A stretch of DNA of 51,346 nt from Denitrobaculum tricleocarpae (GTDB lineage Bacteria > Pseudomonadota > Alphaproteobacteria > Kiloniellales > Kiloniellaceae), in the NCBI RefSeq assembly GCF_007004665.1, contig NZ_ML660069.1:1-51346 (forward strand), written 5' to 3'. The notes under the pieces were generated by a model. The model made no database searches, was not told the DNA's origin, and saw only the letters and a list, made by a program, of their open reading frames with translations. Numbering within the stretch: the first letter of the stretch is position 1; every line of letters begins with the position of its first letter. Positions 1 through 51,346 of the stretch are shown piece by piece. The position numbers and the translations under genes were made by a program.

Positions 1-132
1 TACAACTTCGCAAAGCGGCTCAAAACCCTCAAAGGCCTCACACCATACGAATACATCTGCAAGCTCTGGACTGAACAAACCGAGCGGTTCACACTCGATC
101 CTATCCACCACATGCCGGGACTAAACAACTAG
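1..132 (+). CDS. IS481-type transposase, C-terminal end (cut by window edge)
   Basis: The open frame enters from the left edge and ends at TAG 130-132, leaving 43 residues. They contain GLTPYEYICKLW and end in FTLDPIHHMPGLNN, which matches the usual C-terminus of IS481-family DDE transposases, just after the integrase core. The catalytic residues lie outside the window, so intactness cannot be judged. The stop codon overlaps a 16-base sequence that recurs at the ends of the MITE-like elements at 5 kb and 47 kb. Family assignment rests on the C-terminal signature only. Confidence 0.75.
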   Translation, partial: YNFAKRLKTLKGLTPYEYICKLWTEQTERFTLDPIHHMPGLNN

Positions 133-145
133 GTTGAGGACTCAT
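130..145 (+). repeat. 16-base sequence shared with the MITE-like element ends
   Basis: TAGGTTGAGGACTCAT overlaps the transposase stop codon and is identical to the left end of the element starting at 5040 (including the flanking TA). It may be part of the IS end, a remnant of a MITE-like element abutting the IS, or a shared target site. The orientation relative to the transposase does not settle which. Confidence 0.5.
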
Positions 146-189
146 TCAGATCCGGCGCTCTTGGTCAAAACGCTTGAATAGCTGAGGGA

Positions 190-441
190 CTACTTTGCGG
201 ATGCGGGCGTGTTTGGCCAGAAGATACGCAACAGCCGCTCGGTAATCCGCCCGTATCCGCCGGCACAACGGCTCCCTGCAGCCTCAAGCTGCGGCTGGGA
301 GCGGTCTTCAGTCACGCAGTCTGCCACAGGGGAGATACGCTCCAGTTCGCTGAAGTGAGCGACAAATGCCATGTCCTCGTAAATCAGACGGCTGGCGCGG
401 GCTGTTTCCGCCGAGCGGGAGAATTCTGACAAGGTAATCAT
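190..441 (-). CDS. Small hypothetical protein (doubtful)
   Basis: An 83-codon frame reads leftward between the IS end and the divergent LysR gene. The product has no family I recognise and no signal peptide or membrane segment. The upstream sequence has only a weak purine-rich stretch and no clear ribosome binding site. It may be a real small gene, the start of a gene cut short when the IS arrived, or a chance open frame in GC-rich DNA. Confidence 0.3.
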   Translation of the reverse strand: MITLSEFSRSAETARASRLIYEDMAFVAHFSELERISPVADCVTEDRSQPQLEAAGSRCAGGYGRITERLLRIFWPNTPASAK

Positions 442-586
442 TTGAAAATTTCTCGTCTATCCTTGAGTCTAAAATTGCTTCACTCTCTATAAAATGAGGC
501 ATAACAGGAATTTCACAAACGATATGATTTCCATTCAAGACGAGAAAATCTCCACTGAAGAGAGTCCCGGCAAGCCAGAGGCTCCG

Positions 587-1534
587 ATGCCGTCCCTGAA
601 TGCGCTCAGGGCCTTCGAGGCAGCGGGGCGGCACTTGAGTTTTAAAGCCGCTGCTGAGGAGCTCAACGTCAGCCCAAGCGCGATCGGCCACTTGGTTTCA
701 GGACTGGAGGGGGCGCTCGGCAGCAAGCTGTTTCACCGGCTCAACCGGACGGTGGAACTGACGCGCGAGGGAGATTTGCTGCTGCCCGGCCTGACGGCCG
801 GCTTCCGGCGGCTGACGACAACCGTCTCGGATTTTCGGCGCCGCGACAAAGAGATTCCTCTTGTCGTCTCGGTCGAACCGAGCTTCGCGACCAAATGGCT
901 GATGCCCCGCCTTGAGAACTTCCGCGCACTCTACCCGGAGATCGCCATTCGCATAGACCCCAGTCATGCGCTGGCGGACCTCCACAACGGCGATGTCGAT
1001 ATTGCGATCCGTTTTGGAGCAGGTCAGTTTCCGGACGTCGAAATCGATACGCTCTATCCGAATCAGGAGATCATCGCGGTCTGCAGCCCGGAACTCCGCA
1101 AGGGGAAGCTGCCGCTGGCAACCCCTGAAGACCTGGCTCACCACACGCTCATTCACCGGCCATCGGAACCCTCAAGATACAATCTTTCCTGGGAGCAGTG
1201 GTTTCACGCAGCAGGCATTGAAGGAACCCGGCAAAAGACGGCCCTGATTGTCGGGTATGAAGACTTTGCCGTGCTGGCCGCAATTCAGGGCCAGGGGATC
1301 ACGCTCGCCACGAGCCTTCTGGCAGCTGACGACCTCGCTGCAGGACGATTGGTAAAGCTGTTCGATGTCAGCTACCGCACCCGCTTTGGCTATTACCTGG
1401 TCGCAACTGAGGAAAAACTTCAGAACCCCAATGTCTCTGCATTCCGGGAATGGATTCTCGGTCTCATAGCCAAAGAGCAGGCAACGGACGACTATTCCGT
1501 GCTGACCGATACAGACCTGAGCGCTAGCTCTTAG
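587..1534 (+). CDS. LysR-family transcriptional regulator, GcvA-like
   Basis: This is a DNA-binding transcription factor with an N-terminal winged helix-turn-helix ([20 protein letters not shown], then LFHR and ELTREG) and a C-terminal substrate-binding-like effector domain. The opening [17 protein letters not shown] is the usual start of the GcvA-like subgroup. I chose ATG 587 because AGAGG lies 5 bases upstream and the 315-residue length fits the family. The same frame is open back to ATG 494 or 524, so a 21-31 residue extension is possible. Its stop overlaps the stop of the convergent ettA by a few bases. No obvious target gene is adjacent, and the IS on its left may have removed one. The effector is unknown. 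Confidence 0.85.
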
Positions 1535-3207
1535 CGGGTCAGAGGCTTGTACTTGATCCGGTGCGGCTGGTCGGCTTCGGCCCCCAGGCGGCGCTTGCGG
1601 TCGGCTTCATAGTCTTCGTAATTGCCCTCGAACCACATCACCTGGCTGTTGCCCTCGAACGCGAGAATATGGGTGGCGATACGATCCAGGAACCAGCGAT
1701 CATGACTGGTGATCAGCGCGCAACCGGCGAACTCCAGCAGCGCCTCTTCCAGAGAGCGCAAGGTATCGACATCCAGGTCGTTGGTCGGTTCGTCGAGCAG
1801 CAGAACATTGGCGTCCCGCTTCAGCATCTTTGCCATATGAACGCGGTTACGTTCACCGCCCGAGAGCTGACCGACCTTTTTCTGTTGATCCGCGCTCTTG
1901 AAATTGAACGCCCCCACGTAGGCCCGCGACGCCATCGTGTGCTTGCCGATCTCGATCACATCGTGACCGCCGGAGATTTCTTCCCAGACCGTCTTACCCG
2001 CTTCAAGCGACTCACGGCTCTGATCGACATAGCCGAGTTTCACCGTTTCACCGACTGACATCGTACCGCTATCGGGCGTTTCCTGGCCGGTGATCATCCG
2101 GAAAAGGGTCGTTTTACCCGCGCCGTTCGGACCGATAATGCCGACGATCGCGCCCTTGGGAATCTTGAAGTTCACGTCCTCCATCAGCAGCTTGTCGCCG
2201 AAGGCTTTGGTCACGCCGACCGCATCGATGACAACATCGCCAAGACGCGGTCCCGGCGGGATCTTGATCTGACCGGGCTCAGGGGCTTTGTTGGCGGCTT
2301 CGGACAACAGGGTATCGTATGCCTGGAGCCGTGCTTTGGACTTCGCCTGTCGTCCCTTCGGCCCCTGCCGCACCCACTCCAGCTCCTGCGAGAGGACTTT
2401 CTGGCGGGCGGATTCGGATTTCTCCTCCTGCGCCAAACGGGACTGTTTCTGTTCCAGCCAGCTTGAATAGTTGCCCTCGAAAGGCAGCCCCTGCCCCCGG
2501 TCCAGCTCCAGGATCCATCCCGCGACATTGTCCAGGAAGTAACGGTCATGGGTGACCGCCACGACCGTACCGCTGTATTCCTCGAGAAAACGCTCCAGCC
2601 AGGCGACGGACTCCGCGTCCAGGTGGTTGGTCGGCTCATCGAGCAGCAGCATATCGGGATGCTGCAGCAGAAGCCGGCAAAGCGCGACCCGGCGGCGCTC
2701 ACCGCCGGAGAGCTTTGTGACGTCGGCATCGCCCGGCGGGCAGCGCAATGCGTCCATGGCGATTTCGACCTGACGGTCCAGGTCCCAGGCGTCAGCCGCA
2801 TCGATTTTTTCCTGCAGATCCGCCTGCTCGGCCAGCAGATCATCCATTTCATCCGGATCGACCTCAGCGAACTTCAGATTCACCGCCTCGAAACGGTCCA
2901 GCAGGTCCTTGGTCTCGGCGACACCTTCAAAGACATTGCCGGCGACATCCTTGGAAGCATCCAGTTCCGGCTCTTGCTGCAGATAACCGACCTTAACGCC
3001 CTCTGCCGCCCAGGCTTCGCCGTTAATATCCTGATCCAGGCCGGCCATGATTTTCATCAGGGTCGACTTACCCGAACCGTTCAAGCCCAGAACACCGATT
3101 TTCGCGCCGGGCAAAAAGTTCAGCCGGACATCTTTGAGCACCTGTTTGCCGCCGGGGAAGGTCTTCGAGACCCGGTCCATATGATAGATGTATTGATAGG
3201 CGGCCAT
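1531..3207 (-). CDS. ettA: Energy-dependent translational throttle protein EttA (ABC-F ATPase)
   Basis: EttA binds the ribosomal E site and couples ATP hydrolysis to early elongation. The 558-residue product starts [20 protein letters not shown], close to the E. coli protein (555). It has two ABC domains and no membrane segment. The first has Walker [10 protein letters not shown] (residues 41-49), signature LSGGERRRV and Walker [12 protein letters not shown]. The second has [18 protein letters not shown] and [11 protein letters not shown]. The start at 3207 is preceded by GGAGTG. The frame remains open upstream to 3570, but that extension is not protein-like and is rejected. It is convergent with the LysR gene and divergent from the patatin gene. 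Confidence 0.95.
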
Positions 3208-3719
3208 GAAGCACTCCGGACTGCGCGCCCTTTGACAGGAAAGGGGGCTCTGACAACAACGAATACAGCTCAAGTGCCGACTTTCCGAGGAAGCCGGAAG
3301 ACTGCAAAAAAGGGTTACGGGCGCGGGTTTTACCCCATTGCCTGCCGGGGCGCAATTACTCCCGGACCTGGCCCGGGCTCCAGTCGTTTTCTGAATCGGA
3401 AGATGCATCATATCCTGCGCGAGGCAAGAGCCCCGAGGCAACCTCCGACCACCCGGACCAGCCTCCAACGGCGCCATCCCGGCGCTTTCGGAACAAGTTG
3501 AGCCGCAGCATGTCCAAGAACACGGAACCGTACCCATAGGCCGCAATGAAAACGCCCGGACCGGATACATCTGTTTTACACAGATGGAGCGGTCGACTTT
3601 TGGTTAATATCTAGGCGCTATACTTATGAACCCGGTCTGGAGGCGGCAAACAACTGATCGTTACCGATCTTGTGTGCGGCTCAGTCGATGATTAGGTCCA
3701 CGAGGAGAGAGGACAGTTT
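3208..3719. other. Intergenic region between ettA and the patatin gene
   Basis: 512 bases between divergent genes. The left two-thirds are GC-rich and hold only chance open frames, including the false upstream extension of ettA. The right part turns AT-rich (3590-3640) and has a TATACT hexamer near 3619, suitable as a promoter for the patatin gene, but I could not pair it with a convincing -35. Apart from the palindrome at 3568-3586, nothing else stands out. Confidence 0.5.
3568..3586. promoter_or_regulatory. Palindrome, possible operator
   Basis: Perfect inverted repeat CATCTGT - TTTAC - ACAGATG upstream of the patatin gene and of a TATACT hexamer. Size and position fit a binding site for a dimeric regulator. 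It could equally be a small chance hairpin; nothing identifies the protein. Confidence 0.25.
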
Positions 3720-4664
3720 GTGTCACATGATTCCGAACAAAACTGGCGCCCGCGCATAGGACTGGCTCTGGGGAGCGGCGTGGCACGCGGTTGGGCACAC
3801 ATCGGCGTCATCAGAGCCCTGGCACGCTGTGGAATCAAACCCGACATTATTTCCGGCACCTCGATCGGCGCTGTCGTCGGCGCCTCCTATCTGACGGACG
3901 AACTCGATACCCTCGAAGACTGGGCGCGCTCCATCACCAAGCTGCGCATGCTGTCCTACATGGACTTCAAGGTCAGCAGCGGCGGTTTGATCGGCGGACG
4001 GCATCTTGTTGAGGTTATGCAGAAACACCTCGGAGATGCCGCCTTCGAGGACTACGAAATGCCTTTCGTGGCCGTGGCAACAGATCTCGTCACAGGTCAC
4101 GAAGTCTGGTTGCGCGAAGGCACCCTGGTCGAGGCCGTCCGGGCCTCCTTCTCTCTGCCGGGCGTGTTCCAACCCATGTTGGTCAATGACCGTTGGGTTG
4201 TCGACGGCGCTCTGGTGAATCCGGTTCCGGTTTCAGTCTGTCAGGCAATGGGCGCTCAGATGATCATTGCGGTTAACCTGAATGCCGACATCATCGGTAA
4301 ATCGCGCCAACCCGGCGGCAAGATTCCCACCGTGGCCGGCTTCGATCTGCTTGAGATGATGAAGGAAAACGCGCCCGCGTCTTCAGGCTCCGTGTTGGAC
4401 GCCCTGGCCAGACGCACCTTTCGGCGGGAGCCCAACCAGCCCAGCCTGTTCGGCGTCATGATCTCATCGCTGAATATCGTCCAGGACCGAATTGCACGCT
4501 CCAGGCTCGCAGGCGAGCCGCCTGACGTACACATTACGCCGCGGCTTGGACAGATCGGGCTTTTCGAGTTTCATCGGGCCGATGAGATTATCGCCGAAGG
4601 CGAGGCCGCAGTTGAGCGGGTCCTCCCGGACCTGCGGGATGCGCTCTCAGTTTTTGCGACATGA
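3720..4664 (+). CDS. Patatin-like phospholipase/esterase, RssA-type
   Basis: Predicted Ser-Asp hydrolase acting on acyl esters of lipids. The 314-residue protein shows the patatin signatures in order: the glycine-rich oxyanion loop GSGVARGWAHIG (about 18-29), the nucleophile elbow GTSIG with Ser48, and the Asp of the DGA motif (Asp162, in VVDGALVNPVP). There is no signal peptide, so it is cytoplasmic or peripherally membrane-bound. The start is GTG 3720 after a strong GAGGAGAGAGGAC stretch. It is monocistronic, followed by about 250 AT-rich bases and a strong terminator. The physiological substrate cannot be read from sequence. Confidence 0.9.
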   Translation: MSHDSEQNWRPRIGLALGSGVARGWAHIGVIRALARCGIKPDIISGTSIGAVVGASYLTDELDTLEDWARSITKLRMLSYMDFKVSSGGLIGGRHLVEVMQKHLGDAAFEDYEMPFVAVATDLVTGHEVWLREGTLVEAVRASFSLPGVFQPMLVNDRWVVDGALVNPVPVSVCQAMGAQMIIAVNLNADIIGKSRQPGGKIPTVAGFDLLEMMKENAPASSGSVLDALARRTFRREPNQPSLFGVMISSLNIVQDRIARSRLAGEPPDVHITPRLGQIGLFEFHRADEIIAEGEAAVERVLPDLRDALSVFAT

Positions 4665-4859
4665 ACGGATGGATTCTAAAAAATTCCGTAAAAACAAAGT
4701 AATATGAGTGCAGGTAATCCTCAAAAAATCGATCAGACTCAGTAGTTTTTTGTGTCCATCGCCTAAATGGGCCGGTTATGACAAAATATAGATGCCTGCA
4801 TTTTTTGCTCGCTTTTTTTCTTAGCTTTCATTAACCTATTGTTAACCATATGAGGTTAT

Positions 4860-4945
4860 CTTTGCCTCACTCAGTTTTCCTGAGTCTCCCTGTACAACTT
4901 GCTTTCGGGCACCCCCTCAACACCGTTGTGGGGGTTCTTTTTTTA
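4860..4945 (+). ncRNA. Candidate small RNA ending in a strong terminator
   Basis: The AT-rich gap after the patatin gene contains two hairpins in a row: ACTCAG-TTTTC-CTGAGT near 4870-4886, then the terminator hairpin at 4911-4935 with a long T tract. Between them lies CTCCCTG, an anti-Shine-Dalgarno-like pyrimidine stretch of the kind alphaproteobacterial trans-acting sRNAs often carry. The terminator is over 240 bases past the patatin stop, which is long for a 3' UTR. No clear promoter was found, so the 5' end is a guess and a long 3' UTR remains possible. Confidence 0.4.
4911..4945 (+). terminator. Rho-independent terminator
   Basis: Stem ACCCCC/GGGGGT (4911-4916 with 4930-4935) continues past one T-T mismatch into CAAC/GTTG with a 3-base loop, followed by TTCTTTTTTT. 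It ends either the patatin transcript or the candidate small RNA. Confidence 0.85.
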
Positions 4946-5039
4946 GTTGTAATTCTCTGAATCGCCCCAGGCGAAAATCAACGTATTTCAGGCGTCTGCT
5001 CACCGGTCCAAGCGGTTGATGTTCAGGGATTGTTCCCTA

Positions 5040-5308
5040 GGTTGAGGACTCATATTCCTTGATGGTCTTGATCGTGTTTTGCCTGGTTTTAGGCAGGAGA
5101 GGTCTCGAAAGCGGGCCTGAAGGCCCGGTGAGAGGGCTCGACGCCCCTAAAACCAGGCAAAACACGACCCCAAAGGGGCGGTAAGATTATGAGTTCTGGA
5201 CAGCGTCGTGTCGTCAGTCACGATGCTACGGCATCGCTCCGTTCCTAACTCCTTGCCAGAAAACATAATTTTATCGTCAAGACCGTCAAAGAATAGGAGT
5301 TCCCAACC
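5040..5308. mobile_element. MITE-like element, copy 1 (269 bp)
   Basis: Non-coding element bounded by about 32-base terminal inverted repeats beginning GGTTGAGGACTC, with 5 mismatches between the two ends, and TA on both outer sides (5038-5039 and 5309-5310), which fits a TA target duplication. The left half contains a perfect 19-base inverted repeat (CGTGTTTTGCCTGGTTTTA at 5073-5091 and its complement at 5148-5166) enclosing a smaller GGGCCTGAAGGCCC hairpin. An inverted homologous copy lies at 46801-47098. It encodes no transposase, so movement would need one supplied in trans. Confidence 0.8.
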
Positions 5309-5400
5309 TAGTTCGCAAAAATCAGGATCTGATCAATTTGACGATGGGGCGTTTCCTGCGTGCACGAAACACCTCGAGAGCGATGGCGCTTGATTACCGC

Positions 5401-5429
5401 TTGAACGCCAGCCGGGGAGCGTGTATCGA
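5401..5429 (+). promoter_or_regulatory. Sigma-70 promoter for the tRNA
   Basis: TTGAAC (5401-5406), a 17-base spacer and TATCGA (5424-5429). This would start transcription near 5436, a few bases before the mature tRNA 5' end. Hexamers, spacing and position all fit. Confidence 0.6.
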
Positions 5430-5440
5430 TCAGGGCATCT

Positions 5441-5514
5441 GGGGCCGTAGTTCAGTTGGTTAGAACTCACCGCTCATAACGGTGCTGTCGCAGGTTCGAG
5501 TCCTGCCGGCCCTA
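5441..5514 (+). tRNA. tRNA with CAT anticodon (Ile2 or elongator Met)
   Basis: A full cloverleaf of 74 bases can be drawn. Acceptor GGGGCCG pairs with CGGCCCT (ending in a G1-T72 wobble), the D stem is GTTC/GAAC, the anticodon stem CACCG/CGGTG holds loop CTCATAA, the variable loop has 5 bases, and the T stem GCAGG/CCTGC holds TTCGAGT. The anticodon is CAT. The 3' half resembles alphaproteobacterial tRNA-Ile(CAT), in which C34 is modified to lysidine, more than elongator Met, but the two cannot be separated safely by eye. CCA is not encoded. No fMet features are apparent. Confidence 0.85.
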
Positions 5515-5574
5515 GATTAATCTCTCCCCACAGAAGCTCCATCACGGCCTGCGCCGCTCTTTGCGTACAGTTTT

Positions 5575-5691
5575 CTAGAGCAGTTTGCGTTTTAACTGGC
5601 TCAGAATTCGCTGTCTCTCGATCAGCAAACTGCTGATCTCGAACGCAAATTCCAAGACACTGTGATTCTAAGAAAGCGCAAACCGCTTTAG
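5575..5691. repeat. Short palindromic dispersed repeat, copy A (117 bp)
   Basis: Ends CTAGAGCAGTTTGCG and CGCAAACCGCTTTAG are inverted repeats with 2 mismatches in 15, and the centre contains a perfect hairpin ATCAGCA-AAC-TGCTGAT. A related, shorter copy lies at 33038-33135; they share the ends and the internal CTCA-AATTCGCTG block. There is no coding capacity. Confidence 0.6.
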
Positions 5692-5832
5692 TGTTACCGC
5701 CGCCGATCTCCCGCGCACCCGGTCCTGACGAGTTATCCGTAATCACACGGAAGTGAAACAAATTCTCAACAGCGCGGCGGTATAAACGCTGTTATCGGGA
5801 TGTGGCATCGAAGCAAAAGCTTCAGCTGCCAG

Positions 5833-5867
5833 AAGGCCGTGCAAAAGCACGGCCTTTCTCGTTTTTT
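5833..5867 (+). terminator. Rho-independent terminator
   Basis: Perfect 10-bp stem AAGGCCGTGC / GCACGGCCTT with loop AAAA, followed on the plus strand by TCTCGTTTTTT. It would end plus-strand transcription coming from the tRNA side, keeping it out of the convergent purine operon. Confidence 0.8.
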
Positions 5868-5903
5868 GAGGCGGGATGTCCCTTTGAGATAGGACAGGGG
5901 CGC

Positions 5904-5939
5904 AAAAAAACACCCCCGCGAGCCACTGTCGCGAGGGTG
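5904..5939 (-). terminator. Terminator of the purine uptake/xanthine oxidation operon
   Basis: On the minus strand CACCCTCGCGA pairs with TCGCGGGGGTG (one wobble) around a 9-base loop and is followed by TTTTTTT. It lies about 50 bases past the BMP gene stop, the right place to end the operon. Confidence 0.85.
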
Positions 5940-5990
5940 CCTTTATCTGGACGCAGCGACCACGAGAGATCGCCGCCAGAGACCGTCACA

Positions 5991-7067
5991 TCACTTGGGC
6001 AGCTTGCCCTGAACGCCTTGGACATACCAGTCCATGGAAAGCAGCATGCCGTCTTCGGCAAATGCCCCGGCCGCTACCATCTCCTTGCCGTCCTGATCGA
6101 GAACCGGGCCTGCGAAGGGATGCAGGCTGCCCGCCTCGATCGCCTTGCGGGCCGCCTCGGCCTCTTCAACGACCTGGGCTGGGATAGCCTCATTATACGT
6201 CGCCATACGAAGCATGCCGGTGTTCAGACCGCCCCAGGTATCACCGGACGACCAGGTGCCGTCCATTACGGCCTTCGTCCGCTCGACATAGTAGCCGTTC
6301 CAGTCGTCGATGATCGAGGTCAGATGCGCCTTAGGACCGAACTGCGTCATGTCGGAAGCCTGGCCCACGGCAAAGACGCCGCGCTCCTGCGCGACCTGCA
6401 TAGGCGCAGGGGAATCCGTATGCTGAACGATGATATCGGCTCCCTGATCAATGAGGGCTTTGGCGGCATCGCCTTCCTTGCCCGGATCATACCAGGAGTT
6501 CACCCAGACCACCTTGACCTCGGCATCAGGATTGATCTTGCGCATCGAAAGCGTGAAAGCATTGATCCCGCGGACAACTTCGGGAATCGGGAAGGATCCG
6601 ATGTAGCCGATCACGTTCGATTTGGTCATCCGGCCGGCGAGGATGCCGGCAATGACGCGGCCTTCGTAAAAGCGCGCCGCGTAGGTGCTGACATTGTCTG
6701 AACGCTTGTACCCCGTGGCGTGCTCGAACTTCACGTTCGGAAACTGTTTTGCGACCTTGACCGTCGGGTTCATGTACCCGAATGAGGTGGTGAAGATCAG
6801 ATCGTGACCCGTTGAGGCCAGCTGGCGGATAACACGCTCCGCGTCGGCACCTTCCGGCACGCTCTCGACATAGCTGGTCTCGACCTTGTCGCCGAAGGCT
6901 TCCTCGATCGCCAGACGGCCTTTGTCATGACGATAGGTCCAGCCATGGTCACCAATCGGCCCGACATAGACAAAACCCACCTTGGTCGGCTCGGCCGAGG
7001 CCGCGCCCAACGTTACCGCCATCCCCAGCGCCGCGGCGCCAAGTGTCTTGAATACTCCCTGTATCAT
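5991..7067 (-). CDS. BMP-family (PnrA-like) ABC transporter substrate-binding protein
   Basis: Periplasmic receptor of an ABC importer; the BMP family binds purine and pyrimidine nucleosides and related compounds. The 358-residue product has a Sec signal peptide ending in GAASA before EPTKVGFVYVGPIGDHGWTY, the usual first strand of BMP proteins. There is no lipobox Cys, so it is soluble rather than a lipoprotein. I chose ATG 7067 because AAGGAG sits 7 bases upstream; the longer frame to 7100 would spoil the leader. It is last in the operon, 103 bases after the second permease and before a strong terminator. Linkage to xdhABC suggests a purine base or nucleoside ligand; that part is inference. 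Confidence 0.9.
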   Translation of the reverse strand: MIQGVFKTLGAAALGMAVTLGAASAEPTKVGFVYVGPIGDHGWTYRHDKGRLAIEEAFGDKVETSYVESVPEGADAERVIRQLASTGHDLIFTTSFGYMNPTVKVAKQFPNVKFEHATGYKRSDNVSTYAARFYEGRVIAGILAGRMTKSNVIGYIGSFPIPEVVRGINAFTLSMRKINPDAEVKVVWVNSWYDPGKEGDAAKALIDQGADIIVQHTDSPAPMQVAQERGVFAVGQASDMTQFGPKAHLTSIIDDWNGYYVERTKAVMDGTWSSGDTWGGLNTGMLRMATYNEAIPAQVVEEAEAARKAIEAGSLHPFAGPVLDQDGKEMVAAGAFAEDGMLLSMDWYVQGVQGKLPK

Positions 7068-7170
7068 CACATAACTCCTTGTCATCGTTCCCTGTTTCAA
7101 TTTTGCCCTGGTCTCCGCCCTTCAGTTATCTGCGGTTTTCAGGTTTGCCCCTGCGCGAGGCTGTCGGGGC

Positions 7171-8094
7171 TTATGTCTCCGGATGGAAAACCTTGCCAAT
7201 ACAGGCCGGTGCATTCAACCGAATACGGGTGGAGTCCCGAGAAATCACCACCAGAACCACAATCGTCGCCAGATATGGCAACATGGACAGAGCCTGCGAG
7301 GGAACGGCAAAACCTGCGCCCTGCGCGTGAAGCTGAAGGATCGTCACCCCACCGAAAAGGTAGGCCCCCACCAAAACCCGTCCGGGCTTCCAGGTGGCGA
7401 AGACCACCAGCGCCAAGGCAATCCAGCCCCGGCCCGCCGACATGTTTTCAGCCCACATCGGCGTGTAAGCGAGCGACAAGTAAGCCCCCGCCAGCCCGCT
7501 CATGGCGCCGCCGAACATCACCGCGAGATAGCGGATCCGGATCACGGAATATCCCAGCGCATGGGCGGCATCGTGGGATTCGCCCGTCGCACGCAGGATC
7601 AATCCTGCCCGCGTTGATTTCAGGAACCAGGCCACCCCGGCGACCATGACCAGCGATAGATAAACCAGGAAATCCTGTCCGAAGACAACCGGGCCGATCA
7701 GCGGCAAATCCGATAAGACCGGAATATCCAGCTTCGCCAATGCCTTGATGGGCGTTCCCACATAGTCCTGTCCGATCAGCGCCGAGAGTCCGACACCGAA
7801 CATGGTCAGCGCCAGTCCAGTGGCCACCTGATTGGCCATCAACGAAAGCGTAAGAACCCCGAAGAGAAAGGCCATCACAGCCCCAGCGATCATGGCCACG
7901 AGGATCGCAATCGCCGGATTTCCGGTCGCGATGGCCGCCGCGAAGCCGCTAACCGCGCCGACCAGCATCATACCCTCGACGCCCAGGTTCAGCACACCCG
8001 ACTTCTCGGTCACCAGCTCACCCGTCGCCGCGAAGACCAGTGGGGTTGCCGCCGTCACGACAGTCACCAGGATCGCTGCAAGTGTCTCGATCAT
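7171..8094 (-). CDS. ABC transporter permease, second subunit (NupQ/YufQ-like)
   Basis: Inner-membrane subunit of the nucleoside-type ABC importer (branched-chain permease superfamily). The 307-residue product is hydrophobic throughout with about eight to ten membrane segments and contains VLNLGVEGMMLVGA, the family motif near the N-terminus. The start at 8094 overlaps the end of the preceding permease by 4 bases (ATGA), indicating translational coupling. It heterodimerises with the product of the upstream gene. Confidence 0.9.
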   Translation of the reverse strand: MIETLAAILVTVVTAATPLVFAATGELVTEKSGVLNLGVEGMMLVGAVSGFAAAIATGNPAIAILVAMIAGAVMAFLFGVLTLSLMANQVATGLALTMFGVGLSALIGQDYVGTPIKALAKLDIPVLSDLPLIGPVVFGQDFLVYLSLVMVAGVAWFLKSTRAGLILRATGESHDAAHALGYSVIRIRYLAVMFGGAMSGLAGAYLSLAYTPMWAENMSAGRGWIALALVVFATWKPGRVLVGAYLFGGVTILQLHAQGAGFAVPSQALSMLPYLATIVVLVVISRDSTRIRLNAPACIGKVFHPET

Positions 8095-9182
8095 GCTGCC
8101 GTCCTCCGGCCTTCCTTTGCGGCCCCGAGAGTCCAGCGGATGCGGTAGCGGATCAGAACGTCACAGGCCAACAGGAAGAAGAGAAGCAAACCCTGAAACA
8201 CGCCGGTTACCGCCTGCGGCAGGCCCATCTGGATCTGCACCGTCTCGCCGCCCAGATAGGATAGGGCGATCAAGAGCCCCGCCCCCAGAATGCCGACCGG
8301 ATGAAGACGCCCGACGAAGGCCACGATAATCGCCGTAAAGCCATAGCCCGGAGAGATCACCGGGGTGATCTGCCCGATCGGTCCGGCCACCTCGAAAAGG
8401 CCGGCAAGACCCGCGAGGGCACCGCCGGTCAGAAGCGTCAGCCACACCAGATTGCTCTGGCGGAAACCTGCGTAACCCGCCGCCGCCGGGGTCAGGCCGA
8501 TGACCTTGATCTGGAAGCCGATGAAGCTGCGGCTCAGGATCAGCCAGGCCGCAAGCACCACAAAGACCGCCACCGCCGCCCCCAGATGCAGACGCGTGCC
8601 TTCGATCATCACCGGCAGCAAGGCGGAGTCCTCGAACAGCCGGGACTCGGGAAAGTTAAATCCATCCGGGTCGCGATAGGGCCCGTGGACCAGGAGGCTG
8701 AGCAAAAGCGTCGCCACGTAGGTCAGCATCAGGCTGGTCAGAATTTCGTTGGCGTTGAAGCGCAGCTTCAGGAAGGCCGGGATGGCCGCCCAGGCAAGTC
8801 CTCCCAGGGCTCCGGCCAGCGCCATCGCCGGCAGGAGCAGCACGCTGTCGCTATCGTAGAACCAAAGTGCCAGCCCGCCGCCGAAGATCGCGCCCAGGGT
8901 TAACTGTCCCTCGGCCCCGATGTTCCAGACGTTGGCCCGGAAGCCGATCGCAAGACCGATGGCGCAGAGCACCAGGGGCGTGGCCTTCACCCCAAGCTCG
9001 CCCAGGCCATAAGCGCTGGAGACCGGCACGATAAAAAAGGCGTGCATTGCCTCCAGGGGATCATGCCCCAGCAGCGCGAAGAGGATAGCCCCCATGATCA
9101 GAGTCAGGAAGATCGCCAGCAGCGGCGTCAGATAGACCATCACGCGGGAGGTTTCGCCGCGCGGCTCCAGCTTAAGCAACAT
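8091..9182 (-). CDS. ABC transporter permease, first subunit (NupP/YufP-like)
   Basis: Partner inner-membrane subunit of the same importer. It has 363 residues and multiple membrane segments, and VWNIGAEGQLTLGA is the characteristic loop of this permease family, matching GVEGMMLVGA in the second permease. It overlaps the ATPase gene by 11 bases at its start and the second permease by 4 at its end. The order ATPase-permease-permease-binding protein differs from operons where the binding protein comes first. Confidence 0.9.
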   Translation of the reverse strand: MLLKLEPRGETSRVMVYLTPLLAIFLTLIMGAILFALLGHDPLEAMHAFFIVPVSSAYGLGELGVKATPLVLCAIGLAIGFRANVWNIGAEGQLTLGAIFGGGLALWFYDSDSVLLLPAMALAGALGGLAWAAIPAFLKLRFNANEILTSLMLTYVATLLLSLLVHGPYRDPDGFNFPESRLFEDSALLPVMIEGTRLHLGAAVAVFVVLAAWLILSRSFIGFQIKVIGLTPAAAGYAGFRQSNLVWLTLLTGGALAGLAGLFEVAGPIGQITPVISPGYGFTAIIVAFVGRLHPVGILGAGLLIALSYLGGETVQIQMGLPQAVTGVFQGLLLFFLLACDVLIRYRIRWTLGAAKEGRRTAA

Positions 9183-10743
9183 GGGTCATCGGCTCCCCGG
9201 CTGCGGTTCCGTCGCCGCCCATGAGCAAGCCGATCTCCTCCAGCGTTGTGGCACGGGTCGGGCGCGCCGCCGAGAGATGACCCGAGGACATGACCGCGAT
9301 CCGGTCGCTGATGGCGAAGAGCTCATCGAGCTCCTGAGACACCACCAAGACCGCGGCGCCTGATGCCGCCAGATCGATCAGGGCCTGATGGATCGCCGCC
9401 GCGGCGCCCGCGTCCACGCCCCAGGTCGGCTGGGCAGCAATCAGGAGACTGGGACTCTGCAGGATTTCACGGCCAATGATGAACTTCTGAAGATTACCGC
9501 CGGACAGGCTGCTGGCCTCGGAATGGATCCCCGAAGTGCGGACATCGAAGGATTCACAGATTTTTTTTGCGTAGGCCGCGGTCTTAGGGAAATCGATCAG
9601 GCCCCAGCGCACCAGTTTCTCCCGTAGATGACCGCTGAGAAAGGCGTTCTCGGTCAGGCGCAAGGCGGGCACCGCTCCATGACCATGACGCTCCTCGGGC
9701 ACAAAGCTCAGTCCCAGCTTGCGCCTGCGCCGCGGGCCAAGCCGCCCGGCCGCCTCACCGGCGATCACCACCGCGGCGCTGTCAGGGACCAGTTGCTCGC
9801 CGCTGAGCGCCGCCAGCAACTCATTCTGGCCATTGCCGGCGATCCCGGCGATGCCGAAGATTTCGCCTGCATGCACATCGAATGTGACGGCCTTGAGGTC
9901 CGTGCCGAAAGGATCGTCACTCTGGAGGTAGAGGTCGGCAACCGACAGCATCACCTCACCGGGCTCGGAATTGCCCTCAGCTTTCGGCTCCTTGACGTCG
10001 TCGCCGATCATCATGCGCGCCATGCTCTGCGCCGACTCTTCGCTCGGAACGCAGTCGCCGACGAACTTACCGCCGCGCAGCACCGTCGCGGTGTCGCAGA
10101 GCTGTTTGATTTCGTCCAGCTTGTGGCTGATGTAGAGAATTGAACAGCCCTCGGACGACAGACGTCGCAAGGTGCCGAAAAGCGTCTCAACCTCCTGTGG
10201 GGTCAGCACCGAGGTCGGTTCGTCCATGATCAGCAGCCGCGGGTTCTGCAGCAAACAGCGCACGATCTCGATCCGCTGCCGCTCGCCGACCGAAAGGCTA
10301 TGGACGTGGCGGCGCGGGTCAAGCGGCAGGCCGTAGGCCGCCGAGACTTCCTCGATCCGGGCTTCCAGGCGGCGCATGTCGTGCTCACCTTCGACACCAA
10401 GCGCGATGTTTTCCGCGACCGTCAGGGCTTCGAAAAGAGAAAAGTGCTGAAACACCATCCCGATGCCCAGGTTTCTGGCAAAGCTCGGGCCTGCGATATG
10501 GGTTTCCTTGCCTTCCCAGGAGATGGTTCCGGCATCGGCATGGAGAATGCCGTAAATGATCTTGACCAGAGTGCTCTTGCCGGCACCGTTCTCTCCCAAA
10601 AGAGCATGGATCTCGCCCGGCAGGATCGTCAGATCCACGCCGTCATTTGCCTTACAGCCGGGAAAAGACTTCTCGATCCCCCTGAGCTCGAGCCTTGGAA
10701 CCACCGGCTCCGTCCCCTCGCCCGATGCCGTCTCTTGCACCAT
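9172..10743 (-). CDS. ABC transporter ATP-binding protein, double domain (NupO/YufO-like)
   Basis: Cytoplasmic ATPase powering the importer. It has 523 residues with two fused nucleotide-binding domains, as in ribose and nucleoside importers. The first has Walker A GENGAGKST, signature LSVGERQRIEI and Walker B LLIMDEPTSVL. The second has the degenerate Walker A-like GIAGNGQNE and signature LSGGNLQKF, with QPTWGVDAGAA in the Walker B position, so only one ATP site is probably fully active, as is typical. ATG 10743 is preceded by GGGAG. It lies 54 bases after xdhC on the same strand. Confidence 0.92.
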   Translation of the reverse strand: MVQETASGEGTEPVVPRLELRGIEKSFPGCKANDGVDLTILPGEIHALLGENGAGKSTLVKIIYGILHADAGTISWEGKETHIAGPSFARNLGIGMVFQHFSLFEALTVAENIALGVEGEHDMRRLEARIEEVSAAYGLPLDPRRHVHSLSVGERQRIEIVRCLLQNPRLLIMDEPTSVLTPQEVETLFGTLRRLSSEGCSILYISHKLDEIKQLCDTATVLRGGKFVGDCVPSEESAQSMARMMIGDDVKEPKAEGNSEPGEVMLSVADLYLQSDDPFGTDLKAVTFDVHAGEIFGIAGIAGNGQNELLAALSGEQLVPDSAAVVIAGEAAGRLGPRRRRKLGLSFVPEERHGHGAVPALRLTENAFLSGHLREKLVRWGLIDFPKTAAYAKKICESFDVRTSGIHSEASSLSGGNLQKFIIGREILQSPSLLIAAQPTWGVDAGAAAAIHQALIDLAASGAAVLVVSQELDELFAISDRIAVMSSGHLSAARPTRATTLEEIGLLMGGDGTAAGEPMTHVA

Positions 10744-10797
10744 TAACTCCCACCTCTCCCAAAGAACGCCGGCCGCCGCTTATGCGGTCTTACCGGT

Positions 10798-11844
10798 TCA
10801 CGAGCCCCGCAACAGCGATTTATCCGTTGCTCCGGGTTCCTCCTCCCGAGATCTCCTTTGTGCCGCAGAGACACGCTCACAGGCAACCAAAAGCTGAGCC
10901 GAGACCGACGCGGCAATTTCCGCCGGATGTTTGCCCGAGATCCCGGGAATGCCGATCGGGCAGGTCATGCGGTCCACGGCCTCGCGGGTAACGCCCTTTA
11001 TCCGCAAACGCCGCACGAAACGCGCCCTCTTGGTCTCCGATCCGATCAAGCCCAGGTAAGCGAAATCACCCCGGCGCAGCACGCGCTCGCAGATCTCCAG
11101 ATCGAGCTGGTGACTATGGGTCATGACCAGATAGAGCGCGTTTGCTTCAGCGGATTTCACTTGAAGATCAGGATCATCCGTGACCTCGACCCGGACGTGG
11201 GCGGGCCTTTCCCCGGGGAATACCTCTGCCCGGCTGTCGATCCACCGCACTTCGAAAGGCAGCGGCTCCAGGGCTCTCACCACGGCCTGACCAACGTGAC
11301 CCGCACCGAACAGAAAAACCTGCGGACGCCAGCCACCAATCCGTTCGATGAAGACCTCGCGTCCGGCCTCCATGGCTGTACGGGGCAGTCCCTTTATGTC
11401 CTCGCCGTCAAGAAGGGCGCGCAGGTACATCGCTCCATCCCCGCACGTCAGGGGGGTTATCAAGAGTGAGTGCGCATCTGGCGCAAGCCCCTCAACATCC
11501 TCGGCGAGAACCGCTTCGAACAGAACCTCCGCATGCCCGCCACAGCACTGCCCGAGCGCGGGGCCGAGCGGAAAGCTCTCGCGCTGGCGCGCGCGTCCAT
11601 CCGGTTTTTTTTGCAAGATATCGCGCGCGATCTCCAGACAGCGGTATTCCAGATGACCGCCGCCGATAGTTCCGTGGAAGTCCTCGGCGGTAACCACCAT
11701 CTTGGTCCCGGCCTCACGGGGTGTAGAGCCCTTCACCGAGGTCACGGTCACCAGGATCACAGGCTCGCCCGCAATCGCCAATCGCTTGAGTGCAGCAAGC
11801 CAATCCAGTTTGCCCAGGTTTTTGGAGGATGACAAACCGGTCAT
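10798..11844 (-). CDS. xdhC: Xanthine dehydrogenase accessory protein XdhC
   Basis: XdhC binds molybdenum cofactor, promotes its sulfuration and inserts it into the XdhB subunit. The 348-residue protein shows the N-terminal segment VTSVKGSTPREAGTKMVV and IGGGHLEYR, and a C-terminal Rossmann-like domain with VFLFGAGHVGQAVV. Its start overlaps the stop of xdhB by 4 bases (ATGA), consistent with coupled translation in the order A-B-C. The length is at the upper end for the family. Confidence 0.93.
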   Translation of the reverse strand: MTGLSSSKNLGKLDWLAALKRLAIAGEPVILVTVTSVKGSTPREAGTKMVVTAEDFHGTIGGGHLEYRCLEIARDILQKKPDGRARQRESFPLGPALGQCCGGHAEVLFEAVLAEDVEGLAPDAHSLLITPLTCGDGAMYLRALLDGEDIKGLPRTAMEAGREVFIERIGGWRPQVFLFGAGHVGQAVVRALEPLPFEVRWIDSRAEVFPGERPAHVRVEVTDDPDLQVKSAEANALYLVMTHSHQLDLEICERVLRRGDFAYLGLIGSETKRARFVRRLRIKGVTREAVDRMTCPIGIPGISGKHPAEIAASVSAQLLVACERVSAAQRRSREEEPGATDKSLLRGS

Positions 11845-14198
11845 TGCGCGGCCTCGGTCTGCTCAGCGCCTGCGGCCTCCCGGCGAAGCCTCTCGACCGC
11901 CATTAAAACACGCTCCGGTGTCGCCGGTGCATCGAGGTCGGGACGGATCCGGTAATCGGCAACACTCGCCACCGCATCGGAAAGCGCCAGAAAGGCGGAG
12001 ATCGCCAACATCAGCGGCGGCTCGCCCACGGCTTTGGAACGGTGAATAACGTCCTCCCGGTTCCAGCCGCTCTCCAGCAGCTTCATCCGGAAGTCCTCCG
12101 GCCGGTCACTACAGGCCGGAATTTTGTAGGTCGAAGGCGCGTGGGTCCGCAGACGGCCCGTCTCGTCCCAGAAGAGTTCCTCACTGGTGAGCCAGCCGTA
12201 ACCCTGAATAAAGCCACCCTCGATCTGACCCAGGTCGATCGCCGGATTGATCGAGCGTCCCACATCATGAAGGATATCGACCCGCAGCAGCTTATGTTCG
12301 CCGGTCAGACTATCGATCATGACCTCGGAAACCGCCGCGCCATAGGCAAAATAGTAAAAGGGTCGCCCGCTCGCGGTCTCCCGGTCGTAGAAGATCTTGG
12401 GCGTCTTATAGAAACCGGTCGAGGAGAGTGACACCCGGGCCAGATAAGCCTGGCCGATCAGTTCGTCAAAGGAGATGGTCTGCGGGCCGATCTGAACCTT
12501 ATTGGCGTGGAAAAACACCTCGCTGGGCTTGACGTCATATCTGGACGCCGCGAAGGCCACCAGCCGCTCGCGGATCGTCCGCGCCGCCGCCTGAGCCGCC
12601 TTGCCGTTGAGATCGGTGCCCGAGGAGGCCGCCGTGGCCGAGGTGTTGGGCACCTTGCCGGTGCTGGCCGCCGAGATCTTGATCCGCTCCAGATCGATCT
12701 GCAGCTCCTCCGCCACGATCTGCGCCACTTTGATGTAAAGCCCCTGCCCCATCTCGGTGCCGCCATGGTTCAGGTGCACGCTGCCGTCAGCGTAGATATG
12801 GATCAGCGCACCGGCCTGATTGAGGTGTTTGGTGGAGAAAGAAATGCCAAACTTGACCGGGGTCAGGGAAATCCCCTTTTTCATCACCGGACTGGATGCA
12901 TTGAAGGTCCGGATTTCCGCGCGGCGCCGGGCATAGTCGGACGATGCCTCCAGTTCCTCGATGATCTCAGGCAGGACGTTGTCCTCGACCGTCATGGAAT
13001 AGGGCGTGATGTTCCGGCCTTCGCCGCCGTAAAGGTTCAGCTTCCGAACTTCGAGCGGATCCTTGCTCAGGGCGAAGGCGACTTCGTCGATCACCCGTTC
13101 AATGCCGACCATCCCCTGGGGACCGCCGAAGCCCCGGAATGCCGTGTTGGAGACCGTGTTGGTCTTGCAGCGGTGCGAGGTGATGGTGACATCGTTCAGG
13201 TAATAGGCATTGTCCGCATGGAACATCGCCCGGTCGCTGATCGCGCCCGAGAGATCCGCCGACATTCCGCAACGCGAAGCCTGCATGAAGTCGACCGCCT
13301 CGATCCGTCCGTCATCGTCAAAGCCGACATCGTAGTCGATCCGGAAATCGTGCCGCTTGCCGGTCATGATCATGTCGTCGTCGCGATCGACGCAGAACTT
13401 GGCCGGACGGCCGGTGCGAACCGCCGTCAGCGCCGCTATAGCCGCGAAGAGCGCCGACTGGGTTTCCTTGCCGCCGAAACCGCCCCCCATACGCCGCACG
13501 TCGACGGTGACCGCATTGGACGGCCGCCCGAGAACGCGCGCGACGTTGTGCTGAACCTCGCTCGGATGCTGGGTGGAGCACCAGATCTGAACGTCGCCGT
13601 CCTCTGCAGGCAACGCCAGGGAGACCATGCCTTCCAGGTAGAAGTGATCCTGACCGCCGACCTGCAGGCTGCCGCTGAGGCGGTGCTGAGAGCGGTCCAG
13701 GGCCGCTTTGGAATCCCCCCGACGAATGACGTGATCCGGCAGCACGAAATTCTCTTTCGCCAACGCGTCCCCGACGCTCAGGACCGGCTCCAGATCCTCA
13801 TACTCGATCTTTGCCAGAAGCGCCGCGCGGCGCGCTTCTTCACGGGTCTCGGCAGCCACCGCGAAGAGCGACTGTCCAATGAACTCGACGACCTTTTCCG
13901 CAAAGACCGGGTCGTCATGGATGACGGGCCCCACATCGTTTTCACCGGGAATGTCCTCGGCTGTCAGAACCGCCACCACTCCAGGCGCTTGCCGCACCAT
14001 GGAGAGATCCATCGAGAGAATCTTCGCGTGGGCGCGGGCCGATTGTCCCGCGGCGAGATGGAGCAGGTTCGCCGGCGCGGGGATGTCGTCAACATAAACG
14101 GCTTCGCCGGTGACGTGCTTATGCGCCGAATCATGCTTCAGCGCGTGATGGACACCGCCCGAGATGGCCTCGGTCTCCAGGTTCCGGGCGTCAGGCAT
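11841..14198 (-). CDS. xdhB: Xanthine dehydrogenase, molybdopterin-binding subunit
   Basis: Large subunit of the molybdenum hydroxylase that oxidises hypoxanthine to xanthine and xanthine to urate. It has 785 residues: an N-terminal aldehyde oxidase a/b hammerhead (HVTGEAVYVDDIP), the Moco-binding region (GGFGGKETQ, FRGFGGPQ) and, near the C-terminus, KAVGEPPLM with the catalytic base Glu at about residue 726. It overlaps xdhA by 8 bases and xdhC by 4. A long open frame on the opposite strand is a codon-bias shadow. Confidence 0.95.
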   Translation of the reverse strand: MPDARNLETEAISGGVHHALKHDSAHKHVTGEAVYVDDIPAPANLLHLAAGQSARAHAKILSMDLSMVRQAPGVVAVLTAEDIPGENDVGPVIHDDPVFAEKVVEFIGQSLFAVAAETREEARRAALLAKIEYEDLEPVLSVGDALAKENFVLPDHVIRRGDSKAALDRSQHRLSGSLQVGGQDHFYLEGMVSLALPAEDGDVQIWCSTQHPSEVQHNVARVLGRPSNAVTVDVRRMGGGFGGKETQSALFAAIAALTAVRTGRPAKFCVDRDDDMIMTGKRHDFRIDYDVGFDDDGRIEAVDFMQASRCGMSADLSGAISDRAMFHADNAYYLNDVTITSHRCKTNTVSNTAFRGFGGPQGMVGIERVIDEVAFALSKDPLEVRKLNLYGGEGRNITPYSMTVEDNVLPEIIEELEASSDYARRRAEIRTFNASSPVMKKGISLTPVKFGISFSTKHLNQAGALIHIYADGSVHLNHGGTEMGQGLYIKVAQIVAEELQIDLERIKISAASTGKVPNTSATAASSGTDLNGKAAQAAARTIRERLVAFAASRYDVKPSEVFFHANKVQIGPQTISFDELIGQAYLARVSLSSTGFYKTPKIFYDRETASGRPFYYFAYGAAVSEVMIDSLTGEHKLLRVDILHDVGRSINPAIDLGQIEGGFIQGYGWLTSEELFWDETGRLRTHAPSTYKIPACSDRPEDFRMKLLESGWNREDVIHRSKAVGEPPLMLAISAFLALSDAVASVADYRIRPDLDAPATPERVLMAVERLRREAAGAEQTEAAQ

Positions 14199-15717
14199 GG
14201 GCCAGATCCTTGTGACCGACCAGCCGGGTCTCGCCCTCCGCGCCCGAGGTCTCGAAGAAGAACTTCAGAAGCAGGTTTCTGGCGAGCGTTGCGCGGTAAT
14301 CCCTGCTGGCGCGCATGTCGCTCATGGGCGAGAAATCGCTGTCCAGCGCATCCATCGCAGCCTCAATGTTTTCCCGTGTCCAGGCCTTGCCCGTTAGAGC
14401 GGCCTCGCAGGCATCCGCCCGTTTCGGAATCGCCGCCATGCCGCCAAAGCCTGTGCGCAGGGACTTCACTATGCCCCCCTCAAGCTCAACCGCAAAGGCC
14501 GCGCAGATAGCGGAGATATCCTGATCAAAGCGCTTGGTGATCTTGTAGCAGCGCAGTTTGGCCGCCGGATTTCGCCTGGGGACCAGAATGCTCTCCAGGA
14601 ACTCACCCGAAGTCAGGTCGGTTTCCCGGTAGGCATGGAAGAACTGATCTAGCGGCAGTTCGCGGCGTTCGCCACCGCGCCTAAGGACGAGGCGGGCGCC
14701 GGCGGCGAGCAAAACCGGTGCCGAGTCTCCGATCGGCGATGCATTGGCGATGTTGCCGCCGATCGTGCCGCTGTTGCGGATCTGCACCGATCCCAGGCGA
14801 CGGATCAACTCACCAAAGTCCGGGTACTCCCGCGCCAGTACGTTCTGTGCCTCCACATAGGTGGCGGCGGCGCCGATCCGGATGCCGTCAGGCGTCTCCT
14901 CGACCCGATGCAGCTCCGCGACGTCGCCGGTGTAAATCACCGTCTCCAGAATCTGGTGCTGCTTGGTCACCCAAAGCCCCACATCGGTTCCCCCGGCCAG
15001 GATGCAGGCGTCGGGATAGGCGATCACCAGCCCTGCCAGTTGGTCCGCCGTGGTAGGGGCAAAGAAGCGTCGGGCTCCCTGTTTCAGGACCAGCGTTTCC
15101 GCGCCGGCCAGACCCGCCAGAGTTTCGACCGTCACCTCGGCGCGCGCGTCAAACTGATCCTTTGCGCCATAACTGCGCATACGCTGCGCCGCCTTCACGA
15201 TCGGTCCATACCCCGTGCAACGGCAAAGGTTTCCGGCCAGCGCGTCGTTGATTGCGCCCCGGTCTTTCGCACTGGTCTCGTCATGGAACATGGCAAAAAG
15301 CGACATCACAATGCCCGGAGTACAGAACCCGCACTGCGAGCCGTGACAGTCGACCATCGCCTGCTGCACAGGATGCAGGGCTTGGGCATTCACTTCGTCA
15401 TGCTGCTGCGGCTTGAGATCTTCGACCGTAATCAGCTGCTTGCCGTGGAGGGTCGGCAGGAACTGAATGCAGGCGTTGACCGCCCGGTACGTCAGCTTCC
15501 TCTCGTCATCAAGTTCGGCGATCACAACCGAACAGGCACCGCAGTCGCCTTCCGCACAGCCTTCCTTGGTGCCGCACCGCCCCTCGGTCTCGCGAAGATA
15601 CTGCAGGACCGAGACGGTCGGATCGATATTCCTGAGTTCGCGAACTTCATCGCCCAGCAAAAAGCGAAGCGTATCCGTCTTGCCGCTTGCGCCGGATGCA
15701 GGGGCCGTTCCCGTCAT
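14191..15717 (-). CDS. xdhA: Xanthine dehydrogenase, Fe-S and FAD subunit
   Basis: Small subunit passing electrons from Moco to NAD+. The 508-residue protein starts with a plant-type 2Fe-2S domain (Cys54, 59, 62, 83; GCAEGDCGAC), then a second 2Fe-2S domain (QCGFCTPG and CRCTG), then the FAD-binding domain (ILAGGTDVGL, IGGNIANASPIGDS) and the CO-dehydrogenase-flavoprotein C-terminal domain. I prefer ATG 15717 with GGGGGACT upstream; a TTG at 15747 would add ten unlikely residues. It lies about 100 bases after hiuH on the same strand. Confidence 0.95.
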   Translation of the reverse strand: MTGTAPASGASGKTDTLRFLLGDEVRELRNIDPTVSVLQYLRETEGRCGTKEGCAEGDCGACSVVIAELDDERKLTYRAVNACIQFLPTLHGKQLITVEDLKPQQHDEVNAQALHPVQQAMVDCHGSQCGFCTPGIVMSLFAMFHDETSAKDRGAINDALAGNLCRCTGYGPIVKAAQRMRSYGAKDQFDARAEVTVETLAGLAGAETLVLKQGARRFFAPTTADQLAGLVIAYPDACILAGGTDVGLWVTKQHQILETVIYTGDVAELHRVEETPDGIRIGAAATYVEAQNVLAREYPDFGELIRRLGSVQIRNSGTIGGNIANASPIGDSAPVLLAAGARLVLRRGGERRELPLDQFFHAYRETDLTSGEFLESILVPRRNPAAKLRCYKITKRFDQDISAICAAFAVELEGGIVKSLRTGFGGMAAIPKRADACEAALTGKAWTRENIEAAMDALDSDFSPMSDMRASRDYRATLARNLLLKFFFETSGAEGETRLVGHKDLAHA

Positions 15718-15816
15718 GCCCCAGTCCCCCGGATCGCATCCAGCCAAAACTCATCCAGCCCGGACTCGATCCCGGAAATCGCCGTTAGTTTTGTCCAGAT
15801 GATCCGCACGGCGCGC

Positions 15817-16188
15817 TCAGCTCCCACGGTAGGTCGAATAGCTGTAGGGCGAGACAAGCAAGGGCACGTGATAGTGCTGATCCGGGTCGGCAAGCCCGAA
15901 ACGCAGCACAACCCTGTCTAAAAACCGCGGCGCCGCGCTCGAAACGCCGCGCGCCTCGAAATAATCGCCGGCCAGAAAGTGCAGTTCGTAGGTGCCTTTC
16001 TGAAAGGCTTCCCCCTCAAGCAACGGGCTATCGCAACGGCCGTCGTCGTTCGTGACCACTGTCTTGATCAATTGCCGCCCGGCCCCGGCTTCATCCGGAC
16101 TTTCCAGATAGAGCTCAAGCGTTATCCCCGCGCCCGGCACGCCTTCGGCGGTATTGAGGACATGAGTGGTCAAACGGCCCATTCGCAT
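15817..16188 (-). CDS. 5-hydroxyisourate hydrolase (transthyretin-like)
   Basis: Hydrolyses 5-hydroxyisourate, the product of uricase, to OHCU. The 123-residue protein opens with RLTTHVLNTAEG (active-site His) and ends HYHVPLLVSPYSYSTYRGS, the diagnostic C-terminal YRGS of this family. I chose ATG 16188; the frame is open to TTG 16203, and another ATG 6 bases downstream is possible. No strong ribosome binding site is visible. It is first in the minus-strand operon ahead of xdhA. No uricase or OHCU decarboxylase gene is in the window, so the middle of the pathway must be elsewhere. Confidence 0.93.
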   Translation of the reverse strand: MRMGRLTTHVLNTAEGVPGAGITLELYLESPDEAGAGRQLIKTVVTNDDGRCDSPLLEGEAFQKGTYELHFLAGDYFEARGVSSAAPRFLDRVVLRFGLADPDQHYHVPLLVSPYSYSTYRGS

Positions 16189-16325
16189 TGTATCAGGACG
16201 CAAAGCGCCCCGCCCCTGTTCCCCAGTTTCGTGGTGTTTCGCGAGAGTTTCTCAGCACACCCCAATTCCAGTGCCGGACTCCGCTCTATAAGTTATGACA
16301 CGACAGATTTTCGATGTCTATGTAA

Positions 16326-16350
16326 CTGGTTGTATTCATATACATACCAG
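16326..16350. promoter_or_regulatory. Palindrome upstream of the purine operon, possible operator
   Basis: CTGGT...ACCAG arms frame a 25-base AT-rich imperfect palindrome with inner GTAT/ATAC symmetry, about 140 bases upstream of hiuH in the AT-rich promoter region. Size and symmetry fit a GntR- or LysR-type site. The regulator is not encoded next to it. Confidence 0.35.
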
Positions 16351-16440
16351 CCGCTTTCGGGATACTTCAGGCTATTCTGTTTGAAGTTCCCTCAAATTTT
16401 TTGGAACACAGCCCTTTTTTAGAATGCAGCCCCCGAACAG

Positions 16441-16464
16441 AAAAAAGGGGGCTGAAACGCCCCC
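16441..16464 (-). terminator. Terminator of the dnaG-rpoD transcript
   Basis: On the minus strand GGGGGC-GTTTCA-GCCCCC is followed immediately by TTTTTT. It lies 40 bases beyond the rpoD stop. A second CCCCC stretch at 16432-16437 could pair in an alternative hairpin. Confidence 0.85.
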
Positions 16465-16502
16465 TCTTCCCTCGTGACTGCTTGCGAACCCGCGCTGTGC
16501 CG

Positions 16503-18611
16503 TCAGGTGTCCAGAAAGCTGCGCAGTTTCCGCGAACGGCTCGGATGTTTCAGTTTGCGCAAGGCCTTAGCTTCGATCTGTCGAATACGTTCACGTGTGA
16601 CGGAGAACTGCTGACCGACCTCTTCCAGGGTATGATCGGTGTTCATGCCGATGCCGAAGCGCATCCGCAGCACACGCTCTTCACGCGGCGTCAGACTGGC
16701 GAGCACACGGGTCGTGGTCTCACGCAAGTTGGCCTGAATCGCAGCGTCGAGCGGGATAACCGCGTTCTTGTCTTCGATGAAATCGCCCAGATGGCTGTCT
16801 TCCTCGTCGCCGATCGGCGTTTCGAGGGAGATCGGCTCCTTGGCGATCTTCAGGACCTTGCGGACCTTCTCAAGCGGCATGACCAGACGCTCAGCCAGCT
16901 CTTCCGGGGTCGGTTCACGGCCGATCTCGTGCAGCATCTGGCGGCTGGTACGGACCAGCTTGTTGATCGTCTCGATCATATGCACCGGAATACGGATGGT
17001 GCGAGCCTGATCGGCGATCGAGCGCGTGATTGCCTGGCGGATCCACCAGGTGGCGTAGGTCGAGAATTTGTAACCGCGGCGGTATTCGAACTTATCGACC
17101 GCTTTCATGAGGCCGATATTGCCTTCCTGGATGAGATCCAGGAACTGCAGGCCACGGTTGGTATATTTCTTGGCGATCGAGATCACGAGCCGCAGGTTGG
17201 CCTCGACCATCTCGGTCTTGGCTTTGCTGGCTTCACGTTCGCCGGTTTGAACGGTTTTCACGATGCGGCGGAACTCGCCGATCGGCAGGCCGGTCAGATC
17301 GGCAATCTCTGACACCCGCGAGCGGATGGAGACAATGTCCTCGGCATGGCGCTCGGAGAAGGAGGCCCAGCCCTTGCCCGGCATGGTCTTGATCCGCTCG
17401 GTCCAGGTCGGATCCAGTTCGTGCCCGAAGTACTCGTCCAGGAACTGGCTGCGGTTCACGCCGCGCTTTTCCGCCATGCGCAACATTTTACCCTCAAGCC
17501 CGACCAATCCGCGGTTCAGGCCGTAAAGCTGGTCCACCAGCTGCTCGAGGCGGTTGTTGTTGAAGTGGACGCCTTCCATCAGGTCGACCAGCTCGGACTT
17601 CAGCTTCTCGAATTTCTTCTCGGTTGCGGACGCCGCCTTTTCACCTTTTTGAAGGCTCAGGAGGCGTTTTTCCTGCACTTTCGAGAGTTTTTTATAGGTG
17701 TCGGCAATCTGCTCGAGCATCTCGATGACGACGGGCAGCAGTGCCTGCTCCATGGCGGCGAGGGAGATATTGTTTTCTTCCTCTTCCTCGTCGTCGCCGT
17801 CAGTGGACGCGCCTTCTTCGCCCTCGGCCGTCTCGCCTTCTGCAGCGCCTTCTTTCTTGCCGTCGGAGGCCTCGTCATCTGCGGGCTTCGCGGCCCCCTC
17901 AGCCTTCTTCGCGCTGGCTTCCTTTAGGGCCTCTGCCACCTTCGCGGATGGCGCTTTCGCATCGACTTCACCCTCGGCGGCGGCCTCGACCGCGCCGTCT
18001 TCGCCCTCTTCACCTTCTTCGCTCTCGGTGATTTCTTCAGCCGAGGGCCCGGATCCGTAGGTCGCATCAAGATCGATGATGTCGCGCAGCAGCATCCGCC
18101 CCTCGATCAGGGATTCATGCCACTCCAGCAGGGCTCGGATGGTCAGCGGGCTCTCGCAGATGCCGCCGATCATTTTTTCACGGCCGGCTTCGATGCGCTT
18201 GGCGATCGCAATTTCGCCCTCACGCGACAAAAGCTCCACCGAGCCCATCTCGCGCAGGTACATGCGCACCGGGTCATCGGTGCGCCCGATGTCATCGTCG
18301 TTCAGGTTACCGGTCGCGCGTGAGGAGGTTTCCGCGGCCTCTTCGTCCCCCGGCGCCTCTTCCTGCTCCTCGTTCTCGATGACGTTGATGCCCATCTCGG
18401 ACAGCATCGCCATCGTATCTTCGATTTGCTCGGACGACATCTGATCCGGCGGCAAAACCTGGTTCAACTCGTCATAAGTGACGTAACCACGCTCCTTGGC
18501 CTTCTGGATCATCTTCTTGACGGCCGCAGACATACCGTCCATCAGCGGGCCATCGGAGGCTTCGTCGCGCGTTTCTGTTGCTTCGGCGCTTTCGCTTGCC
18601 TTACTCGCCAT
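16503..18611 (-). CDS. rpoD: RNA polymerase primary sigma factor RpoD (sigma-70)
   Basis: Housekeeping sigma factor. The 702-residue product has region 1.1 at the N-terminus ([14 protein letters not shown]), region 1.2 ([11 protein letters not shown]), a non-conserved region carrying a long Glu/Ala/Lys-rich acidic insertion (roughly 205-290), region 2.1-2.4 with [20 protein letters not shown] at 516 onward, region 3, and region 4.2 helix-turn-helix [20 protein letters not shown] (about 656-675). ATG 18611 begins [20 protein letters not shown]. It lies 70 bases downstream of dnaG, the classical dnaG-rpoD arrangement, and ends at a strong terminator. Confidence 0.97.
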
Positions 18612-18681
18612 ACGGTTTGTTACCCCATACCCTAATTACGCGGCGCTCCCCCCGAGCTGCCGACGTGTGTCCATCCACCAG

Positions 18682-20634
18682 TTAATCTAGGTCGCTTGAT
18701 CCCGCGGCCGCAAAGCGATCGAGATCGATCGTCCGGCCTTCGTCCTCTTGCCCAAGCTCTTGACGAGCCCGCACCCGCGCGAGGTGATCTTCGCTCATAT
18801 CCACCGCCAGTTGCCGTGCGGCCTCTTCGGTATCCTCGGCTGCCTGCCGTTCCCGAAACACCGCAAGAACATGGCCAATACCCTCGCGTGCCGCCAGGGA
18901 ATCCGTGGCGGGGCGAGCGAATTTTCCATGTACATAGACATCCGAGCTCAAAAGTTCGCCCAGAAGTCCTGAATACCCTTGTTCGGAGAGGTGGCACTTC
19001 AAAGCATCACTGTCAAGATCTGGTTCGCGTGCGACAAGGTCCAAAAGGGCTTGGCGGAAGTGGTCAAGGTCCTGCGCTTCAAGCCGCAAAAGGGCCAAAT
19101 CCTCGGCATAATCCAGCAATACCTTCGGATGATTAACCAAAGTCGCGAGCAGAACCTGATCCTGACGCCGCCGCAAAAACTCCGGTGACTGCAGGGCGCC
19201 GATCCGCATTGTAGTGGCCTGGTCTCCCCAGCCCCGTCGGCGACCGCTAGATTTATCCCAAGAGCCGCCCCGGCCATACTTGCCTGCGCCGCCATACTTG
19301 CCGCCCCTGTCGCGATGGCGCGCACCGCCGCCGCCACCGGAAAAATTGCCGCCGAAGGCCTGTTGAACACGCTGATCCATCTCGCGCCCATACTCGGCCT
19401 TCAGATCGGGATCGGCGATCTGCGCCACGGTCTTGCGAAGTTCGACCCGCAAGGCAGCCCGGTCCTCAGGCGACGTCATCGGCTTGTCACCCAGCGTCAT
19501 CCGCCAGACCACCTCGGCAAGCGGCTGCGCGCTGTCGAGCACCTGGCGAAAGGCGGCGGCGCCCCGGCTGTTGACCAGGCTATCGGGGTCTTCATTCGGG
19601 GGCAGCACGGCAAATCCCAGGGAACAGCCCGGCTTGAGCATGGGCAAGGCCCGTGTCGCCGCCCGGAAACCTGCCCGCTGTCCCGCCGCGTCGCCGTCCA
19701 GGCACATGGTGGGACGGGGCGCCATACGCCAGAGCTCTTCGATCTGCTCCTCTGTAACCGCGGTCCCGAGCGGGGCCACGGCGGCCGGAAACCCGGCCTG
19801 GGCGAGCGCAATGACATCCATATAGCCTTCGACGACAATAACTTCGCCGGTATCGTGCGCCGCCTGGCGGGCGCGGGCCATATTGTAGAGGACGCGCCCT
19901 TTGTGAAACATCGTGGTTTCCGGCGAATTGAGATACTTGGCCTTTGAGTCTCCGAGCGCCCGGCCGCCGAAGGCAATCACCCGGCCGCGCCGGTCGGTGA
20001 TCGGGAAGGTAATCCGATTAAAGAAGTAATCGCGCAGGCTCTGGGAACTCCGGGGACTGCCCTCATCGCTGTCGGGGCGCTTCATCAAACCCGCATCGAC
20101 CAGCTGGTCGTCGTCATAGCCGCGCGCGTTCATCGCCTTGCGCAAGGCGCCCCGGCTGTCGGGCGCCAAACCGAGGCGGAAGAGCGCCGTGGTCTCTGGC
20201 GAAAGGCCCCTGCGTTCCAGATAGGCACGGGCTTCTTCGCCGCCCGAAGCATGCAGTTGTTCCTGAAACCAGCCGGTTGCGGCGTCCAGCACCTCATAAA
20301 GGTCTGCCCGCCGCTGCGCGGCTTCCCGGTCCATCGGGGTGGAGACCGGCATTTGAAGCCCGGCTTCGTTCGCCAGCTTTTCAGCGGCTTCAGGAAACGC
20401 CAGCCCCTCGGTCCGCATGACGAAACCGATCACATCGCCGTGGGCGCCGCAGCCAAAACAATGAAAGAAGCCTTTATCCTCACTCACCGTAAAGGATGGA
20501 GATTTCTCGTTATGAAAAGGACAGAGACCCGAGTGCTCGCGGCCACGCTTCACCAGCTTGACCTTGCGCCCCACCACACCCGCCAGAGAGACACGGGCGC
20601 GAATTTCATCGAGAAATTCTGTGGAGAGACTCAT
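18682..20634 (-). CDS. dnaG: DNA primase DnaG
   Basis: Synthesises RNA primers at the replication fork. The 650-residue product has the N-terminal CHC2 zinc domain (Cys38, His41, Cys59, Cys62; CPFHNEKSPSF and CFGCGAHGD), the catalytic TOPRIM domain (VVEGYMDVIAL, then DGDAAGQRA) and a C-terminal DnaB-interacting region. Between them, around residues 425-460, is a Gly/Arg-rich low-complexity linker (SGGGGGARHRDRGGKYGG), common in alphaproteobacterial primases. It is followed by rpoD and preceded by yqeY. Confidence 0.96.
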   Translation of the reverse strand: MSLSTEFLDEIRARVSLAGVVGRKVKLVKRGREHSGLCPFHNEKSPSFTVSEDKGFFHCFGCGAHGDVIGFVMRTEGLAFPEAAEKLANEAGLQMPVSTPMDREAAQRRADLYEVLDAATGWFQEQLHASGGEEARAYLERRGLSPETTALFRLGLAPDSRGALRKAMNARGYDDDQLVDAGLMKRPDSDEGSPRSSQSLRDYFFNRITFPITDRRGRVIAFGGRALGDSKAKYLNSPETTMFHKGRVLYNMARARQAAHDTGEVIVVEGYMDVIALAQAGFPAAVAPLGTAVTEEQIEELWRMAPRPTMCLDGDAAGQRAGFRAATRALPMLKPGCSLGFAVLPPNEDPDSLVNSRGAAAFRQVLDSAQPLAEVVWRMTLGDKPMTSPEDRAALRVELRKTVAQIADPDLKAEYGREMDQRVQQAFGGNFSGGGGGARHRDRGGKYGGAGKYGRGGSWDKSSGRRRGWGDQATTMRIGALQSPEFLRRRQDQVLLATLVNHPKVLLDYAEDLALLRLEAQDLDHFRQALLDLVAREPDLDSDALKCHLSEQGYSGLLGELLSSDVYVHGKFARPATDSLAAREGIGHVLAVFRERQAAEDTEEAARQLAVDMSEDHLARVRARQELGQEDEGRTIDLDRFAAAGSSDLD

Positions 20635-20760
20635 GGATCAGGGGTGCCTTTGCGGTTCATCGCTACCAACGTCGCGGCGAGCACAACACTCTAGCAAGAA
20701 AGCACGCAGTCTGTCAGCGGCGTAAGACGTCAATCCGGTCCCGCAGGACCGCACGGCAGG

Positions 20761-21216
20761 TCAGGCGAGCAATTCCTTGACGGTGGCGCTGGCTTTACCG
20801 AAGTCCATCTGACCGGCGAAGCGCTGCTTCAGCTCGGCCATGACCCGGCCCATATCCTTGATGCTCGAGGCATCGAGCTCCGCGATCACCGTGTCGATCG
20901 CCGCACGCATTTCATCTTCGCCCAGGGCCTGGGGCAAAAACTGTTCGATCACGACGATCTCGTTCGCTTCCCGCTCCGCCAGCTCATCACGGCCGGCCTT
21001 AGTGTACATTTCAATGGAGTCCCGGCGCTGCCGGACCATCTTTTGGAGCATCTCCAGGATTTCGTCTTCCGAGATGCCGTCGCTGTTGCCCTTCGAGCGC
21101 CCCGCGATATCGCGGTCTTTAAGCGCCGCCAAAATCAGGCGAAGCGTAGACACAGCAAGGCTCTCTTTCGCCTTCATGGCGTCTTTCAGGGCATCGTTCA
21201 AACGGCTACGCAACAT
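20761..21216 (-). CDS. GatB/YqeY domain protein
   Basis: A 151-residue stand-alone YqeY protein, related to the tRNA-binding tail of the GatB amidotransferase subunit. Conserved segments are MLRSRLNDALKDAMKAKE at the N-terminus, TLRLILAALKDRDI, and MGRVMAELKQRFAGQMDFGK near the C-terminus. The biochemical role of free YqeY proteins is not settled; they are thought to act on or with tRNA. The gene sits just upstream of dnaG on the same strand, a common location in alphaproteobacteria, and diverges from carA. Confidence 0.93.
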   Translation of the reverse strand: MLRSRLNDALKDAMKAKESLAVSTLRLILAALKDRDIAGRSKGNSDGISEDEILEMLQKMVRQRRDSIEMYTKAGRDELAEREANEIVVIEQFLPQALGEDEMRAAIDTVIAELDASSIKDMGRVMAELKQRFAGQMDFGKASATVKELLA

Positions 21217-21335
21217 GCGTTTTGCTCCAGCGGATCGGGAAAGGCGCAGAGACTAGCCGATAGCCTCGGAAAATGCAAAAGATCCTGAATTTTCTAACTA
21301 CCTGATTTTACTGTATTTTTATCGTCGCCTTCCCC

Positions 21336-21364
21336 TTGACCCGATAGGGCCTTTCCCGTAAACA
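21336..21364 (+). promoter_or_regulatory. Possible carA promoter
   Basis: TTGACC (21336-21341), a 17-base spacer and TAAACA (21359-21364). Transcription would begin near 21371, leaving a leader of about 115 bases before carA. The -35 is good and the -10 is weak. Confidence 0.35.
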
Positions 21365-21489
21365 AAGTCCGCGATTATTGGCGACCGCATAAACGTGCCA
21401 GCGACCGCCCCAACCGCCCAGATCAAAGCCTCGATCGACCGCAGGTTTCTCAGCGATGAGGCCTGCGTAAATCTGAAAGACCTGCCGTG

Positions 21490-22746
21490 ATGCCGCAAAC
21501 ACCAATCGAAACGTCCCCGTCCATTGAGACAGGGGCCAATCTTTCTGCGCGTCCGGCAGCCGAAGCCGCCAAACCCGCTCCCTCCTCCCTGCAACAGCCC
21601 GAAGGTGTCACCGCATCCCTGGTGCTGTCCGACGGATCGGTGTTCTGGGGCAAGGGTCTCGGTGCGACCGGAACATCAGTGGGCGAGGTCTGCTTCAACA
21701 CCTCGATGACGGGCTATCAGGAAATCATTACGGACCCCTCCTACGCCGGACAAATCATTACCTTCACTTTTCCCCACATCGGCAACGTCGGCACCAATCA
21801 GGAAGACATTGAAACGAAGACGCCGGCGGCCCGCGGCGTGGTCATTCGCCTTGACATCACGGAGCCCTCGAACTGGCGGGCGGTTCAACATCTGGATGCC
21901 TGGCTGAAATCCCAAAACCTGATCGGCATTGCCGGGGTCGACACCCGGGCCCTGACCCGGCGTATCCGCGACCTGGGCGCGCCGCAGGGCTGCATTGCCC
22001 ATGCTGCGGACGGCAATCTGGCCGTCGACAGCTATCAGGCGGAAGCTGCTCAGTGGGCTGGCCTCGAAGGTATGGACCTGGCCGCGGAGGTCACCACGCG
22101 GCAAACTTACAAATGGGAGCAGACCGGTTGGTCGCTGAGCGATGGCTACGGCACGCTCTCGGAAGCCAGGCATCATGTGGTTGCTGTCGACTACGGGGCA
22201 AAACACAACATTCTGCGCTGTCTCGCGTCCGAAGGCTGCCGGGTCACGGTTGTATCCGCCTCGGCAACCGCAGATGAGATTTTGGCGCAGGCGCCCGATG
22301 GCATCTTCCTCTCAAACGGCCCCGGTGATCCGGCTGCAACCGGCGTCTATGCCGTCCCGACGCTGCGGACTCTGCTCGACAAGGGCCTTCCGGTGTTTGG
22401 CATCTGTCTCGGTCACCAGATCCTGGCTCTGGCTCTGGGCGCGAAAACCCACAAGATGCATCTGGGGCATCGCGGCGGGAACCATCCGGTTAAGGACCTG
22501 ACCACGGGCAAGGTGGAAATCACCAGCCAGAACCATGGTTTTGTGGTCGACGCCACGTCCCTGCCAGAGGGCGTCGAAGAAACGCATATCTCGCTTTTCG
22601 ATAAAACCAACGAAGGCCTGCGGGTGAAAGACCGTCCGGTCTTTTCGGTACAATACCACCCGGAAGCCAGTCCGGGTCCGCAAGACAGCCATTACCTCTT
22701 CAAGCGCTTTGTGGATTTGTTGGACGAACGCGCCAAGAGCAATTGA
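21490..22746 (+). CDS. carA: Carbamoyl-phosphate synthase small subunit (glutamine amidotransferase)
   Basis: Hydrolyses glutamine and delivers ammonia to CarB for carbamoyl phosphate, the precursor of arginine and pyrimidines. The 418-residue product has an N-terminal CPSase small-chain domain (TSMTGYQEIITDPSYAGQII) and a class I amidotransferase domain with catalytic Cys in FGICLGHQ (about 306) and His/Glu in QYHPEASPGP (about 390 and 392). A 35-residue Ala/Pro-rich N-terminal extension precedes the conserved part. GTG 21487 directly precedes ATG 21490; either could be used. It lies 78 bases upstream of carB. Confidence 0.96.
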   Translation: MPQTPIETSPSIETGANLSARPAAEAAKPAPSSLQQPEGVTASLVLSDGSVFWGKGLGATGTSVGEVCFNTSMTGYQEIITDPSYAGQIITFTFPHIGNVGTNQEDIETKTPAARGVVIRLDITEPSNWRAVQHLDAWLKSQNLIGIAGVDTRALTRRIRDLGAPQGCIAHAADGNLAVDSYQAEAAQWAGLEGMDLAAEVTTRQTYKWEQTGWSLSDGYGTLSEARHHVVAVDYGAKHNILRCLASEGCRVTVVSASATADEILAQAPDGIFLSNGPGDPAATGVYAVPTLRTLLDKGLPVFGICLGHQILALALGAKTHKMHLGHRGGNHPVKDLTTGKVEITSQNHGFVVDATSLPEGVEETHISLFDKTNEGLRVKDRPVFSVQYHPEASPGPQDSHYLFKRFVDLLDERAKSN

Positions 22747-22824
22747 TTACGTAACTGATAAACCGACCGCTGCAACGCAGACGTCAACGGGAAGCCGACT
22801 GGAACGCCAGCGGAACTTACGAAG

Positions 22825-26100
<3,276 letters not shown>

Positions 26101-26172
26101 CGCGGCGAATTTGAGTGAACCGCGCAGTTTCTTCAAACCTTTAGTGATAAGTTAGGTGGCGGACGTACGCCG

Positions 26173-26649
26173 ATGAGTGAGAGATTCCCAATGAGCGCGG
26201 ACGGCTTGAACCGTCTGGAAGATGAGCTGAGACAACTGAAGAGCGTCGAGCGGCCGGCCGTGATCCGCGCCATCGCCGAAGCCCGTGAGCACGGCGATCT
26301 CTCGGAGAACGCCGAATACCACGCGGCGCGCGAACGCCAGAGCTTTATCGAAGGCCGCGTCATGGAGCTGGAAGACAAGATTTCCCGCGCGGAAGTCATT
26401 GATGTCTCTAAGCTTTCCGGCGACACCGTCAAGTTCGGCGCCACGGTGACCATCGTCGATGAAGACACCGATGAAGAGATCACCTACCAACTGGTCGGCG
26501 ATGTGGAAGCGGACGTGAAGCAGGGCCGTCTGGCCATTTCCGCGCCGCTGGCACGGGCCATGATCGGCAAGGAAGTCGGCGATTCCGTCGAGTTGAGCAC
26601 GCCCTCGACCGAGAAGAGCTACGAGATTCTCTCGATCAAATACGTCTGA
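26173..26649 (+). CDS. greA: Transcription elongation factor GreA
   Basis: Rescues backtracked RNA polymerase by stimulating transcript cleavage. At 158 residues it has the family length. The N-terminal coiled coil carries the acidic tip ([18 protein letters not shown]), and the C-terminal FKBP-like domain ends [17 protein letters not shown]...YEILSI. It lies 72 bases downstream of carB on the same strand, a frequent neighbour order in proteobacteria. Confidence 0.96.
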
Positions 26650-26943
26650 CGTCAGGCTTCTGCTCCCGGCCCCAAGCACCCAGATTTGAGATCGGTTCGG
26701 CCCCTCGGCGCGCTGCGTTGAGGGTTCGTCCCCGCGCGCGGCAAGCCCGCCTCCGGCCTTTTCGTTTTGACGTTTTTATCCCCCGGATGCGCCCTCTTAT
26801 CCCCCAGAAACAAAACGTTATGACATACAAATGCCACAGCTTCGGCCAAATGCCACAGCTTCGGCGATCGGTGCCGCTGAAGCATGCCCGTGCTCACAAA
26901 TCACTTGAAGTCGGGGGATATCTCAGAGGGGACAGCCGTCGGT

Positions 26944-27337
26944 TTTTGGTGAGCATTTTTCGCTCGTCATTTTCGGTCGGCATTTTTTCGGCCGTCATTT
27001 TGATCGTCATTTCTTTGGGGCGGGGGCATTTTCCCCAAAGGCCGGGAAGGTGATTTCAGACGCGGGCGTGAGCACAAGTCGGGGGCTTGAGCGCAAGTCG
27101 GGGGCGTGAGTCGCGAGTCCGGGGGGTAAGTCAGAATTATGGAAGGCGAGTCAGAATTCGTGGTAACAGCCAGGAGCCATTCCGCGCCGGACAACCCCAC
27201 GCCGAACAACCCCACGCCGGACAACCCCAAGCCGGGCAACGCCGCGCCGACCGATTTCCTGTTCCCGGACGGCTTGGCTTATTCCCCGGCGGGCTGTTGA
27301 TTCCCCGGCGGCCTTTTTATTCCCCGGCGGGCGGCTA
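26944..27337. repeat. Cluster of four unrelated short tandem repeats
   Basis: The gap between greA and the Lrp gene (26650-27334) has no gene I can support. Its right half is a patchwork: CGTCATTTT-type units near 26960-27015; units of GTGAGCACAAGTCGGGGGC type near 27066-27125; a 15-base unit CCGGACAACCCCACG repeated four to five times near 27187-27260; and ATTCCCCGGCGGG units near 27300-27337. The left half is plain sequence with no clear terminator. Chance open frames cross it in several directions. Confidence 0.65.
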
Positions 27338-27832
27338 CTCCGCGACGGGCTCCAGGCCGGATTCCAGATCGATCGGCACACCGGGGCGCCACTTGGAGGT
27401 CCGGATGACCTGGATGGTCTGCACGGTGACCACGTGAGGTAACGCGGTCAGCTTGGTGGTCAGCTCGTTTTCGTGGGCGGTGTTGCGGGCGACCAGCTTC
27501 AGGACGAAGTCATGGGGGCCGCGTGCCATGTTGCATTCGCGCACCTCGCGCCAGTCGGCCAGGGTCGCCTCGAATTCCGAGAGCACGGCTTCCGACTGGG
27601 CGTCCAGGCCGACCAGGGCGAAGAAGCTGACCTCGAAGCCCAGTTCCTCGGCGTCCAGTTCGGCGTGATAGCCGCGGATGTAACCGGCCTCCTCCAGCGC
27701 GCGCACCCGGCGCAGACAGGGCGGCGCGGAGATGCCCGCGCGGCGCGCCAGCTCCACGTTGGTGATCCGCCCATCTTCCTGAAGATCCTGGAGAATTTGG
27801 AGATCGATCCGGTCGAGTTTTACCCGGCGCAT
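27335..27832 (-). CDS. Lrp/AsnC-family transcriptional regulator
   Basis: Amino-acid-responsive DNA-binding protein. The 165-residue product has an N-terminal winged helix (KLDRIDLQILQDLQEDGRIT, NVELARRAGISAPPCLRRVR) and a C-terminal RAM ligand-binding domain. I chose ATG 27832, with AAGGGA upstream; a TTG at 27853 would add seven residues. The stop overlaps the edge of the tandem-repeat cluster. The target is not evident, since no amino-acid transport or catabolic gene lies nearby. Confidence 0.93.
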   Translation of the reverse strand: MRRVKLDRIDLQILQDLQEDGRITNVELARRAGISAPPCLRRVRALEEAGYIRGYHAELDAEELGFEVSFFALVGLDAQSEAVLSEFEATLADWREVRECNMARGPHDFVLKLVARNTAHENELTTKLTALPHVVTVQTIQVIRTSKWRPGVPIDLESGLEPVAE

Positions 27833-28086
27833 AGGCCATCCCTTGGAAAACAATTCAGCTTATTCGCTCGCAGATTCGCGCAACAATATTACCCAGGCTC
27901 GCCGCATACGCAAGAGCGCAGACGGTCCCGGGAGCCTGTTTTAACCGCGTCATCCCGGTCATTCGCCTGCGCTGATTTCCGCCTTCATGAAAGCGCAAGC
28001 AAAGCTTGCCCTGACTTTATCGAGGGGCGATAGTCGCGCGCGCATTTGAGTGAAAATCCATGACCGACAGACAAGAGAGCGATACC

Positions 28087-28111
28087 GTGAGAGCGACGCC
28101 GTGAGAGCGAC
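28087..28111 (+). repeat. 14-bp tandem duplication at the start of the ELM1 gene
   Basis: GTGAGAGCGAC-GCC is followed directly by GTGAGAGCGAC. The period is 14 bases, so it shifts frame. Deleting one unit joins an upstream ATG (28060) in frame to the conserved part of the downstream gene. Confidence 0.75.
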
Positions 28112-29096
28112 CTGCTGGGCCATGAGCGAGGGCCATGCCGGCATGGAAGTCCCGGCGGTGGCGCTGGCACGGGCGCTGGGGTTGGAGCCCGAGATAAAGC
28201 GGGTGAAAATCCGCAAACCCTGGCGCTGGATACCACCGCGCTTTCTGCCCGCCCCCCTCTCCTATGCCGGACCCGATGGCGATGTGCTTGCACCGCCTTG
28301 GCCCGACGTCATCATCACCTGCGGCCGTCAGGCGGTCGCGCCCGCCGCGGAGATCCGCCGCCGCTCAGCCGGTCTGGCAGGGGCCAAGACCTTCGCCATC
28401 CATATCCAGAACCCCAGAGTGCCCTTCGGCTGGTTCGATGTGGTCGTCGCGCCGGAGCACGACCAAATCTCAGGCCCTAACGTCATCACCGGGCGCGGCA
28501 GCATCAACGGCATCACGCCGGAGCGCCTGGCCCAGGCGGCAGAGGAATTCGCCCCGCGTTATGCCGCTCTGCCCCGCCCCCTGATCGGCGTGATCATCGG
28601 CGGTGCCAACCGGGTCTATAAAATGGATGCCCCGGTGGTCGAGCGTCTGACAGCACAGCTGGCCGCGCTCGCCCGCGACAAGGGCGCCGGGCTGGCGGTC
28701 ACGACCTCCCGGCGAACCGGCGCTGCCAACGAGGCGATCCTGCGCGCCGGGCTGGCGGACACGGCAGCGGACATCTGGGACGGCACAGGCGCCAACCCCT
28801 ACTTCGGCATCCTGGCCCTGGCCGATAACCTGCTGGTGACCGGCGATTCCGTCAACATGGTCTCGGAAGCCGCAACCACGGGCAAGCCGGTCCAGGTGAT
28901 CGAGCTGGCGGGCGGTTCGGCCAAGTTCAAACGCTTCCACGACTCCCTGCGCAGGGACGGCATCACCCGCCCCTTCACCGGCGAACTGGAAAGCTGGAGC
29001 TACCCGCCCCTCAGCGAGACCGCCCGCATCGCCGAAGAGATCCGCACCCGGATGCCCGAGGCATTGCGGGCGCGGCTGAACCCCGGATCTTTGTGA
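28101..29096 (+). CDS. ELM1/DUF1022-family protein
   Basis: Member of the family named for plant mitochondrial fission protein ELM1, widespread in alphaproteobacteria, with a glycosyltransferase-like fold; bacterial function unknown. Recognisable segments are CWAMSEGHAGMEVPAVALARALG at the start, PRVPFGWFDVVVAPEHDQ, PLIGVIIGGANRVYKM, and TGDSVNMVSEAATTGKPVQV near the C-terminus. The frame is open from GTG 28050; GTG 28101 and ATG 28122 are other starts, and none has a good ribosome binding site. A 14-bp duplication at 28087-28111 seems to have put the ancestral ATG (28060) out of frame. Expression may be reduced. I use 28101 because it falls at the first conserved residues. Confidence 0.8.
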   Translation: MRATCWAMSEGHAGMEVPAVALARALGLEPEIKRVKIRKPWRWIPPRFLPAPLSYAGPDGDVLAPPWPDVIITCGRQAVAPAAEIRRRSAGLAGAKTFAIHIQNPRVPFGWFDVVVAPEHDQISGPNVITGRGSINGITPERLAQAAEEFAPRYAALPRPLIGVIIGGANRVYKMDAPVVERLTAQLAALARDKGAGLAVTTSRRTGAANEAILRAGLADTAADIWDGTGANPYFGILALADNLLVTGDSVNMVSEAATTGKPVQVIELAGGSAKFKRFHDSLRRDGITRPFTGELESWSYPPLSETARIAEEIRTRMPEALRARLNPGSL

Positions 29097-29128
29097 AGCC
29101 ATCCCCGCCACCGGATCTACCCGGCCTC

Positions 29129-29388
29129 CCCCCTGGCACGCAAAGAGCGACGGCAAGCTGATCCTGCACAACGGCAATGGCGAGCTGCTGGCCACCTGCG
29201 AAGTGCAGATCGCCTGCGGCGGGTCGTTGCTGCGGCGGGTGTAGGAGATGTTCGAGGCCGAGGAAGTGAAGGCCGCGGGCGGGGACGGTTACATGCTGAT
29301 CCGGGACGTGACCTGTAGGTTATTTGGGTATCATGGGCCGGTTAAGGGGGAGAGCGCGTTTAGCTTTGACCATATGTTTGGGTTTTAG
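29129..29388 (+). pseudogene. Decayed gene fragment with in-frame stop
   Basis: One frame reads protein-like on both sides of an in-frame TAG at 29242-29244: ILHNGNGELLATCEVQIACGG before it and FEAEEVKAAGGDGYMLIRDV then CRLFGYHGPVKGESAFSFDH after it, ending at TAG 29386. There is no start codon in context. I do not recognise the family. GC-rich codon use matches the chromosome, not the island that follows, so this looks like a chromosomal gene whose front was lost. Confidence 0.5.
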
Positions 29389-29551
29389 ACAGAACATCTA
29401 TAGACAAGCACTTGATATACGTAGAAAACGTGGGCACAGAATAGGTTACCCACACAAGGTTCGTTCATTAAGCAAACTTCGTATTGCACGCATAGGACTG
29501 AGTACGGTTTCCTGCTAAAATTGAACCATCTCTGAGGACGAAATAGTTCAA

Positions 29552-30634
29552 ATGTTGCAAGGACAAAACTTCGATTCTGATCTGGTGTTCCGATCTCTTG
29601 TCGAAAGTGGGTTTGAATTTCTTATCAAGTCTCTCAACGAGTTTGAAGCCAGCCCTAAATTCTCAACAGTTCATTTCGCTGCCGCATTAGAATTGTTCCT
29701 CAAAGCTCGCCTTATGAAAGAGCACTGGTCGCTTCTGGTTGAGAGATTGGATAAAGCGAACCCCGATGCTTTCGTTCAAGGACAATTGAAAACAATCACG
29801 CCCAACGCGGTTATGGAACGTCTAAACAGCATCTGTGCTGACCCAATTCCGGAAGCGGCTAGAAAGACCTTTCAAGAGATCGCACAACATAGGAACCGCA
29901 TGGTTCATTTCGTGCATGGAGTGGCAAAACCGCCTGAGCTAGCTCAAAAAGAAATTGATGACGTCGTAGCTGAACAGTGCAAAGGATGGATGCACCTGCA
30001 CCAGCTGCTTGTGGGTGGCTGGGCGCCGCACTTCGTGGATTTTGAGGTTAAGATCGCGGATGTCGAGACAATGATGCAGAGACATCGCGGATATCTCGAC
30101 GCTAAGTTTGGTTCTTTGGCGGAAACCATCAAGAAACATCTGGACGCTGGGCAAAGTGTTCGATCGTGCCATAGCTGCGGTTATCAAGCCTTATTGGTCG
30201 AGCCCGTCTCAGGTGCCATTTCAGCGGCATCGTGTCTCGTATGCTGGTATACTGGGTCATTCGTGTCCGTAGACTGCCCTGGCGAGAGATGCCATCAGCA
30301 AATCGAATTCGATTCCTACGTAGGTCCTCCGACGCATTGCCCCTCATGCGGCGCAACCATTATGGAATGGATATCAGAAGGTTTGGACACTGGCGATCCA
30401 GTCACGCCAGATAACTACTTTGACCATACCCCGATAAACTGTCCGCACTGCAATGGATATCATAGTGTGGTTGAACACCACGATGGCTATGTCTGCACTG
30501 AGTGCTTCGAGTATTCGGAGGAAGTTGGAACGTGCGGCTGGTGCAGTGAGGGACAGCTCGGAGGAGTGTCGGAAATGAGCCACTATAACGGCTGTGCATT
30601 TTGCGACGGCAGGGCGGGTTGGGACAGGGACTGA
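29552..30634 (+). CDS. HEPN-like protein with eight Cys-pair zinc-binding motifs
   Basis: A 360-residue protein I cannot assign to a named family. The N-terminal 150 residues are helical and include HFAAALELFLKARLM followed by QHRNRMVHF, where Arg114-X4-His119 matches the R-X4-6-H signature of HEPN RNases. The C-terminal half contains eight Cys pairs (206/209, 228/231, 242/247, 263/266, 297/300, 315/318, 328/331, 348/351), enough for four zinc ribbons, a pattern suited to nucleic acid binding. Composition is AT-richer than the chromosome. GAGGA lies 14 bases before ATG 29552. It precedes the Gp37/68-TcmP pair on the same strand, separated by 282 bases with a terminator-like hairpin. An RNase role is inference. 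Confidence 0.75.
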   Translation: MLQGQNFDSDLVFRSLVESGFEFLIKSLNEFEASPKFSTVHFAAALELFLKARLMKEHWSLLVERLDKANPDAFVQGQLKTITPNAVMERLNSICADPIPEAARKTFQEIAQHRNRMVHFVHGVAKPPELAQKEIDDVVAEQCKGWMHLHQLLVGGWAPHFVDFEVKIADVETMMQRHRGYLDAKFGSLAETIKKHLDAGQSVRSCHSCGYQALLVEPVSGAISAASCLVCWYTGSFVSVDCPGERCHQQIEFDSYVGPPTHCPSCGATIMEWISEGLDTGDPVTPDNYFDHTPINCPHCNGYHSVVEHHDGYVCTECFEYSEEVGTCGWCSEGQLGGVSEMSHYNGCAFCDGRAGWDRD

Positions 30635-30796
30635 AGTTTTAAAACACTTGAATTTGTGAATATCGAGACCGTCTCATTATATCTGCCCTATCCAAATGGC
30701 TTTGAACGTTTGTGACAAAAAGCAATCCACAAGAAACTGCACCAGTCAAATAGCAGCCAATCTCACTAAAACTGCTGAATAGCAAACCACCAGAAC

Positions 30797-30817
30797 ACTA
30801 CCATTCAAGGTAGTTTT
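30797..30817 (+). terminator. Weak terminator-like hairpin
   Basis: ACTACC-ATTCAA-GGTAGT followed by TTTCG, inside the gap between the HEPN-like gene and the Gp37/68 gene. The 6-bp stem and short T tract make it weak. If active it would separate the HEPN-like transcript from the following pair. The rest of the gap, 30635-30916, is AT-rich with no gene. Confidence 0.4.
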
Positions 30818-30916
30818 CGTATGAAAATCGTGCCATGGTTACAGTTACACTGAGTTTCTGTTGCTTAGCGTCTTCAAATTCCCCATAATGTTCTTGTTTT
30901 GTTCACGGATAAAAAT

Positions 30917-31684
30917 ATGGCACAGAACTCTGCAATCGAATGGACTAACGCAACGTGGAATCCAGTGACTGGCTGCACAAAGATTAGCGCGGGGTGTGAC
31001 AATTGTTACGCTGAGCGTTTCTCCGAGCGATTCCGTGGTGTTCCTAACCACCCCTTTGAGCACGGTTTTGACTTGATGCTTAGGCCTGAACGGATGGAGC
31101 AACCCCTCACTTGGAAAAAACCTAAAATGATTTTTGTGAACTCGATGAGCGATTTGTTCCACAAAAAGGTGCCCAACAGTTTTATTTCCGAAGTATTCGA
31201 AACAATGGAACGTGCGAACTGGCATGTGTTTCAAGTGTTGACAAAACGAAGTTCGCTCATGAAACGGTTCGTAAACACTCGCTATAGAGATAAGCCCGTA
31301 CCGAGTCACATATGGCTTGGTACATCTCTTGAAGATCACTCAAAACGTTCTCGAATCAAACACCTACAAGATACGAACGCTGAGGTGCGATTTCTGTCTA
31401 TCGAGCCGTTGATTGGGCCTCCAGGAGAACTTGATCTTTCAAAAATACGATGGGTGATCGTTGGAGGAGAAAGTGGTCCTTTCGCAAGACCGATGCAGCT
31501 ATCATGGGCTAGATCTGCGCGTGATCAGTGTACCGAGCAGGGCGTACCCTTCTTCTTCAAGCAATGGGGAGGTTTTAGACCTAAATCGGGTGGTCGTGAA
31601 TTGGATGGTCGTGAATGGAATGAGTTTCCCAAAGTATTAATAACTTCGAAAATGCCAGATCGGCAAATTATCGCTAGCGGTTAA
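30917..31684 (+). CDS. Phage Gp37/Gp68 family (DUF5131) three-Cys-motif protein
   Basis: The 255-residue product opens MAQNSAIEWTNATWNPVTGC, the hallmark start of the Gp37/Gp68 family, followed by the three-Cys motif CX6CX2C (Cys20, Cys27, Cys30; GCDNCYAERF), which resembles a radical-SAM-like iron-sulfur site. Further family blocks are IFVNSMSDLFHKKVP, VFQVLTKRSSLM, IWLGTSLED, RFLSIEPLIGP, WVIVGGESGP and FFKQWGG. Members are found in phages and genomic islands and their reaction is unknown. I start at ATG 30917; a TTG 18 bases earlier would add six residues. It ends 5 bases before tcmP. Confidence 0.9.
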   Translation: MAQNSAIEWTNATWNPVTGCTKISAGCDNCYAERFSERFRGVPNHPFEHGFDLMLRPERMEQPLTWKKPKMIFVNSMSDLFHKKVPNSFISEVFETMERANWHVFQVLTKRSSLMKRFVNTRYRDKPVPSHIWLGTSLEDHSKRSRIKHLQDTNAEVRFLSIEPLIGPPGELDLSKIRWVIVGGESGPFARPMQLSWARSARDQCTEQGVPFFFKQWGGFRPKSGGRELDGREWNEFPKVLITSKMPDRQIIASG

Positions 31685-31689
31685 GACTA

Positions 31690-32841
31690 ATGCTCGAACC
31701 TAGCGCTTATATCGATCGCGAACAGACTTACGTGAAGCACTTCGTCCTAGAAAAATATTTAGAGCGAGTTGCCTACAACATATTCTCATTTCAAACTGAC
31801 TTTACCTACGTAGATGGCTTTTCAGGGCCGTGGAAATCTGAGAACGAGCGCTACGAAGATACATCGTTTTTCATAGCAATTGCGCAGTTGCGAGCAGTGC
31901 GGTCGAATATAAAAGACAGCCGCAATAAGGACGTCAATTTTCGATGTATGTTCATCGAGAAAGCCCCGAAAGCGTTTCAAGAACTCGAAGAAACCGTTAG
32001 AAACATTCAAGATGTGCCTATTGAACTGATTCACGGATCCTTCGAAGATAACGTAAGCCGCATTAGTGAATTCGCGAAAACTTCTTTTTCTCTGATATTC
32101 ATTGACCCAACCGGCTGGCAAGGTTTCTCACTTGAAAAAATCACCCCTCTTTTGAATCTACGGGGAGAGGTTCTTATTAATTTTATGTCGAACTTTATTG
32201 TTCGATTTCTTGAAGATCCAAGACCCGAGATAGCTAGTTCTTTTGATAACCTGTTTGGGAAAAACTGGTTCTCTGAGTGGAGTCAACTGCACAGTAGCGG
32301 ATTGAGTAGGGAAGCTGCAGCAATCGAAGTATATACTCAACGGCTAAAGAGAGTAGGTAACTTTAAACACGTAACCTCCACTAGGATTCTGAAACCAAAA
32401 GCAGACCGCTCATATTTTTACCTAATATATGCAACGCAGCATTGGAAAGGTGTTCAAGAATTTCGGTCCGTTGAAAAGAAGGCAATTTATGAACAAGAGC
32501 GATTAAGAAATGCCGCAAAATATACAGCAGAGGTCGCAAAAACAGGCCAAAAGAGTCTTTTTGGAGAAGCTGTTATGGAAGCATCTAATAAGACATACGA
32601 AGCTGAACGAGAAACGCAGCTTGAACACGCAGAATCTAAACTGACTGAAGCTCTGCGAAGACATCCTGAAGGCATCAAATATGAAAAGCTGATTGGGATA
32701 ATTTTGGAGACGCCATTGGTTTGGGAAAGCGATCTAAAGAAATGGCTTTCCGACCTAAAGCAAAGCAACAAAGTTATGATTCCGGAGATGACCGGCAAAC
32801 AAAGAGTACCTAAGGTTGGGTATTTGATTTTGCCTACCTAA
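31690..32841 (+). CDS. tcmP: Three-Cys-motif partner protein TcmP
   Basis: TcmP proteins take their name from occurring beside three-Cys-motif proteins, exactly as here. The 383-residue product shows YVDGFSGPW (about 40-48), matching the usual YIDGFAGPG-type first motif, then CMFIEKAPKAFQELE, and FIDPTGWQGFSL (about 138-148), giving a class I SAM-methyltransferase-like layout with DPTG where DNA methyltransferases have DPPY. The C-terminal 120 residues are charged and helical. It starts 5 bases after the partner gene's stop, implying coupled translation. Codon use is AT-rich. Biochemical function is unknown. Confidence 0.88.
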   Translation: MLEPSAYIDREQTYVKHFVLEKYLERVAYNIFSFQTDFTYVDGFSGPWKSENERYEDTSFFIAIAQLRAVRSNIKDSRNKDVNFRCMFIEKAPKAFQELEETVRNIQDVPIELIHGSFEDNVSRISEFAKTSFSLIFIDPTGWQGFSLEKITPLLNLRGEVLINFMSNFIVRFLEDPRPEIASSFDNLFGKNWFSEWSQLHSSGLSREAAAIEVYTQRLKRVGNFKHVTSTRILKPKADRSYFYLIYATQHWKGVQEFRSVEKKAIYEQERLRNAAKYTAEVAKTGQKSLFGEAVMEASNKTYEAERETQLEHAESKLTEALRRHPEGIKYEKLIGIILETPLVWESDLKKWLSDLKQSNKVMIPEMTGKQRVPKVGYLILPT

Positions 32842-33037
32842 CAACAGCTTAAGCATGTAAGGAAATGGTGTCCGATCTAATAGTATTGCCCTGGCCTTGA
32901 GCCTGAAACCCGCCGCCGTTGGTTGGCCCCGTGCGCCCTTTGCCTAAAATACATCAGTAAGACCTCAAGACCTCCGATTCCTCCACAAAATAACGGCGAC
33001 AAACGGTAAAAGGCGTTCTCCCCCCGCAAATGCCGGA
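32842..33037. other. Right flank of the island
   Basis: About 200 bases between tcmP and the palindromic repeat. Composition rises back to chromosomal values from about 32890. One short stretch reads as protein-like residues (SNSIALALSLKPAAVGWPRA) without a start, perhaps a gene scrap. No attachment site, integrase or tRNA remnant is visible. Confidence 0.4.
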
Positions 33038-33135
33038 TTAGAGCAACTTGCGGTTAAGCTGCCTCAAAATTCGCTGCCCCTCAAAACGCAGATTGTGAGA
33101 AGCTTCACCATACGAGAAAACGCTAGCCGCTTCAG
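33038..33135. repeat. Short palindromic dispersed repeat, copy B (about 98 bp)
   Basis: TTAGAGCAACTTGCGG at the left and CGCTAGCCGCTTCAG at the right are rough inverted repeats. The left third aligns with the repeat at 5575-5691 through TAGAGCA, TTGCG, CTCA and AATTCGCTG. It sits between the Gp37/68-TcmP island and the K+ channel gene. Confidence 0.5.
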
Positions 33136-33172
33136 TACAAAGCACTCCATTCGCGAACCCGGGGGTTAAGCA

Positions 33173-34114
33173 ATGGGCCAGCTTCAGAGAACCATCCACG
33201 AAAAACTCGATCCGAGCGACAGGTCCGGTCCGATCAGCCGGGGACTGGATCTCTTTCTGATCGCGCTGATCGCCATCAACGTCGCGGCCGTTATCCTGGA
33301 GACCGTCGACAGCATCGAGACGCGGTTCCGCATGGCCTTCTGGGTGATCGAGGTCATCTCGGTGGCGGTCTTCAGCGTCGAATACGCCGCGCGGGTCTGG
33401 GCGAGCCCCGAAGATCCCGAGTTCCGGGACCGCAAACATCCCAGGCTGGCCTATATGACCTCGCCGTTGGCAATCATCGATCTGGTGGCCATTCTGCCGT
33501 TCTACCTGGGCTTTCTCGTGGACATGGACCTGCGGTTCCTGCGGGTGCTGCGCCTGCTGCGGATTCTCAAGCTGACCCGCTATTCGCCGGCCATGTCGAT
33601 GCTGCTGGATGTATTCCGGGAAGAAGCAAATGCCTTTCTCGCGGGCTTCTTCATCCTGATCGTTCTGCTGGTTCTGGCCGCGAGCGGGGCCTATCTGGCC
33701 GAACATCAGGTTCAGCCGGAGAAATTCGGCTCAATCCCCGAGGCGATGTGGTGGGCCATGGCCACGCTCACGACCGTGGGCTACGGCGATGTCGTGCCCA
33801 TTACAGCCGCCGGACAGATCTTCGGGTCCCTGGTCGGTGTCGTGGGCATCGGCATGGCTGCCCTGCCCGCCGGTATTCTGGCAAGCGGCCTGGCCGATCT
33901 CTTGCGCCGCCGGCGGGCGGCCCTGACCAAGCAGCTTCGCATCGCCCTGGAAGACGGCGTGATCGATGCGGACGAGGAACAGGAGCTCGAGGCGATGCGG
34001 CGTGAACTGGGGCTCAGCAAACGCATCGCCGAGGAAATCAGGGCGGATGTTCAGAAGTCACGCAGCGATAACCTCGTCGGCCAATGCCCCCATTGCGGCC
34101 GAAACCTGAACTGA
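33173..34114 (+). CDS. Voltage-gated potassium channel (Kv-type, six transmembrane helices)
   Basis: Inner-membrane K+ channel. The 313-residue protein has S1 (LDLFLIALIAINVAAVIL), S2 and S3, an S4 voltage sensor with regularly spaced Arg (RFLRVLRLLRILKL), S5, a pore loop with selectivity filter TTVGYGDV, and S6. The cytoplasmic tail (about 240-313) is charged and helical, and ends in CPHCGRNLN, a lone zinc-knuckle-like pair. The ORF start at 33173 gives MGQLQRTIHEKLDPSDRSG. It is monocistronic, followed by a G-rich hexamer repeat. Confidence 0.93.
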   Translation: MGQLQRTIHEKLDPSDRSGPISRGLDLFLIALIAINVAAVILETVDSIETRFRMAFWVIEVISVAVFSVEYAARVWASPEDPEFRDRKHPRLAYMTSPLAIIDLVAILPFYLGFLVDMDLRFLRVLRLLRILKLTRYSPAMSMLLDVFREEANAFLAGFFILIVLLVLAASGAYLAEHQVQPEKFGSIPEAMWWAMATLTTVGYGDVVPITAAGQIFGSLVGVVGIGMAALPAGILASGLADLLRRRRAALTKQLRIALEDGVIDADEEQELEAMRRELGLSKRIAEEIRADVQKSRSDNLVGQCPHCGRNLN

Positions 34115-34170
34115 CAGGACCCGAGCCGGCACTGGGTTTTTGCGACTGCTTTGCCGGCACTCCTGATCGT

Positions 34171-34216
34171 GGTCGGGGTCGGGGTTGGGGTCGGGGTCGG
34201 GGTCGGAGTCGGGGTC
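34171..34216 (+). repeat. G-rich hexamer repeat, quadruplex-capable
   Basis: About seven to eight tandem copies of GGTCGG with a few substitutions (one GGTTGG, one GGAGTC). At least four GGGG runs are separated by two or three bases, enough for an intramolecular G-quadruplex on the plus strand. A CCCCCGACCCC stretch just downstream (34230-34240) could also pair with it as a hairpin. Confidence 0.75.
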
Positions 34217-34383
34217 AGCCTGAGCTCACCCCCGACCCCTGGTTTCCTCACCTCACGATCAATACACAAGATACAGGATTTCAGTCACTTTTCTCCCCCG
34301 GCAACTTGAATGGTCAGTGATCGCCTCGTTCACCTAGTTCACTCCATCGCCCGCGGGAGCGGGCACTTAAAATGGAGAGTGAA

Positions 34384-34818
34384 GTGATCAAAAAACTTGT
34401 TACGGCTTTCGCTGCCGCAATCACCTTGGCCCTCGCCTCTTTGCCGGCTACGGCTGGAAACCAGTTGGCCGTTGCCATCGGTGGCTACGATACAGTCTCA
34501 TATCATCAAGGCGGTCCCGTGCCGGGTGAGGCCCGGATCAACCATTTCTGGAACGGAGCGATCTGGTACTTCTCTTCGACGGAAAACCGGGACAGCTTTG
34601 CCGCGGATCCCGAGCGCTATGCACCTGCCTACGATGGCTATTGCTCCTGGGCGGCCAGCCAGAATTACAAGGCACCGGGCGACCCGAATGTCTGGCAAAT
34701 TGTGGACGGTACGCTATACGTGCAGGTCCATCCGCGCGCACAGGAACTCTGGCAGGCGGATATCCCCGCACATATCGTTGCGGGCGATGAAAACTGGCCG
34801 CGCATTCACCCCTTCTAA
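34384..34818 (+). CDS. Secreted YHS-domain protein
   Basis: A 144-residue exported protein. Starting at GTG 34384 it begins with a classical Sec leader (IKKLVTAFAAAITLALASL, cleavage after PATA), and GGAG is placed 5 bases before. ATG 34372 is in frame and would put two Glu before the leader, which is less typical. The mature part is a YHS-type domain: GGYDTVSYHQGG, then WYFSSTENRDSFAADPERYAPAYDGYCSW. YHS domains often bind metals, but this subgroup has no known function. The gene is alone on its transcript. Confidence 0.88.
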   Translation: MIKKLVTAFAAAITLALASLPATAGNQLAVAIGGYDTVSYHQGGPVPGEARINHFWNGAIWYFSSTENRDSFAADPERYAPAYDGYCSWAASQNYKAPGDPNVWQIVDGTLYVQVHPRAQELWQADIPAHIVAGDENWPRIHPF

Positions 34819-34848
34819 GAATAGCCGATAACTCAACAGGAGAACTGG

Positions 34849-34911
34849 AACGCCGCGCCCCAAGGATGGCAGGTATTTGTCTCTCTCGGACACCAGCCCC
34901 GGCGCGGCGTT
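34849..34911 (+). terminator. Long-loop inverted repeat after the YHS gene
   Basis: AACGCCGCGCC (34849-34859) and GGCGCGGCGTT (34901-34911) are perfect complements around a 41-base loop, 30 bases past the YHS stop. No T tract follows, so it may stabilise the 3' end rather than terminate. Confidence 0.3.
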
Positions 34912-35084
34912 TCAGCAGAGCTCTCTGACTTCAGATCGATGCCCCCAGAATCGGAACGGGTGCAGCGGTCGAGAAAAGCAAAACAGCCGGGGGTCAAAGA
35001 ACCCGCCCATGACGGGTCGGATTGAGCTACCCCGGATACTCGCCCTCGCCCCGCAGACCCGGCCCGCGCGGCGGCTGGCCAGGC

Positions 35085-35726
35085 TCAGTAGGCGATGACC
35101 GGGGCCTGGTGGAGCAGGCTGTCGTCTTCGATCTGCTTCACCAGGAAGTCCGCCACGTCATTGCGGGAGATGAGTCCGTTGCGCCAGCTTTCGGGTTCGA
35201 CCAGGACCCGGGTACGTCCGCTGCGGGGACCCGGGGTCAGGACCACGGGCCGGACGATGGTCCAGTCCAGATTGCTCTCCTTGATCATCTGCTCCTGAAG
35301 CGTCTTGTCGTCATAGGCCTGTCCGAGAACCAGGCGGAAAGGAATGCGCTGGAGACAGTTGATGCTGGCCTTGCTGTCGCCGGCGCCGAAACCGGTGACC
35401 GCGATCAAGCGCTTCACGGCGGCGGCCTCCATCGCCGGCACCAGGATCTGCGTAGCCCTGGAAAAGAGGGTGATCGGCCCGAAGATCATATTGTGGCCGG
35501 GCCGCACGCCCAGCGCCTGGATGACGACATCGATCCCATCGAGCGCGGCCGCGATGTCGTCTGCCTTCAGCGCGTCGCCCGGAACCTTTTCAAGCGCTTC
35601 GTGGCGAAGCCGGATCTGCCCGGCGCTGCGCGCCAGCGCACGCACGCGGTGTCCGCAGGCCAGGGCGCGCTTCACGGTCGCGAGGCCGATCCCCTTGCTG
35701 GCGCCGATGACGAGAACATGAGCCAT
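35085..35726 (-). CDS. NAD(P)-binding oxidoreductase, NmrA/atypical SDR type
   Basis: The 213-residue product is a single Rossmann domain starting MAHVLVIGASKGIGLATVKRA, with GASKGIG at about 8-14. It continues with ALDGIDVVIQALGV, VKRLIAVTGFGAGDS and LDWTIVRPVVLTPGP, typical of the NAD(P)H-binding, YwnB/NmrA-like group that lacks a strict YxxxK motif. Substrate unknown. It diverges from nothing obvious and shares its strand with the nei-type gene upstream, 53 bases away, possibly co-transcribed. Confidence 0.88.
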   Translation of the reverse strand: MAHVLVIGASKGIGLATVKRALACGHRVRALARSAGQIRLRHEALEKVPGDALKADDIAAALDGIDVVIQALGVRPGHNMIFGPITLFSRATQILVPAMEAAAVKRLIAVTGFGAGDSKASINCLQRIPFRLVLGQAYDDKTLQEQMIKESNLDWTIVRPVVLTPGPRSGRTRVLVEPESWRNGLISRNDVADFLVKQIEDDSLLHQAPVIAY

Positions 35727-35779
35727 GGTCGGTTCCTTGTGTTTAAGATTTTACCTGTCGAGAGGGCCTGTGCATAGGG

Positions 35780-36622
35780 TCAATCCTGCGCTGACCCTGT
35801 CCCCGCCCCCGCCCCCGCCCCTGCCCCGGCCCCGGAAGGCTGACAGGCTTCGCAGGCAAAAGCCCGGCGGCCGTCGATTTCGAACCGGCGGATTTTCTGT
35901 CCGCAGGTGGGACAGGAGGCTTTCCCGAAGATGTTCACCCGCTCGCGGGTACGCGCCTTAGAGGGTGCCGCCCCCTCCGCCACCCTCTCCACGGTGATGA
36001 TCGCGTCGTGCTTCACCCCGATGGCCAGCAGGGCCTTGGCATCGTTCCAGATGCGGTCGAAGCGATCGCGGCCAATGTCCCGCCCCGGGGTCTCCGGATG
36101 GATACCCTGCCGCCAGAGGATTTCCGACCGGTAGATGTTGCCGATCCCGGCCATCACAGACTGGTCCATGATCAGGCGCCCGATCGGCGCCCGGCTCTTT
36201 GCGATGCGTTTGAAGGCACGCTCCGGATCGGCATCGCTGCGCAGGACATCGGGTCCGATCCGCTCGACAAGCGACTGGATCTGCGGCGGGTCGAGCAGCC
36301 GGCAGATGTTCGGGCCGTTCACATCCACGACGTGGCTCTTGCCGACAAGCCGGACCCGCACGGCGCCGCGCGGCGCGCTGAGCGGCAGCTTTTGTTTGCG
36401 CAGGCGGCCGAAGAGGCCCAGATGGATATGCAGCGCGTCGCCGCTGTCGAAGCGATAAAGCAGATGCTTGCCATAGGCTTCGACCCCGACGCACCGCCGC
36501 CCGTCGATAAGGGCCGCGCCCTCGGCGAAGCGTCCCTGTGGCGAGGAGACAGCCAGGACCTGTCCGGCAAGCACACGGCCATGGTCGCGGGCGGCACGAT
36601 GGATGGTATGACCTTCAGGCAT
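35780..36622 (-). CDS. nei: Endonuclease VIII-like DNA glycosylase (Fpg/Nei family)
   Basis: Base-excision repair glycosylase/AP lyase for oxidised bases. The 280-residue protein begins MPEGHTIHRAARDH, giving the catalytic Pro2 and Glu3 with the PEGHTIHR form of the Nei branch, then YGKHLLYRF with the conserved Lys, a helix-two-turn-helix region (MDQSVMAGIGNIYRSEILW) and a C-terminal zinc finger (CPTCGQ...CEAC). The last 15 residues are an alternating Gly/Ala tail produced by a GGGGC-rich nucleotide repeat (minus strand, about 35798-35835), which looks like a recent expansion. Confidence 0.92.
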   Translation of the reverse strand: MPEGHTIHRAARDHGRVLAGQVLAVSSPQGRFAEGAALIDGRRCVGVEAYGKHLLYRFDSGDALHIHLGLFGRLRKQKLPLSAPRGAVRVRLVGKSHVVDVNGPNICRLLDPPQIQSLVERIGPDVLRSDADPERAFKRIAKSRAPIGRLIMDQSVMAGIGNIYRSEILWRQGIHPETPGRDIGRDRFDRIWNDAKALLAIGVKHDAIITVERVAEGAAPSKARTRERVNIFGKASCPTCGQKIRRFEIDGRRAFACEACQPSGAGAGAGAGAGTGSAQD

Positions 36623-36957
36623 CAGGGCCCAACTCTCTTGCCGCCGGTTTCTCGGATGTGGGTCATAGCCTTTACGATGATCGCAGGTGTTCAGATCAGC
36701 AAGCGGCGTGCATGGGGGGCGCGCGCCCGGCCGAAAATTGCAGACAGTACACTTTCACATCATCCGAACTGCGATGCGCTTCGTAAAAACTCTTACGACC
36801 ACAAAGATCAGGTCCACAGGCACGATGAACCGCCGCGCGCGATGTCATCCCGGCCTGCCCTGATTAGGAACAGGTTCTGGCGTGACCCGTCCTCCGACCG
36901 GGAGGCGGTCTCGCTGGTTCGCTGATCAATCACAGGAAACTGATAGGAGAAAGAACC
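36623..36957. other. Intergenic region upstream of the fasciclin gene
   Basis: 335 bases between divergent genes. I see no gene, RNA or clear promoter pair. A TAGGAG ribosome binding site for the fasciclin gene is at about 36943. Confidence 0.4.
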
Positions 36958-37458
36958 ATGCGTCGTATCTTCACCCTGGTCGCAGCCGCGGTCGTGCTGG
37001 CCGGCACCGGCCTCTCGGCTATCGCAGGCGGACACCTCTCTTCCGAGAAGTCCATCGTAAAAAATGCGGCGGAGGCCGAAAATCTGACCACCCTCGTCGC
37101 CGCCGTGCAGGCAGCCGGCCTGGTCGAGGCGCTCGAGGGCGAGGGTCCGCTGACCGTATTCGCGCCGACCGACGAGGCCTTCGCCAAGCTGCCCGCCGGC
37201 ACCGTCGAGGATCTGCTCAAGCCGGAAAACAAGGATAAGCTGGTCGCGATCCTGACCTATCACGTGGTGCCCGGCAAGTTCATGGCGAGCGATCTGGCCG
37301 GCCAGAAGCTCTCCGCGGCGACGCTGGAAGGCAGTGAAGTCGCAATCGATGCCTCCAGTGGCGTGAAGGTGGATGAAGCCACTGTTGTGGCGGCCGACAT
37401 CGAAGCGTCGAACGGTGTCATTCACGTTATCGATACGGTGATCATCCCGGGCAGCTGA
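36958..37458 (+). CDS. Secreted fasciclin-domain protein
   Basis: A 166-residue exported protein with a Sec leader ([20 protein letters not shown]) and one fasciclin (FAS1) domain: [19 protein letters not shown], the H1 motif [32 protein letters not shown], and the H2-like [13 protein letters not shown] at the end. Such proteins are periplasmic or surface adhesion or stress proteins; the role here is unknown. TAGGAG lies 10 bases before ATG 36958. It is convergent with the chemoreceptor gene across a perfect hairpin. Confidence 0.93.
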
Positions 37459-37466
37459 TTTCAGTT

Positions 37467-37506
37467 CCCTTGCCTCGGGTCCAGTCCGCTGTGCCCGAGG
37501 CAAGGG
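37467..37506. terminator. Perfect 13-bp hairpin between convergent genes
   Basis: CCCTTGCCTCGGG and CCCGAGGCAAGGG are exact complements with a 14-base loop, placed 8 bases after the fasciclin stop and about 40 before the chemoreceptor stop. No T tract follows on either strand. It probably acts as a shared 3' end or a terminator that depends on other factors. Confidence 0.5.
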
Positions 37507-37544
37507 CTGATTGACGCCCCCCCGGCTCCAGGGTGGGTGACCGG

Positions 37545-39716
37545 TCAGGCCGCCTTGACGGCACTCAGGAACCTATCCACCTCACCGCGCAGAAGTTCGG
37601 TTTGCTGCGAGAGTCCCTTCGAGGCATCCAGAACTTCGTTTGCCGCGTTGCCAGTCTCGGCACTGGCTTTGCTCACGTCCGCGATGTTGCGGTCAACCTG
37701 TTCGGTGCCGCTGGCGGCTTCCTGGGCGTTCCGGCTGATCTCCCCAGTCGCCGCGCCCTGCTCTTCGACGGCAGCGGCAATGGCGCCAGCCACCTCGTTG
37801 ACCTGACCGATGGATTTCGCGATCTCGTCGATCGCCCCGACCGCCTCGCCGGTCGCGTTCTGAATTCCCGAGACCTGCTCGGCGATCTCGTCCGTGGCCT
37901 TGCTGGTCTGGGAAGCGAGGTTCTTGACCTCCGAGGCGACGACGGCAAAGCCTTTGCCCGCTTCGCCCGCGCGCGCCGCTTCGATCGTCGCGTTCAAAGC
38001 CAGCAGGTTCGTTTGTTCGGCGATGTCGTTGATCAGATTAATGACCTCACCGACCTTCTGCGACGCCAGGACCAGACCCTGGACTTTCTCGGTCGCCTGT
38101 TCGGCTGCGTTGACAGCCGCATTCGCGGTGCTGGACGAGGTGGCAACCTGGCTCGATATCTCCGTGATCGAGGCGGAAAGCTCTTCCGATGCGGCCGCCA
38201 CGGTTTGGACATTGTTGCTCGCCTGCTGAGATGCGGCGGCGACAGAGCCTGAGCTCTCGCTTGCGCTTTGCGCCATGACGGTCATGGACTGCGCCGTCGC
38301 GCCCATCTGTTCGGTCGCGGAAACCACGCTGTTGATGACCTCTCCGACCTGCCGGTCGAAGCCCCTGGTCAAACCCTCGATGCGCTTTGCCCGCTGTTCA
38401 CGGGCGGCCCGCTCGGTTTCCTGCTGCGCGGTCAGCTCATCGGCCTTGATCATATTGTCCTTGAAGACCTGCACGGCCTTCGCCATGGCGCCCACTTCAT
38501 CGCCGCGCTCGGTGCCCGGAATTTCCGTCGACTTTTCGCCTTCCGCGAGGCGGCCCATGGCTGCGGTCATACGACCGATCGGTCCGGCGATACTGCTGCC
38601 GATGATCCAGCCGATACCGCCGCCAAGAACCAGAGAAACGATGATCCCCGAGACGATAGCGACGTCGGTGGAAGTCTCGGTTTCAAGGTTTTGTTGCTTG
38701 CGGATCTCCATCAGAGCGGCTTCCTCGGCCGAAAAGTCGGCCATCAAAGCGCGAAACCTGTCGAAGTAGACTTTACCGCGTGCTTCACCGATCAGATCGG
38801 CCATATCGTCCATGGTCTTGGCGCTGCCGATCTGGCGGCGCAACCCGATCATGGGCTCGGTCACCCCGGTCTGCCAGGACTTGATGGTTTCGTTCACTTC
38901 CGACAGGAGCGCAACCTGTGCCGGATTGTCGCTGACGGTTTCGCTGAGCGAAGCGGTAAGATCGAAAAATCTGGCGGAACCTGCGTTGTAAGGCTCGAGA
39001 AACTCTTCCTTGCCCGCCAGCAGGTAACCCCGCATGCCGGTTTCCATGTCAACGGCAGCCGCAATGATGTCGTTGGCCTGCGCCATCACCCGGTAGGTGT
39101 GTGTCACCCATCCGATGGTCTGCTCGGCAAGGCTGCTGTCCACGCTTGGCGCGCGCAGCAGCTCGGCAAAGTCGCTTTCACGCTGGACCAGCAGCACACG
39201 CTCACGCTCGATGAAGGTGGCGATCTGATCCCGGAACCTGTCGAAGAACGCCTTGCCCTTTGCCTGCCCGACGAGGGCGGCCATATCGTTCATGGTTTCC
39301 GCATCACCGATATCCCGGCGCAACTTGATGGTCGGTGTCGTGACTTCGGCCTGCCATTCGCGCAGAACCTTTTCCACCTCGCCCAGCCGGGCGACCTGCC
39401 CCGGATTGTCGCTTACGACCTCCTGCAAAGACGTGATGCCCTCGTAAGTGGCCTTCTCACCATTGTTATAAGGCTCGAGGAATTCATCCTTTCCCGCCAA
39501 CAGGAAGCCGCGCATGCCGGTTTCCATATCCACGGCGGCGGCGACGATTGCGTCGGCTTTGCCGAGAACCTTATAGGTGTGGTTCACCCAGCCCGCCGTC
39601 GTCGTGATTTTGTTGATGCTGGTAATCGCGATCACGCCCAGAGCCAGCGTAAAGATCAGAGGTATAGAAATACCGAAAAGAACTTTCGGCTTCGTTTTAA
39701 TCGACGACCAATTCAT
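37545..39716 (-). CDS. Methyl-accepting chemotaxis protein with duplicated CHASE3-like sensor
   Basis: Membrane chemoreceptor feeding CheA. The 723-residue protein has TM1 (about 11-33), a long periplasmic region, TM2 (about 353-373), HAMP (about 374-425) and a methyl-accepting signalling domain with the hairpin tip [19 protein letters not shown] and [15 protein letters not shown]. The periplasmic region is a tandem duplication with a 160-residue period: [28 protein letters not shown] (from about 43) repeats as [28 protein letters not shown] (from about 203), both followed by LLAGK and EFLEPYN. This is the CHASE3-type fold. The ligand is unknown. No che genes are nearby. Confidence 0.95.
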
Positions 39717-40070
39717 AACCGCGGCTCCGGATCAGCTGCACTCTCAGGTGGAATTTGCGATCCTCACAATGCGATACAAAGGTTGCTAACTGTTTAAACA
39801 ATTTGTATTTGTGTAAACATTATTCTTCTGATCTACGCAATTTCTGCGCAGGCTGGGCCGCCTGCCCTCTGCAGCTTGCAAAAGGCAGGCGGTAAACGGC
39901 AGCCGCGTCATCACGAAAGACAGTGGTCGGGCCCAGCGCTCACCGATCAGACGATCGCGCCAGCCCCTGGACCGGATCAAGGTTAGATGGAATCGCCTTC
40001 GGCGATCCGTCGTACCGGTGAGTCTGCTCTAACACTATGACGCGCTCCAGGCGCTCCCGGGACGTTCAAT
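39717..40070. other. Intergenic region upstream of the chemoreceptor
   Basis: 354 bases. 39770-39835 is AT-rich and is the likely promoter of the chemoreceptor gene. A small hairpin TCGCCTTCGGCGA lies near 39993-40005. No gene supported. Confidence 0.4.
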
Positions 40071-40397
40071 TCAGTAAGAAGGAACGCCGGGGAAACTGCA
40101 GGCGCCACGGCTGTAGACGTCTTTGATATGGCCGACCCTGTTCATGCTGATCACGAGATGACCATCGCAGTTATGAAAGCTGACCGTGGCGTTGTAACCT
40201 CTGACGATGTCGCTCCCTTCCCCCGCGCGCCGGCGCGGCAGGATAGAGATTTTATCGACGTCCGCCTCGCTGATGCCCTTCGTGCTCAAGTGCCGCTCAA
40301 CGTCCGGGCGCAGGTTTTCGAAACGGGCCGCTGCCGGCAGGGTGACACCGGCGATGAGAGCTGCGGAAAGAACAGCTTTAGGGATGATATTACGCAT
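40071..40397 (-). CDS. Small secreted hypothetical protein
   Basis: The 108-residue product has a clear Sec leader (RNIIPKAVLSAALIAGVTL, cleavage near PAAA) and a short mature domain with ENLRPDVERHLSTKGI, VDKISILP, and two Cys (in HNCDGH and GACSFPG) that may form a disulfide. I do not recognise the family. It is monocistronic, with an AT-rich upstream region. Confidence 0.7.
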   Translation of the reverse strand: MRNIIPKAVLSAALIAGVTLPAAARFENLRPDVERHLSTKGISEADVDKISILPRRRAGEGSDIVRGYNATVSFHNCDGHLVISMNRVGHIKDVYSRGACSFPGVPSY

Positions 40398-40921
40398 AAG
40401 AATGCTCCGCTCTGGTTGTCCATTGCAGAGCAGCTAAGAAGCCTTCTCCCATTCTGCGCGTCACGCTTTTGTGAGATGTCCGCTCGCGTCATGCCCATGA
40501 GCGTAAAAAATCCAGGCCTCCTCTGGCTTGGCGTCAGGTAAATAATTTTTATTTTAAATAACAAAAGGTTAGTGGATATTTAAACGAATTGAGTTCCGTC
40601 AATAAACTGTGACAACTTGTGATAAAGCCGGGGCTTTCGTGAGCAAGGAAACGCCGCCACCTATAGAGGTCGGCTGCGCGCGAAATTCTCAGCAAATAGC
40701 CGGGCCGGATCCGGGTTTATGCGCAATCTGGGACCGGCGCTCATTTGCGTTCCTCTCCTGCTGGCGGTCGCTTTGAACAGAGCAGGTCCAAAGGTAAGGC
40801 GGCCCCACTTGCGCGCACCCCCTGAGCTCGTGCCTTGTCTGGCCTTCGCCCGTGACGGGCGCCCTGAGCGGACGCCGCCCGAAGCGATAGACCCCGGTCT
40901 CACCAAAGAGCCCGTTTCCGC
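40398..40921. other. Intergenic region, AT-rich left part
   Basis: About 520 bases. 40530-40620 is strongly AT-rich and probably holds the promoter for the secreted protein on the minus strand. 40700-40921 is GC-rich, with only overlapping chance frames in both directions (one begins like a leader peptide but runs into the XRE gene antisense). No gene supported. Confidence 0.4.
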
Positions 40922-41215
40922 TTACCTGCAAGCCGCTGAGGCGGAAGATGACCGCGCGCGGCTTTGGTACTGTTCCTCGAAACCCTTGTAGCACTTGAAG
41001 AAGGCCGCCATCGACGTGCCGAAAACCTCGCAGGCTGCGTAGAGACTGATGGCTTCCAGATGCTGCGCCCCGCTCTCAACCCGCCGGATCCGCTCGGGGG
41101 TGACCCCGAGGTGCTTCGCGAGACGCTCCTGGCTCATGCCGTTGTGAATCCGGTACTGGACGAGGCGGCGCGCCACGAATTGATTCAGGATTTTATTCTT
41201 TTGACTGCTGTCCAT
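40922..41215 (-). CDS. XRE-family helix-turn-helix regulator
   Basis: A small 97-residue DNA-binding protein. Residues 16-70 form a Cro/C1-type helix-turn-helix: RLVQYRIHNGMSQERLAKHLGVT then RIRRVESGAQHLEAISLYAACEVFG. The C-terminal 25 residues are unstructured and Ser/Ala-rich. It lies 71 bases downstream of the CheY-like gene on the same strand, so they may share a transcript. Its target is unknown. Confidence 0.85.
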   Translation of the reverse strand: MDSSQKNKILNQFVARRLVQYRIHNGMSQERLAKHLGVTPERIRRVESGAQHLEAISLYAACEVFGTSMAAFFKCYKGFEEQYQSRARSSSASAACR

Positions 41216-41286
41216 GCTTCACGCTCTCCTGGCGAGAGCTCCTTTGTTAAAAGTTCGTCGATAAAAGCCGTATGGCCCGGTTCCGG

Positions 41287-41706
41287 TTACCGGCGGGCGA
41301 TCGCGCTCAAGGCCTCGCGCCGGGCGACTGCGTTAACGATTTCCTGCTGCAGCGTGGTGCGAAGCACCGGCTTAATCAGATAGCCGTCCGCACCCGCCGA
41401 AAGCGCGGCTTTTCGGGTCTCTTCGCAGTCATCGGTGGTCACGACCAGGATCGGCGTCTGCGCGTTGGGACCCTCACCTTTCCGGACGGCGTCGATCAGT
41501 TCGATGCCGCTCAGGTTCAAAAAATTGAGGTCCGTCAGGACCACGTCAAATTGCCGCTCCTGCAGCAACTGAACCGCATGCTGAGGGCTGTCCGGGCAGG
41601 ACGCATCCCCGCCAAGACTCTTCAACAGCATCGGCAGCACCCCGTGATCCAGGGTTTCTTCCTGGATCACGAGATTCTGCTGCAGGGAACGCGATCGTCC
41701 GAGCAT
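41287..41706 (-). CDS. Single-domain response regulator (CheY-like)
   Basis: The 139-residue product is a receiver domain with no output domain: phospho-acceptor Asp59 in VVLTDLNF, switch Thr90 in ILVVTTDD and Lys112 in GYLIKPV. The N-terminal acidic pair is displaced (EE at 16-17 in LVIQEETLDHG), as in other atypical receivers. The kinase is not encoded nearby. It is followed by the XRE gene on the same strand. Confidence 0.88.
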   Translation of the reverse strand: MLGRSRSLQQNLVIQEETLDHGVLPMLLKSLGGDASCPDSPQHAVQLLQERQFDVVLTDLNFLNLSGIELIDAVRKGEGPNAQTPILVVTTDDCEETRKAALSAGADGYLIKPVLRTTLQQEIVNAVARREALSAIARR

Positions 41707-42116
41707 CTTTATCTCCGTACGGCGGCAAGCCGCCTCTTCTGCAGATCAGGGCAACAGCGAATCGCCATAGGCGACCCCCGAAGCCGCAAATCCGCGTGCT
41801 TTGTTTGGGTTGGATCGGATTCACATGTTTTGGCGGAACCCCAGTATGGCTGAACCCCAGTATGGTGGAACTGAAGTGTGGTGGAACTGAAGCGGCTGCC
41901 GCTGGGTCGAGAAGACGTCGATGGTCAGGTCTCGACCAAACCATGATCCGATCTGGTCGGGGGTCGTTACCAAAGAACGGCGGGCAAAGTGAAGAACAAC
42001 GGGCGTTGTAACGCCGTGCGCCACGGCCGCGGGCCGGTCGCGCCACCACAGCGAATGACAGTTGACAAGCGCCCGCAGCCCTCTAGCATTCTGCAGTGCC
42101 TGCGGAGAATTTCGAC
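41707..42116. other. Intergenic region with two short direct repeats
   Basis: About 400 bases between divergent genes. GAACCCCAGTATGG occurs twice (near 41836-41865) and TGTGGTGGAACTGAAG-type units occur twice right after it (near 41865-41892). No gene, terminator or firm promoter is seen. Confidence 0.45.
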
Positions 42117-43985
42117 GTGAGCTATGAGCAGAAACCCAAGGTTTTCAGCCCTGAAGAGGCCCAGGCCGCACTCGGCAGAATCCGCGACAGCGGTGTGCTC
42201 GGCAGCAAGTCCCGCATTCAAAAGTTACTCGGCTATCTCGTCCAGATGGAAATCGAAGGTCAGGGCGAAAAATTAAAAGCCTACACCATCGCAACCGAGG
42301 CCCTGGGACGGGGAAGCGACTTTGATCCGGGCACGGACAGCATTGTCCGCGTGGAGGTCAACCGCCTGCGGCAGGCCCTGGAACATTACTATAATACCAA
42401 GGGCGCGCAGGAGTCGCTCAGGATCAATATCCCAAAAGGCAGCTACCGGCCGCGGCTTCATGCCTTCGGCATCCGGCCGCCTGGACCAGGGGCAAAGCCG
42501 GGGCCAGGGGCAAAGCCGGGGCCAGGGGCAGCGCCGGAATCAGTAGCGGAGGCAGCCTTGGATGAAGCCTCGGGTGACGCACCGGGGCATGCTTCGGGGC
42601 ACGCGGCTCAGCCCAAGGCCGGCTCCTGGTCTTCGCATTGGTTTGCGGCGCTGACCGCCTTTGCAACCCTCGCCGCGGTTATCCTGGTGACGCTGCTGCT
42701 GAAGCCGGGCCTGGATCCGGGCGCGCCGACAGGCCCAATCGTGCTTGACCGCACCCACCAGCTTGACCGCAACGCCATCACGGTCGCTGTCCTGCCCTTC
42801 AGGAGCCTGTCGGACAGCGCGCGCGCGACGCAGCTTTCCGGCGGCATGGCCAAGGAATTGCGCAGTTCCCTCTCCAGAAACCAGGCCCTGTCCCTTATCA
42901 CCAACATTCCCTTCAACGAAGGCACGAGCACGGAGGATTTGCGTGCGCTCGGCCGCAGCGGACAGGTCGCGTACTTCGTGACCGGAAGCGTGCAGGAGCT
43001 TTCCGGCAGTCTGCGTGTCGCCGTGGAGCTTTTGGACGGCACGAGCGGAGAAGTCATCTGGGCCCGGACCTACCCTGAGGATTCCCCGAAAGTCGAAGCT
43101 TTCCGCGACAGCTTTGTCATGGCGGTTTCAAGCGATCTGCGGCCACAGCTCTACAGCGCCTCAAAGCGCGCAATTTCGGCAAAAGACCCGAACGACCTCT
43201 CGGCATGGGAACTTTATCTTATGGCGACCTGGGCACCGGGCGAGGCGCTCAGCAGCCTGGAATGGGAGAAAGAACGGATCGAACTGGCGCGGCGCTCGGT
43301 GACGCTCCGGCCCCGCTTCGGCCAGGCTCACGCGGTTCTCGCCGACAAACTGGCCTATCTTGCCGCCGTGGATCCGCCGTCAAATTCCCACGCCACGCTG
43401 AAGGAGGCACTGTTTCATGCTCATTCGGCCCATGAGTTGGCACCCAGCGACGCGGACGTTCTGTTCAACCTCGCCATTCACTACTGGCACGTGGGCAAGA
43501 TCGGACAGGCAACGCGGAGCATGGCCCGGGTCCTGGAGCTTGACCCCAGTCACGTCCTGGCGCGCATCCTGGTCGAGACCTTTCCCTACACCTGCAGCCC
43601 ACCCCCCGACGAAGTCCTGGAGGCAGCGATCGCCTACGATGCCGCGCTCGCGCCGGACAATCCCGTGCGCTGGGTGACACTGACCTGGGTCAGCATGCTG
43701 CATCTGAACAGAAGCGAGCTGGATCTTGCGTTGGCCGCGGAACAGCGGACCCATCAGATTTTCCAGACGCCCGATACCGTCCTGCGGATGGCCGCCCTGC
43801 TGAACGGCCTGGACCGCACGGAGGACGCAAGGGTCCTGATCGAAGCGCAACGCCGGAACTGGCCCAACATAGATCCCGGGCACTTCGCCGAGGTTACCAT
43901 GCCACGGCGATGCCATGAGGCCGCCGACGCCGAGCCAACTCTCCAGCTTTACCGTGACCTGGCGCGGGACGCGGACCCGGGTTAA
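42117..43985 (+). CDS. Membrane protein with winged-helix-like N-terminus, TolB-like domain and TPR repeats
   Basis: About 622 residues. The N-terminal 100 residues (VLGSKSRIQKLLGYLV, ALGRGSDFDPGTDSIVRVEV, INIPKGSYRP) match a domain found at the front of many TPR/adenylate-cyclase-like signalling proteins. A Pro/Gly/Ala linker follows, then one membrane segment (WFAALTAFATLAAVILVTLLL), a TolB/FlgO-like domain (ITVAVLPFRSLSDSARATQL, VAYFVTGSVQELSGSLRV) and C-terminal TPR-like helices. I chose GTG 42117 with GGAG 9 bases upstream; GTG 42096 is also open. The role is unknown; it probably senses across the membrane. Confidence 0.8.
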   Translation: MSYEQKPKVFSPEEAQAALGRIRDSGVLGSKSRIQKLLGYLVQMEIEGQGEKLKAYTIATEALGRGSDFDPGTDSIVRVEVNRLRQALEHYYNTKGAQESLRINIPKGSYRPRLHAFGIRPPGPGAKPGPGAKPGPGAAPESVAEAALDEASGDAPGHASGHAAQPKAGSWSSHWFAALTAFATLAAVILVTLLLKPGLDPGAPTGPIVLDRTHQLDRNAITVAVLPFRSLSDSARATQLSGGMAKELRSSLSRNQALSLITNIPFNEGTSTEDLRALGRSGQVAYFVTGSVQELSGSLRVAVELLDGTSGEVIWARTYPEDSPKVEAFRDSFVMAVSSDLRPQLYSASKRAISAKDPNDLSAWELYLMATWAPGEALSSLEWEKERIELARRSVTLRPRFGQAHAVLADKLAYLAAVDPPSNSHATLKEALFHAHSAHELAPSDADVLFNLAIHYWHVGKIGQATRSMARVLELDPSHVLARILVETFPYTCSPPPDEVLEAAIAYDAALAPDNPVRWVTLTWVSMLHLNRSELDLALAAEQRTHQIFQTPDTVLRMAALLNGLDRTEDARVLIEAQRRNWPNIDPGHFAEVTMPRRCHEAADAEPTLQLYRDLARDADPG

Positions 43986-44016
43986 GCGCCGCGCAAGGTG
44001 AGCCTCGGCGTGCCTC

Positions 44017-44931
44017 TTACTCCCAGGGCAGATCCCTGCAGGCCGCGCTCAGATGATCGATCAGCAGCCGCAGCCGCGTCGATAGAAAGCGGTTTGGCGG
44101 GAAGACGGCGTGGATATCGCGTTCGGGCCAGGTGACATAGCCCGGCAGGAGAGACCGCAGACTGCCGTCTTTCAGATGCTCCGCGACATAAAAGATCGGC
44201 AGCGCCACAATTCCGATACCCTCGAGCGCGGCATCACAGAGCACACTGCCCGAATCGCATTTAAAGCTGCCCTTCAGATCGACCTGGCCGGGCCGCTTGC
44301 CACGTCCTTTGTAACGCCACTCGTGCCGTGCGTTGTTACGGGTGTAGAGCATGACGTTGTGGCGGGCCAGGTCCGCTGGGGCGGCCGGTGTGCCATGTTG
44401 CTTGAGATACGCCGGGCTGGCGCAGATGACGAAGGGACAGGAGGCCAGACGCCGTGCGGTCAGGCTGCTGTCCTCAAGGGATCCGATCCGCACCACCAGA
44501 TCGAAACCCTCTGCGGAGATATCGACGAAACGGTCATCCAGACTGACATCCAGCTCGACCTCGGGATAGCGCCGCGCGAAGGCGGCGACCGCCCGCCCCA
44601 GATACTTGATCCCCAGGCTGAGCGGCAGGCTGACCTTCAACGGCCCCCGGGGGCGGGACTTCAGCTCGTAAACCTGTTCCTGGGCCTCGCGCAGGTCGTC
44701 CAGGGCCCGTGCGGCGCGCGCGAAGAAGACCGCCCCCTCTTCCGTGACGGAAACCTTCCGCGTCGTGCGGTTGAGAAGTTTGACCTGCAGATCGAGTTCC
44801 AGGTTCTGAACCTGCTTGGAGACGGCCGAGCTGGTGATGCCGAGATCACGGGCGGCCCCGATAAAACTCTCGTTCCTGACCACGGCAATGAAGATGCCGA
44901 CTCGCGATAACTGGTCCAATTTAATTATCAA
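44017..44931 (-). CDS. LysR-family transcriptional regulator
   Basis: The 304-residue product has an N-terminal winged helix-turn-helix (ESFIGAARDLGITSSAVSKQVQNLE, then LLNRTTRKVSVTEEG) and a LysR substrate-binding domain. It diverges from the DoxX gene with a 107-base AT-rich gap, the standard LysR layout, so the DoxX gene and perhaps the hydrolase beyond are the likely targets. The effector is unknown. Confidence 0.94.
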   Translation of the reverse strand: MIIKLDQLSRVGIFIAVVRNESFIGAARDLGITSSAVSKQVQNLELDLQVKLLNRTTRKVSVTEEGAVFFARAARALDDLREAQEQVYELKSRPRGPLKVSLPLSLGIKYLGRAVAAFARRYPEVELDVSLDDRFVDISAEGFDLVVRIGSLEDSSLTARRLASCPFVICASPAYLKQHGTPAAPADLARHNVMLYTRNNARHEWRYKGRGKRPGQVDLKGSFKCDSGSVLCDAALEGIGIVALPIFYVAEHLKDGSLRSLLPGYVTWPERDIHAVFPPNRFLSTRLRLLIDHLSAACRDLPWE

Positions 44932-45038
44932 TCAAATGGAAATAATTTCTTTCTGAAACTCAATATTATCAATTTCAGTCCAAAACACAATCTTCCAGTC
45001 ATGCAGACACCAAGCCCACAGAGAAACGGAGATAAGTC

Positions 45039-45470
45039 ATGACACAGGAAATGAATGCCAGGCACAGTGCTTTCATCATGCGACTGGCGCTGGGAGGGAT
45101 TTTACTCGCCCACGGACTGCTCAAGCTTTTCGTCTTCACCATCCCAGGAACGGTTGGCTTTTTTGAGAGCCTCGGCCTGCCGGCGATCGTCGCCTACCTG
45201 ACCATCTTCGGTGAAATTGTCGGCGGTACCGCGATCATACTCGGTCTCTACACGCGGCTCGCCGCGGTCCTTTCCCTGCCCATCCTCCTGGGCGCGTTCT
45301 GGACGCATGCCGGCAACGGCTGGGTCTTCAGCAACGAGGGTGGCGGATGGGAATTTCCCCTGCTGCTGGTCGTGATCGCGATCGCCGTCGCCCTGAACGG
45401 CAACGGCGCCTATGCCCTCCGCAAGCTGCCGGTGGTGGACAACCTTATCCCGCAGACCCTGAGAGGATGA
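45039..45470 (+). CDS. DoxX-family membrane protein
   Basis: The 143-residue inner-membrane protein has four predicted helices: FIMRLALGGILLAHGLLKLF, the TIFGEIVGGTAIILGLYTRLAA block typical of DoxX, a third near LPILLGAFW, and LLLVVIAIAVALNG. DoxX proteins are linked to redox and thiol stress or quinone metabolism in various bacteria, but this one cannot be assigned further. It diverges from the LysR gene; GGAGATAAGTC precedes ATG 45039. Confidence 0.9.
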   Translation: MTQEMNARHSAFIMRLALGGILLAHGLLKLFVFTIPGTVGFFESLGLPAIVAYLTIFGEIVGGTAIILGLYTRLAAVLSLPILLGAFWTHAGNGWVFSNEGGGWEFPLLLVVIAIAVALNGNGAYALRKLPVVDNLIPQTLRG

Positions 45471-45723
45471 AGGTAACGGCCATCGCACAAATCCCACACT
45501 GCCAATACAATGCGCTGGGTCCCGATTTGCAGAGCATCCTCTAGAATTGCCGCGACGATAGAGATGCGGCGACGATAGAGATGCCGGGGAGATCGGGGTC
45601 CAGCCGCTTACCGCTCGTAAAAAGAGCGGATCAATGGGGCGGGCCCTTGATTCTGCCTGGCGAACAGCAAGATGATGTAGCTAAAGCCTCATCGAACGAT
45701 CAGCAATAACAGGGAGCCGAATC

Positions 45724-46608
45724 ATGCGTCTTACGGCAAAGGACTTCGATCAGGAACTTCTGGACCTCTACGATTTCTATGCGCATGGCAGAATTACCAA
45801 GCGCGAATTTCTGGAGGGCGCGGGAAAGTTCGCAGTGGGCGGTGTGACGGCGCTGGGCCTGCTCAACCTGCTGTCACCGAAATATGCGCTGGCGCAGCAG
45901 GTGGCCGAGGACGACCCGGCGATCAAGGCGGAATACATCGAGTACGACTCGCCGAACGGCCACGGCACGGTCAAAGGTTACCTGGTAAAACCGTTGGAGG
46001 TCTCCGGACCGCCGCCTGCCGTGCTGGTGGTTCACGAGAACCGGGGTCTCAACCCCTACATCGAAGACGTGGCACGGCGAACGGCCAAAGCCGGGTTCCT
46101 GGCGCTGGCCCCTGACGGCCTGACCTCGGTCGGCGGATACCCCGGAAACGACGATGATGGCCGGGCGCTTCAAAAGACGGTGGACGGCACGAAGCTGATG
46201 AACGACTTCTTCGCCGGTTTCGAACACCTGATGGCCCGCGACGACAGCAGCGACAAAGTGGGTGCCGTCGGATTTTGCTATGGTGGGGGCGTCTGCAATG
46301 CCCTGGCCGTCGCCTATCCCGAACTCTCGGCCTCGGTGCCCTTCTATGGACGGCATGCGAAAGCCGAGGACGTGCCGCGCATCCAGGCCCCTCTCCTGCT
46401 GCATTTCGGTGAGCTCGACAAGCGTATCAACGAAGGTTGGCCCGCCTATGAAGCCGCGCTGAAGGCGAACGACAAGGACTACAGGGCCTATATCTATCCA
46501 GACGCCAACCACGGGTTCCACAACGACACCACGCCCCGCTACGACCAGGAAGCGGCGGAGCTCGCCTGGACCCGGACCATCGACTTTTTCAAGGAGCACC
46601 TGGCTTAG
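45724..46608 (+). CDS. Dienelactone hydrolase family protein, YghX-like, exported
   Basis: Alpha/beta hydrolase with a Cys-Asp-His triad: Cys185 in GFCYGGG, Asp232 in FGELDKRI and His263 in DANHGFHN. The N-terminal 60 residues ([20 protein letters not shown], then [16 protein letters not shown] and a hydrophobic stretch ending ALA) match the YghX layout and carry a Lys-Arg variant of the twin-arginine motif (25-30), so export by Tat is likely. It is 294 residues long. GGGAGCC lies before ATG 45724. It stands alone, about 250 bases after the DoxX gene. The natural substrate is unknown. Confidence 0.9.
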
Positions 46609-46800
46609 GTCAGGGAGGTCGCGAAAAGCGAACTGGTTCGATTTGCCCCTGGTGAGGAACGTTCGACAATGAGGGTCGAGCCGGCCCCTGGGATGGCGGG
46701 TCGTTACCGGGGATCAATTTCGCTGAACTTGCTGGGGAGGGACACACACTTGCGCTCTTCCCGGAGCTCAGCCCCTCGACTTGGATGGGCCACGGCCTTA

Positions 46801-47098
46801 GGTTGAGGACTCCTATTTCTTGACGGTCTTGACGATAAAATTATGTTTTCTGGCAAGGAGTTAAGAGTGGAGCGATGCTATAGCATCGTGACCCCATAGC
46901 TGAAAGAAGGGCGACACGACGCTGTCCAGAACGTGGTTCCCAGAACTCATAATCTTATCGCCCGGATGGGTCGTATTTTGCCGGGTTTTAGGTGCGTTGA
47001 CGCCTCTCACCGGGCCTACGGGCCCGCTTTCGAGACCTCTCCTGCCTAAAACCAGGCAAAACACGATCAAGACCATCAAGGAATAGGAGTCCTCAACC
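46801..47098. mobile_element. MITE-like element, copy 2 (298 bp, inverted relative to copy 1)
   Basis: Terminal inverted repeats of 32 bases (GGTTGAGGACTCCTATT...) differ at only two positions, and TA lies outside both ends (46799-46800, 47099-47100). The body aligns along its whole length with the reverse complement of copy 1, with the same CATCGTGAC, GACGCTGTCCAGAAC and GCTTTCGAGACCTCTCC blocks. Copy 2 has about 29 extra bases, partly from duplication of CCAGAAC. The ends are better preserved than in copy 1, but the internal long hairpin is less perfect. No transposase. Confidence 0.85.
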
Positions 47099-47100
47099 TA

Positions 47101-47129
47101 GGTTAAGGACCCCTATTCCTTGATGGTCG
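47101..47129. repeat. Solo end of a third MITE-like element
   Basis: GGTTAAGGACCCCTATTCCT continues into TGATGGTC directly after the right end of copy 2 and matches the terminal repeat with three mismatches, pointing away from copy 2. After this the similarity stops. It is either a remnant of a tail-to-tail neighbour or an old excision scar. Confidence 0.6.
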
Positions 47130-47213
47130 TTAGTGCGCGGAGTGTTTGCAGAAACGGACGCCAGCCGATAAGGCAGGAGGGCAGGATGTTTTCTCAATGC
47201 AAGCAGTTCAATA

Positions 47214-48122
47214 ATGACCACACCCCCGCCGCCTGATTCGCCCTTGCATTCGCCACGGCCATCGCCCCTGAACGCCATTCCCTTCGTCTGTCCGCTGGAC
47301 GGTCAGCCGCTCATGCCAGGGGCGGGTTCCCTGGTCTGCGCGGGCGGTCACAGCTTTGACATTTCAGCGCGCGGCTATATCAACCTGCTGCCCGTACAGT
47401 TTAAGAAGTCCCGCGACCCGGGGGACAGCAAGTCCATGGTGGCGGCACGGCGGCGGGTGCTGGATGCGGGCCTGTTCGATCCCCTGGCCGACGCGGTCTG
47501 CGGGCTTGCGTTCGAAGAATTTGCGGCGCGCGGGCAAGAAGAGACGCTGCTGGTGGACGCGGGTTGCGGAGAGGGTTTCTATACGGCGCGCCTTGCTGCA
47601 GACCTGCGCAATCGGATGGGGGACGCCGCGCCGAAAATTCTCGGCGCCGACATTTCCAAGTGGGCCGTGATGGCCGCCGCAAAGCGAAGTAAGGACCTGG
47701 CCTGGGTGGTGGCGAGCAACAAGCGGCTGCCGCTGGTTCAGGGGACAGTAACGGGCATTACCAGCCTCTTCGGATTTGAGACCTGGCCCGACTGGGCGGC
47801 GCTTCAAAGAAGTGGGCAGTTTGTGCTGGTGGTGGATGCCGGCCCCCGGCACCTGATCGAACTGCGCGAGATCATCTATCCAACACTCCAGGTCCACGCC
47901 CCGCCCCGTCATGAAGCCGCGACGGCAAACGGTTATGAGCTCATGGGCGAAACCGTCAGCCGGTTTGAGGCAAGTGTCCCCAACGCCGAACTGCTGATGG
48001 ATCTTCTGGAGATGACGCCGCACGGGCGCAAGTCAACGGGAGCAGCACGTGACAGGGTAGCGGCGATGACCGGCCTCTCCCTGACTCTCGATGCGGTGAT
48101 CCGTAAATACCGCCGCAGTTAA
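47214..48122 (+). CDS. rlmA: 23S rRNA (guanine-N1)-methyltransferase, RlmA-type
   Basis: Methylates a guanine of 23S rRNA near the peptide exit tunnel. The 302-residue product has the N-terminal zinc region (PFVCPLDGQPL, LVCAGGHSFDISARGYINLL) and a SAM domain with VDAGCGEGFYTARL and ILGADISKWAVMAAA, ending in LSLTLDAVIRKYRR. The family's four metal ligands are Cys-Cys-Cys-His; here the second position is Asp29, while Cys26, Cys42 and His46 are kept. The first 20 residues are Pro/Ser-rich and may be an over-called start, though no better start is in frame before the zinc motif. Confidence 0.9.
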   Translation: MTTPPPPDSPLHSPRPSPLNAIPFVCPLDGQPLMPGAGSLVCAGGHSFDISARGYINLLPVQFKKSRDPGDSKSMVAARRRVLDAGLFDPLADAVCGLAFEEFAARGQEETLLVDAGCGEGFYTARLAADLRNRMGDAAPKILGADISKWAVMAAAKRSKDLAWVVASNKRLPLVQGTVTGITSLFGFETWPDWAALQRSGQFVLVVDAGPRHLIELREIIYPTLQVHAPPRHEAATANGYELMGETVSRFEASVPNAELLMDLLEMTPHGRKSTGAARDRVAAMTGLSLTLDAVIRKYRRS

Positions 48123-48178
48123 GACGCCCGCGACGGAGGCGATGCGGACGGACGGCGAAATCACGACTTGGCGAATCA

Positions 48179-48218
48179 CGATCCGGCGGAAGCCTTACTG
48201 TGCGGTTCCGCCGGATCG
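48179..48218. terminator. Perfect 13-bp hairpin between convergent genes
   Basis: CGATCCGGCGGAA and TTCCGCCGGATCG are exact complements around a 14-base loop, between the rlmA stop and the stop of the small lysine-rich gene. Neither strand has a T tract. Stem and loop lengths equal those of the hairpin at 37467-37506. Confidence 0.5.
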
Positions 48219-48230
48219 CGTGAACCCGCT

Positions 48231-48350
48231 TTAGGCGGCTTTTTTCAGAGCTTTTTTAGCTTTTTTCAGCTTGGCTGACTGGGCTGCCACCTTGGCTTTG
48301 CGGCTTTTGACTTCTTTTTTCAGGTCTTTGATTTTCGATTTCTTAGACAA
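48231..48350 (-). CDS. Tiny lysine/alanine-rich basic protein (39 aa)
   Basis: TTG 48350 with AGGAG 8 bases upstream opens a 39-residue frame starting SKKSKIKDLKKEVKSRKAKV and ending AKKALKKAA. About 40 percent of residues are Lys or Arg, the rest mostly Ala, Leu and Val in a heptad-like pattern, predicting a single basic amphipathic helix or coiled coil. It resembles histone-H1-like or nucleic-acid-binding tails. It follows the RHH gene by 42 bases on the same strand. Its regular codon structure and ribosome binding site argue that it is real. Confidence 0.65.
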   Translation of the reverse strand: MSKKSKIKDLKKEVKSRKAKVAAQSAKLKKAKKALKKAA

Positions 48351-48392
48351 GGATCTGTCTCCTATCAGAGGTTAAGGGAGGTTCGGAAGCAA

Positions 48393-48572
48393 TTAGTCCG
48401 GGCGCTTGTTCTTGCGAAGGAACTCACGAATGAAGGCGCGGATCTCCCGAGCAGCGCTTGAATCGAGCTCATCGCAGAGGTCAACAAATTGGTCTCTCTC
48501 CTCGCTGTTGATGCGAATGACCAGTTGACTGTCCTTCTTGGATTTTTTCTTCGCATTCTCTTTGGCGGCCAT
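48393..48572 (-). CDS. Ribbon-helix-helix (CopG/Arc-like) regulator
   Basis: A 59-residue protein: a Lys-rich N-terminal arm (AAKENAKKKSKKD), a beta strand QLVIRIN, helix EERDQFVDLCDEL and helix AAREIRAFIREFLRK. This is the ribbon-helix-helix fold of small dimeric repressors and antitoxins. ATG 48572 has GAGGT about 6 bases upstream; a GTG at 48593 would add seven residues. A palindromic operator lies 30 bases upstream. The next gene, a tiny basic protein, shares its transcript, but no toxin-like gene is evident. Confidence 0.75.
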   Translation of the reverse strand: MAAKENAKKKSKKDSQLVIRINSEERDQFVDLCDELDSSAAREIRAFIREFLRKNKRPD

Positions 48573-48602
48573 CTCGGACCTCACTTCCTGCACTCATATA
48601 GA

Positions 48603-48632
48603 GTATAGCCAATGACTATGCAATGGCTATAC
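48603..48632. promoter_or_regulatory. Palindromic operator upstream of the RHH gene
   Basis: GTATAGCCA (48603-48611) and TGGCTATAC (48624-48632) are perfect inverted repeats 12 bases apart, 30 bases before the RHH start and overlapping TATACT-type promoter sequence on the minus strand. Ribbon-helix-helix repressors commonly bind such sites and repress themselves. Confidence 0.6.
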
Positions 48633-48895
48633 ATATTTAAAATTTTAGAGATCGGTTTGAAGCCGGATGCTCGCCCGATATCCCTCATGTTCCCCCAACC
48701 CACACGCAGGACAAATTCTTTTTTGTCAAATCCAGCAGCCAGGCATTCTACTGAGAATTGCACTATGAGAATTATGACGCCACAATGATGTAACGAATCC
48801 TTAAGAAAAATCCACTGCGCCCCCGGGCCTGGAACTCCGATCAAAAATCGCCCAGGGGAAACCGCAGCGGCCGGGTCAAATTTAGGAGTGCTTGT

Positions 48896-50128
48896 ATGCT
48901 GTTTCCGAAGTTGATGCAGAAGGTGATTTTAGAGGGCGACCTGCGCCTGATCGATGCGCGGGGCCGGACTTACGATTGCGGCGACGGCAGCGGGGAACGC
49001 GTAACCCTGCATCTGCACAACAGAAGTCTCGAGTACAAGCTGGTGCTCAACCCCCCGCTCTATCTCGCCGAAGCCTATATGGACGGGGAGATCACCATTG
49101 AAGAGGGCAGCCTGCGGATCTTTCTGGAGATGCTGGCGCGCAACTATCACGTCCTGGAGAAGAACAGGCTGGTCATGCTGGGCTTCAAGCTGGCCCGCCA
49201 CACGCGCAAGCTGAAGCAATACAATCCGGTGGGCAAGGCCCAGAAAAACGTCGCGCACCACTATGATCTCTCGGGCGAACTCTACGATCTGTTCCTGGAT
49301 ACGGACCGGCAGTATTCCTGCGCCTACTTCCGCAACGGCGACGAGACTCTGGAGCAGGCTCAGACCGACAAGAAGCTGCACCTCGCCGCCAAGCTGCACC
49401 TGAACCGGCCGGGGCTGAAACTGCTCGACATCGGCTCGGGCTGGGGCGGGCTCGGCCTCTACATGGCGCAGGAAGGCGGCTGCGATGTCACGGGTGTGAC
49501 CCTTAGCCGCGAACAGCACAAGGTCAGCAGCGAGCGGGTCCAGAAGGCGGGCCTGGAGAAGCAGGTGGAGTTTCACCTGCGCGATTACCGCGAAGACACG
49601 AACCGCTACGACCGCATTGTCTCCGTGGGCATGTTCGAGCATGTCGGCAAGCAGAACTATCACGAGTTTTTCCAGAAGGTCAGCGACATGCTGGAAGACG
49701 ACGGCGTTTTCGTGCTGCACTCGGTCGGGCGTATCAACGATCCGGGACCGACGAACCCCTTCATCCGCAAATACATCTTCCCCGGCGCCGACGTGCCGAC
49801 CCTGGGCGAGGTCCTGCCGGTGATCGAGGACGTCATGCTGGAGGTCACGGACATCGAAGTGCTGCGCCTGCATTACGCCGAAACCCTGCGCAACTGGGAG
49901 GAACGCTTCCAGGCCAACCGGGCGAAGATCGCCGAGCACTACGACGAGCGCTTCTGCCGCATGTGGGAAGCCTATCTGCTGGGCTGCGAAATGGGCTTCC
50001 GCCACCAGGGCCTCGTGGTCTTCCAGATCCAGATCACCAAGAACCCCACTGCCGTGCCGCAAACCCGCGACTACATCTACGAATGGGAACACGGCATCAA
50101 GAAGGAAGCCACGCAAGCGGCGGAGTGA
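48896..50128 (+). CDS. cfa: Cyclopropane-fatty-acyl-phospholipid synthase
   Basis: Transfers a methylene group from SAM to cis double bonds of membrane phospholipid acyl chains. The 410-residue protein has an N-terminal lipid-binding region, NVAHHYDLSGELYDLFLD (about 118-135), the SAM motif LDIGSGWGG (177-185), VGMFEHVG with the conserved Glu, and FIRKYIFPGADVPTL. AGGAGTG lies 5 bases before ATG 48896. It is monocistronic, diverging from the RHH gene. The long reverse open frame is a shadow. Confidence 0.95.
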   Translation: MLFPKLMQKVILEGDLRLIDARGRTYDCGDGSGERVTLHLHNRSLEYKLVLNPPLYLAEAYMDGEITIEEGSLRIFLEMLARNYHVLEKNRLVMLGFKLARHTRKLKQYNPVGKAQKNVAHHYDLSGELYDLFLDTDRQYSCAYFRNGDETLEQAQTDKKLHLAAKLHLNRPGLKLLDIGSGWGGLGLYMAQEGGCDVTGVTLSREQHKVSSERVQKAGLEKQVEFHLRDYREDTNRYDRIVSVGMFEHVGKQNYHEFFQKVSDMLEDDGVFVLHSVGRINDPGPTNPFIRKYIFPGADVPTLGEVLPVIEDVMLEVTDIEVLRLHYAETLRNWEERFQANRAKIAEHYDERFCRMWEAYLLGCEMGFRHQGLVVFQIQITKNPTAVPQTRDYIYEWEHGIKKEATQAAE

Positions 50129-50149
50129 GGACACGTCCCAGATGCTGCA

Positions 50150-50412
50150 TTATGGCCCAGAGACAGACGAGGCTCAGCGGCCGCCGCGGGCGGCCGGGTG
50201 AGCCGCAGTCCTTCTCGCGCAGTTCGTTCCGGAGACTGTCGGTTTTCTGGCGCAGGTCACCGGTGATGCTCAGGATGCCGTCTGAAGACTGACTGACATC
50301 GGCGGCGGTCTCGGAGACCGTCGTGATGCCGGAAGTGATGTCGGAAGTGATGCCGGCGAAGCCGCGGGTGGCTTCGATGCTGCGTGCGATCCCGGAGGTT
50401 GCTCCGAAACTT
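50150..50412 (-). pseudogene. Remnant of a chemoreceptor C-terminus
   Basis: One minus-strand frame reads GATSGIARSIEATRGFAGIT, then TTVSETAADVSQSSDGIL and LRQKTDSLRNELRE, the order seen at the end of methyl-accepting proteins (ISRNIQ..., VSETA..., LSRQSETLRGEV). There is no start, the signalling hairpin tip is missing, and the frame runs on into unrelated residues after the family end. DITSGIT appears duplicated. It fills most of the gap between cfa and the Crp gene. Confidence 0.45.
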
Positions 50413-50524
50413 CTGGTTTCTTACTTCACGCCAGAGTTCTATCCCCGCGGAAAAGCCTATATACTGCGTCGGTGAACAACCGGCCAGGTTTCATACCCGT
50501 CGCAGTATGAAAGAACCGCATGTC

Positions 50525-51220
50525 ATGAGCAGGGCACCTCGGCAGAAATCCAAAGAAACAGGCATTGAAAATGCGTCTCTGTTTTTCGCGAGCCTGCCGG
50601 AAGACCTTGCCGAGGCGCTTCAGGCCCGTGCGGTCACCAGGACCTACGACCGCGGGCAGATCGTGTTCTTGCAGGGCGATCCGGCGGAGAGCGTGTTCAT
50701 CGTCCTCGAGGGTTGGGTCAAGCTGTTCCGCAATACGCGGCACGGCAGCGAAGCCGTGGTCGGGGTCTTTACCAGGGGCCAAAGCTTCGGCGAGACCCTG
50801 GTCTTCCATGACGATGTCTTCCCCTTTGGAGCCGAGGCCGTCACCCCCTGCAGGCTGATGCAGGTGAGCGCCGGGACCATTTCAGATCTCATGACCTCGC
50901 GTCCGGAAGTCTGCACCGCGATCATCACCACCATTTTCAAGCATCTGCACACCCTGGTGGAACAGATCGAGCAGCTGACCACGCAGACCGGACAGCAACG
51001 TGTCGCCACGTTTCTGCTGGAGCTCTGCGCCGTTTCGTCAGGCTCCTGCACGGTCACGCTACCCTATGACAAGGTGCTGATTGCCGGGCGGCTGGGCATG
51101 AAACCCGAAAGTCTGTCGCGGGCGTTCCACCGGCTTCAGGATGTCGGCGTGCAGATTAAACAGAACCATGCCGCGATCGCAGACGTCGCGCGGCTTCAGG
51201 CCTACGTGAGCAAGGATTAG
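50525..51220 (+). CDS. Crp/Fnr-family transcriptional regulator
   Basis: The 231-residue product has a cyclic-nucleotide-binding-like domain (YDRGQIVFLQGDPAESVFIVLEGWVKLF, then GQSFGETLVFHDD), a dimerisation helix and a C-terminal HTH_Crp domain (LIAGRLGMKPESLSRAFHRLQ). The N-terminus has no Cys cluster, so it is not an Fnr-type oxygen sensor; a Dnr-like or other small-molecule or redox role is possible. I chose ATG 50525 by family length; ATG 50507 and a much longer frame to 50384 are open. A TATATACT hexamer near 50457 would start transcription just upstream of both ATGs. An IS element begins 6 bases after the stop. Confidence 0.9.
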   Translation: MSRAPRQKSKETGIENASLFFASLPEDLAEALQARAVTRTYDRGQIVFLQGDPAESVFIVLEGWVKLFRNTRHGSEAVVGVFTRGQSFGETLVFHDDVFPFGAEAVTPCRLMQVSAGTISDLMTSRPEVCTAIITTIFKHLHTLVEQIEQLTTQTGQQRVATFLLELCAVSSGSCTVTLPYDKVLIAGRLGMKPESLSRAFHRLQDVGVQIKQNHAAIADVARLQAYVSKD

Positions 51221-51225
51221 AACTA

Positions 51226-51346
51226 GGGTCTGTACTCAATTGGTGCTTTTCGTGACATTGGAACTGTGATTCAAGCTTTCTGATGATAGGAGGTTTGGAT
51301 GGGCAGAAAGTTATTTTATCTAAGCGACGAAGAGTGGTCTCGGATC
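51226..51346 (+). mobile_element. IS5-type insertion sequence, left end (cut by window edge)
   Basis: GGGTCTGTACTCAATTGGTGC, preceded by CTA, starts a short non-coding leader and then a transposase start. The likely left inverted repeat lies just after the Crp/Fnr stop codon, so insertion spared the gene. The right end is outside the window, so repeat and target duplication cannot be confirmed. Confidence 0.65.
51299..51346 (+). CDS. IS5-family transposase, N-terminal 16 residues (partial)
   Basis: ATG 51299 with TAGGAGG at 51287-51293 opens MGRKLFYLSDEEWSRI, which matches the LSDEEW-type start of IS5-family transposases. The rest lies beyond the window. Confidence 0.7.
   Translation, partial: MGRKLFYLSDEEWSRI

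Follow-up and report, generated by a model that had tools for sequence, protein, structure and literature searches.

The two kinds of gene discussed here were already represented in PADLOC-DB 2.0, which holds a model for the single-gene, Hma-embedded candidate HEC-08 as well as the PDC-M30 and PDC-M41 models for a DUF5131 protein paired with TcmP. An excerpt of one survey gave PDC-M30 predictions for 32 of the 100 strains in a P. aeruginosa panel, and 68.8% of these 32 were phage-resistant (PMC10855318). An excerpt of another report placed a Gp37Gp68 gene of Erythrobacter phage R6L after exonuclease, ERF and SSB genes (PMC5463345). DUF5131 is widespread, yet it is still a "protein of unknown function" in Pfam, and no solved relative was found for it by sequence. 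We propose, with a probability of roughly 0.6, that the locus analysed here placed next to each other two defence candidates that were both catalogued before and are independent of one another, namely an HEC-08 RNase and a DUF5131-TcmP nucleic-acid-modifying module.

The window, i.e., the whole stretch of DNA that was analysed, comprised 51,346 nucleotides. Within it, a 3,556-bp stretch (29387..32942, no strand assigned) of GC 0.455 was foreign, or acquired, and was absent at the same place from the sister species. Namely, nucleotide homology to the sister species G386 ended at 29386 and restarted at 32943, and a second sister, G385, also matched as far as 29386. These edges were sharper than previously described. 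As reported in the preliminary description, the stretch carried three co-oriented genes on the + strand (29552-30634, 360 aa; 30917-31684, 255 aa; 31690-32841, 383 aa), and their GC contents of 0.504, 0.465 and 0.418 were below those of both flanking genes (0.678 and 0.625). The corresponding GC3 values were 0.526, 0.445 and 0.404, against 0.82 and 0.80 in the flanks, where the adjoining genes encoded ELM1 and an ion channel. The decayed chromosomal gene noted at the left edge could be identified as a remnant with an in-frame stop (29095..29386, + strand), 84% identical in nucleotides to the 3' end of the G385 ORF L254:8470-10380, and the G385 counterpart was intact (636 aa). The palindromic repeat claimed for the right side was not recovered: there was no perfect inverted repeat of at least 9 bp in 32841-33170, and the only arms in 32800-33180 were imperfect or 8 bp long, with 62 to 235 bases between them. 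Neither an integrase gene nor phage genes were found inside 29387-32942. Clear direct repeats flanking the stretch and a tRNA target at it were not found either, the sole tRNA of the window being located at 5440, and Rfam at the gathering threshold matched no RNA element in 29000-33200. The first and second genes were separated by a non-coding gap of 282 bp (30635..30916, + strand) with one terminator-like hairpin (30797-30814); 5 such hairpins were observed in the region versus 2.8 +/- 1.4 expected from shuffles.

Judged by its sequence, the first gene (29552..30634, + strand) corresponds to HEC-08, which PADLOC treats as a candidate made up of one gene, and encodes a HEPN protein that has eight cysteine pairs of the zinc type. 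It matched the HEC-08 profile with E 3.7e-86, residues 13-359 aligning to positions 16-357 of 358, and further matches were obtained to PADLOC DUF3644 (E 6.5e-43) and phrog_37794 (E 1.1e-53). The HEPN superfamily pattern Rx4-6H with a polar residue after the arginine was present in the N-terminal domain as the putative catalytic motif R114-N115-x3-H119 (29891..29908, + strand), and the upstream Ex3[KR] pattern as E47-x3-K51 (29690..29704, + strand); both motifs were invariant in 9/9 aligned proteins. Together with the profile match, they upheld the earlier HEPN-like assignment, for which the R-X4-H stretch had been cited. The eight cysteine pairs were likewise there, as seven CX2C and one CX4C pair in a C-terminal zinc-ribbon region from C206 to C351 (30167..30604, + strand). 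Most of the cysteine columns were invariant in 9/9 aligned proteins, and the region gave weak matches to the zinc ribbons of ribosomal proteins uS14/eS27. RNxxxH occurred in 98/98 HEC-08 loci, partly by construction because one search pattern contained that stretch. HEC-08 was found in 18 IMG/VR loci and in 0 of 50,697 phage records at E <= 1e-5.

The second gene (30917..31684, + strand) belonged to DUF5131 (Gp37/Gp68). It scored 324.6 bits against PF07505 (E 5e-97; curated cut-off 28.9) and matched the PADLOC models PDC-M41B (E 1e-102) and PDC-M30B (E 3.8e-102), and its match to TIGR04471, the radical SAM mobile pair protein A, had E 2.2e-19 and 69.8 bits at an equivalog cut-off of 355. The previously noted CX6CX2C motif was confirmed as C20-x6-C27-x2-C30 (30974..31006, + strand), a putative [4Fe-4S] site. 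It was present in 101/101 DUF5131 rows when whole ORFs were considered (93/101 within the first 90 residues alone), and it aligned with the CX3CX2C motif of mobile pair protein A, being longer by three residues. Since DUF5131 had CX6CX2C in all 101 rows instead of the canonical radical-SAM CX3CX2C, we termed it radical-SAM-like and not a canonical member. The closest folds to its AlphaFold2 model (pLDDT 91.6) were radical-SAM enzymes, and the model contained a predicted partial TIM barrel. Foldseek returned no match at E <= 1e-3 for this model and its top rows included non-radical-SAM TIM barrels, an observation that we counted against our best explanation. The iron-sulfur-like enzyme of the preliminary description can thus be specified further by the alignment and the predicted fold as probably radical-SAM-like. 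Membership in the spore photoproduct lyase (SPL) family was rejected, as hhalign gave a probability of 0.1 against three SPL-family proteins with a shallow profile; this null comparison was also entered on the negative side. PF20903 was not among the Pfam matches of the gene, and the SPL family was found in none of 31 relatives and 3 times in 190 class genomes. Against PDB sequences, neither DUF5131 nor TcmP as single sequences had a match up to E 10, and the DUF5131 profile gave five chance-level rows and nothing more. As for the alignments, A4 covered 45 of the 73 listed viral DUF5131 ORFs and A3 was built without two partial L060 matches.

The third gene (31690..32841, + strand) exceeded the curated cut-off of TIGR04474 (TcmP; 146.7 bits versus 53). 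Its match to the TcmP component of PDC-M30/M41 was weak (best E 2.2e-13), and therefore this TcmP was a divergent member. A putative SAM-binding motif I, D42-G46 (DGFSG; 31813..31827, + strand), aligned with YLDTHAGAGRY of RlmJ, the 23S rRNA m6A2030 methyltransferase, and motif IV, D139-P-T-G (32104..32115, + strand), aligned to its DPPY. In 23 TcmP rows, D42 and D139 were invariant, whereas G46 and P140 reached at least 90%. The Rossmann-like fold and motif I of class I SAM methyltransferases were thus both recognised, and the RlmJ match in sequence and predicted fold supported and sharpened the earlier methyltransferase-like reading. The lack of the RlmJ DPPY was counted against our best explanation. 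Moreover, TcmP diverged fast relative to DUF5131, and a single-protein viral scan found no TcmP relatives.

The reported Gp37/68-TcmP pairing was borne out, as both PDC-M30/M41 components were matched and adjacent with a 5-base gap. Among 385 same-class genomes, 28 of 29 TcmP genes were located beside DUF5131, and only 28 of 57 DUF5131 genes (from 53 genomes) had TcmP. DUF5131 was also present in 403 of 72,556 plasmid records. The neighbours of 20 pairs matched 79 PADLOC families and the control proteins 2 families (3 matches), with 110 of 189 and 110 of 166 proteins taken, respectively, and no count of distinct matching proteins; this difference was not read as an enrichment. Of the 20 control stretches requested, 5 did not exist, one was 375 bases long and another belonged to a genome that was not in the pair set. 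Each of the 25 families listed out of the 79 was matched by one protein, mostly from one candidate system. Some pair neighbours matched phage head, portal and integrase families, which we also weighed on the negative side.

The pair most likely represents a mobile module of two enzymes that modifies nucleic acids and may serve in defence, with an independent HEPN RNase next to it. The evidence suggests that it joins a divergent radical-type enzyme to a methyltransferase-like partner. In this mechanism, the three-cysteine motif of DUF5131 would carry a [4Fe-4S] cluster and the enzyme would generate a radical from SAM, while TcmP, with its fast-diverging RlmJ-like fold, would bind the nucleic-acid target and/or methylate it. 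By analogy with the HEPN superfamily, the RNxxxH site of HEC-08 may cut RNA; its zinc ribbons may bind nucleic acid or sense infection, and the outcome would probably be an abortive or RNA-cutting response. The genes of the stretch possibly act in defence, as the catalogue and the genomic context indicate. The analysis computed family membership, motifs, folds, TcmP-DUF5131 adjacency, the stretch edges and the non-linkage of HEC-08 and the pair.

It is possible, albeit rather unlikely, that DUF5131-TcmP is not a defence system but serves phages or mobile elements in DNA metabolism or counter-restriction, where it would modify the nucleic acid of the element itself, and is kept as cargo. Of the 50,697 phage records, 161 contained DUF5131, as did at least 596 confirmed stretches of IMG/VR, and beside solo viral copies there were a few matches to DNA methyltransferase, RusA, RecT and exonuclease VIII (1 or 2 proteins per family; 146 of 213 neighbours taken, the first 25 of 154 families listed). 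The gene order excerpted for phage R6L, the integrase, portal and head matches near some host pairs, and the closest DUF5131 among the matches listed (77%, L016), which follows a serine recombinase at a distance of about 370 bp, point in the same direction. However, the foreign stretch was free of phage genes, the pair is among the defence candidates of PADLOC, one pair adjoined a probable hna gene, and the excerpted P. aeruginosa figures for PDC-M30 argue for defence as well. Another tentative view, a variant that does not exclude our best explanation, is that TcmP is a catalytically dead methyltransferase fold whose sole role would be to confer specificity on DUF5131 as a subunit that binds nucleic acid. 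The DPxG in place of DPPY, the fast divergence and two TcmP-profile matches beside one DUF5131 on S. meliloti pSymA are consistent with it, but the invariant D42 and D139 and the nearly invariant G46 would be expected if SAM were still bound. More speculatively still, the pair might be a new immune system in which a radical-SAM enzyme with a cluster loop expanded by three residues modifies or lesions foreign nucleobases, the target being chosen by the fast-diverging RlmJ-like partner, with the linked HEC-08 RNase providing this strain with a second line that acts independently. The readings of an expanded radical-SAM motif and an RlmJ-like TcmP give a concrete handle for testing the biochemistry of a large pair that is still uncharacterised, and the HEPN gene merits testing by itself.

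HEC-08 and DUF5131-TcmP were not one system but two separate candidates. The gene-neighbourhood check suggested earlier was run on 98 HEC-08 loci from elsewhere (four collections, 94 distinct motif-region sequences), 84 of which had flanks of 1 kb or more in both directions. DUF5131 was within 1 kb in 0/98 and within the examined flanks in 2/98, these flanks extending over 1.5 kb (class loci), 8 kb (plasmids), up to 6 kb (viral loci) or up to 10 kb (genomes). Full-length HEC-08 was found in 5 of 385 class genomes, the source genome included, and the pair was nearby in the source genome alone; in G301 both were present 3.4 Mb apart, and the remaining three had no DUF5131. Thus, the proposed three-gene module was rejected on linkage across HEC-08 loci and class genomes, and its parts were not undescribed either, since HEC-08 and PDC-M30/M41 were existing models. 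The HEPN gene was indeed upstream of the pair, but the 282-bp gap spoke against tight coupling. That all three genes form one functional module, in which the HEPN RNase would be the effector and the pair would sense or modify, is therefore highly improbable: they share orientation and low GC and are the only genes enclosed by the edges, but they are unlinked elsewhere, separated by that gap and unequal in GC3.

In comparison to known systems, both units were already catalogued, and the chemical reading of the pair is what we add. The first gene resembled PADLOC HEC-08 in its near full-length profile match, conserved HEPN motifs and cysteine pairs. Relatives were located directly before HmaB in 7 loci (the neighbour set comprised 119 proteins of up to 1,200 aa from the 65 of 72 loci where a crude gene caller found HEC-08), whereas this gene was outside any Hma locus, with no HmaA, HmaB or HmaC among the three genes and their ELM1 and ion channel flanks. 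The pair had the same two adjacent families as PDC-M30/PDC-M41, with a strong DUF5131 match and a weak TcmP match. DUF5131 shared 28% identity, the MSD, LTKR and EPL blocks and the aligned cysteine triad with mobile pair protein A; it differed in the spacing of the triad and in its partner, which for protein A is annotated as radical SAM mobile pair protein B and not TcmP. Finally, TcmP matched RlmJ in sequence and predicted fold, but it had DPxG in place of the catalytic DPPY and, unlike RlmJ, was tied to DUF5131.

The three-gene stretch was real and foreign, and it merited testing. As the preliminary description had placed them, the ORFs lay on the forward strand at 29552-30634 (HEC-08, a HEPN and zinc-ribbon gene named as an Hma-embedded candidate by PADLOC), 30917-31684 (DUF5131, or Gp37/Gp68, by Pfam) and 31690-32841 (TcmP, by a curated profile). 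The low-GC island that it reported was also present: the genes had GC contents of 0.504, 0.465 and 0.418 versus 0.678 in the left and 0.625 in the right neighbouring gene, and third-position GC showed the same step. In nucleotide comparison, the sister genome G386 from the same genus was homologous up to 29386 (about 91%) and again from 32943 (about 88%), and homology of the sister genome G385 to the left flank likewise reached 29386. Thus, the foreign stretch spanned 29387-32942 (3,556 bp) and contained these three genes. The G386 flanks were on different contigs with other sequence past the break points, which left no way to demonstrate an uninterrupted empty site there. The expected decayed chromosomal gene was found at the left edge, where 29095-29386 was the end of a gene intact in G385 (a 636-aa ORF at 8470-10380 of its stretch L254); only this 3' end was left, exactly at the edge, and a Pfam search to E 0.01 matched nothing in the 636-aa protein. 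The palindromic repeat was not found at the foreign stretch, nor were an integrase gene or a clear flanking direct repeat, and the only tRNA in the window was at 5440. Among the four genus genomes searched, HEC-08 and DUF5131 each occurred only in the window's own; in the family, DUF5131 was present in 7 of 23 genomes, own included. The ion-channel gene on the right (33173-34114) was 95% identical in G386 and 58% in G385 and had no close homologue in a third sister, G387, and therefore the right flank was itself variable in the genus.

Gene 1 matched PADLOC HEC-08 over nearly its full length (E 3.7e-86), and its N-terminal part matched PADLOC DUF3644 (E 6.5e-43); Pfam's own DUF3644 stayed below cut-off (E 0.093). 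Passages of PMC3710099 count DUF3644 among the HEPN families, warn that AbiJ-NTD2 sequences were wrongly taken into Pfam's model, and describe as the RNase signature Rx4-6H in which the R is followed by a polar residue, with Ex3[KR] as a second motif. The HEPN-like reading held, with R114-N115-x3-H119 and E47-x3-K51 both invariant across nine aligned proteins. The C-terminal part carried eight Cys pairs, seven of the CX2C type and one CX4C.

Few genomes of the class had HEC-08, with matches in 10 of the 385 sampled (own included), five of them full length. Outside this window we gathered 98 HEC-08 loci, of which 72 came from genomes, 18 from viral sequences, 4 from plasmids and 4 from the class sample; their motif regions comprised 94 distinct sequences, and 84 loci included 1 kb or more of flank on each side. 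All 98 had RNxxxH, a stretch contained in one of the search patterns. The supposed linkage to DUF5131-TcmP failed here: profile searches found neither gene within 1 kb at any of the 98 loci, with DUF5131 in two (L098, about 4.1 kb off; L103, about 8.5 kb) and TcmP only in L103. HmaB directly followed HEC-08 with zero gap in seven of the 65 loci with a called HEC-08 gene (L099, L100, L102, L103, L105, L109 and L115), where HEC-08 may be an Hma accessory, as if embedded in that operon. The HmaA model was matched by 2 of 119 neighbours. Other immediate neighbours, among the matches listed (25 of 260 families), fitted type II methyltransferase, DrmD, pAgo/SIR2 and BrxH models. Of the plasmid relatives, L013 had Qat genes nearby and L014 an AbiJ-NTD4 gene; L012 and L015 had no neighbour of either type. 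Thus, HEC-08 looked like a stand-alone or Hma-associated gene, often among defence genes. We put its being a defence gene at somewhat above even odds. Passages of PMC12988326 report antiviral activity for several HEC candidates, including HEC-06, and are silent on HEC-08. Among the papers listed, a single one mentioned HEC-08 by name, in a passage (PMC13407799) that gives it as an enriched gene of a bioleaching community.

The recognised association of DUF5131 with TcmP, together PADLOC PDC-M30/M41, was upheld. In the 385 genomes, 28 of 29 TcmP copies over cut-off (in 28 genomes) had DUF5131 within 2 kb, and the start of the lone exception was 138 bp away from a contig end. Six additional below-cut-off matches had no DUF5131 nearby. 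TcmP and DUF5131 were arranged as 20 downstream same-strand, 5 upstream same-strand and 3 downstream opposite-strand pairs. DUF5131 itself had 57 copies in 53 genomes, 28 of these copies being paired. On a 101-row DUF5131 tree, with bootstrap not fully settled and some solo rows cut by contig ends, pairing was clustered, yet explaining it took 16 changes, at least eight of them forced by well-supported branches; shuffled states averaged 32.6 changes, and none of 500 shuffles reached 16 or fewer. The tree thus indicated that pairing was gained or lost repeatedly. Median pairwise identity over 23 pairs was 52.7% for DUF5131 and 23.1% for TcmP. The closest DUF5131 among the matches listed (77% identity) was on L016 (IMG/VR contig 3300022665_001285; region 3289-6455), where a serine recombinase gene and a DUF2924 gene preceded it by about 370 bp. 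This hints at what type of element mobilises the pair. The contig ended inside DUF5131, ahead of any possible TcmP.

Whether this pair is a defence system stood at about even odds. PADLOC nominates it, and PDC-M30 was predicted in 32 of 100 P. aeruginosa panel strains, 68.8% of those 32 phage-resistant, in passages of PMC10855318 that term PDC systems putative and without experimental validation. PADLOC matches among 110 neighbours of 20 pairs, compared with 3 among 110 control proteins, did not decide the question either way. On S. meliloti 2011 pSymA (L309, NC_020527.1 1245605-1260354; cluster at 6953-12614), two TcmP-profile matches came after a single DUF5131 gene, the second of them in opposite orientation, and a large helicase gene adjoined them. 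This helicase was probably hna, since a passage of PMC12445080 lists TcmP SMa2243 and hna SMa2245, and the cluster may be one defence unit. However, some pair neighbours matched phage head, portal and integrase families, and phages commonly carried DUF5131 without TcmP, at some loci close to DNA-modification and recombination genes (among the matches listed). No functional study of the pair was among the matches listed from the open literature, subscription papers and preprints being outside this scope.

The useful advance lay in a chemical reading of the pair, in which DUF5131 would be a radical-SAM-like and TcmP an RlmJ-like protein. The preliminary description had proposed one undescribed three-gene anti-phage or nucleic-acid-modifying module; PADLOC already names its parts, and the stretch instead held two known candidates, HEC-08 and PDC-M30/M41, side by side.
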